Made by a program: the position numbers and the translations under genes. Below are positions 1-64,000 of a DNA stretch of 64,000 bases, in pieces. The notes under the pieces are model-generated. The model saw nothing but the letters and a program-made list of their open reading frames with translations. It had not been told where the DNA came from and did not search any database. Source of the stretch: Owenia fusiformis (Eukaryota > Annelida > Polychaeta > Sabellida > Oweniidae); contig CAIIXF020000005.1 in the NCBI GenBank assembly GCA_903813345.2, positions 36,645,375-36,709,374 of the forward strand, given 5' to 3'. How positions within the stretch are numbered: position 1 is the stretch's first letter; each line of letters starts with the position of its first letter.

Positions 1-2727
1 AGACCTTGACTTACAAGCATGCATTAATGCAGTCCAACAAGCATTGTCCATAGCATTGGCATCCGCACCATGGTCTGTTAACCACTGCATACATGCAAGA
101 GACCTAGACTTACAAGCATGCATAAATGCAGTCAGACCAGTATTGTCCTCATCATTGACATCTGCACCTTGCTCTGTTAACCACTGTGTACATTCCAGAG
201 AGCTAGAGTCGCAAGCATGCATTAATGCAGTCCAACCGCTTTTGTCCCTAGCATTGACATCTGCTTTATGCTTTGTCAACCACCTTGTACATTCCAGAGA
301 ACCAGACTTACAAGCCAGCATCAGTGCTGTCGAATCATTATTGCCAATATTGTCCACAACATTAACATCAGCACCATGCTCTGTTAACCATTGAGTACAT
401 TCCAGAGAGCCAGAGTCACAAGCGTACATCAATGCAGTCCAGCCATTTTTTCCACTAGCTCTGACATCTGCACCATGCTCTGTCAACCACTTTGTACATT
501 CTAGAGAGCCAGACTTACAAGCCAACATCAAAGCAGTCCAACCATCACTGACCTTAGCATTGACATCAACACCCTGCTCTGTTAACCACTGAGTACATTC
601 CAGAGCGCCTGAGTCACAAGCATACATCAATGCGGTCAGACCATTATTGTCCCTAGCATTGACATTTGCACCATGCTCTGTCAACCACTTTGTACATTCC
701 AGAGAGCCAGAATAACAAGCCCACATCAATGAAGTCTCATCGTCATTGTCCCTAGCATTGACATCTGCACCTTGCTCTTTTAACCACTGAGTACACTCAA
801 GAGAGCCAGATTTACAAGATAACATCAATGCAGTCACATCATCATCGTCCCTAGAATTAACATCAGCACCATGCTCTGTTAACCACTGTGTACATTCTAG
901 AGACCCAGAGTCACAAGCATGCATCAATGCAGTCCTACAACTATAGTCCCTAGCGTTGACATCTGCACCATGCTCTGTTAACCACTGTGTACATTTAAAA
1001 GAGCCAGAGTAACAAGCCAGCATCAATGCAGTCTCATCATTCTTGTTCCTCGCATTGACCTCTGCACCATGCTCTGTTAACCACTTTGTACATTCCAGAG
1101 AGCCAGACTTACAAGCCAACATCAATGCTGTCGAATCAATATTGCCAATATTGTCCACAACGTTAACATCAACACCATGCTCTGTTAACCACTGAGTACA
1201 TTCAAGAGAGCCAGATTCGCAAGCATGCATCATTGCAGTCCAACCATTTTTTTCCCTCGCTCTGACATCTGCACCATGCTCTGTCAACCACTTTGTACAT
1301 TCCAGAGAACCAGACTTACAAGCCAACATCAATGCACTCCAACCATCATTATTCATGGCATTGACCTCTGCACCATGCTCTGTTAACCACTTTGTACATT
1401 CCAGAGAGCCAGACTTACAAGCCAACATCAATGCACTCCAACCATCAATATCCATGGCATTGACATTTCCGTCATGCTCTGTTAACCACTGAGAACATTC
1501 CAGGGAGCCAGAGTCGCAAGCATGCATCAATGCAGTCCAACCATCAGTGTCATTATTATTGACATCTGCACCATTCTCTGTTAACCACTGTGTACATCCC
1601 AGAGAGTCAGAGTAACAAGCCAACATCAATACTGTCTCATCATCATTGTTCCTAGCATTGACCTCTGCACCATGCTCTGTTAACCACTGTGTACATCCCA
1701 GAGAGCCAGAGTAACAAGCCAGCATCAATGCAGTCCAACCATCATTGTCCATGGCATTAACATCTGCACCATGCTCTGTTAACCACTGTGTACATTCCAG
1801 AGAGCCAGAGATGCAAGCATGCATCAATGCAGTCCTACCATACTTGTTCCTAGCATTGACATCTGCACCATGCTCTATTAACCACTCTGTACATCCCAGA
1901 GAGCCAGAGTAACAAGCCAACATCAATGCAGTCCAACCAGTAATGCTACTAATATGAACATCTGCACCATGCTCTGTTAACCACTGTGTACATTCCAGAG
2001 AGCCAGAGTCACAAGCTAGCATCAATGCAGTTCTACCAGTAATGTCCCTAGCATTGATATTTGCACCATGCTCTGTCAACCATTTTGTACATTCCAGAGA
2101 GCCAGAACTACAAGCATGCATCAATGCAGTCCAACCATCATTGTTCCCAGCATTGACATCTGCTCCATGCTCTGTTAACCACTGTGTAAATTCCAGAGAA
2201 CCAGACTTACAAGCATGCATCAATGCAGTCCAACCAGTTTTGTTCCTAGCATTGACATCAGCACCATGCTCTGTTAACCACTGAGTACATTCCAGAGAGC
2301 CAGACTTACAAGCCCACATCAATGCAGTCCAACCACCATTACTCTTAGCATTGACATCAGCACCATGCTTTGTTAACCACTTTGTACATTCCAGAGAGCC
2401 AGACTCACAAGCCCACATCAATGCAGTCTCACCATACTCGTCCCTAGCATTGACATCTGAACCATGCTCTGTTAACCACTGTGTACATTCCAGAGAGCCA
2501 GACTCACAAGCCAGCATCAATGCAGCCCAGCCATCATTGTCCACAGCATTGACATCAGTACCCCTCTTTTCCAATAAATCCATTGTTTCTCCACTAAGTT
2601 TCATAGTTTTCTGTAATGCCCATAGAAGTGTCTCTTTAGGGCATGTGGATATTCCATGGAGGATCAACTGCAGCTGATGTTCATCTTTATTGTCAATTGC
2701 ATCTTTAAGATCTGTATCAACAGCCAT
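1..2727 (-). CDS. Large ankyrin-repeat protein, N-terminal 909 codons (runs off the left edge)
   Basis: Read on the minus strand there is one uninterrupted frame from an ATG at 2727-2725 to base 1; I checked codon by codon and found no stop. An in-frame stop lies just upstream (2748-2746), so this ATG is the first possible start. After about 50 non-repeat residues (MAVDTDLKDAIDNKDEH...) come about 26 ankyrin repeats of 33 residues, a few with 3 extra. Each has the pattern GWTALM..AC.SGSLEC then WLTEHGADVNA. Ankyrin repeats are protein-binding scaffolds, but the partner cannot be guessed. There is no signal peptide or membrane segment. The repeats are unusually alike at DNA level, pointing to recent unit duplication or homogenisation, and the whole array is in one exon. 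The C-terminus and any further domain lie outside the window. Confidence 0.85.
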   Translation of the reverse strand, partial: MAVDTDLKDAIDNKDEHQLQLILHGISTCPKETLLWALQKTMKLSGETMDLLEKRGTDVNAVDNDGWAALMLACESGSLECTQWLTEHGSDVNARDEYGETALMWACESGSLECTKWLTKHGADVNAKSNGGWTALMWACKSGSLECTQWLTEHGADVNARNKTGWTALMHACKSGSLEFTQWLTEHGADVNAGNNDGWTALMHACSSGSLECTKWLTEHGANINARDITGRTALMLACDSGSLECTQWLTEHGADVHISSITGWTALMLACYSGSLGCTEWLIEHGADVNARNKYGRTALMHACISGSLECTQWLTEHGADVNAMDNDGWTALMLACYSGSLGCTQWLTEHGAEVNARNNDDETVLMLACYSDSLGCTQWLTENGADVNNNDTDGWTALMHACDSGSLECSQWLTEHDGNVNAMDIDGWSALMLACKSGSLECTKWLTEHGAEVNAMNNDGWSALMLACKSGSLECTKWLTEHGADVRAREKNGWTAMMHACESGSLECTQWLTEHGVDVNVVDNIGNIDSTALMLACKSGSLECTKWLTEHGAEVNARNKNDETALMLACYSGSFKCTQWLTEHGADVNARDYSCRTALMHACDSGSLECTQWLTEHGADVNSRDDDDVTALMLSCKSGSLECTQWLKEQGADVNARDNDDETSLMWACYSGSLECTKWLTEHGANVNARDNNGLTALMYACDSGALECTQWLTEQGVDVNAKVSDGWTALMLACKSGSLECTKWLTEHGADVRASGKNGWTALMYACDSGSLECTQWLTEHGADVNVVDNIGNNDSTALMLACKSGSLECTRWLTKHKADVNARDKSGWTALMHACDSSSLECTQWLTEQGADVNDEDNTGLTAFMHACKSRSLACMQWLTDHGADANAMDNACWTALMHACKSRS

Positions 2728-3120
2728 TTTCGCAATATGTTCTATTTATTATCTCCAAATGTTCATTATTTCACATTTGTTTATTATAACATGATCATCC
2801 TGTCCAACCAGAGTAACCAGTGACATGACAATATGCAGCTCAAACTCATTGAAGAATTCATGTCTGTATTTACAAATACTGATATATGTTTTTAACAACC
2901 GTGTTTTTATTACACTTATCAAACTTATCGAGTGAAAAGCAAATATGAAACTCAAAACCTCAACCTCATTTTATAAAAAGCGTTTTGAATCAATCAGATC
3001 TTTTCAAGTGCTAAACAAATATACTTTTTGTCATGCAACCTATGTGTTCTGTATTCAGTCCCAAATTGACGTAAAATCCCTATTAAGCTGATACAAAAGT
3101 TCATTTATTCCATTTTACAG
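2728..3120 (-). other. Leader and upstream flank of the ankyrin gene
   Basis: AT-rich, no open frame with coding character and no clear intron. It is probably the 5' leader plus proximal upstream DNA of the ankyrin gene. Confidence 0.3.
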
Positions 3121-3165
3121 TGGGCGGGAATACACTTATAAATGCATGCTGGGAAGCATAGTCTT
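3121..3165 (-). promoter_or_regulatory. Candidate promoter of the ankyrin gene (E2F-like and ZNF143/SBS-like motifs)
   Basis: About 0.4 kb upstream of the ankyrin ATG a short stretch holds TTCCCGCCC (E2F-like; reverse of 3121-3130), a TTTATAAG TATA-like string, and TGCATGCTGGGAAGCATAGT at 3143-3162. The last matches the reverse of the Staf/ZNF143 consensus at about 16 of 20 positions. The clustering of three promoter-type motifs at the right distance is what I see; use as a promoter is inferred. Confidence 0.35.
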
Positions 3166-3329
3166 AGTACACTGAACAAACCTACATATTATTTGTAGTA
3201 CCCAGGTAGTTTGAATCAATAACTGAATCAATACATACCCTGTATATTACATGCCTTCTTATTTAAGCTAAACAGGAAATCTGAATTTAATATTGATAAA
3301 TTGGTTTTCAAAACTACCACCATCCTGGT

Positions 3330-3560
3330 TATAAACTGCCCTGTCAACCCCCACGCATAAGACGTGATTGTCACGCATTTGCTGGAAAAATTGAAATCAC
3401 GCATAAAGGTCCATGTGCAGTATGGCAAGTGGTTTTAGACAGTCATATCTTTCACCATGGGTACTTTCTGGCCATCAATACTTACTTATTAAAACAACTT
3501 GTTTTCTTTCAAGTGAAGTCCCCATGGTAGTAAAATATCAATCCAACTCTCTGAAAAATT
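3330..3560 (-). repeat. Dispersed repeat family R, copy 1
   Basis: This stretch matches, in opposite orientation, parts of 15600-15990, and matches 16840-17150 in reverse complement. Shared strings include GTCACGCATTTG, CCATGTGCA.TATGGCAA and CTTTCAAGTGAAGT. The weakly open frames in these copies share a conserved string (LSSEVP...KYQSN..KNY), so the family may descend from something coding. I cannot assign a class. Confidence 0.5.
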
Positions 3561-3771
3561 ATGGATTAGGACACTACCTTGGCACTTTTTTAAAACTGTT
3601 AGGCTCATTTTCTAAAAAGTTAGAGGATTTTGTTTTTCTCAAATTGAACATATCAAAAGTTTCTTCTACACTATATTAACAATTTCAGAAAGGGGATGTG
3701 TATTGAAATGCGTTAAAGTTAAAAACCACATATCCCATGTTATTTTCCCAGAGGGAAAACTCGTGCTATCC

Positions 3772-5701
3772 ATTTTTTATTTTATTTTTTTTTATTTATT
3801 AAAATCATATATACATATTTACATAATAATGATAAAGACACCCCAGGGGGTGTATGGCTTATCACAAGCTAGAACATTTTAGAATTGCATATCATTAAGT
3901 TGTAATTCTTTATAAATTGTTTTAAATTTAGGTGCATATACTCTTGAATTTACAATGTGTCATCAAAATTTAAATCAGGTAAGCCAAGCTGGTTGACAGT
4001 ATAAGTAAAATGTTTAACATGATATAGTTGAAAGATATAAAATTGATTTATGGATACCGGTGCATCTGTTTAAAGGTAGTACAGAGTACTAATCATAGAG
4101 ACTAATAACGTGTCTTTTAAAAGCACACTTTAAAATCTGAAAGGTTTTGGAATTTTTGATGTTATCTGGAGCTGAATTCCAGATTAGTGCCCCTTGAGTC
4201 TTAATGCTTCTTTTGCCATGGTTAGTTCTAAATTTGAAAATATGAAGATTGCTAGTCTGCCTTGTGTTGTAGTCATGTATGCGATGATTTGCTTGAAAAT
4301 AATTACAAAATAAATCATTAGGAAAATTGTCTGGACGGTTGATGCATTTGTAAGTAAAGGTGAGAACATTGAGTTTATAAATATCATTTATCTTAAGTAT
4401 ATTTAATGTACGGAATAGAGGTGAGGATGGTGCTTTATTATATTCACTATTAGTAGCCAAACGGACAAATGTTTTCTGTAATTTTAATAGAGTATCAATA
4501 TGTGTCTTTCCTGCCCCAACCCAAATCGGGATACAATATTGCAAGTGTGAGTAGATAAGTGAGTAATATATATTCATTAAAGATTTCATGTTGAGTTTGT
4601 GTTCAATTCGAAATAGAGTACCAATGGTTTTTGAAACTTTCAGTGCAATTTTGCGAATATGTTCTTTCCAGTTTAAATTCTGATCACCAAGGAAATTAGT
4701 TGAAAAGACACGCTTAATGTTTGAGTCTCTAATTTTGATTAAAATATCATTTGGTACCATGTTTTGAGAAGTTGTAAAAACCATAAATTTGGTTTTATCA
4801 ATATTCAATGAAAGCTTATTAGCCCGGAACCAATCATCTACAGTTTTTAGTTCATTGTTAACATTATCAACTAAAGTGTTAATATTTTTGTCAGAGCATA
4901 AAATGTTTGTGTCATCAGCAAAAATTGTATATTTGAATAAATTGCTAGTGGAGATTAGGTCATTCACATAAAGAATAAATAGTACCGGGCCTAAAATAGA
5001 GCCCTGCGGGACACCACATTGTATTGTTTTCATTCCCGAGTACTCATTGTCAAAAAAAGTAGTTTGTTTCCTGTTACTGAGATAACTTTCGAACCAGTCC
5101 AAGGATTTTCCCTGGAAGCCATAAAACTTTAATTTAGTAAGTAAAATATCATGATCAACCGTATCAAAAGCTTTGCTCAGATCCAAAAAGATTCCTAAAC
5201 TGTAATGTTTACTCTCCATCGCTTTCCTTAGATTTTCTAGGAATGTTAGACTAGCCAAGCAAGTTGATCGATTCCTTCTGAATCCGAATTGATTGACACA
5301 AAATTTTTTAAATCGTTCGATGAATTCATCAGCTCTATTATACATGACTTTCTCAAATATTTTAGAAAAAACTGATAAAAGTGATATTGGCCTGTAATTA
5401 CTAAAGTACTTTTGGTCATTCTTTTTGAAAATTGGAATAATTTTGGCTATTTTCAATTGATCTGGAAAGACACCGATCGAGAGAGATAAATTAGTCAAAT
5501 GGAGCAAAGGAGGAATGAATATATCATTTGAATTCTTAACTGTAATTGGTTTAATCTCATCATACCCTGCTGCAGAATCTTTTAACTTATCAATGATTTG
5601 TTTAACTTCATTAACGGTCACTCGTCTTAAAAATATACTTTGATTAAAAGACTCTGTCAATTTGTTTAAGTAATATATTGGAGAATGATTAGCATTTGTT
5701 A
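3772..5701 (-). mobile_element. LINE retrotransposon, 3' half (reverse transcriptase and 3' UTR)
   Basis: This is the 3' half of a minus-strand non-LTR retrotransposon. It holds the RT domain (separate entry) and about 320 bp of 3' UTR ending in an A-rich tail near 3772-3800 (minus strand AATAAAAAAAAATAAAATAA). Its 5' half is at 12423-13915 in the same orientation; the two were separated by the insertion at 5702-12422. At the junction the LINE frame reads ...ANDI on the 5' side and ITNANHS... on the 3' side, so the halves join in frame with no LINE sequence visibly lost. Confidence 0.85.
4089..5697 (-). pseudogene. LINE reverse transcriptase ORF, 3' half
   Basis: Open minus-strand frame with the ordered non-LTR RT motifs: IPIFKKND, NYRPISLLSVFSKIFEK, QFGFRRNRST, DLSKAFDTVDHDILL (motif A with the first catalytic Asp), GVPQGSILGPVLFILYVNDL (motif B), IFADDTNIL (motif C, catalytic DD) and NKLSLNIDKTKF (motif D). 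A C-terminal thumb-like region ends at 4089. The RT half looks intact, but its upstream part is cut off at 5701. Reading on upstream enters Helitron antisense sequence (DGQTDGRTDRRTD), so the present open frame is chimeric. The motif set fits the EN-containing Jockey/CR1/RTE-type LINEs; I do not assign the clade. It is not autonomous as it stands. Confidence 0.85.
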
Positions 5702-6935
5702 TCCCAACGAACAAAGTTCGGTAGGGATATAGTGAATAGTCCGTCCGTCTGTCCGTCCGTCCGTCCGTCTGTCCGTCCGGAAGATAACTCAAATTCTAGT
5801 TGACAGATTTTCTTCATATTTGGTGGAAAGATGTATATTGATGAATAGTTTTACGCAAAAAAAAATTTTTTCAAGATGGCCGCCGCTTTAAAAATGACTG
5901 GACTTTTTCGCAAAAATCATAAATTTTTCATTCTAAACCAAAGTAATTAATATTATTGTTTGAAATTTTGGTAGTATATTCGCAACATCTATCTATTTCA
6001 CATATATTCTGTGTTTTTCATCCTGACCCCCAGGGGCCGTGTATGGCAGAAATAGTAAAGCAGTAAAACAGAAATTTTCGCTAATTTTTTGATCTTTCTG
6101 AAGTATAGCTTTATTATACTCAAATGAAAGGCAATTAAGAGTAGATTGCAAATATTGTATCTTTTTTCTGATTCGAGCCTCGTAAAATTCAAAATGGCCG
6201 TCTAATGTACGATTTCGCACTAATTTTTCGATCCCTTCAAAGTATGGCTATATAATACTCAAATTGGAGGAATTTTGGAGTAGATCACAATTATGGTAAT
6301 ATTTTTCAGATTTGTACCTCAGAAAATTCAAAATGGATCTTTTCAAGATGGCCACTGCTTTAAAAATGACGGGACTTTTTCGCAAAAGTCATAAATTTTC
6401 ATTCTAAACCAAAGTAATTAATATTATTGTTTGAAATTTTGGTAGTATATTCGCAACATCTATCTATTTCACATATATTCAGTGTTTTTCATCCTGACCC
6501 CCAGGGGCCGTGTATGGGGGGTCAGGAAAACAGAAATTTTCGCTAATTTTTAGATCTTTCTGAAGTATAGCTTTATTATACTCAAATGAAAGGCAATTAA
6601 GAGTAGATTGCAAATATTGTATCTTTTTTCTGATTCGAGCCTCGTAAAATTCAAAATGGCCCTCTAATGTACGATTTCGCAATAACTTTTCGATCCCTTC
6701 AACATATGGCTATATAATACTCAAATTGAAGGAATTTTGGAGTAGATCACAATTATGGTATTATTTTTCAGATTTGTACCTCAGAAAATTCAAAATGGCT
6801 GCTTTGCAGGAATTCGCAATTCTAAAATCTAAATTTTTCAATTTTAACCAAAGTAATGAGTATAGGTGATTGGAATTCGGTAATTGATATTTTGTTCGTT
6901 GGGATTTGCTACTCCGCGGAGTTGCCATCATCTAG
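5702..6935 (+). mobile_element. Non-autonomous Helitron, copy A
   Basis: Starts TCCCAACGAAC directly after an A (5701) and ends CTAG directly before a T (6936), the A^T insertion and TC...CTRR ends of Helitrons. Ten bases before the end of CTAG lies a hairpin, CTCCGCGGAG with flanking GC.A/T.GC pairs. A (GTCC)n-type stretch follows the 5' end, and the interior contains a roughly 470-bp unit present twice (from about 5872 and 6344). No Rep/helicase frame is present. The outer 5' end sits inside the LINE. Confidence 0.75.
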
Positions 6936-7193
6936 TTTAATTATTTCTGATGGTTGTTATTCTTGAATATTTCCTAATAGACTGTAGCATTTGGAATTAA
7001 TTGACTTTTCATACCTGCGACACACCTGAGGTATGAATAATAAGTTATGGAATTACGATACATTATTGAGACTAGACATATACATGAAGCAAGTAGGTTC
7101 AAAACGTGGCAGATTACAGCAGAATAAACAGGTGGGAAGACTTCAAGAGTTGCGGCTATTCATACTTATAAGTACTGACAGTAAATACTCAGA

Positions 7194-8264
7194 ATGAATG
7201 CTACTAACATGGATATAGATTCTATAAACATGAGCATAACTGCCAAAAATACTTCAATAATGAACACCAATGTGGCAAACGTAAATGTAACCACTGACAT
7301 GAATGCTACAAACATTAACAATACAGAAATATTTCACCCGCATAATATGCCTGCAGGATTAAAGATGTGTCATTTGATTATTGAAGTGATTGTGGCTATA
7401 ATGACAGTGATACCAAATGGTGTTGTGCTGCTCAGTTACACAAAAAGCAGAGCACTGCAGGCAGAGCGCTATATTCTTCTGATGAGCTTATGCATCTGTG
7501 ACTTTCTCGTAGGTCTACTCGCCCTTCCTGTCAGCACCGTTTATCATTTCATTCCGATCAACTATGATTATATAAATGAACGCTATCTGTGCACGGCTCG
7601 CACATTCATCGTTGTTGTTTTATTAGGCGTCTCCATCTTTCACCTTGCCGTTATATCGCTGCTAAGATTCATAACAATTCAATGGCCAATGCAGCAAGCT
7701 CGATTCCTGACATCCTTTACATTGAAGGTGATCGCTGTCATTATGTGGATTCATATGACCTTCATGTGCTTCTTCATGTTTCTCGACAAATTTAACACTT
7801 GGACTCCTGATACTGGTAGCTGTCTCATATATAAAATCATTGTTCCTGGCTATTACAAGATCCTTCAGTGGCATATCATTTTGTTTATGTTTGTATGTCT
7901 CATCAGTTCCATTATGATTGGATACATTGCATGGAAACAGAGCAAGAAAATCGCTCAAGTTGTTGGTCTCTCTGATGCTAACAAGGAAAAGGCAAAAATG
8001 GAGAAGAAATATACAAAGACATTACTGTTGATTGTTGGACTCTTCTTCTTAACATACCTTCCCTTTACTATATTTAGCTCCTTTCGATTTGATATAGACT
8101 CTGTATGGCTACAAAGTTTTGGATTGTTTGTTTCCATATTTGGATTGTGCAACAGCGCAATGAATCCATGGGTCTACGCTCTACGGCATCAGACTTTCCG
8201 TCATGCCATGTTGCGTGCACTCAAGTGCCCTGGCACCACAACCAATGATTCAAATTTGAACTAG
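7194..8264 (+). CDS. Class A (rhodopsin-like) G-protein-coupled receptor, orphan (GPCR A)
   Basis: A 356-residue one-exon receptor. Residues 1-45 are an Asn/Thr-rich extracellular tail with N-glycosylation sequons (NAT, NMS, NTS, NVT, NNT). Seven hydrophobic segments follow: TM1 with PNG at 74-76, TM2 with D103, TM3 from 136, TM6 with LTYLP (286-290) and TM7 with NPWVY (324-328). C133 and C210 can form the conserved TM3-ECL2 disulfide. The DRY box is degenerate (L157-R158-F159), so coupling may be constitutive or altered. There is a short basic helix-8 region and tail. The first ATG is used; a CTTATAAG string lies about 35 bp upstream. The ligand is unknown. The gene lies between two Helitron copies inserted in a LINE, so it may be a transduplicated copy; no frame-breaking mutation is seen. 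Confidence 0.85.
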   Translation: MNATNMDIDSINMSITAKNTSIMNTNVANVNVTTDMNATNINNTEIFHPHNMPAGLKMCHLIIEVIVAIMTVIPNGVVLLSYTKSRALQAERYILLMSLCICDFLVGLLALPVSTVYHFIPINYDYINERYLCTARTFIVVVLLGVSIFHLAVISLLRFITIQWPMQQARFLTSFTLKVIAVIMWIHMTFMCFFMFLDKFNTWTPDTGSCLIYKIIVPGYYKILQWHIILFMFVCLISSIMIGYIAWKQSKKIAQVVGLSDANKEKAKMEKKYTKTLLLIVGLFFLTYLPFTIFSSFRFDIDSVWLQSFGLFVSIFGLCNSAMNPWVYALRHQTFRHAMLRALKCPGTTTNDSNLN

Positions 8265-8860
8265 ATTCACAAGATAAATGAGGAGGACATTGTGTTTTAC
8301 TTTCTACCTTATGGAAGGAGGCACTTGAGGAAGGAGATAAACAGTTATTCAACAAAGAGTGAATTTGTCTTAATAATGGTCTGTCTTAATTGATACGGCC
8401 ACAGTCAGACTCAAAATTAGACCAAAACTAATTTAAGATGATTTTCAAAAGCCTGTTTTCGAATAACAGTGTATTTATTGCCCTTTGAAAAGTTGATATT
8501 TTGCCGTTGTCTTGTTTGGACAGTGACTGTTTTATTAAATAGTGTGGTATATTGCATATGAAGTCACTGTCTTTAGGCAGAGTTTTTTCTTTTCTGATAC
8601 AAATTCCTTCTCAAGACCAAACAAATTATAAATCAAATATCAAAACAATTATTCTAAAAACAGCATGTTGTAATTAATTAAAAAAATCTTGTTGTCATGT
8701 TTCAATTAGAGTATGAATATTAGATCACTGCATGCCTGTTGTTCTGTATAATTATGATCTGAACATACCATATTGTCTCAATTATGGAGTACCGTATATG
8801 AAGAAAGATACTGAATTGTAAAATTGTCTTATGTTGTCTATCGACACTGTTCCATAACTA
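8265..8860. other. 3' flank of GPCR A, no gene seen
   Basis: AT-rich, no sizeable frame and no recognisable repeat. Confidence 0.4.
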
Positions 8861-9342
8861 GTTACTTTGATGGAACGTCAATGTAACAAAATGGATAAAC
8901 TTTCTGGATACGAGTTTTTTTTGTTTACGTATAAGTAATGTTGCGGATTATCATTTAGTAAAAAGTTAGACAATATAGTCTAGCCTTTAGAAATGCTCTC
9001 AGTTTGATAATTTGATTTTTGAATAAAGCTGTAATTCATGCATTTAGACCATCACTTTTGTTACATTGACGTAAGTCGTCAAAGTAACAGTAACATTGGT
9101 AATATAACAGTCTTTCGTCAGTGTAACAAAAGTGAGGGACTAAATATATGAATATATATGCAACTTCATTTACAAAACAAATTCCAAATCGAAGAAACCT
9201 ATTAAAACTAGACTATATTTGCTAGCTTTGTGCCAAATTATAATCTGCAGCTTGACTTATAAGTAGGTTTAAATCGAGAAAACACAAAACTTGTAAAGAG
9301 AAAGATCATCCATTTTGTTCGATGACGTTCCGTTAAAGTAAC
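8861..9342. mobile_element. Palindromic MITE-like element, ~482 bp
   Basis: Ends GTTACTTTGATGGAACGTCA and its near reverse complement GACGTTCCGTTAAAGTAAC. The arms remain complementary inward: CTAGACTATAT against its inverse around 8970 and 9210, and ACTTTTGTTACATTGACG at 9054-9071 against CGTCAGTGTAACAAAAGT at 9117-9134. No coding sequence. It would fold into one long hairpin. Confidence 0.6.
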
Positions 9343-9624
9343 GAGTTGCAGAACAGTGATCATTGTCAAATCAACGTCTATTTATTGATGTGTTAAGAAA
9401 ATATTAGAGTGACAGATATAACATAGGAGTTACACCAGAGATCATATATTATGGAATAAAAAGGAGTCAGCAATTTTCTGTAAAACAGAAATATTGCAGT
9501 GATGAAAAGAAATTGATGTGCCAGTAAGTGTGTCTGTCTATAGATACAATGTATACTAGATCATAACTGATCTAATAGAATACAATGTAATCCTTCTTTC
9601 AATTAATAACTAGTTTCCCAGATC

Positions 9625-10060
9625 ACAGTAGGTAGTTACCAGTTTCACCACCAGGTGGCTGATTCAGGTTAGGTAACATGGTAGATATAGTAGAAAGTTC
9701 CCTTAAACTTTAATATTCATCAATTTTAGTAGATCAGTTTTTCATATTACCCTTATGTATCGAACAGTTAAGCAAATGGAAATATGTCCAGTAAAAGAAA
9801 ATGTTATCTGTCCAATACTTTTTGTACTTTTATAACATGAGGTCTATGGGGAATCTACCCGATCTAGAATGTACATTTTCAGAGAAAATTAAATTTTCAA
9901 AGTCGATTAACAATTTTGAGACCACATTTTCAATTATCTGTAATTCTACATGTAGATATCAAATATGATATTACTTTCACTAACTTTTGAATATTTAATG
10001 ACATAAATCAAGATTATTTCTACTAGCGTATATAGTTGATTAAACCAACAGGGAACTCTG
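9625..10060. repeat. Dispersed repeat family S, copy 1 (carries a CTCF-like core)
   Basis: Matches 59428-59765 in direct orientation over several blocks: GTAGGTAGTTACCAGTTTCA, AAAGTTCCCTTAAACTT, GAAATATGTCCAGTAAA, GGTCTATGGGGAATCT and AAATCAAGATTATTTCTACT. Both copies lie downstream of a GPCR gene. Class unknown. Confidence 0.65.
9648..9659. promoter_or_regulatory. CTCF-core-like site CCACCAGGTGGC
   Basis: Exact match to the CCASYAGRKGGC core known for bilaterian CTCF. The same 12 bases are kept in the second copy of repeat S at 59451-59462. Binding is inferred. Confidence 0.35.
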
Positions 10061-11333
10061 ATGTTTGCCTTCACCCGAGGAGAACTGTTAATTAATTTGG
10101 ATTGCGGGAGCCTAATATGTTTATAAGATTTTATCATTCCTATATATTGTTAAGGCCTTGCTCAAAGAACATGTCCATTAAACAGACTATTGGTCCAGTT
10201 AGACTTCTTCCAAAAAACTCATTCTTCCATTTACTTTTAAAACCGATTGCAAGTTGTAGATAAACCTTTTTTCTTGAAATGTGCAATTTCAAAAAGTGGC
10301 ATTAGTTTTTAGATTCTTTAAAAAATTGGCAGTAAGAACCCCTATCACAAGACTGTCTGAATATGGGTACACACTATGTTCACCATCAAAATAATATCAA
10401 AACTTATCATTTTATAGTATTTATTATATTGAACATATAGCATACAAACATTCGGAGTAGAAAAAAATCCAGCTATGTATGAAGTTTACTAATGCAAATC
10501 TGAAAAACATTGACATTTTTGTTCATTTTATCATCAAGTTTAAGCATCATGCTCATTCCCTTTCATTGAAAATTTAACCATCAGCCCAAACTCCCACAAA
10601 AAAGATATTGAAATTGTATAATGCAGAGACTGTGAAATAGCTTCCCTGCAAATATCATTGTTGTGGGAGCATGGGCTCACCACTAAAACTTAAATTTTGT
10701 GATGAAAATAAGGCTGACTGGTTTATGTTTTCAATATGGCTGCTAACCTTGGCATACATGATTGTGCACTACATAACTGCAAGTACAGATTGGGCCATTC
10801 AAAATTGATTATATGTTGGCATTCTGATGAAGGGCCTTGCATTAATAACTACAAAACCTTTATTTTTTAAAGGGTTTTATATATTATTTAATAGTGAAAA
10901 TGCAATATGGGAAGGCACGTAACTTACCTCTTGATTCAGATGACCTTGTTAATGAAGACAATACCGAAGATTATATACACATAGTTTTTAATCAATCTTT
11001 ACTCATTTCACTACAATATAATCCAAGATCAGAATTCCCTTTGTCATTTATATGCATTACAAGTACAGAGTACATGGGATTATTTTGTTTTTTTCTGAAA
11101 ACAGAATTTAGTGACATTAACTATAAAAACATCTTTGAATGGCCTAAGTGTTTTTCTAAAAGGGTATAAGTAGAGAATTTTAAGCAATCCTTTGAGTGTC
11201 ATGCCATTTATACATGATGCTGCCTTATATTTTATATTGAAAGAGGATTTCTCTGAATTATTTGTGTTTCAAATATGGGTACTGCAATTGGCAAATAACT
11301 TTGAAATTAAGTGTCCATACAGACATTTAATTA
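10061..11333. other. Intergenic DNA, no gene seen
   Basis: AT-rich, no coding-quality frame. The 91-codon open frame at 10894-11169 has no recognisable family or codon character. Confidence 0.4.
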
Positions 11334-12422
11334 TCCCAACGAATGAAGTTCGGTAGGGATATAGTGAAGCCCTCCGTCCGTCCGTCAGTCAGTCCGTCCG
11401 TCCGGAAGATAACTCAAATATTAGTTGACGGATTTTCTTCATATTTGGTGGAAAGATGTATATTGATGAATAGTTTTACGCAAAAATTTTTTTTCAAGAT
11501 GGCCGCCGCTTTAAAAATGACGGGACTTTTTCGTAAAAATCATAAAGTTTTCATTCTAAACCAAAGTAATTAATATTATTGTTTGAAATTTTGGTAGTAT
11601 ATTCGCAACATCTATCTATTTCACATATATTCTGTGTTTTTCATCCTGACCCCCAGGGGCCGCTAATTTTTAGATCTTTCTGAAGTATAGCTTTATTATA
11701 CTCAAATGAAAGGCAGTTAAGAGCAGATTGCAAATATTGTATCTTTCTGATTCGAGCCTCGTAAAATTCAAAATGGCCGTCTAATGTACGATTTCGCAAT
11801 AATTTTTTGATCCCTTCAAAGTATGGCAATATAATACTCAAATTGAAGGAATTTTGGAGAAGATCACAATTATGGTATTATTTGTCAGATTTGTACCTCA
11901 GAAAATTCAAAATTGATTTTTTCAAGATGGCTGCCGCTTTAAAAATGACGGGACTTTTTCGCAAAAATCATAAATTTTTCATTCTAAACCAAAGTAATTA
12001 ATATTATTGTTTGAAATGTTGGTAGTGTATTCGCAACATCTATCTATTTCACATATATTCCATGTTGTTCATCCTGACCCAGTTAAGAGTAGATTGCAAA
12101 TATTGTATCTTTTTTCTGATTCGAGCCTCGTAAAATTCAAAATGGCCCTCTAATGTACGATTTCGCAATAACTTTTTGATCCCTTCAACATATGGCTACA
12201 TAATACTCAAATTGAAGGAATTTTGGAGTAGATCACAATACACTGTATTATTTTTCAGATTTGTACCTCAGAAAATTCAAAATGGCTGCTTTGCAGGAAT
12301 TCGCAATTCTAAAATCTAAATTTTTCAATTTTAACCAAAGTAATGAGTATAATTGATTGGAATTCGGTTATTGATATTTTGTTCGTTGGGATTTGCTACT
12401 CCGCGGAGTTGCCATTATCTAG
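11334..12422 (+). mobile_element. Non-autonomous Helitron, copy B
   Basis: Begins TCCCAACGAA after A (11333) and ends CTAG before T (12423), with the same CTCCGCGGAG hairpin before the end. It is closely alike copy A but lacks some internal blocks. Its 3' end forms the right outer border of the composite block, joined directly to the 5' half of the LINE. Confidence 0.75.
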
Positions 12423-13915
12423 TTATATCATTTGCAAGAGTGGGACCTATTTCAGTAAAATAATCATTAAAAAGATTAGCGATTTGTTAATGATCTTTGA
12501 TTAGCTTATTAATATGGATAAACTGCTTGTCTATCATTTTTGATCGTTTTCCTCTATTAAGAATTTCATTTATATTTTTCCATGTTTCTTTAAGATTACC
12601 TGAACAACTGTTGAACTTGTTTTTGTAGTAAAATCGTTCAGAGTTTCGTATTACTTGTCTTAAAATGCGTTTAAAGGTTTTATATTCATTGATTTTCGTT
12701 AAAGTTGGATGTTTAATAGATTTCATATAGAATTTGTTTTTTTGCTTAATTGATGTAATTATACCTTTAGTTAGCCATGGTTTTTTATTGTTAAATCTGT
12801 ATGTCATATTTCTATGCATATATGGGAAACATTCATTATAAATTGTCTTAATCTTCTGAATAAATAGATCATACTCAATGTTCACATCAGTACAATTTAA
12901 TACATTATCAAAATAAATTTTTGTTATTTTTGTCTTAAAATCATCATGGTTTTGTTTTTCATTAAACGAAAAAGAACTTTTTCTGTGATTTGTAAATCAG
13001 CGGGCAGATCTGCTACTGCAAAAATAGGAAAATGATCTGAAATGTCAGTCATTATAATTCCTGATTTGTTGATATTTAATGAATTTGTGAAAATGTTATC
13101 TATAAGAGTGGCTGTTCTTGATGTTACTCGAGTAGGTCTATAAATGATAGGGTAAAGATTAAAGAAATACAAAGTGTTCAAAAAATGTTCTGTTCCAGCA
13201 TGATCTGTGTTCAGTAATTGATATTGAAGTCCCCCATAAGAAAAATATCTTTATTTTCCTTTGAAAGTTTTCCTAAAAATTGGCTTAATTCGTGATTAAA
13301 TACTTCAAGATCAACATCAGGAGGTTTGTAAACAACTGTAACCAAGATATTTCTATCATATTCCTTATTAATTTCAATAGTTATTGCCTGCATATCAAAA
13401 TCATTTCTTATAATTAGATCATCTCTAGTTTCATATACAATATTATTCTTGATATAAATGCCAACTCCACCACCTGTTCTTGTGGTTCTAGAAATAAATT
13501 CAGAGTTAAATCCGAGTATGTTGTAATCTGATTCATTGCTCTCTTTAAGCCAAGTTTCAGTAACACCAAATATGTCAAAGTGATTATTGGTCAAAACATT
13601 TAAATTTATAACTTTTGAAAAATTATGAGGCAAGCTCCTCACATTTGCACACCCAATAACCATATCATTTTGTTTCCTAGAATTCAAATTAGAATTTACA
13701 GTTTCAGGGAATTGGTATTTACAAGAATTCATTAACTTTTGGGTATGAATATCCAATAATGTGATTTCATTATCATTTGGATTTGAACCAATCGCATTAT
13801 CAGTTCTGGGGTCAAAGAGTAGATTCTCAAAATGATGTTCCTCCAAATAGTCATCTAAGTGGAGAAAAAAAGGCAGATGCACCATAAGATTTATATCATT
13901 TTCAGCCATTGTCAA
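12423..13915 (-). pseudogene. LINE 5' half: endonuclease domain and linker (frameshifted)
   Basis: From 13915 leftward on the minus strand: an apurinic-type (EEP) endonuclease with NVRSL (catalytic Asn), TETWLKES (catalytic Glu), VVYKPP, GDFNIN (Asp/Asn pair) and ISDHFPIF (the SDH motif). The linker to the RT follows (KPWLTKGI, KTFKRILRQVIRNSERFYY, NDYFTEIGPTLAND). The frame is broken near 13205, around 12900, and by a TAA at 12486-12484. So this is a decayed copy, older than or as old as the insertion that split it. The RT continues at 5701. The 5' UTR boundary above 13915 is not visible. Confidence 0.8.
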
Positions 13916-15200
13916 AGGTTAAGTTAATTATTATCATGTTGTTGTTGTATCTACCAGTTTTTGGCAAAAATATTGAGTCTATGAATTTTACCAATATGCA
14001 CAGGTTATCACCTATAATTAAGTCAAGTGTCAAAGTAGGAATTCACCAATAAACACAAAATATTAAACACAAAATATATATACATGTAATATTCAGTTAA
14101 ACAATATATACAGGTAAAGTTACAGTATCTTGTTGTAGTAATATGTACATTAGCTACTGGAGGGGATGAACAAGATACATATGTTATTCATGTAACCCTC
14201 AATGGCCTCATCCCTAAAATTTGGTCCTTGTTAAAAAGAAAATAATGCTAAGATGTTCAAATACCCCCTCCCAAAATTACACTACATACTATAACTACTG
14301 TTTTATTTGTGAGAAAAACAAGGGTAGATGTAGGTTAAAATATATATACAGTAGGACCTTAATACATCTATAGATGAAATATAAAACAATCTAAAATTTC
14401 CAGTTTCATGGTCAACAAATATAGTTATTCCACTTCTTAGCTGTCCAAGTTATAAGACCAAGTTATCCGATCACCCCCCCCCCCCATCAAACTTCAGAAT
14501 GTAAATACTATATTTGGGTGAGAAAACATGGACAGTATTAATTGAGGTATATATATTTTAAAGACAGTCAGAATTGAAGGCATTTATGATAGGATATATA
14601 CAACACCTTTTACTATATAATCTCTATAGTCATATTCAGCAAGTGTAAACAGTTTCAGATATTGACCTTTGAATATTACAAGGTAAGGCAATACCAAAAC
14701 AGAATAACATGGATTATAACCACCACCCCCCCCCCCCCCCCATCAATCGAACGGTTTGCTATTTTGCCTTGTAAAAGCAATCAGATGTTTTAACCTGAGA
14801 AGTAAGCATGGACAATAAAAATTGATACTCACAACAAGAAATAGCATTATGGGCTGTGATACCAAACTTTGCAGTTTTATGAATAAAATTGAAATGACTT
14901 ACATAATGCCAATACTGTTGTTTAAAAGTGGTGTATTACTGGAAGTTAAGCACATTCACTCATTAAGTTATTTCAACTCACATATAAATAGCAAGGACTC
15001 ATTAGTAGCCTTCGAATAAAGTAAAGAAAAAGTAAAGAAGTTCAAAGTAAAGAAAAGACTAAAAAGTCCAGAAATTGATCTGGTATAATAGGTAAGTGTA
15101 TTCAAGAGGCTTGGAGATTTGCTAGCATCTCAATGTGATTGCTGAAAAAAACCAAAACATACTATTTACAGTTAGGGACCAGTCATTTTGCACACTATTG
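13916..15200. other. Intergenic DNA with poly-C and TATATACA tracts, no gene seen
   Basis: Contains C-runs at about 14466-14478 and 14727-14742, each set in similar surroundings (followed by CATCAA and, further on, CATGGACA), suggesting an old local duplication. No coding frame. Confidence 0.4.
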
Positions 15201-15202
15201 AT

Positions 15203-15457
15203 CTAAGTTATATTAAAAGCTCCAAGTCTAGCTGTATCCTTCACAAGTTTCCTAAAAGGACCAATTAATTGTTTGTTTAGTGGACCTCTTTTCCATTTGG
15301 TGATGACAATGATACCCTTCTCTATTTCAAGTTTACCCATCATTTCAAGAAGTTCCTTTCCAGTCCATACTCCGTTATCATCATATCCCTCAACTGTACC
15401 TCCTGATTTACCAGGTACACAATAAGCATAGTTTTGGTCATTGAAAATGGATATCAA
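15203..15457 (-). CDS. Fragment similar to the IMPACT/YigZ (UPF0029) family
   Basis: Minus-strand open frame of about 85 residues ending at a stop at 15203. It contains NYAYCV, GTVEGYDDNG, TGKELLEMM, then GIIVITKW and GPFRKLVKDTARL. The order HN.YAYR, EGY.DDGE.GAG..LL, VVVTRWYGG, GP.RF..I...A is that of the IMPACT N-terminal/UPF0029 fold, which binds GCN1 or nucleic acid in known members. The RWYGG loop is poorly kept (KWKRG). There is no clear ATG; an in-frame TAG lies near 15480, so it is a terminal exon or a pseudogene piece. No partner exons were found. Confidence 0.35.
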   Translation of the reverse strand: MISIFNDQNYAYCVPGKSGGTVEGYDDNGVWTGKELLEMMGKLEIEKGIIVITKWKRGPLNKQLIGPFRKLVKDTARLGAFNIT

Positions 15458-15599
15458 AACTAGACTTTCAATACCATTCTACTTTTTCAAGAAGTTTTAG
15501 ACCCCTTGTTGAATAATCTTTTCATGCAATAAAAACCAGAAAAAGAAGATCCTCTTTTGAGTAAATAGGTTTTGACATGGGGTCCCTATTAATAATTTT

Positions 15600-15990
15600 T
15601 TGAATTGTTTGATTGATATTTTAATTTTATCATTATGGGTACTTCACTTGAAAGAAGACATATTGTTTTAATAAAAACCACCGTATTTATGCCGAGAAAG
15701 TACTCATGGTTAAAGATACGACATATTGCCATATTGCACATGGACCTTAAGCGTGATTGATAAAATGTCACACAAATCATGCATTATTTTGATATTTAAA
15801 AAAAATCTGCTTTCTTTAAAAAGCCTATACGTTAAAAAAACGAATGTCGAAAAAAGCGAACGGATTCTGTTCTGACTTTCATGCTAATTATGTATATGTC
15901 ACGCATTTGGTTCAAAATAGGTTGATAAAGTTTTGTACCTACCCCCTCCCCCCCACCGGGAAAATCCCCCTATTATCTGACTGGTTGTTG
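15600..15990 (+). repeat. Dispersed repeat family R, copy 2
   Basis: Matches copy 1 (3330-3560) in inverted orientation and copy 3 (16840-17150) in inverted orientation. The frames share HAN.VYVTH and a CTY/SYLPPP tail encoded by the poly-C tract at about 15943-15953. Confidence 0.5.
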
Positions 15991-16369
15991 AATTTGTTTA
16001 TCATGATCCTGATTGGCTGCCTGGTTCAAGGCGTGTGTGGGTGCTTGCATGACTCAAGGGGGATTCCCCTCGCTAGCCGAGGAATCAATTGTGTTTAATT
16101 CTGAAGGTTGGTTGTTCTGTTGATTATTTCAATATTCAGGCAATAATATACCCATAAGTTATTCTCAAAATATATCCATGGTATGTGAAATATTATGCGA
16201 GCAATAATAATGGGACGTCTGAACTGTCTGTAGCATACTGCACCTTTAATTTTGCGGTGTACCGGATAACATGAAAATTTTGATATTTGCTTAATCCATC
16301 TGTAAAGTGCTACATGATTTGTACTCTACATGGATGTTATGTATGTGAAACATATTGAAATTCGAGATG

Positions 16370-16640
16370 CTGTCTGTCCATTTGTCTTTCCATCTAGTTA
16401 ATTATTTAGTCTGTCCATCCATCCGTCTGTTATCCATCCATCCATCCGTCAGGGCTATAACTCAAATACTATTGGCCCAATGGTACTTTGGGCCAAGAGT
16501 ATTAAGTTAATACTTTAATGCCTTATGTTAGTGCAGGTTCTTTAGTAGTCGTTTTTAATATAAATTGTTTTAGCAGCATTGTCTGATACCCATTAGACAT
16601 CCAATGGAATTTGCTATGCTTTGGCATTGCCATTATCTAG
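16370..16640 (+). mobile_element. Helitron family fragment, copy E (3' end)
   Basis: Ends GCTATGCTTTGGCATTGC then CATTATCTAG followed by T. The hairpin is ATGC-TTTG-GCAT, ten bases before the end, like the other copies but with different paired bases. The interior starts with a (GTCC/ATCC)n stretch. The 5' terminus is not recognisable. Confidence 0.5.
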
Positions 16641-16659
16641 TTACATGTACAGGGCTGTC

Positions 16660-16815
16660 AACTTGGGACCACCTAATATGAGTGACTTCAAAATGTTGGA
16701 CACCTAAGTCCAAATCTGAACACTTTTGTCCAAATTTTGAACTCCTTTGGCCAACTTTTAAACACCTTTGGCCAAAGTTTGAGCACCTTTGCCAAACTTT
16801 GATCACCTCAAATTT
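16660..16815. repeat. Short degenerate tandem motif (TTTGGCCAAA...CACCT)
   Basis: Four or five imperfect copies of a 25-30-bp unit with CACCTTTGGCCAAA and ACTTTTGTCCAAA. Low complexity, no gene. Confidence 0.45.
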
Positions 16816-16839
16816 TTCGCGCTAGCTACGCTCGCGATA

Positions 16840-17150
16840 TTGTCAACGGGGGGGAGGGGGGGGGGGGGGGGGGAGGTACGAAAATTTCCAATGAACATGC
16901 GTGACATATACGGGATTCGCGTGACAAATCCGAACAAATTGCGTTCGGTTTTTTTCAGACGTTCGTATTTTTACCGTATCGTAAACATATTTCGAAAAAA
17001 TTTCTACAGAAATATTTTTGCGTGACAATTACCAGGTAAAATGCGTATTTGCGTGACATTTTCTGTCACGCAAAAAAAACTGGCGTGACTTCAAATTCTT
17101 CAGCAAATGCGTGACAAATACGCAAATTGCGGGACAGTTGACAGGCCTGC
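16840..17150 (-). repeat. Dispersed repeat family R, copy 3
   Basis: Reads in the opposite sense to copy 2 and is rich in GCGTGAC / GTCACGC. It ends GCGGGACAGTTGACAGG, matching the CCTGTCAAC of copy 1. A G-run lies at about 16850-16875. Copies 2 and 3 form a loose inverted pair around Helitron fragment E. Confidence 0.5.
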
Positions 17151-17160
17151 ATGTATATCA

Positions 17161-17505
17161 TATGTTTGTGTGTTTTAGAACTTGGGGTATGCTAGAGACT
17201 TGTTAATGGGAACTAAAGTACCATGGCAGACTTTGGATCACATGCCCTGTGCAAGCCTTCTGCAATTTTACATTATATGTTTGTGTGTTTTAGAACTTGG
17301 GGTATGCTAGAGACTTGTTAATGGGAACTAAAGTACCATGGCAGACTTTGGATCACATGCCCTGTGCAAGCCTTCTGCAACTTTACATTATATGTTTGTG
17401 TGTTTTAGAACTTGGGGTATGCTAGAGACTTGTTAATGGGAACTAAAGTACCGTGGCAGACATTGGATCACATGCCCTGTGCAAGCCTTCTACATGATCG
17501 GAAAC
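17161..17505 (+). repeat. Three 115-bp tandem copies of a CABIN1 splice acceptor plus exon start
   Basis: Units begin at 17161, 17276 and 17391. Each has TATGTTTGTGTGTTTTAG followed by about 80 bases of exon sequence. Copies 1 and 2 are nearly identical and diverge from copy 3 after AGCCTTCT. They have no donor and, read through, reach a TAG in the next unit. Only copy 3 continues to a donor at 17523. Confidence 0.9.
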
Positions 17506-17522
17506 AGAACAACTTTTTCAAT
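17409..17522 (+). CDS. CABIN1: CABIN1-like exon 1 of 7 in window
   Basis: 114 nt, phase 0 to 0, acceptor TGTTTTAG, donor GTGAGT. Encodes NLGYARDLLMGTKVPWQ through LHDRKQNNFFN. It is the only complete copy of the triplicated acceptor/exon-start unit. No earlier exon could be found in the window. Confidence 0.75.
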
Positions 17523-20500
17523 GTGAGTATTTCTTTTACAGTACATGTCACAATGTAAAATCAACCTATTTTGCTGTGTTCTGGAACCATTTTTGGTACT
17601 TTCCCATTGCCTCTTGTGGATACATATTTGCAAAGAGTATGCATCAGCAATATGATAAATATATCACAAGTCATGTATTCATGATATTGAAAATAAAAAA
17701 TAGACCAATTTAATATCTACCACTTACAAAACAGCATAGACTTTGATATAATTATCATCTAGTGCTATACAAATATGACTGAAAAGATATTTGATTTTTT
17801 GTCACCATTTCTCATATATAACCATATCCATACAGAAATGGTCTTATCCCTTAGCTTCGTTTAGGGTGTGCCACCTTTTGGTAGATCAAAGAAGCTAAGA
17901 TATATTGGCTAGATCAATGATGTCATTGTTGTACTTTTCCCCAAAAATTAGCAATAAGTTTATCCTGTATTTGCTTGGACAGATTGCTACCTACAACCAA
18001 TGACATCACCAATCTAGCCAATCAATAAACCATAACTTGATGATGTGCCAAAAGGTGGCAGGGAAAGGTCTATTGATTGCAGATATTGAAAATTATATAG
18101 AAAGAGGAACATAATGCTTGTATATTATAGCACTCGCTATCTTAATGCTTAATTTTAGGGTATTTGGCGGATACCTATTGAGGAGGTTGACAGGCCAGGG
18201 AGTTTCCCGAGTCACCTGAATCGGTGTATTGTGCTCCTTCTTGATGTGTTGCGTGATATCCATGACTCAAGGGGCCTCTATAGTGTCCATTGTGGCTTGA
18301 ATAGAGTGCCCGATTCACAAAGGTGAGCAAATCGCAGCTCAAGGCTTGGGGGTAACTTCTTGTCTACAAAGTGATGGATATATCAGTCACAGTTTCTCTC
18401 AAAAATGGCTGTAACTTTACAAATTTTATTCAACACATAAAATAGTATGTATTAAAATGTATATGGAATTGTTCTTTGTTCAGTCATATAACCAATATGA
18501 ACATTGAATATTGTATATTAAGATAGTGAAAAATGAAAAATGCTTTGGTATTCTAGAGGTTGACATACTGACACATTAACTGTGTAATACAAATCTTCAT
18601 TAACGGTATTCAATGTTATAACTCCAAAGTCTATTGAATTATTAATAGCCCATGATAATTTTGTAGGAAATATTTACGAGATGCAGATCGACTTCATTTA
18701 GCAAAGATGGCATTCTCATGTACAAAAGACGCAATCCTTTTACAACTTCCAAATATGGCCAAAGAAAAGGATAATGAGAGAATACAGAAATTTATTCTTG
18801 GTGAGTCAATATTAAACTACTATCTCACAAATACAATGTATATCATTTAGGATGTGAAAATATTGGAATCAATAGAATAATTGGTAACATGAGAAAAAAT
18901 ATTTGAAATCTTCGGAATTCATTAATAACTTTGGCTAAGTTGAAAAACTCAAGAGCAGATAGAAAACACTGTAAGGTAGTGACATCCTTTAATTGAAGAA
19001 AAAATATTTTTATATTACAAGGCAACCAGTGGTAACTGAATCAAGGGAAAGATCAATACCCGGTGATTTCAGCGGGAAGTGGCGTTTCGTTCAGTGGATG
19101 AGCTGTGCGCGCATGCATAAATGTGATTATCAATATTATTTAGGGGAGGGATATTCAAGCTGATTTTCATCATAGGCGCGACCCAGGGCTGTTGTCTTAA
19201 GGACATTTCATTGAAAATTAGCCATTCGGCTAATAATTTGCAAGAGTGTGTGATCTTATAATGTATAACTGTTATTCAGACACATATTTTGACACGATTC
19301 TGTTGGAATTAAGCTTTGAACCGAGAGATATTCACGATTGATATGCACATTTTTGATTGTGCCATTGCTTTTCCATTGCACAATCCATGTATTGATAGAA
19401 GTAACAATAATGCAGATTGTTTTACCTTCAATACATGGCGGATTCACTACATATCGGTCTATTAAATACCATTTTGTGCCCTAAATAGTTTTATATTTCC
19501 ATCACGGCCTCTGGAGCCTGGGTGTGTTTGTCTCATTATGTGTATGCGTGTGAATTGGTGGGGCTGGTAGGGCCACCAATCCCCTGGCTCCGCCCATCCT
19601 TTATTCTACTTCCCACTTATTATAATTTATGCTGAATTATTAGGAATTATTTTTCTTGCCAATCAATCGTGAACGCAATCAAAATTTCAGAAAGGATCAA
19701 TCAGGCAATCGTCCAAAATCCAAATCAAGTTATAACATTGTATGATATTCAGCAAGAAGTCCGGTAGAAATATAGAATATTTAAACATCAAAGCTGAAAG
19801 TTAAAAGCTAATCTGTCAATTTTCTGTCTGCAAAAGAACGTTTACATTTGACACAATAAAAGACTGAGGCTTTGAAATCTAGGATTCCCCAGGAAAATAT
19901 GACGTCATACTAATTAGCATAAGGATTTCCCTAGTGGTCTGGGTCGAGCATCGTCCGAAAACACAATCCGATAAAAACATGCTAATTTCTAAGGAGATGG
20001 GAAGTGTATGATGTGTGTATCGATTTTGTTTAACGATTTAATCAATTATCAAATTGTTTAAGTGGATAAAGTGGTCACACTTGCTTCAATTCATAGCGTA
20101 ATCGACGGATAGAAACTGCACCGAATTCCCGATATCCTACCCCGTATTATGTAGGCTATAACCACAGTGACCTGCAGATGGCGCTATCACAAACAAGTAC
20201 TGCACGAACCGATAAATTCCTGGGTATTGTAACGCCCTTGACTGAATCAGATGTGATACAGTTGAGAAATGCTATAAGGGAGTGACATCTTTTAATGGAA
20301 GAACAAACTATTTTACCACAAGGCAACCAGCAATGAAAATGCCGAAGGGGTGACATCTTTTAATTGGAAGAAAAATTAACTAACATTGCTAGGTGATCTA
20401 TAGTTGCCTTATTGTGCCAAAATGGGTGATCTATGATTGCCTCCCCATGTCAATATAAGTAAAAGATCAGTTTGTTTGCCCTGTATTAAGATACCTGATA

Positions 20501-23500
20501 TTTTGATTGTGTATATAGAATGTTGACATACTGTTGTAGCCACCATTTTTTTGGCTGTCATTCAGTGTTTGACATACAGTCTTGCTGTTGGCATCTGTAA
20601 AAACACTTGTAAATCAAATTAGGTAGTGAATTGTCGTCATGTTAATGTCTTGTTTTCACGTATTTTACCTCAGGGTTTAATCTTTGCTTATTGGGTTATC
20701 TAAAAAGATCATTTACAAAGCTATCATGTCAGATCCTTTTCTCTGGCATAATGATAAATTTCAATCTGAAACAAAACCAAATTCAAATCAGGTAATCCAT
20801 GAAGGATAATAGTATGCAAGGAAAGCTTATAGTTACTGTATACATGAATTGAAATTTTTTCTTAAAATAACTAAAGGATTATAAATCCCAGCATCGTGTC
20901 TGCCTGAGATGCCTCAAGCAAATATTAGCTTATTTGAAAGACTAACTAAGAAATGCCTAAATTTGTCAAGATAATTTCAATATTTTTGAAATTTTTATTT
21001 GAATGAAATTGATTCTAACTTGTACAACAATGAACATGTAGCCAATAACCAGAACCTTTTTGTTGGATTTCAATGTTTTATGATACATTTTTGACATGTG
21101 TTTTTATGTGGTTTCTGACCATGAAATGAGGAACAAGCAAAATCAACAAGCAAACAATATAAAAAGTAAACTTGTTTGCGGATGCAGCTTTTGTTTACTA
21201 TTCATTTTATGTTTCATGAATAATAAATACCTTTACACGAATCGAGGATATCCTTCACATGTTGCAGTTTCCATCGTTTAATCAGCTGATATTCCTATCA
21301 TTTATTCAATGTAAACATTAATAAATTCCCTTTAATTAGAATTAGACTTCAGCTTAATTTGATGCATTATATCGAGGGCGTATTGTCCCTATTGTCTCTA
21401 TTGAATACCAAGAAATAAGATAATACAGTGTTATACACTTTGTTGAAAGAAACAAGGATTCTGAAGAGTTTTGTAAAAATAACTTTGTTTGTTTAAAAGA
21501 AATCTTGGAAATTCATCTTGGAGATAAAATCTAATACTCCTTTATTAATGTTTTATTAATTATTTATAGTAAAGAGCTATTAAAAGAGTGGTTTTTAATC
21601 AGAAATTGGATTAATAGTACTATATTATTTGTTTGAATAAGTAGGTTGATTAACTTTTTTCAATATGATTATATTTGCTCTAATTACTGTCATATGCAAT
21701 AGTAGTTAACACGTGTTTGAATAAGGAAGGATACATATTGTATAGTATCTCACGAAAAAGAATTTGTTTTTGAAATTGAATAAAAATATTGTCTATAAAA
21801 TATCATCCTAGATTAATTGATTGGTTTATTGACACAGCCTGAATCATGTTTGATGGTTGGCCATAATTTATACATTAATGGTTTATAATAGATCTGGTAT
21901 TTGATGATTGTTTAATTAGTTCGTAAAATATGTATTCTGGTTTATTGTTAGTATTTTTCTTCTTTAATTGTTACCCTTCACCTAATAACAGTAGATTTGC
22001 TTAATTTTGCAGTATTTAATTTTGCCATTTGGCCCATATTTGGGAAAATACAACAAAATATCATATAGGACTTATACCATAATAGGACAGCATAGAAAAT
22101 TGAGTATATTGAGAAAGATTTAAAATGGTGATCTTGTCTCGAGTTAGTTAATCACCAATTTATATTGGCACCAAACTGAAGCCACTTACAGTGCATGTAC
22201 AGGGTGTCCCTAAAGTACAGGACCCCCATAGGCAGGCATAATCAATGTCTCCATAATATGTGTTAATATATCATTTAAAGGCTCATCCAAAGTTACCAAG
22301 TATCATGGTTAAACTCACAAATGGAAAAAAGTAACAGGCATTTCAAAATTTAGTGTGTGGCCAAAATTGAAGTTCAGTTCAGTATCCTGTAAACATCCCT
22401 GACCTGAATGTGACCAAAAATATTGGTGCTATAGTCAAAGATAGGATGGATATTGAGTTGAAAAAAGAGGAAGGTAAGGGCAGATACTCCAAGGAAACTC
22501 TTCTAAAATGGCTTAAAAAGGTTTTATTGGGATTATAAAACGCCATGACCACTATTTGAAGCTTGTTTAAGGTCATATCTGAAAAGAATTGCTGCTGTTA
22601 AAATGGCCAGGGGAGACACACCGACTAAACTTTTTTTTGCCCAATCACTAAATTTTGTAATACCTGTAACTTTCTCATCGATGTAACTTTTGATGAGCTT
22701 TAAAATGATATATGACACACACTATGGAGATATTGGTATATGTCTCTCTGGGGGGTCCCATACTTTTGGGACACCCTGTATATTATACAATTAACATCCA
22801 TTCCAGTGTTTAAAAACATTTCATACTACCAATTTGCAGCCATATGAATAATTCCTATGTTTATTTTCTCATTGATTCACATGTGAAAATTCTGCCACTG
22901 CAGAGGCCTATAAGGTGTGGCCTGTGTGGCGACATAACAGCAAGCAGAGTATATGAATAATGCCCATGTTTATTTTCCCATTGATTCACATATGAAAATC
23001 CTGCCATTGCAGAGGCCTATAAGGTGTGGCAACATAGCAGTAAGCAGAGTATATGAATAATTCCCATGTTTATTTTCCCATTGATTCACATATGAAAATC
23101 CTGCCACTGCAGAAGCCTATAAGGTCTGGCAACATAGCAGTAAGCAGAGTATATGAATAATGCCCACGCTTATTTTCTCATTGATTCACATATGAAAATC
23201 CTACCATTGCAGAGGCCTATAAGGTTTGGCAACATAGCAGTAAGCAGAGTATATGAATAATGCCCATGCTTATTTTCTCATTGATTCACATATAAAAATC
23301 CTACCATTGCAGAAGCCTATAAGGTCTGGCAACATAGCAGTAAGCAAAGTATATGAATGATTCCCATGTTTATTTTCTCATTGATTCACATATGAAAATC
23401 CTACCATTGCAGAGGCCTATAAGGTGTGGCAACATAGCAGCAAGCTGAGTATATGAATGATTCCCATGTTTATTTTCCCATTGATTCACATGTGAAAATC

Positions 23501-26500
23501 CTACCATTGCAGAGGCCTATAAGGTCTAGCAACATAGCAGTAAGCAGAGTATATGAATAATGCCCATGCTTATTTTCTCATTGATTCACATATAAAAATC
23601 CTACCATTGCAGAGGCCTATAAGGTCTGGCAACATAGCAGTAAGCAGAGTATATGAATAATGCCCATGCTTATTTTCTCATTGATTCACATATGAAAATC
23701 CTACCATTGCAGAGGCCTATAAGGTTTGGCAACATAGCAGTAAGCAGAGTATATGAATGATTCCCATGTTTATTTTCCCATTGATTCACATGTGAAAATC
23801 CTACCGTTGCAGAGGCCTATAAGGTCTAGCAACATAGCAGTAAGCAAAGTATATGAATAATTCCCATGTTTATTTTCCCATTGATTCACATGTGAAAATC
23901 CTGCCATTGCAGAGGCCTATAAGGTTTGGCAACATAGCAGTAAGCAGAGTATATGAATGATTCCCATGTTTATTTTCCCATTGATTCACATGTGAAAATC
24001 CTGCCATTGCAGAGGCCTATAAGGTTTGGCAACATAGCAGCAAGCAGAGTATAGTGAGAGAAAGCAAACAAGAGATGAACTCAATGTTGGTGCATGTTTA
24101 TAGTGCCTGTAGATCAAAACAGGTATTTCCCATTCTGATTTTCCCATCCAAAATAGGTACAGTAAAACCTGTATATCCAAACACCTCTCAAAACTGAACA
24201 CCTATCAATGTGAACACTTCTTTTTGTTTCCAATTTTGCTTTAAGGTTTAACTTTAATTAACTCTTTCTTCCATTCTGATTCACCAGTCCTCATTATCTA
24301 GCACTTGTATGAAGTACATTTCAAGAGAGCCTGTAAAACCATATATATTCAATGATGACATGTCAAGCAGTTTTGGGCATCTAAGGAGGTGTGATACAAT
24401 ACAAATAAAATGATGAAATGTCAAGAAAATAATTTTTTGGGGTATTTTTTATTGACAAAACAACACCATTAATCAGTGTTCCATGCTTGCATACAGGTAT
24501 TTTATATATTTTTGACAACAGAGTGGCTAGGAAGAGATCCCCTACTAGTCTAGTGATCAGTATTTATTCAAAGAGGTCTTCTTCTGTTTATTTATAAAGG
24601 GTACACTCTGATGAAAATGTTTATCATATAAAAGCAGTATTTTGTTTAATAAGTTTGAGTGAACTCCAATTATATTTTACATGTGGTTTTATTTCAGCTT
24701 GAGGAACAGCCATCTATACTAGAACAGGCCACACGCTACTGTATTCAACACTCCCACACAAAGACGCCACAGGTATGTATGCCTGAGGGAGTTATGGTCC
24801 ATCAGTGCTCGAGATCCTTTAGTGATTATGGTCATACACTGATTATGGTTGTACAATGGTTATGGTCCTTCAGTGCTCATGATCCTTTAGTGATTATGGT
24901 CATACACTGATTATGGTCATACACTGATTATGGTTGTACAATGGTTATGGTCCTTCAGTGCTCATGATCCTTTAGTGATTGTGGTCCTCCATTGATTATT
25001 GTCATACACTACTATGGTTGTACAATGAATATGGTTCTTCAGTTATCATGGTCCCTTCAGTAATTATGGTCTTACTGTAATTATGGTCCGTCTTCACCTC
25101 TTTGTCAACACTTCTGAATGTGAACACCTTTTAATGTGAACACTTCTAAATGTAAGCCATTGAGCTGATCCTATCAGTGTTCATTGAAGATAGATTTTAC
25201 TGTAGTATAAGTTTCATAAAACCGTATATTATTTAAGCTTTAAATGATTTTTCAGACTCCTACACACAGCTCTGGACCTAACTCTACCCCATCCACCCCA
25301 GGCTCTGTCACATCTCCAAGACCCCAAGCCACTACCCTGGGACAGCAAAAACTAGTGGCTAGTCCGAAAGCTGGGGTAGGAACAATTTTTTGTTTGTTTG
25401 TTGTAGTCGCATGTGTTTATATGCATTGCGTGTGAAATTAACTTGAATTGCTGTGTAGATGCTTTATACATTTGTATTGCACATCAAATGTTTGCATTAT
25501 AAACAAGTAAAGTATAAGGCTTATAAGCAAACATATTATGTTGATAAGTGTTTTTTATTCATTATACTCTCATATTATTTTACATAAATGTTAAATACTG
25601 TTTTTTTTTCATTACACTTTCATATTATTTCACATAAATGTTAAATACTGTTTTTTATTCGTTATACTTTCATATTATTTTACATTAATGTTTAGTGTAT
25701 GCTAGACTAGTCTGCCAGATGGGTTGATTGAAAATATTTTCTATTTATTCATGGTTCAACATTTGCACTCATTGGATGCAAATTGTGTTTAAGTCCAAAC
25801 ATTAACCATAAAATGTTCACTATTCCTCTTCCAAAGAAAGGTCTGAACACACATTCTTGCTTGAACTCTTGAAACAAACAAACAAACAAACAAACATTAA
25901 ATTAAAAGTCTGTTTTATTAAGTTCCCCGTATTCAGATCCTCATGATTGTTTCAGAAAGATAACCTTTTTTTCTAGCGAAGGCTCAAAGATCACTAATCC
26001 TTCATTTGTATGTTCATCTGCCATTCCTTTGTTTATTATCCCATCGAACGAATTTCAGAGGGATAAAGGGAACGCCTCTGTCTGTCCGTCCGTACGTACG
26101 TCTGTAAATGGCGGACATTTTCAAAATGGCGGCCATTTTAACTTATTTTACTATAACTCGAAAAGTAGTGGTGCGATTTTGTTCATATTTGGTATGTGAA
26201 TACTATAAGCATGGCACATTGTCTTTACAAGTACATGTGTGCGATTTTTCAAAAATTTTATAGGTGGCTACTTAAAAGCATATTATATATTTCTTCTGAT
26301 GACAACTTGGCTAGTGAGCAACCATTTTGAAAATGGTGGCCTTTCTGGTGTGTTGTTTTATGATATTTGCTATATATTTCGTTTGTAAAAATGCCAGCCA
26401 TTTCTGTTTGATGGGATTCGCTACGCTTTGGCGTTGCCGTTGTTCTGGTTGCCTTTGCATATCTTCTTTTCTTTTGTTTGATATCTCACATTATGGGATG

Positions 26501-28527
26501 CTCAGTCTTCTCTCCTACAATCCAAGTTTGTTTATTTGGGAATGCTTTTCAAGATATCAGTACTAACTTTATGAATGAGTGATATATATTTTTGCTGTTC
26601 AAAGACATTATCATTTTTAGCTCACATGGTTAGCTTTTGCAATCACTCACTTGGTCCGTCTGTCTGTCCGTCCGTTCGTCCGTCCGTCCGTCTGTCCGTC
26701 TGTCAACAATAGTGGCACGTTTTAAAATCTCTGTCGATAGGATTCCTTAAGTTATTTCTGTTCAACATCATACCCCTATGACTCCTGGTTCAAAAGCTCG
26801 CCTATTTTCAAAATGGCCACCATTTTTGTCTTGCGAAATTCAATTTTGACCCATTTCCTAGCTTTACAAATAATTTCAGGTGTCCTGCATCGTAAAAGAG
26901 TAAAGAGTAGTTGTATCAAATAATTTTGTTACAAAAATCAGCAAAAAATTGTATCCTTTTTATTTTATTTTATGTCATTTTAGCCATCATTCACTTTTGA
27001 GCAATACCATGTGAGCCCAGTACCCATGGTACTATTTATTAGAACTGTGAGAAACGTAATTTGGTTTAAACCTGATTATTGGTATTTGTGAAGTTGTTAT
27101 CCCAACGAACGAAGTTCGGTAGGGATATAGTGAAGCCCTCCGTCCGTCAGTCCGTCAGTCTGTCAGTCCGTCAGTCAGTCAGTCCGTCCGTCCGTCCGGA
27201 AGATAACTCAAATATTAGTAGACGGATTTTCTTCATATTTGTTAGAAAGATGTATATTGATGAATAGTTTTACGCAAAAAAAAAATTTTCAAGATGGCCG
27301 CCGCTTTAAAAATGACGGGACTTTTTTGCAAAAATCATAAATTTTTCATTCTAAACCAAAGTAATTAATATTATCGTTTGAAATTTTGGTAGTATATTCG
27401 CAACATCTATCTATTTCACATATATTCCGTGTTTTTCATCCTGACCCCCAGGGGCCATGTATGGGGGGTCAGGAAAACAGAAATTTTCGCTAATTTTTAG
27501 ATCTTTCTGAAGTATAGCTTTATTATACTCAAATGAAAGGCAATTAAGAGTAGATTGCAAATATTGTACAGTAAAACCTGCGAACAGGGAATGCTCTTCG
27601 GACTGGAGGAAAGTTTCCTTGTTCAGAGGTTTTCTCTATAGAGAGGGGCCGCACTTTCAGCAAACTCAGAATTGTTGAATAAGCATTTTTTGTATATATT
27701 TGGGCATTAATTGATTTTACCAATGCCGACTCCATACTTGGTCGCTAGACCTTGTTGTGACATCTTGGAAGATGTATGAAAGTCTCCCACCTCCCTCCTT
27801 TAGCTGAGGGTAAGGAGCATTCTCCCGATGTTTATTTTAGCCGCTGCTGCTGGCGTATGATGATGTAATTGTTGTAATTGTTGATAATCAATTGTGTCAA
27901 TCCCTAGATTATCACAACTGATTTGATGTAATTATGTTTGTTGAAAGGAAGAATTAGTGTCATGATAATTAGTAACTAACAGATTAGTATTAGTTTTAAA
28001 ATATATCAGGGTAATTAACAGTGAGTGGGATGCTACATCTTGTAAACAATTGGCTTATCTTAATCTCAATCATATTAATCCAAGCTTTTTAGAATCAGAT
28101 ATTGGCTTAAGACTTTCACACCTCTGAAAAATAATGGAATATACAGTGTCACCAATATTCCATATTCCTTGTTCACAGGTGAATTTTCATAATTTGCCCC
28201 AAAATAGTGTTCCTTGTTCCCTGTTCACAGGTTTTCCCTACAGAGAGGGTCCGTTAACATGTAAGTCAATGGAAAAATATTTGGTTCTTTTGAAAAGCAT
28301 TCCTTGTTCATAGGTTTTCCCTACAGAGAGGTATTCCATATCTTTTTTCTGATTCGAGCCTCGTAAAATTCAAAATGGCCGTCTAATGTACGATTTCGCA
28401 ATCATTTTTCGATCCCTTCAAAGTATGGCTATATTATACTCAAATTGAAGGAATTTTGGAGTAGATCACAATTATGCTATTATTTTTATTAGCTCACATG
28501 GTGAGCTTTTGCAATCACTCACTTGTC

Positions 28528-28562
<35 letters not shown>

Positions 28563-31500
28563 CTGTCCGAAAACAAAAAATCGGCAAAATATTATATCTG
28601 TTTTTTTTATTTTCAGCCATTTTAGTTAAGGTCAGGGTGCATGATGGGAAATTTTCTGCAGTCCTCAATTGAGTCACATGTTATTTTTCAAACAAGAATC
28701 ACTCCTTCCCCACATTGTCTATATCTTCCAGTTTTGCACAAAGAGTACACTTATGTACCTAGAAAAGATTTGTGAGAAGAATGTTTTGATAAATTGTATA
28801 AAAAACAAGAAAATTCAATGAAAAAATTTAGAAAATTTTCAGAATTTTTTTTCACTGAATTTTCTCGTTTTTTATACATTTTACATAACAAATCTTCTCA
28901 CAATGCTTTTCTAGGCACATAAGTGCACTCTTAGTGAAAACCTGCAAGATGTAGACAATTTGAGGAAGGAGTTATTCTTGTTTGAAAAATAACATGTGAC
29001 TCAATTGGGGAATGCAAAAAATTTCCCAACAATCACCCTGGCCTTAACATTGATTTGTTCATCTGTCTCGCGAAATCCTCTTTTGGACCATTTGCCTTAA
29101 AACCCCTGTCGATAGGATTCCAGTTTCACGTTATTTTTGTTCAACATCAATACAAAAAAACTCCCCTTTGACTCCTGGTTCAAAAGCTTGCCTGATTTCA
29201 ATATGGTCGTCTTTTTTGTCTCGCGAAATTCAATTTTGGCCCATTTCCTAGCTTTACAAATAATTTCAAGTGTCTTGCATCTGTTTTTTTTTCAGCAATT
29301 TTACTTAACATCGATTTGTCCATCTGTCTCTCCGTCAGTCTAAAATAGTGGCAAGTGGCTTGAAATAATTTTGTTACAAAAAATCAGCAAAAAATTATAT
29401 CAGTTTTTTTCTGTCACCATGTGAGCCCAGTACCCACGGTACTAATTTTCAGATTTGTACCTCAGAAAATTCAAAATGGCTGCTTTGCAGGAATTCGCAA
29501 TTCTAAAATCTAAATTTTTCAATTTTAACCAAAGTAATGAGTATAATTGATTGGAATTCGGTAATTGATATTTTGTTCGTTGGGATTTTAGTTGCCATTA
29601 TCTAGTTTTTAAAGATAAACAACACTCAATTATGGTCATGAGTTTGACTTATCTATTTTTCATTGTCTTTCTAGATGCTCAAAGACACATCAAGTAGTTT
29701 GAAACCATTATTATTATAAAGAGCTATCTAGTTGGCATGTGATATGAATGTAAACATACTTAAAAACTCATTGCAATCACTTTAAATGACAACATGATAA
29801 ATACATAATATATGCAAAAGTAATCTTGTCAATGTATAAAAAAACAAATTGATCATGAAAGGTACACCTCCGATTTTATCTTAATATGGGCATATAAAAT
29901 GTTCACACGTGGGTTATATGTTAATTTACTGTGTTTTGCAATATTTATGATCTTTCCATATTTGGCAATTGTGCTTGGTGGATGATTGTAGACCAAATAT
30001 AGATGTATAGACAGTAAGAGTATACTGTTGACTGTGCAAGTTGTAGATGTTCTACATCTTTTCAATATACCAGAGATAGAACCTAACAATTGCTTTGTGT
30101 GTCCAAAGAGTAAGGTCTCGTCATTTACTTCATAATGTCAATTGAAACCACGGGATTAGTCATTCTTTCTCTCTTTGTTTCAATATTTCTTCATCAATAC
30201 TTAGCACTATACATGTAAGTCTATATTCCCATTGGAAGAAGTTTAGGAAGGATGTAGAGAAGCAATGGGTTCATCCATCTATTTAGGCAATAATTCAAAT
30301 ACCAGTCAACAATGATATAATGAAGCCTTCCATCTGTCTGTCCATCTGTCAGTCAGACAAGATGGCCACCACTTAAAAATGACGGGAATGTTTTCTGACT
30401 TCTTTAAGTATGACTACAGTAATATTATACTAAAATTGAAGGAAGTAGATCACATTGTAGATGGCATTGTTTTTCTGATTCATGGCTCAGAAAAATTCAA
30501 AATGGCTGCCTAGAGCGTGAATTCACTGTTATTTAGAGATCTCTTCAAAGTATGATAACCTTATGCTAAATTAGTCACTCAGATGATTATATCGATGGAA
30601 ATTTTGATATATCTCTAATGCATGTCTTTTAATATCTGCCAATTTAATCAAGGGTAGAGTAGATGGTAAATATTACGTTGTGACATATACAGATTCATGA
30701 ATTCAGCGTTTGTTCGAATTTGCTACTCCGTGAAGTTGCCGATTTCTAGTTTGAGAATGAATTTTCAATATACAGTGTATGCATGTAAATTTGAAATAGC
30801 CATCATTCTTTAATCAAATAAAATAATTTTTGATATCTTAAATACCAGTTATGGGTGTGATCCAAATTTTATAGGCTATTTTCTTATGGGAATAGGATCT
30901 CAACCCAAGAAGAATTTCCAATGACCTTTGCTCAAGAAGGAATTTCCAATAAGGCTACTCAGTTCAAAATGGCCACCATTTTGGTTTGATCATGAAATCC
31001 TTAAAATCATTAGTGATTTGATAAAATATATTGTTTGCTGAGATTTTGTGTTGCTCTTTCTCTCATTTGAGTTATGGTGAAAGAACACATATCCTCTCAA
31101 CCTGTTATGTCAGGCCCACTGTCAAATCAGGATTTTTCAAAAAATGAGCATCAAAATTCAAAAAGCACCTGTATTTTCTCGGTTTACACAACCACCCCTT
31201 TCATTAAGCGTACCCCTGAAAGATCCTGCTAATTGGGCTTGCTAATCCCAGGATTCACTGTATTATCCACTAACCAATAATCCTTAATTCATTCATTGTT
31301 TCTAATGTTTTTTATCAAAGCATCAAACAGGACCTAAATGGCATAATTGCCAATGTGTTGTAAATGTAAGCTTTGTAATTATACAGTACTTCATGTGATT
31401 GCCATTCTACACTTATTATTTTCCAGAAAACATGATCAATTATGTAGAAACCCAATGATAATTATTATTCCCATATATGGTATAATATATGTAAAATGTG

Positions 31501-34187
31501 GCATATGGAGTCAGAAATTAATGTTTCTACTGTAAACCTTTTCAATTTTCAAAGAATGTGCTTCACATACAGTGTTTACGTTTCAATCTGGGCCAGCTGC
31601 TTTTTCAGCATGTATGCTAGAAAAAACTTAAAAACTGGTCTGTATTTAAATATTGAAATCACACATTGTACATTGTGCAATTTTTCAATTACAATTACAA
31701 TTACCTGTTTCCCAATCCCATTAATGCACATTAATTATTTGCCACATGCTCCTTGATGAAGGCATTTAATTCACCATTAAATAACATAAATATGACATTG
31801 ATTATCACAATTAATATGCATTGTCAGGATTAAAAATATCATCGCACACAATGTTTTGTAATTTCTACTCGAAATTCCGATGCAACTAAGCCTTTTCAAA
31901 GTATTGTTGTACAATTCTGGAAATAGATAAACACATTATTACGCGTAAACATTCTACTGAAAGCAATAGGAATGAATTGCAAACTGTATAAATAACAAGG
32001 AATTTATTCCCATGAATAAAATGACATGCTTTAAATCATAAAACTGTGGAAAAAATGTTGTTTGTAATATAAAAAGGAACAGTCATGAGGATAATGAGAT
32101 AATATGTTATGCACTATTTATAGATTGTCACATTTTCTCTAGTAGACAGAGAGGAAGTATGTAGAAAATGCGTGACCAAAATGTGCCATTGTGTTTACAT
32201 TTTGCTGAGTTAATAATATTTGCTTACTGGTTGGTGGTGATGTTTGCTTTTGATGTCTCTTCTATTTATTTACTGTATTTGTTGTTTTTATGTTAGAGTT
32301 ATTTATTTTTATGAAACAGGTGTTTTAGATGTACAGTAATTACTTTTGTTGAGTATCACCAACTCTAATCCAATTGTAATATCCCTTTGAATTGTAATGC
32401 TTTATTTAGCTCCATCTTGGCTTAACTTTCTATTCATCCTTCAATTTGTAATCTCTCTTGAATACCAACTGAAGAAACATGTCGTCGTTAACACGTCATA
32501 GTTAATCTGCACTTTTATATTTCAGGGAAGCAAAGGCGTGGGTGTAAACAAACAATACCCAAGCTTAGGGATAAATCCACAAATTCGGGAAACCTATCGC
32601 CAGGTTATCAAATCAAGCATATCAAACTTGACGACAAAATCACCACCCAAGGCCAAGGATGGTACATCTGTTAAAGACGCTCCTGAAGTAAAGGACAAAA
32701 AGGGTGCTGAACAAACAACTGGTACTCCTGAAATAATTGACTTGACTTATGATTCATCAACCCCATCACCAAAAGCTGGTATTAGCAAGAAGATACCTAC
32801 CCCCTCGAGATTAATGCAGCTTAAAAAGACATCCCAAATGCATGGAACATTATCGTGGAAACAAGCGATGAAATATCGCGCCTCCTCACATAATAAGATC
32901 CAAGGGCCTTCAGTGTTGAAGAATACAACAAGCGCAGGACACAAGTATAAAATAATCAGGGGTTTGAAATCAGTTCACCCGCAGAAAGCTCAATCTGTAA
33001 ATCCTGGTGTCAGCACTAGCTCAGTTACTGGTAAAACTAAACCAGCATATAATGCTGGTCCTTCAGTGGATGTAAAACAACTATTTGGATCACCAAAAGT
33101 TGATCTAGGTGCTCCGATTCCATCTGGAGCAAAATCAGTGAAACTTGACAAGTTTTTTGTTAAAGATGGCACAACAATGTCTCAAAGGTCACTAGATATA
33201 ATCCCATTTAAGAAAATTGCCAAATCTGCCGAAAGCGCTGTCAAATCCCCTACCTTCTCTAGCCAAACTAATCGACCCCAAATAAAGCCTACAACTGTAA
33301 CCTCATCTCACAAATCGAACATCAAATCCCCGACCTTCCCTGGTGTGAAACCTCATATAAAATCAGGGCAAGTTTCCAAACCGCCACAAGGTAATGTAAA
33401 ATCACCAATCTTCCAAAGTCAGTATGTCAGACCAAATTCTGCAACAACTGTAAAATCTCCAATATTTCCTGGTCAACCTAAGCCTCAAATGAAGCCAAAA
33501 TCAACAGATGGTTCGATCGTTGGAAGGTCATCAACCATTGGTACTCATAAACCTAATGTCTCACCCCAGAGTGGAACTATGAAACCTCAAAGTGGCACCA
33601 TGAGACCTCAAGGTGGTACTGTGAAACCCCAATGTGGCACTATGAAACCCCAAAGTGGCACCATGAAACCCCAAAGTGGGAATATAAAATCCCAGGGTGG
33701 CACTGTGAGACCACAAAGTGGCACCATGAAACCCCAAAGTGGTACCATGAAATCCCATAGTGGTACTTTGAAACCCCAAGGTGGCTCCAGTAACCCTATT
33801 ACTTCACCACAGCCACTTTACATTGGACCTGTACCATCCAAAAGTAGTGCACCAATCACAAAAGATCTTCCTGAGTTTGCAAGAAATCTCCCGGCTTTCA
33901 AACCAAAGATTCACCAAGAGAAACCCAATCTGCCAAGCCCAAATGCTCCTCACAAGAATAGCCACCAAAGTGTCACTCAGACATCAAAACTACAGAAAGC
34001 TACAACTACAAAAACTTCTGGCCAATCAGCTACAACTACAAAAATTTCTGGCCAATCAGCTACAACTACAAAAACCTCTGGCCAATCAGCTACAACTACA
34101 AAAACCTCTGGCCAATCTAAACCTGAAGGGTTTTCAATTTTAGTACAGGCAAAATCTCCAGACATCATCCTCTTGGATTCTGATTAA
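17409..34187 (+). CDS. CABIN1: CABIN1 homologue, C-terminal 792 residues in seven exons (5' part not seen)
   Basis: Joined exons 17409-17522, 18159-18322, 18667-18800, 24013-24122, 24698-24772, 25256-25375 and 32526-34187 total 2379 nt, in frame to a TAA. The peptide contains GIWRIPIEEVDRPGSF, KYLRDADR, EAYKVWQ and EEQPSILEQATRYC. These match, in order, vertebrate CABIN1 GIWRIPVDEIDRPGSF, KYLRDADR, DAYRVWQQ and DEEAALEQAVKFC (recalled, not searched). CABIN1 is a nuclear TPR scaffold that restrains calcineurin and MEF2 and, with HIRA, UBN1 and ASF1a, deposits histone H3.3. The TPR half must lie upstream. If the gene is intact, the ankyrin gene, the LINE and GPCR A could lie in one of its introns, or the 5' end has been lost. 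Confidence 0.8.
17879..18060. mobile_element. Short palindromic MITE, 182 bp
   Basis: Ends TGCCACCTTTTGG and CCAAAAGGTGGCA. The inner arms also pair (ATTGGCTAGAT...GATGTCATTG against CAATGACATCACCAATCTAGCCAAT). It lies in a CABIN1 intron. Confidence 0.6.
18159..18322 (+). CDS. CABIN1: CABIN1-like exon 2 of 7
   Basis: 164 nt, acceptor TTTTAG, donor GTGAGC, ends in phase 2. Encodes GIWRIPIEEVDRPGSF, HLNRCIVLLLDVLRDI and LNRVPDSQ. This is the best-conserved stretch and the main basis of the CABIN1 call. Confidence 0.85.
18667..18800 (+). CDS. CABIN1: CABIN1-like exon 3 of 7
   Basis: 134 nt, acceptor TTTTGTAG, donor GTGAGT. Enters in phase 2 and leaves one base (G). Encodes RKYLRDADRLHLAKMAF and ERIQKFIL. 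The G completes a Glu codon with the AG that starts exon 4. Confidence 0.8.
18801..22197. other. CABIN1 intron, mostly featureless
   Basis: AT-rich. A short repeated phrase, GTGACATCTTTTAATTGGAAG with the string AAGGCAACCAG, appears around 18975-19030, 20280-20330 and 20350-20380. A 59-nt candidate exon at 20733-20791 was rejected on phase. Nothing else is recognisable. Confidence 0.4.
22200..22778. mobile_element. MITE with ~28-bp terminal inverted repeats and TA target duplication
   Basis: Ends CAGGGTGTCCCTAAAGTACA and, inverted, CAGGGTGTCCCAAAAGTATG, flanked by TA on both sides (22198-22199, 22779-22780). This is the Tc1/mariner-type pattern. No transposase is encoded. Confidence 0.75.
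22838..24062 (+). repeat. Twelve-copy, 100-bp tandem array of a CABIN1 acceptor plus exon start
   Basis: Units repeat at exactly 100 bp (motif at 23001, 23101 ... 24001); the first unit carries about 9 extra bases. Each contains CCATTGCAG then AGGCCTATAAGGT.TGGCAA, which is the acceptor and first codons (AYKVWQ) of exon 4. In copies 1-11 the frame ends at ATATGA, or at TAG where GGTCTAGC occurs. Only copy 12 runs into the full exon. Confidence 0.9.
24013..24122 (+). CDS. CABIN1: CABIN1-like exon 4 of 7
   Basis: 110 nt, acceptor CCATTGCAG, donor GTATTT after AAACAG. With the preceding G it encodes EAYKVWQHSSKQSIVR through YSACRSKQ, in line with CABIN1 DAYRVWQQ...KQ. An earlier donor (ATA then GTGAGA at 24052) is possible and would also stay in frame, shortening the exon to 41 nt. 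Confidence 0.65.
24158..24245 (+). repeat. TA-flanked repeat end (CAGTAAAACC type), left piece
   Basis: TACAGTAAAACCTGTATATC then tandem GAACACCT/GAACACTTC phrases. The inverse end, GATTTTACTGTA, is at 25194-25205 after the same GAACACTTC phrases. CAGTAAAACC ends are typical of pogo/Tigger-like elements. A similar end opens the element at 27569. Confidence 0.4.
24698..24772 (+). CDS. CABIN1: CABIN1-like exon 5 of 7
   Basis: 75 nt, phase 0 to 0, acceptor TTTATTTCAG, donor GTATGT. Encodes LEEQPSILEQATRYCIQHSH, matching CABIN1 DEEAALEQAVKFCQVH. Confidence 0.75.
24777..25090 (+). repeat. Imperfect minisatellite (GATTATGGTCATACACT type)
   Basis: A roughly 110-bp unit of GATTATGGTC/GTTATGGTCC/CATGATCC phrases, repeated with decay, begins almost at the exon 5 donor. 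Confidence 0.6.
25100..25205 (-). repeat. TA-flanked repeat end (CAGTAAAA type), right piece
   Basis: Contains GAACACCTTTTAATGTGAACACTTC and ends GATTTTACTGTA. It is the inverse partner of 24158-24245. The two pieces may bound one element that encloses CABIN1 exon 5, or be two separate insertions. Confidence 0.35.
25256..25375 (+). CDS. CABIN1: CABIN1-like exon 6 of 7
   Basis: 120 nt, phase 0 to 0, acceptor TTTTTCAG, donor GTAGGA. Encodes a Ser/Thr/Pro-rich linker (THSSGPNSTPSTPGSVTSP, then QKLVASPKAG), presumably disordered and with several Ser-Pro sites. Identification rests on frame and position only. Confidence 0.6.
25548..25695. repeat. Three ~57-bp tandem units
   Basis: TTTCATATTATTTTACATAA and TGTTAAATACTG are repeated three times with small changes, in a CABIN1 intron. 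An (AAAC)n tract follows at about 25872-25897. Confidence 0.6.
26039..26448 (+). mobile_element. Short Helitron, copy D
   Basis: Starts TCCCATCGAACGAA after A and ends CTGG before T, an allowed CTRR variant. The hairpin ACGC-TTTG-GCGT lies just before the end. 410 bp, with a (GTCC)n head and the GATGGGATTCGCTACGC phrase. Confidence 0.65.
26619..27032 (+). mobile_element. Terminal-hairpin element G, copy 1
   Basis: Begins AGCTCACATGGTTAGCTTTT (near-palindrome) followed by GCAATCACTCACTTG and (GTCC)n. Ends GTGAGCCCA then GTACC-CAT-GGTAC. No coding frame. Same family as 28491-29442. Confidence 0.55.
27569..28338. mobile_element. TA-flanked element inserted in Helitron C
   Basis: Helitron sequence ATATTGTATCTTTTT is split into ATATTGTA and TATCTTTTT around the insertion, duplicating TA. 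The left end CAGTAAAACC with GAACAGGGAATGCT has an inverted, slightly internal partner (AAAACCTATGAACAAGGAAT read inverted). The phrase GGTTTTCCCTACAGAGAGG occurs twice near the right end. Confidence 0.6.
28491..29442 (+). mobile_element. Terminal-hairpin element G, copy 2, inserted in Helitron C
   Basis: Starts with the perfect inverted repeat AGCTCAC-ATG-GTGAGCT and ends GTACC-CAC-GGTAC. Compared with copy 1 only the loop bases differ at the right end. Itself interrupted by 28630-29043. Confidence 0.55.
28630..29043. mobile_element. TTAA-flanked palindromic MITE (piggyBac type)
   Basis: Ends GGTCAGGGTG and CACCCTGGCC with arms complementary over about 190 bases. Flanked by TTAA on both sides (28626-28629, 29044-29047). 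An uninterrupted relative of the site (ATTTTACTTAACATCGATTT at about 29297) shows a single TTAA, as expected for a true insertion. Confidence 0.8.
29606..32525. other. CABIN1 intron (last part), mostly featureless
   Basis: Apart from Helitron relic F, AT-rich and without a coding frame of quality or clear repeat. Confidence 0.4.
30290..30749 (+). mobile_element. Decayed Helitron, copy F
   Basis: Ends GCTACTCCGTGAAGTTGCC, GATTTCTAG, then T. It keeps the family's AAGATGGCCACC and AAAATTCAAAATGGCTGCC phrases. The 5' end is not clear. Confidence 0.5.
32526..34187 (+). CDS. CABIN1: CABIN1-like terminal exon (exon 7)
   Basis: 1662 nt, acceptor ATTTCAG, phase 0, 553 residues then TAA. Low-complexity and basic. 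It has EIIDLTYD (about residue 67) and IILLDSD at the very C-terminus, both shaped like SUMO-interacting motifs with acidic tails. Five (V/I)KSP(T/I)F boxes, possible proline-directed phosphosites, lie between about residues 240 and 315. About 11-12 tandem 7-residue units (PQSGTMK type) and four 10-residue units (ATTTKTSGQS) follow. The vertebrate MEF2-binding C-terminus is not recognisable. The exon probably encodes a disordered tethering tail. Confidence 0.75.
   Translation, partial: GSKGVGVNKQYPSLGINPQIRETYRQVIKSSISNLTTKSPPKAKDGTSVKDAPEVKDKKGAEQTTGTPEIIDLTYDSSTPSPKAGISKKIPTPSRLMQLKKTSQMHGTLSWKQAMKYRASSHNKIQGPSVLKNTTSAGHKYKIIRGLKSVHPQKAQSVNPGVSTSSVTGKTKPAYNAGPSVDVKQLFGSPKVDLGAPIPSGAKSVKLDKFFVKDGTTMSQRSLDIIPFKKIAKSAESAVKSPTFSSQTNRPQIKPTTVTSSHKSNIKSPTFPGVKPHIKSGQVSKPPQGNVKSPIFQSQYVRPNSATTVKSPIFPGQPKPQMKPKSTDGSIVGRSSTIGTHKPNVSPQSGTMKPQSGTMRPQGGTVKPQCGTMKPQSGTMKPQSGNIKSQGGTVRPQSGTMKPQSGTMKSHSGTLKPQGGSSNPITSPQPLYIGPVPSKSSAPITKDLPEFARNLPAFKPKIHQEKPNLPSPNAPHKNSHQSVTQTSKLQKATTTKTSGQSATTTKISGQSATTTKTSGQSATTTKTSGQSKPEGFSILVQAKSPDIILLDSD
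33565..33785 (+). repeat. 21-bp coding tandem repeat in the CABIN1-like tail
   Basis: About eleven units of CCTCAAAGTGGCACCATGAAA type, encoding PQSGTMK with variants (PQGGTVR, SQGGTVR, SHSGTLK). Units are in frame. Confidence 0.85.
33997..34117 (+). repeat. 30-bp coding tandem repeat in the CABIN1-like tail
   Basis: Four in-frame copies of GCTACAACTACAAAAACTTC plus TGGCCAATCA, encoding ATTTKTSGQS (one copy with Ile). Confidence 0.85.
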
Positions 34188-34602
34188 AGTTTTATAATAT
34201 TATTATAATTATACAACAGTACAAGTGACCAAAAACACTCCATCTACAGCAAAAACTAGTTATATACATGTAATGTATATAAATTAGAATTCTAGAGATT
34301 TTGATATTCATGAAGTGATCATAACAGCCAGGTAGTAAGTTCAACAAGAAGCACTTTCAAGAACATGTCTGATCTACTGAAGTTTGTATAGTACATCTCG
34401 ACTTATTTATATTCCTCTTCTCCAAAAGAGAACCAATAAGAATTGAATGGGAACTAAAGGGTTTTAATGGTGTATTTGTCCACCCTGTACCAGTACATGT
34501 GTATGGTTTATTTGCCACACTTTGTAGCAGTATATGTGTATGGTTTGTGTCACATCCTGGCGTTTGTATAGTGAAAATACTGTATGTAAAAGTGCAAATT
34601 GC

Positions 34603-34608
34603 AATAAA
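34603..34608 (+). terminator. Probable polyadenylation signal AATAAA of the CABIN1-like gene
   Basis: First AATAAA, 416 bp after the stop codon; a second lies at 34754-34759, just before an (AT)n tract at about 34763-34780. Which is used cannot be told. Confidence 0.45.
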
Positions 34609-34789
34609 TATATTTCACTGATGCAAAATAACAATACTTTTGTAACTGTCTTTCTGAGAACTGCATTTGTTTTCCATAACCAGTCAATGATGTGGTACCC
34701 TTTGACAGGGCTCAGCATCTAGGCTCTGCATTATAGGTAATTATGTATATTCAATAAACCCCATATATATATATATATATCATATTAGA

Positions 34790-37555
34790 ATTTGTAGAAA
34801 AAATTTAATTTTTTTTACCTATAGCTAGGATTGATAACCATTTCAAATTTCCTTAAAAGTCCATGGAAACTCCATTAGAAATTTGAACAACAGCAGAACT
34901 GCAAAATTATGGGTATTAGTTAGAGGGTAATTTGACTTCCTGATTGGTACACAGGGTAATGATTTGATGTCATTGTCTCGCTCTTGAACTCTTGAATTTC
35001 CTGTTTACACCATTCTGATGTTCATAAAATTATGCATCGCAGATCAGCAGAACAGGGAAGGAGGTGCAGTTCACCATGAGGTGTTTACATTGCAAAAGCA
35101 TAATACCTGGACTGTTTGAAAGAGTTAATAGACCTGAAGATCGTTTTAGATAAATCAACATTAATACAGCTGTATAGACATGATAAAAAATTACCACATT
35201 AATTTACTAAATTGGAAATAAACTAAACTGGCATGCAAGTATAAAGCAGCCATTTACCATAAATGAGACTGCATTTCAGAAAGTAAAAGTTTTCTTAATG
35301 TTTTGTAAGTTGGTACCATTGTCTGTGAGAGCAAATCTAATGGGCATTTCTAATACCCTTTGCTTGCTTTTTTTCTTTATGTATTTCTACATGTTATTCT
35401 TAGATCCTAATTAAACTGGGAGTATTCAAATGAGAATAGACCATGGCATAAGATGAGAAAATATGATTAGGTTTTGCCTCATTCCCTTTCAATTTAAAGG
35501 TATTAGTATTGACACTGCTAATCACAGCTTAGCATAGTCACAACATGGATGTTCTAATAAAATAGAAAACAAGTTTTATATTAAACTAAATACACTTCTC
35601 TTAAGTGTTGCCTGAGAAAATACAATAAATCTACTTGTCATTATGCGGTATATTATTATTATGATCTTCCCGATGCATTAATGTTTATTACCCTTTTAAA
35701 ACCATCTTGTTTTCTACTTTATTTATATAACCCTTGGCAGTATAAGTGTAAATGACATTGTAAATACTGCGAAAATGCATAAATAGAGGCATGAAATAGA
35801 AGCATATGATCATAAATTGGCTTTAAATAATTTTATATCACATAAATTCTGTGGATCCTGTTAAGATGTGTATAGGGTAATCAATAAGTATTGAGTTCTG
35901 GGGTATTTCTCATCATGATAAACCATGACATCTCAAATCAATTTGCTTTGTCTCATATTTAAACGTTCATTTGAAAGTCATTCCTAACCTTACTGACTTG
36001 GTCCGAGGAATATTTCATCATTTGAAGTTTTAAAAAGGTTAAAGATTTCGGGAAATACATTGGGAACGAATGTTCCTGTTAATTCATCAAAAGCTTCTGT
36101 GTTACTCCCTAGATCTACTTGTTGTGAAGTAAACATACAATTCGTGTTGCGTGTAAGTGGCCACGTAGAGATGTATTTTCTTGCGCATTCTGATACCCAT
36201 CTCATCTTTCTGTTTTTCTACAAAAAGTATTCCAGAAAGGAACCAATCGAATGCCATAATGTCTCATGATGGTTCTGCCGTAGCCCCTGGGAATGCTGGG
36301 AAAAATTAATACGCTCCATTCATCAAAACTTCAGGGTACTTTGAAATCTGTTTTATCAATGACAAATATTCCATGAGCAGCGGTGTAGGGAATATGCCAA
36401 AGCTCTCATAGTGGAAGAAAACAATTGTGTTGTTGTATTATATGTGAAAACTAATGAAATGTGCCATTCAAATAATAATCATGGCCAAGTTCATCACAAA
36501 CAACGCTAATGTCCATATAGATAATTCCAAGACAAATAAATGCCTAGGGGACACGCATATTTACAAAAATGTACACATTTCATATTTATTCTGGATTTTC
36601 TCAAAAAACAATATAATGAACATGAAAATGCTCATTTATTTGTCAATGTATTTACTAGCCTGGCCCCATGACTAACATAGACCACCACGTGGCCTTTAAT
36701 CAAACAATAGCAATTAACAATTTAAATGACAACGTATTTTAGCGATTTATGGTACACCGCAATTGTTATTTCTAATAGACGTAAATATGATAAACGATGC
36801 TCAGGTGGATCTAGGGTCGTCATTATGAAAAAGCAGAATCATGTAATTTAAGTACCGTAATCCCAAAACTGTCAAAAAGTACTTAACTAATAGCGCATTA
36901 TATCATCATAGAGTAACGTTCATTAATTACTATACTGTATGTCTTTTATGTACCTGCAACGATTTGTCTCCTGATTTTCGATTTGGACCAATTTTCAACT
37001 CATCATCAACTTGCATTTCACTTTATCTTTCATTTATTTATTTATCTTTATCTATTTATCATATATACATATTATCTTTATCTATTATTTATATGATATA
37101 TTTTAAGTGTAATTCTTTAGATACGATTGATTGCATTTATTGGTGTAGAATGGAGATATAACCTTTTATCTATTACTCATCAAATGTTAAATTACATACT
37201 GATGTTTGTGGTTTAGATTGAACTCATTAGCCTAAAACCTCATGGTTTTCAAAGCTTAGCGAAATATCAGCAATTATATTGCTGAACAATTACAAATAAG
37301 ACAGTTACGTGCAAGTCTCTTAATTCTGATCAGTAATGCAATCTATGTATCAATTGTATTTTTAATATTTGACGATGGACATTTAAAATCATTGGAAGCA
37401 TCCTATCGCCATAGACAGCATATGTATAATAACAACAACGTAAGTTTTAATTGTAATTTATTCAATTTATCAAGGCATAAATCTACTACAGTATTTTTCA
37501 TTGGACCTATGGCATATTTTTTATAACAAATTTAGAGTACACATTACATATATAA
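34790..37555. other. Intergenic DNA, no gene seen
   Basis: AT-rich with a TTTATCTTTATC simple stretch around 37020-37090. The open frames in it are short and unlike any family I know. Confidence 0.4.
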
Positions 37556-38605
37556 TTTATGCGCATACTAGATGTACAGTAGCCTCGATGAAAATAGATA
37601 TATTAGAAAACGTTTTTTATTCGCAAAATTCATCAATATGTATGATATGATTCTGACATATTTTTTCAAAAAAATTAGAGTACACGTTGCATCTATACTA
37701 CAGGGTGACCCCAAAAAACAGAACCTTCTAAAAGTAAACTAATTTCTTAAATACCTATCAACCCAATTTTTATGTGCATAAACTAGAATCTATGGATGAT
37801 AATTTGATATCAAGTCTGTTACACATAATTGATTGTTTTTTGATATCATGGATGATCTTAAAATGTGTCCAATTATTTTCGGAAATTAACAATGAGACAA
37901 AATTATGTCTTGAGATTCTATGCGAAATTCAGAAAGAATTCCAAAGAAGACATGAAATGAAAGTCTCATTTAATATTTTAATTGAAAAATGAAGAATGTG
38001 CAATGGTAAAACAACTAGTAAAAGATAAAATGACTGAAATTCCTGGCATCTGAGTAAAAATACCATAGTCAAATGTTAAATAATGAGTTGGAAGAGGTAG
38101 AAAAGGAAACTGTTCAACACCTGAATGGAAAAAATGACCAGCTTACACCTAAAAGGACTGTGTGTGATTGCATTGAGCGCAGTTCGAAAATATCGCTCAG
38201 AAGGTGCAACCACACCTAAAGATGACTTAAAGGTTGCTGGAAGACTTCCTCATTAATGATCTTTCCCTCTATACTCACAAAATGCAGAAGATTAAATAAT
38301 GTGATGGGTTTAAACAAACGATGTGTAACCTTTTGGTTGACATGAAAATCATTTATTTTATTTTATTTCAAAATTGGGCACATTTTTTAAATGGCCATAA
38401 CAAGAAGAATATTGAATGTTATATAACACATTTGGCCTCACATTGTCATGAAGCTGATTATAGCTGTATTAAATAAATTCTTTCATTTTGGAGGGTTGTG
38501 TTATCTGGATCATCCTGTATTTATGCGCTTTCTAGATGTACAGAAACCTCGATGAAAATAAACATAAATGCGCAAAATTCATCAATATGTATGATATGAT
38601 TCTGA
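37556..38605. repeat. Direct repeat pair flanking a mariner-type relic
   Basis: 37556-37655 and 38520-38605 share CTAGATGTACAG, CCTCGATGAAAATA and ATTCATCAATATGTATGATA in the same orientation, with the element at 37701-38517 between them. Confidence 0.6.
37701..38517. mobile_element. Mariner/Tc1-like relic, TA-flanked
   Basis: Left end CAGGGTGACCCCAAAAAACA and right end, inverted, CAGGATGATCCAGATAACAC; TA on both sides. 817 bp with only broken short frames, so a decayed or internally unrelated copy. Confidence 0.5.
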
Positions 38606-38798
38606 AAAAGTTTCGACCCAACGTTCCCATCTTAATTCCATTAAAAACTTTATTGTTTTTAAGACTTCATTTTCACAATTTCGGTTGAAAAAATTAATAT
38701 TTTCTATTACATTTTGACTGCCTGACTACGCCTCTGTTCTGTCGAAATACTAAATAAATCTTATATTAACTTGCTTTTCTATATTTCTATATTAACTT

Positions 38799-39130
38799 CA
38801 CCCGTATAGCTCAGCGGTAGCGGTAGAGCGTGTACCTCCTACGCAATAGGTCCCGGATTCGAACCCCGGTTCAGGCAAGACTTAATTTGCTTGTTTGCGT
38901 AAAGTACTTCAGGGTGTTTGACTGAGTGGTCCACAACTCGTACAAAAGGCTGTGGTGTGTACTTGTATGTCTATGTATAAGTGCACATAAAAGAACACAG
39001 AGTTCCTTCAAGGAGGGACTTCTGGGTCTATCTTCCAGGATAATTACGTAAATTACGACCGTATATATACGGGATATACCCAAGAGGTATTGCTCACCTT
39101 CATTTGTGGTAAACAAAATACAATACAAAC
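38799..39130 (+). mobile_element. tRNA-derived SINE
   Basis: The head reads CACCCGTATAGCTCAGCGG (A box TAGCTCAGCGG) and CCCGGATTCGAACCCCGG (B box and T-arm). The two acceptor-stem halves do not pair and a GTAGCGGTAG slip is present, so it is not a working tRNA. A roughly 230-bp unrelated body follows, ending in an ACAAAATACAATACAAAC tail. Confidence 0.6.
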
Positions 39131-39177
39131 TTGATTTCTGTATAGTTTAGTTTGATTGGAGATCATCATTACATATA

Positions 39178-39299
39178 CGAGGGTTGATCCAAAAGTTTTA
39201 GTTTTAGGTAATGGCGTGGTTGTGGCCAAATATAAACAATATTCATAAAATATTAAGATTATTAGAGCAAACGGTTCGGAACTTTTGGATCAACCCTCG
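39178..39299. mobile_element. 122-bp mariner-type MITE
   Basis: CGAGGGTTGATCCAAAAGTT at the left and its exact inverse AACTTTTGGATCAACCCTCG at the right; TA on both sides (39176-39177, 39300-39301). It lies about 185 bp upstream of the GPCR B splice acceptor. Confidence 0.9.
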
Positions 39300-39498
39300 T
39301 AGGGATTACTTTCGAAACATATCGATTATCAATCTATCGGACATTAGGTTCCAAAATTGGAAATGAAATTTTGTGAATCAAGATATCGGATCTCTTTCTA
39401 AAGTGCATTATGTGTTAAATCATTCACCATCCCATATTTTAAATGAGAAAACAAAACCTAAAATATATAGAATTTCATTTTCAGTGGCAGAAACAACC

Positions 39499-41160
39499 AT
39501 GGCCGTATTGGGAGAATTATTCCGACTGGCAAGTCTGTTCGCCATCCTATGTATTTTTGAGAATGAATCGTCAACTGAAACTACAAGCACTGATGAGACG
39601 TCATCCCCAACGGAGCATGATGGTGATATAACCATATATTCAAGAGATGATGATAATCCTTGGAACGGCACAACGACCAGCCTAAATGGGGATGCTCCAA
39701 CAACTGAAAATCCAAAAGCTGGTACAATAACCAGTGTAAATAGGGACATTCCAACATCAGATAATCCCAAAGTTGGCACAGTTGCTAACATAACTGATGA
39801 TCGTACAAATGGCACAGTGGCCGACATAAATGAAGAAACAACCACTAACCCTTTAAACCAAACTGTTGTCTCTTCGGTAAACACAACTGTTACATCTAAC
39901 ATTGACAATGTCTCGAAGGCAGACGAGGATATAAATAACGCCAACTTGACTTATAACGCAAGAGCAGCTGGAAATGAAACATTTACTTCTGAACCAAGAA
40001 CAGACAATGAATCAGTTAATGAAGCCGAATGTAGACCTTACTATTGTTGCGACCCTTTCCTTTCTGACCGCGATCGTCATACTTTTATGAAAAAACACGA
40101 GGCCCAAGTTAACGTGATTATGTATTTCTGGATAAGTCTTTTCCTCTGTTTAGGCGGCCTGGTGGGCAACATTCTCTCTTTCATTGTCCTATACAGGCAA
40201 AAGATCAACACAAGTGTTTTCTTTCTGAAGTGTTTGGCAGTTAGTGATGGTCTTTATATGCTATGGTATCTAGTTTTTGATTTGTACTACACAGCCTATA
40301 GTGGAACACAATGGATAACGAACAGAAATGAAGATAGTGTCCATGTAATTCCTGCAAAAAAGACATACCTTAGTTTTGTCAATGCTACACTCACTCTTCT
40401 ATCATCATGGTTAGTGGTATTGCTTACTGTAGATCGCTTCATTATTGTTCGCATGCCCTTAATGGCAAATAGTCTTTGCACTTTGAACAAGGCTCGAGTA
40501 GAAGCATTTGTTTTGTTTGTATGTTGCGTTGGCTTTTGTTTGCCTATACTTTGGCAGTATACATCGTCAATTGAACTTCATCCATGTTGGGACTATCTTA
40601 TTATGTACAAAGATCCTACTCCATCATTTGGAGGTACTTATGGTACTCTTTTTGTGTATGACGTTGTTCTTAGTGGATTGATAAAGAATCTTATTCCAGT
40701 TTTGATTGTTTTCATTATGAATGTTCTGCTCATTGTTGGTCTCATGAAAGCCAGTGCAAGACGAAGGAAACTTGTTACTAATGGGAAAGAGGCACAGAAA
40801 AGAGATGAGAATATAAGTTTGATGTTGATCACAGTTGCAGTTTTATATCTGATCCTCCTCTTACCAAGTCTTGGCCTGAAGATCCTGAGATGTCTCTGGA
40901 TGGTGAAGACATATCTCGAGGTCGATTTAAATATAGATGATAAATATTTTGATTCGATAACCTTCTATGCTATGGTTAGTGATTTGCTAATTCGTGTTAA
41001 CTCTGCCATCAATTTCATTATCTATGTTCTTGTAAGCAAGAAATTTCGCGATGGTTTGATGAAGTTGATATGCTGCAAGAGAGTCAGTAAAACTGAGGTT
41101 TATAAAACATCTGTAACAAGAACGACATCATTTGGAAAAGCCAAAAAAGGAGAGACATAG
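39499..41160 (+). CDS. Class A peptide-type GPCR with long extracellular N-terminus (GPCR B)
   Basis: 553 residues from the ATG at 39499. I chose it because it follows a splice acceptor (TTTTCAG at 39484) and begins a signal-peptide-like stretch (MAVLGELFRLASLFAILCIF). Residues about 22-175 are Ser/Thr/Asn/Asp-rich with many N-glycosylation sequons. A Cys cluster (ECRPYYCCDPFLS) precedes TM1. TM1 has GLVGNILSF, TM2 LAVSDGLYMLWY, TM3 ends TVDRFIIVRMP (DRF at 312-314), and TM7 is NSAINFIIYVL with NFIIY in place of NPxxY. The closest general type is the FMRFamide/neuropeptide receptor group of protostomes; the ligand is unknown. It is paralogous to the genes at 46392 and 57427. Confidence 0.85.
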   Translation: MAVLGELFRLASLFAILCIFENESSTETTSTDETSSPTEHDGDITIYSRDDDNPWNGTTTSLNGDAPTTENPKAGTITSVNRDIPTSDNPKVGTVANITDDRTNGTVADINEETTTNPLNQTVVSSVNTTVTSNIDNVSKADEDINNANLTYNARAAGNETFTSEPRTDNESVNEAECRPYYCCDPFLSDRDRHTFMKKHEAQVNVIMYFWISLFLCLGGLVGNILSFIVLYRQKINTSVFFLKCLAVSDGLYMLWYLVFDLYYTAYSGTQWITNRNEDSVHVIPAKKTYLSFVNATLTLLSSWLVVLLTVDRFIIVRMPLMANSLCTLNKARVEAFVLFVCCVGFCLPILWQYTSSIELHPCWDYLIMYKDPTPSFGGTYGTLFVYDVVLSGLIKNLIPVLIVFIMNVLLIVGLMKASARRRKLVTNGKEAQKRDENISLMLITVAVLYLILLLPSLGLKILRCLWMVKTYLEVDLNIDDKYFDSITFYAMVSDLLIRVNSAINFIIYVLVSKKFRDGLMKLICCKRVSKTEVYKTSVTRTTSFGKAKKGET

Positions 41161-43660
41161 TCTTGCTTCTAGACTCTAGACCACCCTGTATTCTCGACCC
41201 ACGTGTGTGCCGTGAAAGTCATGTAGTGGTAGGGTGGTTACAAGGGGCTCTAGCCAGACCAGAGACACAAACGACAAAGGGGTATTGTCTGTATTACAAC
41301 TCGATTTTTTATTATTATCTGACCTTGGTTCTCTGGCTCTTTTGGCTGGTTGGTTGTCTGGCGATAGAGAAAGGAATCTTCCAGCACGATTGGTTTGTTC
41401 AATAGTATTGTGCTTTACCATCTAGTTGCTCTGTATTCCCTAATATCAAATTGGTCCCCTATGACTACAGGGTTAACCTAACAGTTGTATAATTTTACAT
41501 GTTTTAGTGGGCTTTTTGTGCCGTTATGAAACCAAATACTGACCATTGGCGATTAGCTCGTCGACTGGCGGATTTTTCGTAAATTTAACTTCAAAATGAC
41601 GAGTTTAATTTATTTAAATAACCTGAGTTGGAGGTCACACCGGCAGCCGGTAGTTGTATTCGCGAAAGCAGGCTGAGTTAGTTTGATTAGTAAAAGTTTA
41701 GATACATTCGTGTTCAAAACTCACCATATTTGGAAGTTAGATAGAATGATGAACATAGTGTAATATTATATTTTTAGTCTTTGGTTGTTTTATCACTCCC
41801 GTTATACTGATAGTTCCAAAAATCGTCGAATCAATACTTCCACGGCAAATGAAATAGATTCGTCTAGAGCTGCAAATCTCAACGTGCTATTCATTGTCAT
41901 TTTTGACGAATCAGAACGCATTATAGCCAAGCTTGAATTTAATCTGATGTTGCAGTTAGATGTATATGGTTTCATAATTAATAGCCGATGGGCTGTCATC
42001 AATAAAAAAAACTCATTTTATTACCAGAGTACGTGATGAACATTCATAGAACAATGTAAAATGTGTTGTGCTTTTGCAAAATATTATAGCCTATTATATA
42101 GCAAACCGTCGAACGCCGTCCACAAAAAAGTTGGAGACTAATATGTCACCACTTGTGGTAGTGACATAATGAAACCTCTTGAATTAATTTGCAGTCTATG
42201 TAATTTACATTTATATATCGTTGTTGGGCCCGAAGAATATTTGAGTTATTGATGTAAGCAAACGTTTTTACCATGTGTAAAAAAGATTCAGGCATGACAA
42301 GCCATCATGCATGCATATACCATGTACATGATGTATTTGTACACGTTTAATGAGCTATTATATGAAAATGTTCAATTCGAGTACGTTCAGTGTGTAACAT
42401 CATATATTCAGAAAGTGCTAGTAAATATACTAGAAATTATAAATATTATTATTATTAAAAAGGTGGCGCATTTTAATAAGGGTATCGCGTGAATGTAACT
42501 TTGATTCCCCGAATTATAAGATAATATTCTAATTAAAGTTATATATCATTTTAAAGCTGTTTCGATGAAGTTTTTAGATCAACTACACTCCGTTCACAAT
42601 TCTTGCGCGTTCTTTTTTAAAAAGAGTTACCAAAACATCTGGCAAATATCCCCTGTTGACACGTCTATACTGAAAATCTTAGATCCAAACATAGTAGAAT
42701 ACGCCGTCAGTCCGCATTTGATTTTTTGAAGTGAGTTTCGTAGATCGTCCGATTTCTCCGACTGATATCGGGTTATCTCAAACTGGTTCGTTTATAAATA
42801 CGAATTTCTTTACCGTTGTAAGGCGCATGCGCAAAATTGATTTATAAACGTTATTGGTTGATGGTTTTTCTCCTGCGCATGCGTGAAGTCTGATGAACAC
42901 TTATGACGAAGACCGGAGCAAACATTACTAGCTCTCGAACGAAATTCCAAGATTCAGGTCATTTCGCCGTGTTTGCTAAGCGTGTATACGCGAATGACAA
43001 GCTGTTTTGAGTAGATCAGGTACCTGTTTTAGACACAACATTGATTTAGCTTGACATTGATGTGCACATTGGCACTTTTGAGCATGTTAATACAAGTTTT
43101 TACACTCTTAGCACGAGACAGGTTTTCGAAAAATCTGTTATCTGATTCACTCGATTATCGTATGGATATGTATTTCTGCTGACATTTCAACACCACATCA
43201 CATAGGATTACGATGCAAAATGATAATAAAACACAAAACAACTACTAAATTCCACTTGTTATTTCACAGGAGGTAAAAATGCAAACTGCCCTAGATTCTT
43301 TGTAAGGGCCGTCAGACATCGGATTGGCCGCCATATTTGAAATGAAAATATCACTAAATAGAGGTCTGCGCATGTCTCAACATTTAGACTGTGTTGACAG
43401 CGACCTTTTTTGCTCATTTTTTGTTACATTCAACTTTTCAGGTATACATTTTAACAAAAAATACGAGATCAATTTTTAATAAATCATACATGATTATTTT
43501 GCTCTTAAACTCTAGTTTATTAATAAATAGTCGATTTTGTTTTCTGTTGTATGTGGAAAAGTGGAGGACGAAAGGTACATATACGATATCAGAGTAATTC
43601 GCCTTAAATATTTTGAGATATAGAGGTAAATGTGGAGGACGAAAGGATTTCCATAGGTAA
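41161..43660. other. Intergenic DNA between GPCR B and the foldback element
   Basis: No gene seen. Holds a promoter-like island (separate entry) and the phrase CACAAAAAAGTTGGAGACT at 42121-42139, recurring at 45330-45347 as CACAAAAAGTTGGAGACT, which points to an old duplication. Confidence 0.4.
42815..43345. promoter_or_regulatory. Promoter-like island without an assigned gene (NRF1-, CCAAT-, YY1-like motifs)
   Basis: Two NRF1-type palindromes, GCGCATGCGC (about 42823) and TGCGCATGCGT (about 42873), with ATTGG (inverted CCAAT) between them. A GGCCGCCATATTTG (YY1-like inverse) next to another ATTGG lies at about 43325. CpG density is higher than in the surroundings. No adjacent coding exon was recognised. 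Confidence 0.3.
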
Positions 43661-43662
43661 CT

Positions 43663-44783
43663 GGTCAACTCGTACCCAAGACAACTCGTACCCAAGACAA
43701 CTCGTACCCAAGTATATATTTTGGACTGGGCATGTGAATAGATATAGAGGTTCTTATATGAGTACCTGTGCAAGATCGTTCATTCTTGATGAGCTTTGAT
43801 AATTCTTCTTTATCGAGTCGTAGACGAGATAAAGAAACATTATCAAAGCGAGTCAAGAATGGACGATATTGCACAGGTACGAGTACAAGAAAGTTTTTCT
43901 CATATGACTCTGTATTATGCCATATTTTCACCTTTTTATGATAAAAATGAGTGAAAATTAGCTAGAAATAAATGGAACTTCATTTTTCAATTGCTATGAC
44001 GTCATAACAATATTGAAGAAAATTCATGGATACGTGTGGCAACAAAGCTACATTGTTATGACGTCACAGCTAAGTTTTGTAGACGCATAACAACGCTGTA
44101 CCCGTTGCCATGTTGTTGATGTTTATAAACCAGTGATGTCACAAGTAAATCTCATCTTGCACGTGTTACTTTTTAGGATGAAAGATGGCAATATCTTGCA
44201 TGGGGTAAAGATGGCTGTATCTTTGTTAGTCATATGAGAAATACATATTATAATTGTAACATACTGTTCAGAATAATTTAAAGTTTGAAGAAGAATTTTC
44301 GGAAGAAATTGATTTAATTTTGTGACATTTTGAGCTGAGTGTCAATTTATATTGACTATTATTTTATATTGGTCACAGATTCAGGATGTTCGAGTGAAGA
44401 GACAAATGTTTATTCCACATATTCATAATCATTTTTCAAAATATTGTATGTTTATGAGTGTTTGGAACAAGTGTCAGATCAAATGTTGTAATTATATTTA
44501 TTTGTATATATGTTTGACAAAAAAATGTTGTGAACAAGCGCTTCAAGCACTTCTTTTATTTAATAAAAAAATGCTTTACTGATCCATTGAGAAAAAATGT
44601 CGTCTAAATTCAAAATAATATTAAGGCTTATTTGATTCACATTACAACCTGAAAGCATTACAATTTACAAACTCAATGTTTTCCCCAATGTGCACCCATT
44701 ATACTGAAAATAATCTTGGGTACGAGTTGTCTTGGGTACCAGTTGTCTTGGGTACGAGTTGTCTTGGGTACGAGTTGACTAGG
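43663..44783. mobile_element. Foldback element with 16-bp tandem repeats as terminal arms
   Basis: Left arm: three copies of CAACTCGTACCCAAGA at 43665-43711. Right arm: four inverted copies (TCTTGGGTACGAGTTG) at 44715-44778, one with a base change. The interior has an inner palindrome and no coding frame of quality. Confidence 0.7.
43757..43885. repeat. Inner palindrome of the foldback element
   Basis: TGAGTACCTGTGCAAGAT at the left pairs with ATATTGCACAGGTACGAG at the right. The arms, about 60 bases each, meet at CTTTATCGAGTCGTAGACGA. Confidence 0.75.
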
Positions 44784-44892
44784 AAGCTTTCCATATGTGT
44801 ATAATTTTCTCAAAAAACATTCTGTGGAGTTAAAAAGCGAAAATGTGTAACAATACGCGCGCGAACTTTTTGCGACGTGTCACTGTGAAAAT

Positions 44893-45150
44893 AGAGAGAT
44901 TTCGCAACTCACTTATAGCATGTAGCGTATAACTTTAAAAGCGATTGATTGCGTCATCATTTATTGCGCGGCCCTATAGGTCAATAAGTGTGATATTCTT
45001 ATGTATAGACGACGATTTAACTGGTATAAGAATATCACACTTATGGAAAAATAGAGCTGTGCAATAAATGATGACGTAATCAAACACTTCATAAGTCATA
45101 CCTTATACGGGAAAAATAAACATGTTATAAGTGAGTTGCGAAATATCTCT
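44893..45150. mobile_element. Palindromic MITE, 258 bp
   Basis: AGAGAGATTTCGCAACTCAC against GTGAGTTGCGAAATATCTCT. Inner arms pair too (GCGTCATCATTTATTGC with GCAATAAATGATGACGT; AAGTGTGATATTCTTAT with ATAAGAATATCACACTT). Confidence 0.8.
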
Positions 45151-46153
45151 AATAACGCAATATTTCTTATCTATGGTCGAGAAGGATTGTGTTTGCATAC
45201 CTACAATAAATCAAAAAGAAATGTTAATTACAATTATGAACAAGGCATAACATGCAAAGTGTCATCACCAGCCATTTGTTACAGACACCGATCGCCAAAC
45301 GCCGAATCACCAACCGCCGAACACCACCCACAAAAAGTTGGAGACTTCAACAATATGTCAACTCTTCTCGTTGTAAAATTCTGGTTGTGTTTTCGACCCA
45401 ACTGAACGAAATAGTAAGCTTTGTTTATCAAAAATTCCCGGGAGGTGAATAACATTTTCACGAGCGGGATACATATGTATTTATATATACATTTGTATTT
45501 ATGTACTTTTCTACTTGTTTCTCTTCTACTTCTACTTCTTTCTCTTCTTTTGTACATTTGCCCTTAAAGGGATTATTGGTACAATAAATAAATGTAATCT
45601 ATATTCTTGTATATGACGCATCTTGGAAACGTGAACCCCCTTAGTTTTGATCGACAATCGATTGTTTTTCATCTTACTGACTGGTACGTAACTATTGTTA
45701 AAAAACGATATACTCTTATAAGAGTACGAAGTTTTGGTCCCAGTTGGATTACGTTTTAAAACTGCTTGAAGAAGCCGGGGACTTTTGTTAGCTTAACACA
45801 AAAAAACATTGATAAAATGAACCTAAATAATAGAGAGCTATAATGGATTGATTTGATGATAAAGATTGGTATGTGATGTGATTTTACCTATTGTGTAACA
45901 TGTTTTTGTCATTATTGCTAAGGAATACAATATACCATTCCCATAAACATACTTGTGGAACTAATGAATCTACATCCTAAATATATGTTGTTGGCTATAG
46001 TCTACTCATAAATAGTCACTTAGTGATCTCATGATGACCGATGCCTAATGCGAACAGGTAGTGAGGTCATTGCTTAATAGCAAATCTGGATGCAAGCCTC
46101 CAATAACTTTCCAATTGAGATTGCACTTATTTCGTATCCTGGACAGTGGACAA

Positions 46154-46160
46154 TATAAAA
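46154..46160 (+). promoter_or_regulatory. TATA box of GPCR C
   Basis: TATAAAA about 25-30 bp before a TCTTCACG initiator-like string and 72 bp before a GTAAGT donor. Confidence 0.5.
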
Positions 46161-46182
46161 TCATTGTGTAGCAATCTTCACG

Positions 46183-46380
46183 AACAGAAGACAAAACATT
46201 TCGAGCATCTTCAACTTAGTAACATTGAAACGTAAGTGTATTTACTTTGCATATTCAAGATATAAGGAATTAATTGGGAAAGATCAACAAACTAATTCAA
46301 GTATAACAGCGCATGTAACCTATTAATAATTGTGAGTAAAACAGTTTATATTTCATATAGCTTTCTTGAATTTTTTCCAG
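46183..46380 (+). other. Non-coding first exon and 149-bp intron of GPCR C
   Basis: Predicted exon about 46183-46231 ends GAAAC before GTAAGT (46232). The intron ends TTGAATTTTTTCCAG at 46380. The coding exon starts 11 bases before the ATG. The same acceptor-before-ATG layout is seen in GPCR B and GPCR D. Confidence 0.5.
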
Positions 46381-46391
46381 TACCAACAGTC

Positions 46392-47969
46392 ATGTCAATC
46401 TTGAGGGTGTCCATGCGACTGGTAGTTATATTTGTCATTCTATGCATTCTTGGGAATCAATCGTCTACTGAAACTTCAAGCGCTGATGAAAAAACTCCTC
46501 CTGTTGACCAAACTAGTGATGCAAACAAAAATATTAGAGATGAGAATAATTCTACTGATGGCACAACGGTCAACACAAACGGTAAAGTTACTCAAACTGG
46601 TGAACCAATGGGCCATAGTGATACTTCTTTAACTGAGGCATCTGTTACATCTCATATTGACAATGTGTCTAAGACTTTTACCGGTGCCGATAGAAATATT
46701 AACAACAACAACAACAGAACCAAAAACACAGCTTCAACTGGAAGTGGAAATGACAAAGCCAAATTTAAACGTGATGCTCAAAATGATCAGGGTTCACAGG
46801 AAGAATGTCAGCCTTATTACTGTTGTGAGCCATACCTTTCCAACCACGACCGTCACACGTTGATGAAAAAAGACGAAACTCTAGTGAACATGATCACATA
46901 TTTTTGGATTAGCATTTTCCTCTGTTTAGGTGGCCTGGTGGGCAACATTCTCTCTTTCATTGTCTTGTACAGGCAAAAGGTCAACACAAGCGTTTTCTTT
47001 CTGAAGTGTCTGGCAGTTAGTGATGGTCTCTATATGCTATGGTATCTGGTATTTGATCTATACTACACGGCTTATGATTCTTCGCCATGGGTAACGAACA
47101 GGGAAGATCCCAGTGCGCATGTTATCCCAGCGAATTACATTTACACAAACTTAGGAAATACAACATTGACTTTATACTCGTCATGGTTAGTAGTATTGCT
47201 TACTGTAGATCGTTTCATTATCGTTCGCATGCCCTTAATGGCAAATAGTCTTTGCACTTTGAACAAGGCTCGAGTAGAGGCATTTGTTTTGTTTGTATGT
47301 TGCGTTGGCTTTTGTTTGCCTATACTTTGGCAGTATACATCGTCAATTGAACTTCATCCATGTTGGGACTATCTTATAATGTACAAAGATCCTACTCCAT
47401 TTGGACGTACATTTGGCACTGTTTTTATGTATAACGTGGTTCTCACTGGCTTACTAAGGAGTCTCATCCCAGTGGTCATGGTCTTTATTATGAACATTCT
47501 CCTTGTCATTGGTCTTGTGAAAGCTGGTAAAAGGAGACGGCAACTTGTTAGCAATGTCGGCAAAGAGGATCAAAAGAGAGATGAAACTATAAGTCTGATG
47601 TTGATTACGGTTGCAACTTTATATGTAGTCCTCCTTTTACCAAGGCTTGGTCTTTATGTCCTAAGAAGTCTTTGGATGGCGCAGAAATATCTCGACGTCA
47701 ATTTGAATATAAGCAGTGCGGCGTTAACGTCCATTGCCTACTATGCTCCAATTAGCGATTTGTCAGTGCGGGTCAACTGCGCTATTAATTTCATTATTTA
47801 CGTTCTCGTGAGTAAGAAATTCCGTGATGGTTTGAAAGAGTTGGTTTGTTGCCGGAATTCCGGCACATCTGAGTCTTCTAAAATGACTTCTACAAAAACT
47901 TTATCATCAATTAAAAGTTCGAGTGCTCGGGCCAGTGATAAGATTGCAGAAAATGTAGTTGATAAATAA
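46392..47969 (+). CDS. Class A peptide-type GPCR, paralogue of GPCR B (GPCR C)
   Basis: 525 residues from the ATG at 46392, the first ATG after the splice acceptor and the start of a signal-peptide-like stretch (SMRLVVIFVILCIL). Ser/Thr/Asn-rich N-terminus with a poly-Asn run, then EECQPYYCCEPYLS before TM1. TM1 GLVGNILSF, TM2 LAVSDGLYMLWY, DRF at 273-275, TM6 without the usual CWxP (VLLLPRLG), TM7 NCAINFIIYVL, and a Ser/Thr-rich tail. Very close to GPCR B in the transmembrane part, with a 220-bp stretch differing only silently. The N- and C-terminal parts have diverged. An AATAAA lies at 48379-48384. Ligand unknown. Confidence 0.85.
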   Translation: MSILRVSMRLVVIFVILCILGNQSSTETSSADEKTPPVDQTSDANKNIRDENNSTDGTTVNTNGKVTQTGEPMGHSDTSLTEASVTSHIDNVSKTFTGADRNINNNNNRTKNTASTGSGNDKAKFKRDAQNDQGSQEECQPYYCCEPYLSNHDRHTLMKKDETLVNMITYFWISIFLCLGGLVGNILSFIVLYRQKVNTSVFFLKCLAVSDGLYMLWYLVFDLYYTAYDSSPWVTNREDPSAHVIPANYIYTNLGNTTLTLYSSWLVVLLTVDRFIIVRMPLMANSLCTLNKARVEAFVLFVCCVGFCLPILWQYTSSIELHPCWDYLIMYKDPTPFGRTFGTVFMYNVVLTGLLRSLIPVVMVFIMNILLVIGLVKAGKRRRQLVSNVGKEDQKRDETISLMLITVATLYVVLLLPRLGLYVLRSLWMAQKYLDVNLNISSAALTSIAYYAPISDLSVRVNCAINFIIYVLVSKKFRDGLKELVCCRNSGTSESSKMTSTKTLSSIKSSSARASDKIAENVVDK

Positions 47970-48378
47970 GGCACAGTTGATGTTTTCTGCTTAGGAGAAT
48001 CCAAACAATTGTGTATATAGAGAATTTTATCTCATGGTGTCTAATACGAGTATATCCATTGTTCTTGATGTCTTGTTCATTGTCATATGTAGGATCTAGG
48101 GAGAAGAGATAGAGAGAAGTAAGGGTAGTAACAATTCTACAATTTTTTGCTGTCGTCATCTCATGTCTGTTCTCTAAAGAATAATATGTATTATTCTATT
48201 GTATGTGCCTTGATTTCAGGAAAATTGTTCGATTTTCAAGGCTATCTGGTGAAAATTGAAAACGAGGGCGTCTTCTTTAAATCTTAATCAATTTTGGACA
48301 TTTTGGAAATGTTTTGTAGTAAAGATTGCTCTCATCATTCTACTCTTTCTCTATCCTTTGTTTCCTCTTTAACTGATT

Positions 48379-48384
48379 AATAAA
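48379..48384 (+). terminator. Candidate polyadenylation signal of GPCR C
   Basis: AATAAA 410 bp after the stop, immediately before the large inverted repeat. Confidence 0.4.
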
Positions 48385-48427
48385 GAGTGTACATTTTATA
48401 TTCATATCATGTGATGTTATATCACCA

Positions 48428-49059
48428 TATGCAGACAGAGCCTGTGGGAAATATTGGGTGCGGAGCAAATGAGCGGAGGGTGCGGAGCTAACGGTCATTT
48501 TTGAATTTAAATTTGGGATATTTCTGAAACTAAGCCGTTTTGGGACTTCAAATATACCAAGATATGTGTATTTGACACCAAATATCAATACAATTGTGAA
48601 AATAGTAGCGCAATTCATTCTATAGCGACGCAGTGTGCCTTAAACCTTTCCCAGACCTATATATTTTGAAATTATCCTTTTAATACTGCGTCCCCAGCAT
48701 TCATAAAAAATGGTGTTCAAGATACACTACCCAAGATGCACAAATAATTTGTATAGATAGTGTACCTTGAACACCATTTTTTATGAATGCTGGGGACTCA
48801 GTATTAAAAGGATAATTTCAAAATATATAGGTCTGGGAAAGGTTTAAGGCACACTGCGTCGCTATAGAATGAATTGCGCTACTATTTTCACAATTGTATT
48901 GATATTTGGTGTCAAATACACATATCTTGGTATATTTGAAGTCCCAAAACGGCTTAGTTTCAGAAATATCCCAAATTTAAATTCAAAAATGACCGTTAGC
49001 TCCGCACCCTCCGCTCATTTGCTCCGCACCCAATATTTCCCACAGGCTCTGTCTGCATA
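48428..49059. repeat. Near-perfect 632-bp inverted repeat
   Basis: Arms of about 300 bases, from TATGCAGACAGAGCC to GGCTCTGTCTGCATA, with only a few mismatches (for example CTGCGTCCCCAG against CTGGGGACTCAG). The centre is about 30 bases around ACAAATAATTTGT. No target duplication or transposase is seen. It may be a MITE or a recent local inverted duplication. Confidence 0.9.
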
Positions 49060-49154
49060 GGGTGTATATTGTGTATTCAGAAAGTTTGAGAAAATAAATG
49101 AATAGGTTAGTGAAATCTAATTGTATCCTTAGTACACTGTTTTCCCGCTTTATA

Positions 49155-49407
49155 CAGGGCGTTCAATAAGTATTGCTAACTTTTGTTCTCTTGCTCGTTT
49201 CTTCATGAAACTTGCACAACATATGGAACATATATCTGACATGATTCTATTCCTTCAATGGTTACCATAGTAACCATAACTTTGCCAAAACTAAATTGAT
49301 TGTCAAAAAACGTAGACAGAATAAGGTCAAATATATATTCCTTATGTTGTGAAAGTTTCATGAAGAGAAAAGCAAGAGAACAAAAGCAATACTTATTGAA
49401 CGCCCTG
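49155..49407. mobile_element. Palindromic MITE, 253 bp
   Basis: CAGGGCGTTCAATAAGTATT at the left and AATACTTATTGAACGCCCTG at the right; arms extend to GTTCTCTTGCT and beyond. TA is present only on the left side. Confidence 0.75.
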
Positions 49408-49689
49408 TCTGGACCTACATTGTGCGATCTCTCAAAGACACGATTAATTTCATTTAAAAAGCAAGAATAAGAAACTTTGTTTTCAGGTTTTGGAAGGTAA
49501 CAAAATTAAGATTCAAACCCAGGACTCAATAAATTGTGGACGGTTTTAAATACGAGGGCTTTGTGTGAGACTGAACGAGGGAGTGAGCTTAGCATACAGA
49601 ACGTAACACGAGTGCATTCAAACACTCACAAAACAAAGTGTCACATGCATGTTTTCTTCATATAGCAAAATATTCTTTGTATATTAACA

Positions 49690-50405
49690 GTAAAAAGAAT
49701 AAAATTCATATCACATCACACCACACCACATTACATTACAACACATCACACCAGACACCACCATATCACATCAACTTACATTACATTTGATACATCACAT
49801 CATCACCACATTACACAACACCACACCACATCTCACCACATCACATCACATCAAATTGCATTACATCACATCACACGAAACCACATCATATTACATCAAA
49901 TTACATTACATCACATCACATCAAATTACATTACATCACATCACACCACATCACATCAAATTACATTACATTACATCACACCAAATCATATCAAATCAAA
50001 TTACATTACATCACACCACATCACATCAAATTACATTACATTACATCACACCACATCACATCAAATTACATTACATTACATTACATCACTCCACATCACA
50101 TCACATCAAATTATATTACATTACATCACATCACACCATATCACGTCATATCACATCACATCACATCAAATTACATTACATCACATCACATCAAATTACA
50201 TTACATCACATCACACCACATCACATCAAATTACATTACATTACATCACACCAAATCATATCAAATCAAATTACATTACATCACACCACATCACATCAAA
50301 TTACATTACATTACATTACATCACTCCACATCACATCACATCAAATTATATTACATTACATCACATCACACCATATCACGTCATATCACATCACATCACA
50401 TAACA
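49690..50405 (+). repeat. CATCA/CATTA satellite with 235-bp higher-order repeat
   Basis: Almost pure pentamers CATCA, CATTA, CACCA. The segment with ATCACTCCACATCACAT followed by CACCATATCACGTC occurs twice, 235 bp apart (from about 50086 and 50321). The resulting long open frame is low-complexity and not a gene. Confidence 0.85.
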
Positions 50406-50470
50406 TATTTCCCTCTGTCATTATTTATAGGATATTCTATGAGGAGGACAAGTTAGACTTTGAAGACGTA

Positions 50471-51278
50471 CAGTCCCCTCCATAAGTTCGGCAACCCTAA
50501 CTCTCCCATTACATTCTGAAGTCGATTTATGTTTGAAATTTTGTTTACATAGTCTTTAAAGAAAAGAGTACTTTTAGGGCTGGAGATATAAATTGAATTC
50601 ATTTTGAATACCTCCAATTTTTCTCAATTTTTCCAACAATAACAATAGGTCGGATATTGATGACAAATCTGATGAAGTTTTAAAAATCGACATTCCCATG
50701 TTAAACCAATGGAAACTGATAGGTTTGTCGCAAGGCATATGACAGAATATCCATCTATCCGAAATCTCGCAAAAAGTACAAATAAGGAAGGAAAAAACGT
50801 AACAGGTTTCTTCACGTTCAACAAAGTTATAGGTTTCCAAAGTCAAAATTATTGTTCAAGCAACTTCTCCCATTGAAATAACACAAGAGGCGAAAAATTA
50901 TTTTAAAAATGCTCCGTAACTCCGTAAATGTTTACAACAAAAACGTAGACAGTTCAATTTTCTACATAGAAATAATTTTTGGTGAAGCATTTACTGAATT
51001 GATATCCAGAATCTGATTTGCCCCGAACCGACCCTTTCCCATTGGTTTACATGGGAAGGGCAATCCTAAAAAATAATCAAATTTGTTATCAATTTTCGAC
51101 CTATTGTAATTGAGAAAAATTAGAAAAATTTAGAGGCATTGAAAATGAAGTAAAGTTACATTTTTACCTTCATGATAAGTATTTTCGTTGCTGGTTATGT
51201 AAATAAAAATTCAAACATAAAGAGGCTTTAATACGTAGTCCAATGAGGGAGTTAGGGTTGCCAAACTTATGGGGAGTG
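50471..51278. mobile_element. TA-flanked element with ~42-bp terminal inverted repeats
   Basis: Left CAGTCCCCTCCATAAGTTCG and GCAACCCTAACTC; right, inverted, CACTCCCCATAAGTTTGGC and AACCCTAACTCCC. TA on both sides. Tc1/mariner-like ends, no transposase frame. Confidence 0.75.
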
Positions 51279-51591
51279 TACCTATGACTCATTCTCTTTC
51301 ATACGATAGCGACAGGATATCGATCCCGCGATGGATTATATAACGTGTCTTCAATATTGTGATATCAATCGTAGTTATATTTTTTGAGTGGCATATGTAA
51401 TCAGTCTAATGTAATTATCTGATAGGTGCTTGGCGGTAATCTTTCCGGATCAAAGTATACCGTGTAGTTCATTACGGATGTTGCCCCTTAGAACTGTCCA
51501 TGGACTTCGAGACATGATTTATCTATCCCACATCATTTGAGACTAAATACTCTATCTTTTATGAGTATTAGTATCTACAACTATTTTTGAT

Positions 51592-53891
51592 CGGTGACCA
51601 AGAGTTAACAGTGCAAATCGGTCCGGTCGTGTTTTTTTAAACTCTTTAGTCGTGTTTTTTTGAAAATTTGAGAGGTAGGTTGATAAATTTGGTCATGAAA
51701 TTGCTGTCACTTGACTTTATGTAAAAGTAAGTAATTTATATTGCTTTCCATACTATATCTTAAATTCAGGTATTCGTAAACGTGTTATTTGCACGAATCG
51801 TATGCTATAGTCTTGTTATATCGGGAAATGAGCAATTCTGTCAGTGTTATACATATTTTTGCCTGAAAATCACTTGCCTGACTTATATTCAATGAATACA
51901 TCGATTCATAAGGAAAGCATTCACAATATGTGCGAAAATCAAAAGTTAGAAGAGCTTAAATAAGTAGCAATTGATCGAATAATATTTTTTAGATTAAACT
52001 CTTTAGACGTGTTGAAAAGATTGCGGTTAATGACGTTGACCTGTTAGTGAAACGTTCTAGACGTGTAGAGACATTGAGGTTTAACGATTTGGAAGTGGGA
52101 AACAGCACAATTAACATTATGTATTTCCCAAAAAATGATCACAATGTGGAAGAAGTTGTTGTCTGAGTGACACTATCTTAATTATAAATGATTAACAATA
52201 ATCAAATGTACGACATAATATGTCAAGATTGATTTATGGGATCACTACCGAATTTGATACTTAAATCAAAATGGTTAGAATCAGACACGCATGGTTAATG
52301 CAAGCGAGCTTTGCCTCGTCGCTCGTCATTTTGAAAATTTTACCAGTCATATTATTTTTTAATTGCCCTGTCGCTCATTAAATGACTCGTTGCTATTTTT
52401 GAATTTGTCTCAAATACGTTTTAAAACGTCCCTAATGGCCTTAAACTCACTTTTCCCTGTCATGAACGTAAATAAATTTATTTAAAATGAGAGGAAATGT
52501 TTAGTTTGTGATGCACTACATGTAAATGCATATATATGATCACCTAATGTAAGGAATAACTCCACCGTTATTAAAATCGTATGCTCAATATCTATTAGGT
52601 TTGCCTCAGGATTTTTAACAATTTGATTCGATGTTATTCCCTAATTCGCCTCACACAATGCAATACAATTTTAATTTTCAAATTGCAATAGGTAAAAAAC
52701 GCTACATATGCTGCTATCGTTCTATGAGTGATCTATGAACTGTACTGTAACATAGTTTTCTAGCGAATTAAATTACAACATCTGTTGATCTTGTTAAATC
52801 ATATTTCTGTCTTTTTTTATTTATTCTTATTTATTCATATCTTGACTACAAATTACAATAAACGGGTGACACATAATGTATATTCCCGTGTTTTATACTA
52901 ATACATGAACAGATGGTGAACTGCTTGTGTAATAAAATAATGCATACTATTTGTTTCTGGTTAATAGTGTGTGTCGCACTAGGCCCGCAAATTATTATAA
53001 AACCAACATAAACTAAATATTATATCATTGATTAAGAAGATACTTTTTGAGTTTTAACTTCTAGCAGAAATACGAGATAGTAAGAATTTAGTTTTTCAAT
53101 TTATTTTAGTACTAGATCGTGGATAGGGATGTCAATTCTAAACAGATCAGTCGGATGAACCTTCTCATAATGTTCAAGGAAAGTGTTCTTATGAGCGCTT
53201 TTGAAAGAGCACGCGTGGCACTTATTCCGAGGAACTGAAATTACAAAATATGTGAATAGTCATGTAGTACAAACACTTATCTTCAAAGTACTAATACGAT
53301 TATTTTCAGAAGCACAGACAAATTATTAAGCAACAAAACATGGTCAATGTGAACAATATTACAAGACAATTCAAAGTCGTTAATTTTGTCACGTCTAAAA
53401 CGTTATCTTTACAATTCCAAAACGTTAACATGCTTATTATAAGACACGTCCATGACGTTATATTGTCCCTTCTCCATAGTTAACTCCACTTTTTACATTT
53501 ACGGTCATTTATGGCAATTTTAAGATAAATACAGTTAAAATATTTACACGATCTTTAGAGTAGTGAATATTATTCCACGTTGTTGAATGGATTGTCTGTT
53601 TAAACTTGATTAAATAACACTAAATGCAAATTAAGTACATATTTCTGGCACTTTTGGTATATAATTGCGATTGATATGAAGTATGATGGATTTATCCCCA
53701 AAATAGATTCGTGGGTATGAAGAAGAACATCTTAGGTAGAAGTCAAGATATGTAAGTTTGTAAAATATAGAATATTCTTACCATTTTGCTCCATTCTATC
53801 GAATGTCGCATCCCATGTTCTTACAAAACACGACTAAAGAGTTTAAAAAAACACGACCGGGCCGATTTGCAGTGTTAACTCTTGGTCACCG
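51592..53891. mobile_element. 2.3-kb element with ~67-bp terminal inverted repeats, no transposase
   Basis: Left CGGTGACCAAGAGTTAACAG... continues through CGGTCGTGTTTTTTTAAACT to TAGTCGTGTTTTTT. The right end is its close inverse, finishing CTCTTGGTCACCG. Variants of the subterminal AAACTCTTTAGTCGTG motif recur inside (AAACTCTTTAGACGTG near 51997, TAGACGTG near 52067, CACGTCTA near 53392). No frame of coding quality; no clear target duplication. Confidence 0.7.
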
Positions 53892-56490
53892 TGAGTATTG
53901 GCTATCAATTTTTCAATTTTTCTTCAACATGTATTGTAATGACTTCAGTATGAATGAAATGTCCCTTGGTATTCTTGTTCTGGATTGTGATATTGGTTCT
54001 CGATTGGAGGGGGAGGGGGATGTTAGACATTTTTTCTTTTCACGTTAGATAATGGTTTTGGGATAGATAGGGTCTACTTTTCTTATGACAGATTTACACT
54101 TACAGTTTGCTTTTCTTGTTGGGTTTCTTTAAAGTTTTTAGTCACCCTTCCCTTTTGGCATTTGTGCTTATATATTCATACTTACAATCATTGCTTAAAG
54201 CCCTGTCTACATTGTCAATTGCGTTTCAACCCTTTCGATAATTAACTTAATTGAATCCCTCAAATCATTTCGATCAGTTCAATGTATTCTATGTTGCTAG
54301 GCACATGACCAAATTCGGAAGAAACGAATGAAAGGAAAAACGAACACGAACCTTTCCCGTTTCAAACATTACGCCAACGAATTTCAATCGTTCCAACCAT
54401 TTTAATCGATCTCTTGGAAATTCGCCGTATCTATTGTCAAGTTCAGTTTTTTTATATGGTATTGAGGCCAAAAATATTGTATTTAGGCCAACTTTTTTAA
54501 ACGGACTAAATTATTGTCTATTGTCTATTTAGCTTGTATATGAGCCAAGCCTTTAAAAAACTTTTAATTAGATATGACTAATATGCATGCATGACGTGAC
54601 ACACGAAGAAATCTCAATTGTTGTGTGTTTCATAATAATGCCCTTAGTTGTGGTTTCTTATTACTAATTGAATAACACTTATGTACTATTATCTTCATAT
54701 CTTCTGAAGAGCATATTGAAAAATATTAATGCTAGAGATGTGTCCGTTGACTTAAAATAGATATCATGATAAAACAAATGAGTCTGTATTAAAAACGTAA
54801 CTCTGGAATCGTTCTCGATAAAACTACTGTTTTTTCTCTGCTAGGATATATCAACAATGAAAATTACATCTTATAAATATTCAAATAATTTCATGTGGTT
54901 AAGGAATACAACCTTTGGTTTTGCTTGTAGTTGCGTTGTATATGTATACTTTACTGCAATATGTAGTATGCCACAGAAACATCATTTAAAATTTGACATA
55001 CGTGCAGAAACAATTTACTGATGATATTAGGATAATGGAAAAGCAAAACTAGGGGTAAGTTACCGATATTTTTTAAAAACTAATTAAATGATTGTTTTCT
55101 TGATCTCAACAAACTTGTTCTTATGTCATGTATGCTTTTGAACTGTTGGACATTATGAGCTACCCAAAAGACAGTTTCGTTGATTTTTTCGTGTTCTGTG
55201 GTTAATTAAAAGTGTGCTTTTTTCTTCACTTGATCAATTTCCCCATCTGCTATAGCTAATTGATCAATTTTTCTTGATTAAAATAGCTATTATTCCTTTA
55301 ATGGTTCACAGGCAAAAGATACGTTATTTATGTTCATTTTATCCGTCCCGACCGTACAGTTTGATAAGTTCATCTTACTTCATCAGAGCTATAGCTCTAT
55401 ATTGATTAATATATTCGCGGTGATAAAAAGATATTCTATTTATCGAAGATCTCTCAGAATGAATATTTTCTAATTTTGAAGTAAGCTCAAATGAAAGCTC
55501 AACTGAATTAAAGCAACTTTTATTTGTGCCAATCCACAATTGTCTTCCTTGTATGAAACTGAATTAAGTCTCTCATAGGTCAACACCGGCAGGCAAGATG
55601 TTTTTATCTATCATTGACTTATAATTGTATACCCTCTGTAAAGAAAAAAGGTCATGGTCCGTTATGAGTCATACCATTATCAAAATTTGGTAAAATATAA
55701 CTTAGCTCTAGTAGGCATATGGTGCACATATTGTAAATAACTGGTAGAAAGTTTAAGAAATTCGATGGAAAAAAGGTTAGCAATGGTTAAAAACATTGTC
55801 TCACAAAGTCACTAATGTGACTATATTTCCTTTAAAGTCCCCATAAACCACTTTGGCTTGTAGTCTTACTCAACTTAAATAAGCACTTATCAGTGCATGA
55901 CAACGGTTCAGAGAAAAAGGTATTTCAAAATTTTAGTTCTCAAAGAAAACCAATGATACAATGATATCTAAAACATATTCTTCCTTTTAACCTGGTAAGA
56001 CAATCAACATTGGTTTATTATTGAAGTTTAGCATATTTAGACAAGATTGACACAGGAAAAAAATTCTATTTTTCAAAAAGATACATCACTTATGTTACAA
56101 AATATTTTTGTTATGCTAAAACATTGAAGTGGCCCATTAAATGTGGCATTTTATTATTAAAATAGTGTGTCCTTTGTTCAATTTTTGCATTGATGTTAAA
56201 AAGATAATCTTTTTGAAATGTATGAAGAAATATTTGATGAATGAAAAATTTCAACCTTTTTTGAAAAATGGCGAGAGAAATAAAATGCTCACAACTTTTT
56301 TTTTCAAAAATCTCTAAAATAACTTTTAAAGTCATGACAAATAGTAAATAAATAAGTCCACCCGCTATGGCTCAGTGGCAGAGTCAAGGTATCTTTTAGG
56401 AAGCCATGATTCTTTATTGACTTTCATTCCTTAAAACTAATCATTTAAAGCATGAGAGGCAGTTTGGCAGTTTTGAAACCTTAACTTTTA
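53892..56490. other. Intergenic DNA, no gene seen
   Basis: AT-rich. A CCCGCTATGGCTCAGTGGCAGAGTC phrase at about 56360 looks like a tRNA A-box remnant (SINE head) without a B box. Confidence 0.4.
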
Positions 56491-56494
56491 GAGA

Positions 56495-56678
56495 CCCTCA
56501 AGGCTCTGTCTTTGGGACCAGTATTATTTACACTATACGAGTACATAAACGATCTTTTTAAAGTATCAGATATTTTCAAACTAGTTATTTTTACTGATGA
56601 TACCAATATATGCCTCGAAGAAGAAAACTTAGAAATAAGAATAAACTTTTACTCAACATTGATAAAACTAACTACAGG
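56495..56678 (+). pseudogene. LINE reverse-transcriptase relic
   Basis: Plus strand: LGPVLFTLYEYINDLF (motif B end), FTDDTNI (motif C, Ala to Thr) and, in a shifted frame, NKLLLNIDKTNY (motif D). Cut at 56678 by a TACAGGGTGGTCCAAAAAGT string that looks like a mariner-type end; its partner end was not found. Confidence 0.65.
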
Positions 56679-56699
56679 GTGGTCCAAAAAGTGAACCCT

Positions 56700-57400
56700 T
56701 GCAACGGGCCATATTTCCCTTATTACTCGCAGGAATTCTGTTTTATTTTCACATGTTGTGGAGGAAGTTCTAAAATATATGTTGGTACCATTGAATTTTC
56801 TTAAATTTGCAGAAATTATAAACTTGTTAATAAAAGTTGAAAATGTTATATGATAAATCAAATTGTAACATTTTATGTCAACATCACTGGTGATGACAAA
56901 TCAAAGAAAATGAATAAGTTCCAGAAAAAATATTATCGAATATATATAGCTTACTGATGGTCGTGATGAAATACGATTTTTTCCTTGAGAAAATATCATA
57001 TTGTCACTCGGAATGAAATTAATATTTCATATATAGCCTCTATATATTCCACATTATAACAAATGTTTCTAAACCCATAATGTCCAATATTAGAATCGTT
57101 TCGATTCTGATATGGAATATATTTTATTATTTGAATAGACAACAATTCACCAGAGATGAATATTCATTTATTCAATATTGGTTGTGTTTGATAGTTATGG
57201 TTAATCGTGATGATCCCTTTCAAGTACAATGCTTTATGTTTAGTTATGAATCAGATTCTATACAATTTATATGAAAAGCAATGTACATGTATATTGTATT
57301 TTAATGGGACTTGATGAAATAATCTTCTATTTTACTGGGAGGCATCACGTTTTTTATATCATGAATGTATGGATAATTGACTATCATGTTTGGTAAATGC
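56700..57400. other. Upstream region of GPCR D, no gene seen
   Basis: AT-rich. It probably holds the promoter and 5' intron of GPCR D, but no TATA box or donor is convincing. Confidence 0.35.
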
Positions 57401-57426
57401 AGGTTCAAGAAGAAATCTCCTCTACA

Positions 57427-59262
57427 ATGAAGGCACGTGTAGAAATGGTTCTGGTTATACTCGCTGTGACGATGGGTATAAACTACAGCGCCACTAAGGG
57501 ATCGTTTACTAAGGAGGAAAGTGATACCACGACATATGGATACACGGGCGAACAATTTCATAATGGTACAAGTGATGCCACGACAAGTCGATACACGGGT
57601 ATTAAAACTTCAGCGGGAGAACAATTTGAAAATGGTAAAAATGATACCACGACAAATGGATACACGGGTAATGAAACTTCAGCGAGGGAACAATTTGAAA
57701 ATGGTAAAAGTTATGCCACGACAAGTGGATACACGGGTAACAAAACTTCAACTAGAGAACAGGTTGAAAATGGTGAAAGTGATGCCACGACATTTTCACA
57801 GACTAGTGAAATAATGTCTAAGACTACGAATAAAAGTAACATCACAAATGATAATAATAGTAGTGTAACTATTGCCACTGCTTCACGTGTCACAAGGGAA
57901 ACAAATGTCAATGTCAATGATACGACAACTGATAAAGTGGGAAGAAATTTTACAATGGGAAATGGCGGACATGATAATAATTATTTTACAACCGTATTGC
58001 CGACCAGTGAAAAAGGAACTACGACTTTAGAAAGTAATCCCAATACTGAATCTGATACACCAACGGAAGAGGACGTCTTGCTTGATTGCATTTACAACAA
58101 CGATGGAGTATACATAGATTTAATTACAAGTGAATATATGCTGAATGAGACTGTAGTGTTTTGTTGCCAATTACAAATTAAAAATTATGACGTTCATAGT
58201 TTAATGACGAAGGAAATGACAAAGGTTTATGAGATAATAGAATTTTGGATCAGTATATGTTTAGTGTTCATTGGGTTAGTTGGTAATGGTGTATCCTTTG
58301 TAATATTGTACAGGGAGAAGACGAGTACTAGCATGTTTCTTCTAAAGGCACTTTCAAGCTGTGACGCGCTCTATTGTCTCTGGTACCTCATGTTTGCACC
58401 CTACTCCATCGCTTATGAAATAACACCATGGATTAAAAACAGAGAATCTAATATTGTTAATTGGATCCCATTTCATTTTTTGAAATTAGGTTTGGTTAAC
58501 TATGTTCTTCAGACCATTTCTATTTGGCTTGTTGTGCTCCTTACCATTGATCGTTACATTGCTATCTGTTATCCATTCAGAGCAAAAGTTTTGTGCACAT
58601 TGAATAAAGTCAGAATCGAAGTTGGTGTCTTAATCATACTATCCATTTGCTTCGCTATCCCTAAGGGGTTTCAGAACGCTTCGGAAATGTCAGTAAATGC
58701 ATGTTTACGTACACCTTATGTCGAAACCGTTCTAACAAAGTTTGGGGAGTCATTTGGATGTGCTGTAGTGTATAACATCATTCTTGATGGATTCTTAAGA
58801 TATATCATCCCTGTTATTATGGTTCTTGTAATGAACATCCTTTTAATTAGAGTCCTGACAAAGGCTGCAGCTAACCGAGTACAGATGAGTTCAATTAGTG
58901 AGACAAGCCAACAAGACAATGGCATCACTAAAATGCTAGTAACAGTTGCAACTGTGTTCTTAATCTTAATCCTCCCACAGGTGGGTGCCAAGATTTTGAA
59001 ATCTCTTGTTTATTTGAGTATGAAAAACAAGATCAGTTTGTCCGTCAATGTGTCACCAACTGCAGTCGAAAGTGTTGTGTTGGCGTCCAATTTGGCTCTC
59101 CGGTTGAACTCATCGATTAACTTTATTCTTTACATTATTGTGAGCCAACGATTCAGGAAAGGCTTTGCCCAACTGTTTCGGTGTAGCAGAGTTCTCAAGT
59201 CAGATACAACTTCCAGTGGCTCACGCACATCAAGCACTGGTGCTTCAAAGTCGGAACTTTGA
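57427..59262 (+). CDS. Class A peptide-type GPCR with repeat-bearing N-terminus (GPCR D)
   Basis: 611 residues from the ATG at 57427. An in-frame ATG at 57397 spans an apparent acceptor (AAATGCAG at 57402), so I prefer the second, which opens a signal-peptide-like stretch (VEMVLVILAVTMGINYS). Residues about 35-125 hold 23-residue tandem repeats (YTGNETSAREQFENGKS type). The rest of the ectodomain is Thr/Asn-rich with many sequons. TM1 GLVGNGVSF, TM2 with D313, canonical DRY at 375-377 (TIDRYIAICYPF), TM6 LILPQVG, TM7 LNSSINFILYIIV. It is a more distant paralogue of GPCR B and C and has kept DRY where they have DRF. Ligand unknown. Confidence 0.85.
   Translation: MKARVEMVLVILAVTMGINYSATKGSFTKEESDTTTYGYTGEQFHNGTSDATTSRYTGIKTSAGEQFENGKNDTTTNGYTGNETSAREQFENGKSYATTSGYTGNKTSTREQVENGESDATTFSQTSEIMSKTTNKSNITNDNNSSVTIATASRVTRETNVNVNDTTTDKVGRNFTMGNGGHDNNYFTTVLPTSEKGTTTLESNPNTESDTPTEEDVLLDCIYNNDGVYIDLITSEYMLNETVVFCCQLQIKNYDVHSLMTKEMTKVYEIIEFWISICLVFIGLVGNGVSFVILYREKTSTSMFLLKALSSCDALYCLWYLMFAPYSIAYEITPWIKNRESNIVNWIPFHFLKLGLVNYVLQTISIWLVVLLTIDRYIAICYPFRAKVLCTLNKVRIEVGVLIILSICFAIPKGFQNASEMSVNACLRTPYVETVLTKFGESFGCAVVYNIILDGFLRYIIPVIMVLVMNILLIRVLTKAAANRVQMSSISETSQQDNGITKMLVTVATVFLILILPQVGAKILKSLVYLSMKNKISLSVNVSPTAVESVVLASNLALRLNSSINFILYIIVSQRFRKGFAQLFRCSRVLKSDTTSSGSRTSSTGASKSEL
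57545..57790 (+). repeat. 69-bp coding minisatellite in GPCR D
   Basis: About three and a half in-frame units with GGATACACGGGTAATGAAAC and GAACAATTTGAAAATGG, giving YTG.(K/E)TSA.EQFENGK. Confidence 0.85.
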
Positions 59263-59427
59263 GATATTTGATTTCCTTTACATGTATAACCGGTGCCTTT
59301 TTAGAAGTTGCATTTGGTAATCTAACATGTCTGAAAATATAAGCAGTTTGCTTTTAAACCTGTGGCCAACTTTGTTGATCAAATAATAATCGAAACTATT
59401 TGTGGTTATGGCATAATTACGCAAATG

Positions 59428-59765
59428 CGAGTAGGTAGTTACCAGTTTCACCACCAGGTGGCTGATTCGGGTCAATTAACACGGCAGGTATATAAGAAAG
59501 TTCCCTTAAACTTGAATAGTATCAATTTAAGTGGCTCAATTTTCATATAACCCTTATGTATCTGATACTTATACTAATGAAAATATGTCCAGTAAAGCAA
59601 AATATTATCTGTCCACTAAAAGAAAAGATATTTCATTTTTTTGTGATTTTATAGCATGGTCTATGGGGAATCTCCCCGAGCAAGAAGTCACTGAATTTTG
59701 AATTTTTAATGACGTAAATCAAGATTATTTCTACTCGCATCTGGGTTATTGGTTTAGAAATAGAG
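59428..59765. repeat. Dispersed repeat family S, copy 2
   Basis: Direct-orientation relative of 9625-10060, about 170 bp after the GPCR D stop. Keeps CCACCAGGTGGC at 59451-59462. Confidence 0.65.
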
Positions 59766-62500
59766 ATCGAAACCAGCTATATTTTTCTCTCGTTGACCAT
59801 TGTGAATTATTGTGTTTCATGGACTGTGGCGCGCATTTTTGATGTCAGGAGTATTGGTCATCATATCAATTTATTCCTCAACATGTTTTGTATTTGATCT
59901 TCTGCATGAATTTATGTAACATGGTCTTTAAGCTAGTAGTATTTGATTCTAAGAACGGGTCCCTAGTGGCGGCGTCAAAACAAGTAAAATTACCTGCTGG
60001 TATAGGGAATGGAAAGTGAAAAGTTGATAATGCAGTGACAATGCCAACAATGGGTGATTTCGATGTTTCTCAATATCATTACAGAGTAAAATGGACATTC
60101 AGGGGATCCTTTGAAGCAGGGGCATCTTTCATCACAAAATGGTTGATAGCACCTTAAATTAAACGTTCTGAATGATTTATACAGGATCATATCCTCGTAG
60201 AATTGAGATCCTCCAGGCTGCTGGGGGAGACATACAGACTATTAAAAAAGTGAAATATGGACATCACTAAAAAATTTGGAATTTAACCAATCACTCTGAA
60301 ATTTGGTGTGTGATCAGCAAATTAAATTCCCTTTAAGATGATGTAGACCAACCCTATGTTATCTCTGAATTAAACAAGTTAAGGGGGGAGAACAGACTTA
60401 TTTGACGCCCTGTAGACATATTATCCCCCCCCTCCATCCCATTCTACCCCCTTGCATATATATTTTACTAATTATAGTTATCATCTAAACACTTTTAAAT
60501 ATTTTGTTTTTTCATTTCCTTGTGTTATATCATGTGTCTTAAAAATATATGAAATATATTAAATGTTTAAAGTAATATGATTGAATGGTCACAAATGAGT
60601 TTGATAAATGATAAATGTTGTCATGTCTAAATGGTGTCATCACGATAAAAGTGAATTCGGGTATCGGGTGTCTCAAAAAAGTAAGCCCCTCTAAGATAAG
60701 TATTTTCTCAGCAATAGATGACTTAATTTTATTGAAAATTTCTATAAATAAAATATTACAGAGATCGGCTAAATATCATTTGTGCATTAATAAATTCAAA
60801 AATGCATGCCAAAAACCCAGTAGCAGAGCTGCGCAATTAAACCTTCATAGCGTTGGTGCCAGCAACAGGTGATAGCAACTGTGTAAGTCTCAAAATTGCT
60901 GGTCTTTGTTTCAGTTCTATTGATTTGTATCATTATTCTCTGTATCCAAAATTCAAAATTTCAGCTTGGAAAGATAATTAACGATGCCTTTCAACGAAAG
61001 CGATAAGGCTACTACTGAAAACAGTTTCAAGGTGAAAGGATGCGGCTTGAGATGAATCATGCCAATTGAAGGCGAGAGTTGGAGGCATGTTACTGTAGAT
61101 AGACAATAAATGAACAATAATTATTACATCTACCATGCAAAGAAAGTATCAATTTTGTCATTGGAGGCCGTATCGTGTAAAAAATAGACAAAAGCATTTC
61201 TGCTTGAAAAACCGGCTTTTTCAGACTTTAATAAATGCCGTTTCCATTGATATTGAACATTTTAGCATGCTGTTTTTAATTTGATAATACATAGTAGCCC
61301 TGACAGAATTGTTCAATGGTCACTTTTTCCTTAATAACTTTTTTTTAATTTTCAGTATTATCAAAATCTGATTTCATATTTGAAAACTAGAGGAAAATTC
61401 TGACATAAAAAAAATATTTAAGGAACATCTCTTTTTTTAATGATATTATAGGCGTTCGTAGTATGAGTGACGCAAATACATTATTCACCATTTTGTCTCA
61501 TATTTGTTCAAAAATGGCATGTTTTGTGGTTTTAATGTTCAGTTGAAAGATAATATTGAAGAAATGTCATTGGCCTCAGTATATTGGTAAGGTAGCAAGA
61601 CTAAAAGTTTTTTTGGCCATTCCATTGTTACTCGTAGTGGATTAGCAACCCTATTTTAGCCCAGTCAAACTAATGACAAAAATAGCTTAACCCAAAACAA
61701 ATTGCAATAGAAATCAAATTAGGTTAGTTATTTACATTTATTAACCTTGAAATACATACTAAAAATCTACCAAAATCGAATAAGTGGAACAATGTTAAAA
61801 TTTGAATCGAAGATACCCCTACCCCACCCCCTTCAATTTATGAGTACATGACAAAAAAACATATTTCTTAAAGTTGAGGTTTTATTTTTACATCATTTAG
61901 TTTGAACACGATTGGATATTGTTTTTCCTAGATAATAGTATCAATTTAACAAAGAAAAAGTTCAGTTGTCTTCTTTTTAACCCTTACAAACCCAGAAAAA
62001 ATAGAAAAAAATCTCTCAAATTACGCATATACTAATTTGAATGTGTGTTTTTATATTAATGGGACCTTCTAGAAAATGTCCTATAATTTATAAAGATGGA
62101 CCAACATTCACTTATTATTCCTATGTAATATTGAAATGATAAGTTTCTTGAATTTTGAGAAATAAACTTTTTGATACCGTATGGTTAGGCTACTAGAATG
62201 AAGGTCGGAAAATGAAATTCATACAAACGAGAGGAAAAGGCACAAATTAGATACCGTTGTAAAACTTATGACCCAACCTTTTCAAATCCACTTGCATCCA
62301 AGTCTCAAATTTGTTACCAATAATGTCAAATGCCAGTTTCCATAGCAACCATTTGGATATTGTTAATAGATGTAATACATTATTAGCATATTCCACTCAT
62401 TATTCGTCGATTCAAATTGTATCATAATGAAGCAATAAATATGCGATTAGCTCGTATGCAAATTACCTCATTTGCTAATTTTTTATGAAATCATATGATG
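59766..62500. other. Intergenic DNA, no gene seen
   Basis: AT-rich with C/G runs at about 60383 and 60425. GACGCCCTGTAG at about 60400 and GGGTGTCTCAAAAAAGTAAG at about 60667 look like single ends of mariner-type elements whose partners I could not place. Confidence 0.35.
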
Positions 62501-62507
62501 TGTATTT

Positions 62508-63000
62508 TATCGTACCTAAAAAGGTACGATACTGTTGTCTGCTTGGCGGGTGGGTGGCGTTTCATTTTTCTTGAAATCACGATTCCTGGAAAACCACTTA
62601 ATGGATTCACTTCAAATTTTCACAAATGGTACATGGAAAGAAGTTCTAGAGCTGATTAACTTTTCGGTAGCCATCTTGCATTCTGGCGGCCATCTTGGAA
62701 GTTTTTAGATAAATCTTGTCATCACAATTCCCAAAGATCCCTCAACATATTTATTTCAAATTTTTCACATGTTACTTGGTAAGAAGTTCTAGAGCTAATA
62801 AACTTTTCAGAAGCCATCTTGCATTCTGGTCCCATTTCAGCGACTATCTTGCAATGTGGCAGCCATTTTGGAAGTTTTTGGATTAATTTTGTCATTGGCA
62901 TTCCATGAAAACCACTAATGGCATTACTTCAAAACTTTACACATGTTACATGGAAAGATGTTCTACAGCTGATAAACATTTTGGTGGTCATCTAGCTTTT
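62508..63000 (+). repeat. Terminal-hairpin repeat with ~150-170-bp tandem units
   Basis: Opens with the hairpin ATCGTACC-TAAAAA-GGTACGAT. Three decayed units follow, each with CAAATTTTTCACATGTTAC, AAGAAGTTCTAGAGCTGAT and GCCATCTTGCATTCTGG phrases (about 62580, 62730, 62900). Confidence 0.55.
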
Positions 63001-63424
63001 TGGGTAAAACAAGCCCTTACTGCCATTTATTAGGTACAATATTGTTAACCCTGTGCCTTGTTCTACATTGCACTCATATATTTAGACACAATGTTGATTG
63101 GTATTGTAAACGTTACTGATTGTTACGCGGTAAACACGATACAAATATATGTCATACTCCTCAACGAATATGGCATATTCACTTGCGGTGTATGACAGAT
63201 TCACCTGCGGTATATGGCATACACACTAACCAATGAGAATGCGATACAGAACTGTTCACAACTGTCAAATACATTGATTACTTAATCAACATCTTAGCGC
63301 ATTAAAAATATCAACTAATACAATTGAATAACATACACCAGTACGGTACGTATTTTGTTTTATCCCATACTTGGACGTGTTACAGGTACATAAAGCCGGT
63401 TTGTAAAAACTTATATTTTCATCA

Positions 63425-63485
63425 GCGGGCAGATATAGCTATACGTCCCGCTCCGAGCGGGCAGATATACTATATCTGCCCGCTA
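63425..63485. repeat. Palindromic AGCGGGCAGATATA repeat
   Basis: AGCGGGCAGATATA occurs at about 63425 and 63457; the second meets its inverse CTATATCTGCCCGCT at 63471-63485. Confidence 0.6.
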
Positions 63486-63773
63486 CGTCATAATCGCCGC
63501 TCGCATATTTTTTCATAATTTGTAACGTTCGCGTAATGACTGTACACGACAATGGAGAAAACACAGACAATCGGGATCTGTTTGATGGTTTAAAAAATTG
63601 AAGGAGCATCCACCTAATCAATCAAAAATTCGAGAAAATAAATGTGGGAATATTTGAGGGAACAGGAGAACCCACCCACGGCCAAGAAAACAAAACTGGG
63701 CATGAATATTCTAAAATATTTCCACGATTGAACAATGTGAACCAAATGACCAAGATTGGTATGGGATAAACAT

Positions 63774-63915
63774 ATTATCCTATAGTCGGTTCAGGATATT
63801 GGGATTATCCCTTGGCCAATATAATGTATTTTCCCTCGGGACCTGCGGCCCTCGGGCAAATATATTATATTGGCCTCGGGATAATCCCAATATCCTGAAC
63901 CTCATATAGGATAAT
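63774..63915. repeat. Inverted repeat, ~67-bp arms
   Basis: ATTATCCTATAG, CAGGATATTGGGATTATCCC and CCCTCGGG at the left; CCCTCGGG, GGGATAATCCCAATATCCTG and TATAGGATAAT at the right; 8-base centre. Confidence 0.75.
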
Positions 63916-64000
63916 CTCTATTTATGTTGTTTGATGTATGTGTTACACACAAATACACACTTCAAGGGAAACATTATGATGCATAAATAAACGAACCTAC

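Follow-up and report, generated by a model that had tools for sequence, protein, structure and literature searches.

Rolling-circle elements are usually described as carriers of gene fragments. Gene duplicates have also been seen beside such elements, and in Drosophila, where duplicated genes lie next to DINE-1 repeats, a study of recombination is said to have favoured that mechanism. For gene duplicates beside HINEs, either recombination or composite transposition could be the explanation. End bypass or composite transposition is suggested for linked gene duplications in the passages drawn on here from a paper on the HINE (DINE-1) elements of Helentrons (Thomas, Vadnagara and Pritham 2014, PMC4067079), and GTCY is named as a trait of such elements in a title cited there. 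For the Helraiser element, flanking DNA was carried in about 11.7% of events, according to the portion used of a second paper (PMC4778049).

A receptor gene between two HINEs inside one LINE copy

In the 64,000-nt window (the whole stretch of DNA analysed), a complete receptor gene lies between two short non-coding HINEs inside an old LINE. Its edges are exact to the base, which suggests that it was moved by the transposons as one whole. The features are, in order:

3772..5701, minus strand: 3' part of the LINE (reverse transcriptase; PF00078, E 2.5e-37 on a 567-aa frame at 4089-5792)
5702..6935, plus strand: HINE 1 (earlier called Helitron 1), non-coding, with a 15-bp subterminal inverted repeat, a 12-bp palindrome, a GTCY tract and internal repeats
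6936..10162, plus strand: segment that stems from the receptor pair on C12, as judged by matches to C12 and C7, with a later foldback insert within it
7194..8264, plus strand: receptor A, a rhodopsin-type GPCR of 356 aa in one open exon (PF00001, E 2.6e-31)
~8841..9360, no strand assigned: foldback (inverted-repeat) element with inverted arms, ending in CACTGTTC / GAACAGTG
10163..11333, plus strand: dispersed repeat interrupted by HINE 2, left part only; its left end is common to copies elsewhere
11334..12422, plus strand: HINE 2 (earlier called Helitron 2), non-coding, with an 11-bp subterminal inverted repeat and a palindrome
12423..13915, minus strand: 5' part of the same LINE copy (endonuclease; PF03372, E 5.9e-12)

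The outer limit of the LINE at 3772 is the figure of the sequence-only reading, which had described a Helitron-bounded block inserted in a single LINE. That core claim stands: the block has exact transposon ends within one LINE copy, and the complete receptor gene and its non-genic flanks derive from another chromosome. The LINE is split at 5701|12423, and 11 other copies (L008-L018, at 77.7-87.4% identity to the left half) cross this junction uninterrupted and carry no block. The outcome that would have undone the claim, an origin of the halves from different copies, was tested and is ruled out, as L011 is the sister on both sides, with support of 0.984 and 0.999 in two trees of the left half (12 sequences) and of 1.000 in both trees of the right half (8 and 7 sequences, fewer because shorter matches were dropped). 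The LINE frame does continue across the block, as had been read, but it is interrupted by a stop about 21 codons ahead of the junction and is 3 bases longer than in the 11 copies. A second LINE interrupted at the same point, proposed on C10, was ruled out, the sequence beyond its break being unrelated.

The division into HINE 1 (5702-6935), receptor segment in the wide sense (6936-11333) and HINE 2 (11334-12422) is as originally drawn. The outer boundary given with it, A|TC...CTAG|T, is wrong in detail: the LINE shows 3 surplus bases, one TTA too many, against 11/11 aligned copies, so that the A in front of TCCC counts as extra to the LINE, and the true site is TT. Set against the empty LINE site in those copies, the same bases rule out a canonical Helitron insertion between A and T; the TTA at 5699-5701 leaves the 5' terminus of HINE 1 uncertain by up to 3 bases. 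As in rolling-circle transduction, the captured DNA is bounded by the 5' end of an element and a downstream 3' end, at a site without target duplication.

Could an assembler simply have placed a receptor contig between HINE copies? Both edges do lie in a repeat of ~1.1-1.2 kb, from a family with at least 416 exact 5' ends genome-wide, which would favour such a join. Against this, two false joins would be required in a window with 0 N, and HINE 1 and HINE 2 differ in length and by ~4% in sequence, so that long reads should separate them. In addition, among the matches listed for the receptor segment, the best one outside the block is partial and reaches 91%, so no native place is seen for it here. 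We therefore regard an assembly join as very improbable.

The HINE family and its target sites

Of the two Helitron copies originally called, the number holds, the copies being 95.7% identical over 1079 aligned bases, and the class does not: the family is of Helentron-type HINEs with a TT target. The subterminal inverted repeats are exact (15 bp in HINE 1, 11 bp in HINE 2) and lie 30 nt from the 3' end, while the 3' palindrome ACTCCGCGGAGT lies 13 nt from the end in both elements, within the ~8-35 nt used to recognise HINEs. HINE 1 also has a GTCY-type microsatellite at ~5740-5779 and internal repeats 369-471 bp apart. The CTAG terminus with its palindrome 13 nt inside matches the canonical Helitron 3' end as well (CTRR with a palindrome ~11 nt inside) and is not decisive for a canonical Helitron, because it fits HINEs too.

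Among copies with both ends recognised (10/38 sequences without a recognised end pair were left out), 5' ends follow TT in 28/28 and 3' ends precede TT in 24/28, HINE 1 and HINE 2 included. There are at least 2 T on each side and no target-site modification, as in HINEs, and the TT can be assigned to either element or host. Among 100 family 5' ends listed, the base before TT is A in 84 and G in 10. Both HINE 1 sites, in the LINE and in the native paralogs at the inner edge, carry G; this context, a minority among the 5' ends listed, counts against composite transposition.

Helitron_like_N has 58 matches in the genome, 57 of them above the cut-off, with open frames of up to 3377 aa, a point in favour of composite transposition. 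One such locus (C2:32.58 Mb) was considered as an autonomous partner and ruled out, as it has no matching ends of its own and only separate HINEs nearby; that no autonomous partner with matching ends was found at this one locus examined is a further point against composite transposition. A HINE pair at C5:39.80 Mb was likewise rejected as a second composite, being a local tandem duplication that includes the flanks.

Receptor A is a recombinant of two C12 receptors

The 4.4 kb between the HINEs is host DNA in part, with the foldback element (~8841-9360) and the dispersed repeat (10163..11333) making up other parts. Matches to C12 cover 6930-8679 (85%), 7013-8840 (91%), 9361-9595 (79%) and 9580-10166 (87%), and the match to C7 starts at 6933. 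The foldback element is absent from C12_2, which is contiguous across the site.

The source of receptor A is a tandem receptor pair on C12. Its predicted protein is 92% and 88% identical to those of the two C12 copies, and it is the sister of C12_2 with a support of 0.991. The first ~500 bp of the unit match one C12 copy and the remainder the other, which identifies the donor unit as a recombinant; the break falls somewhere from 7430 to 7472. This origin from two C12 copies was unforeseen in the sequence-only reading, which had described an intact one-exon gene, as is indeed found, and had called it apparently undamaged, a description that holds for the reading frame only. For the body of the gene, comparison with C12_2 gives a dS of 0.058 and a dN of 0.022 (ratio ~0.38); the ratio over the whole frame, 0.553, is inflated by the recombinant 5' part. 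On the receptor A branch itself, only 1 synonymous and 1 nonsynonymous change can be placed with three outgroups agreeing, which makes dN/dS a weak guide. HINE 1 and HINE 2 differ from the consensus of 12 copies by 2.3% and 2.9%, respectively, of the same order as the dS of 0.058 for the receptor body; that the HINEs are young on these divergences counts for composite transposition.

Inner edges of the block

At the left inner edge, C12_1 and C7_a have an empty site from which native sequence continues upstream; C12_2 also continues upstream and has a deletion just inside the edge. At the right inner edge, the interrupted sequence is a dispersed repeat present in at least 36 other places in the genome. 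In the copies fetched the left end is common to 10/10 and the flanks differ, and 9/10 continue beyond 11332 as AATT|TCA...; the tenth (L026) has a small deletion at the edge, yet continues into the right half. That right half is missing from the window, where the LINE directly follows HINE 2. The inner edges are thus HINE ends set in the receptor upstream region and in the dispersed repeat, with the flanks expected outside them absent, an arrangement that argues for composite transposition.

Template switching would read the left inner edge differently. The native C12_1 and C7_a sequences carry TTTAGTTT exactly where HINE 1 (ATCTAGTT) ends, so that TAGTT(T) is common to the HINE 1/receptor joint and the native upstream sequence. 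A HINE would already have resided in the LINE; synthesis from its 3' end, perhaps begun at a transposase nick, would have jumped via TAGTT(T) and run through the receptor and the repeat as far as HINE 2, from where HINE-HINE homology would have led it back to the LINE. Such a route dispenses with a HINE insertion at the donor G-TT, a context found in 10/100 of the family 5' ends listed. It does, however, call for two switches, of which one would have to fall precisely on the end of a transposon, and every HINE edge should show TT anyway, which leaves only TAG as informative microhomology. We consider it improbable, though less so than an assembly join.

Origin of the block

The best explanation, and in our judgement the probable one, is composite rolling-circle transposition that set out from the 5' end of HINE 1, bypassed the 3' end of that element and finished at the 3' end of HINE 2. 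The donor, derived from the C12 pair, would have had HINE 1 on the 5' side of the recombinant receptor unit and, downstream of the unit, a dispersed repeat into which HINE 2 had inserted. Acting in trans, a Helentron-type Rep/helicase would start at the 5' end of HINE 1; were the HINE 1 3' palindrome to fail as a stop, the process would read on through the receptor and stop at the 3' end of HINE 2, and the resulting 6.7-kb strand would then enter the LINE on C5 at TT. Once two HINEs had inserted at the donor in the ordinary way, a single movement would account for both the outer edges and the missing flanks. Capture by 3' bypass, as first proposed, thus remains the simplest account, although recombination or template switching would yield the same structure.

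Traces of a donor were sought in several ways. No second copy of the composite was present among 40 scored candidates, and an exact-pattern search for a donor or excision scar gave 0 matches. For the joint of a HINE 3' end with the right half of the repeat, no match ran more than 13 bases past the joint among 40 scored of 1148 candidates; for that of the C12_1 upstream sequence with a HINE 5' end, none ran more than ~12 bases past among 40 scored of 2281. Ten HINE matches extended 3-13 bases beyond the HINE 3'/repeat joint, and the two longest (C6:25289358 and C12:8837845), when fetched, were not donor scars. Neither a donor with elements still flanking the gene nor several composites, either of which would mark rolling-circle movement, appeared among the matches listed for this one assembly. 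There are also no exact head-to-tail HINE pairs within 30 bases, so bypass is not obviously frequent in the family. Perhaps the donor is missing from the assembly, its haplotype lost or unsampled.

These searches bear as well on non-allelic homologous recombination, in which the LINE held a resident HINE, the HINEs flanking the donor receptor recombined to give a circle, and a crossover with the resident HINE brought this circle into the LINE. This would account for the edges and for the loss of the donor; HINE 1 or HINE 2 shares 95-97% identity with full-length copies of the family, and DINE-1 repeats are linked to Drosophila gene duplicates in the passages used of PMC4067079. The outer HINE halves also differ more from the consensus than the inner halves, as an older resident would (37 against 22 differences when the elements are divided at 615, and 36 against 23 when 20 copies are used), a lean that is weak because the excess falls within the spread of other single copies (halves sum to 214 and 223). 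Recombination requires a third HINE insertion and two recombinations, and its predicted scar, with receptor upstream sequence, HINE and right half of the repeat, was not found among the 40 scored candidates per joint. It seems to us unlikely, if somewhat less so than template switching. With no second composite, donor or scar among the matches listed, bypass, HINE-HINE recombination and template switching would each fit the present data, bypass being the most probable of the three.

Under composite transposition, the history of the gene may have had two steps, a reading that we put forward tentatively, at somewhat under even chances: recombination in the C12 tandem pair would have made a chimeric receptor, and a two-HINE composite would have carried this complete gene to C5 along with ~260 bp from upstream of it; its frame is still open there, and the gene may be in use.

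Comparison with known systems

The mechanism has been proposed for HINEs before, and the block offers a clean case of it. Its source family is identified, its edges have empty sites and the gene that it carries is complete. As a result, the rival readings differ in what they predict for the other allele, either a LINE without an insertion or one that holds a single HINE, which makes the question testable by resequencing.

As far as the passages used of PMC4067079 describe them, the HINEs there and the present pair have in common subterminal and 5' inverted repeats, a microsatellite, central repeats and a 3' palindrome, as well as a T-rich target with at least 2 T per side and no target-site change. 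The 3' inverted repeat lies 30 nt from the end here, compared with about 38-60 in the mite families of that paper. The Drosophila DINE-1 gene duplicates, as covered in the same passages, are alike in that non-autonomous rolling-circle repeats adjoin duplicated genes. In Helraiser and Helibat, according to the portion used of PMC4778049, a bypassed 3' hairpin likewise takes downstream DNA to a new site; Helraiser is, however, a canonical Helitron with de novo 3' ends, whereas the 3' end used here belongs to a second element. Relative to the HINE cases in the passages used of PMC4067079, a single case here resolves the gene that was carried, its edges and the family from which it came.

A single LINE copy is divided by the block

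The genome assembly searched comprises 498 Mb in 525 contigs, and the window occupies C5:36645375-36709374. Because its sequence searches score only their best candidates, the counts given here are minimum values and every absence is limited in scope. Joining the two LINE flanks of the block (5702-12422) gave a 578-base query; 40 of 41 candidates were scored, yielding 40 matches, two of which are the window's own halves. Eleven LINE copies span the joint at 83-87% identity to this query, and six further matches also extend over both sides, one of them with 86% identity across 442 bases and the other five at 65-71%. Three bases of the joined window are missing from all 11 aligned copies (GTTA/TTATATC in the window, GTTATAT in copy L018; slashes mark junctions), and the A before TCCC is therefore not simply host sequence, as the A/TC boundary of the sequence-only reading had implied. 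That reading's proposal of a single LINE is borne out by separate trees of the left flank (500 and 750 bases, 12 sequences each) and right flank (500 and 650 bases, 8 and 7 sequences), with copies covering less than 80% of the stretch dropped: both halves pair with one copy, L011, in all four (support 0.984 and 0.999 left, 1.000 and 1.000 right). The window copy represents an old lineage next to a cluster of near-identical copies. Its supposed in-frame continuity holds in that the frame runs on, though it contains an additional codon and is interrupted by a stop about 21 codons upstream of the joint.

The bounding elements are HINEs

The elements first called Helitrons are HINEs, which are non-autonomous Helentron-type rolling-circle elements:

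5702-6935, HINE 1, exact subterminal inverted repeat of 15 bp
11334-12422, HINE 2, exact subterminal inverted repeat of 11 bp

They share 95.7% identity across 1079 aligned bases. In both, a perfect 12-bp palindrome lies 13 nt short of the 3' end, and both contain internal repeats and a GTCY microsatellite. A pattern that requires TT, with A or T two positions ahead of it, finds 416 exact HINE 5' ends in the genome; exact 3' ends number 223. Among the 28 of 38 sequences with a recognisable pair of ends, TT precedes the 5' end in all 28 (ATT in 27, all but HINE 1 in the LINE) and follows the 3' end in 24. For 100 listed of the 416 5' ends, the base before TT is A in 84, G in 10, T in 6 and C in none. 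The inverted repeats, palindrome, GTCY tract, internal repeats and TT flanks correspond to HINE features described in PMC4067079.

Another HINE pair (C5:39801841-39803795) lies in a local tandem duplication that takes in about 200 bases of flank. Helitron_like_N has 58 matches in the genome (for example on contigs C515, C13, C505, C3 and C5), many of them on small contigs and many within open frames 2000-3377 aa long; these are possibly intact autonomous rolling-circle elements.

Receptor A and its relatives

Receptor A (7194-8264, plus strand, one exon) encodes 356 aa with a PF00001 domain (E 2.6e-31). By sequence, its nearest solved structures are those of amine receptors, trace-amine receptors among them (best E 5.6e-19), too distant for a ligand to be named. 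Searching the genome with the protein yielded 113 matches from 114 scored of 563 candidates; among these, relatives above 65% identity form eight genes, including the window's own, and the next-best matches reach 30-31%.

C12:15957448-15961087, tandem pair of relatives (C12_1, C12_2)
C7:4195977-4213901, four relatives
C8:17137211-17138236, one relative

One C7 relative (4207551-4208575) is divided between two frames and is possibly broken. With this copy left out, a coding tree of the other seven genes unites receptor A with C12_2 (support 0.991). DNA similarity of the segment (6936-11333) to C12 and C7 extends well beyond the gene, to 10166. Informative sites, C12_1-like to C12_2-like, run 36:1 at 6936-7035 (a ratio affected by a deletion in C12_2), 34:0 at 7036-7193, 15:5 at 7194-7374, a mixed 8:13 at 7375-7735 and 3:59 at 7736-8264. 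One break between 7430 and 7472 fits 88 of 103 coding sites, a fit reached by none of 2000 shuffles. Receptor A is thus a recombinant of C12_1 and C12_2, which makes it most likely that the donor, the proposed earlier locus holding the receptor between HINEs, was a recombined unit derived from that pair. Over the body of the gene (codons 80-355), receptor A and C12_2 differ by dS 0.058 and dN 0.022. With only about 260 bp of upstream DNA accompanying it, the gene may lack its native promoter; receptor A is a putative functional gene.

Other frames in the window

39373-41160, plus strand, long open frame with 7TM domain
46332-47969, plus strand, long open frame with 7TM domain
57397-59262, plus strand, long open frame with 7TM domain

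These three match PF10324 (Srw-type) and PF00001, have long N-terminal regions, and are a receptor family different from receptor A. A long frame at 49787-50485 (plus strand), built from a short repeated unit rich in His/Ile/Thr/Ser, is probably simple sequence. A 549-aa frame at 32538-34187 (plus strand) has internal repeats of QSGTMKP type and no Pfam match at E 0.001.

Expected donor flanks are missing on both sides

Two repeats lie in the segment downstream of receptor A, neither of which C12_2 has at the corresponding positions:

about 8841-9360, foldback element, ends CACTGTTC/GAACAGTG
from near 10163, dispersed repeat, cut by HINE 2

At the left inner edge, HINE 1 terminates in CTAG followed by TTTAATTATTTC; native C12_1 and C7_a (a C7 relative) read TTTAGTTTTATTATTTC there and continue upstream, as does C12_2, with a deletion just inside. 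The dispersed repeat occurs in at least 36 other places, and the ten copies fetched from these all share its left end; nine run past 11332 as AATT/TCA, and the tenth (L026) has a small deletion at that edge yet enters the right half. In the window, HINE 2 starts at this edge and the LINE follows, without the repeat's right half. Since neither the native upstream sequence nor that right half lies beside the HINEs, the donor's expected outer flanks are missing on both sides, exactly at the HINE ends.

Origin of the block

We consider it probable, on balance, that the block arose by composite rolling-circle transposition with bypass of the 3' terminator; the weights given to this and to the alternatives are judgements. 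HINEs would first have inserted at the donor twice in the ordinary way, followed by one rolling-circle movement that bypassed the 3' terminator. This relies on a known failure, recorded for Helraiser in about 11.7% of events (PMC4778049). Three observations speak against simple bypass: neither a donor nor a scar (the donor's expected remainder) nor a second composite was found among the best-scoring candidates in the genome; both sites of HINE 1 carry G-TT, with G in 10 of 100 listed 5' ends; and no exact head-to-tail HINE pairs within 30 bases were found.

The outer HINE halves differ more from the consensus than the inner ones (37 versus 22, split at 615; 36 versus 23 in a second count), which leans towards non-allelic recombination, in which a circle would have formed and integrated at one HINE that the LINE held beforehand. 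However, single HINE copies elsewhere are equally uneven (halves sum 214 versus 223), and this route, which we regard as unlikely, requires that a HINE insert a third time and that a circle form and integrate. Template switching, which likewise starts with one HINE lying in the LINE, would draw on the TAGTT(T) that the end of the HINE has in common with the native upstream sequence, and seems to us rather improbable; an assembly join is very improbable.

Composite transposition with terminator bypass is an event of a kind already proposed in PMC4067079 (section 15), to which we add one case in which the source family is identified, the gene is complete and the edges have empty sites.
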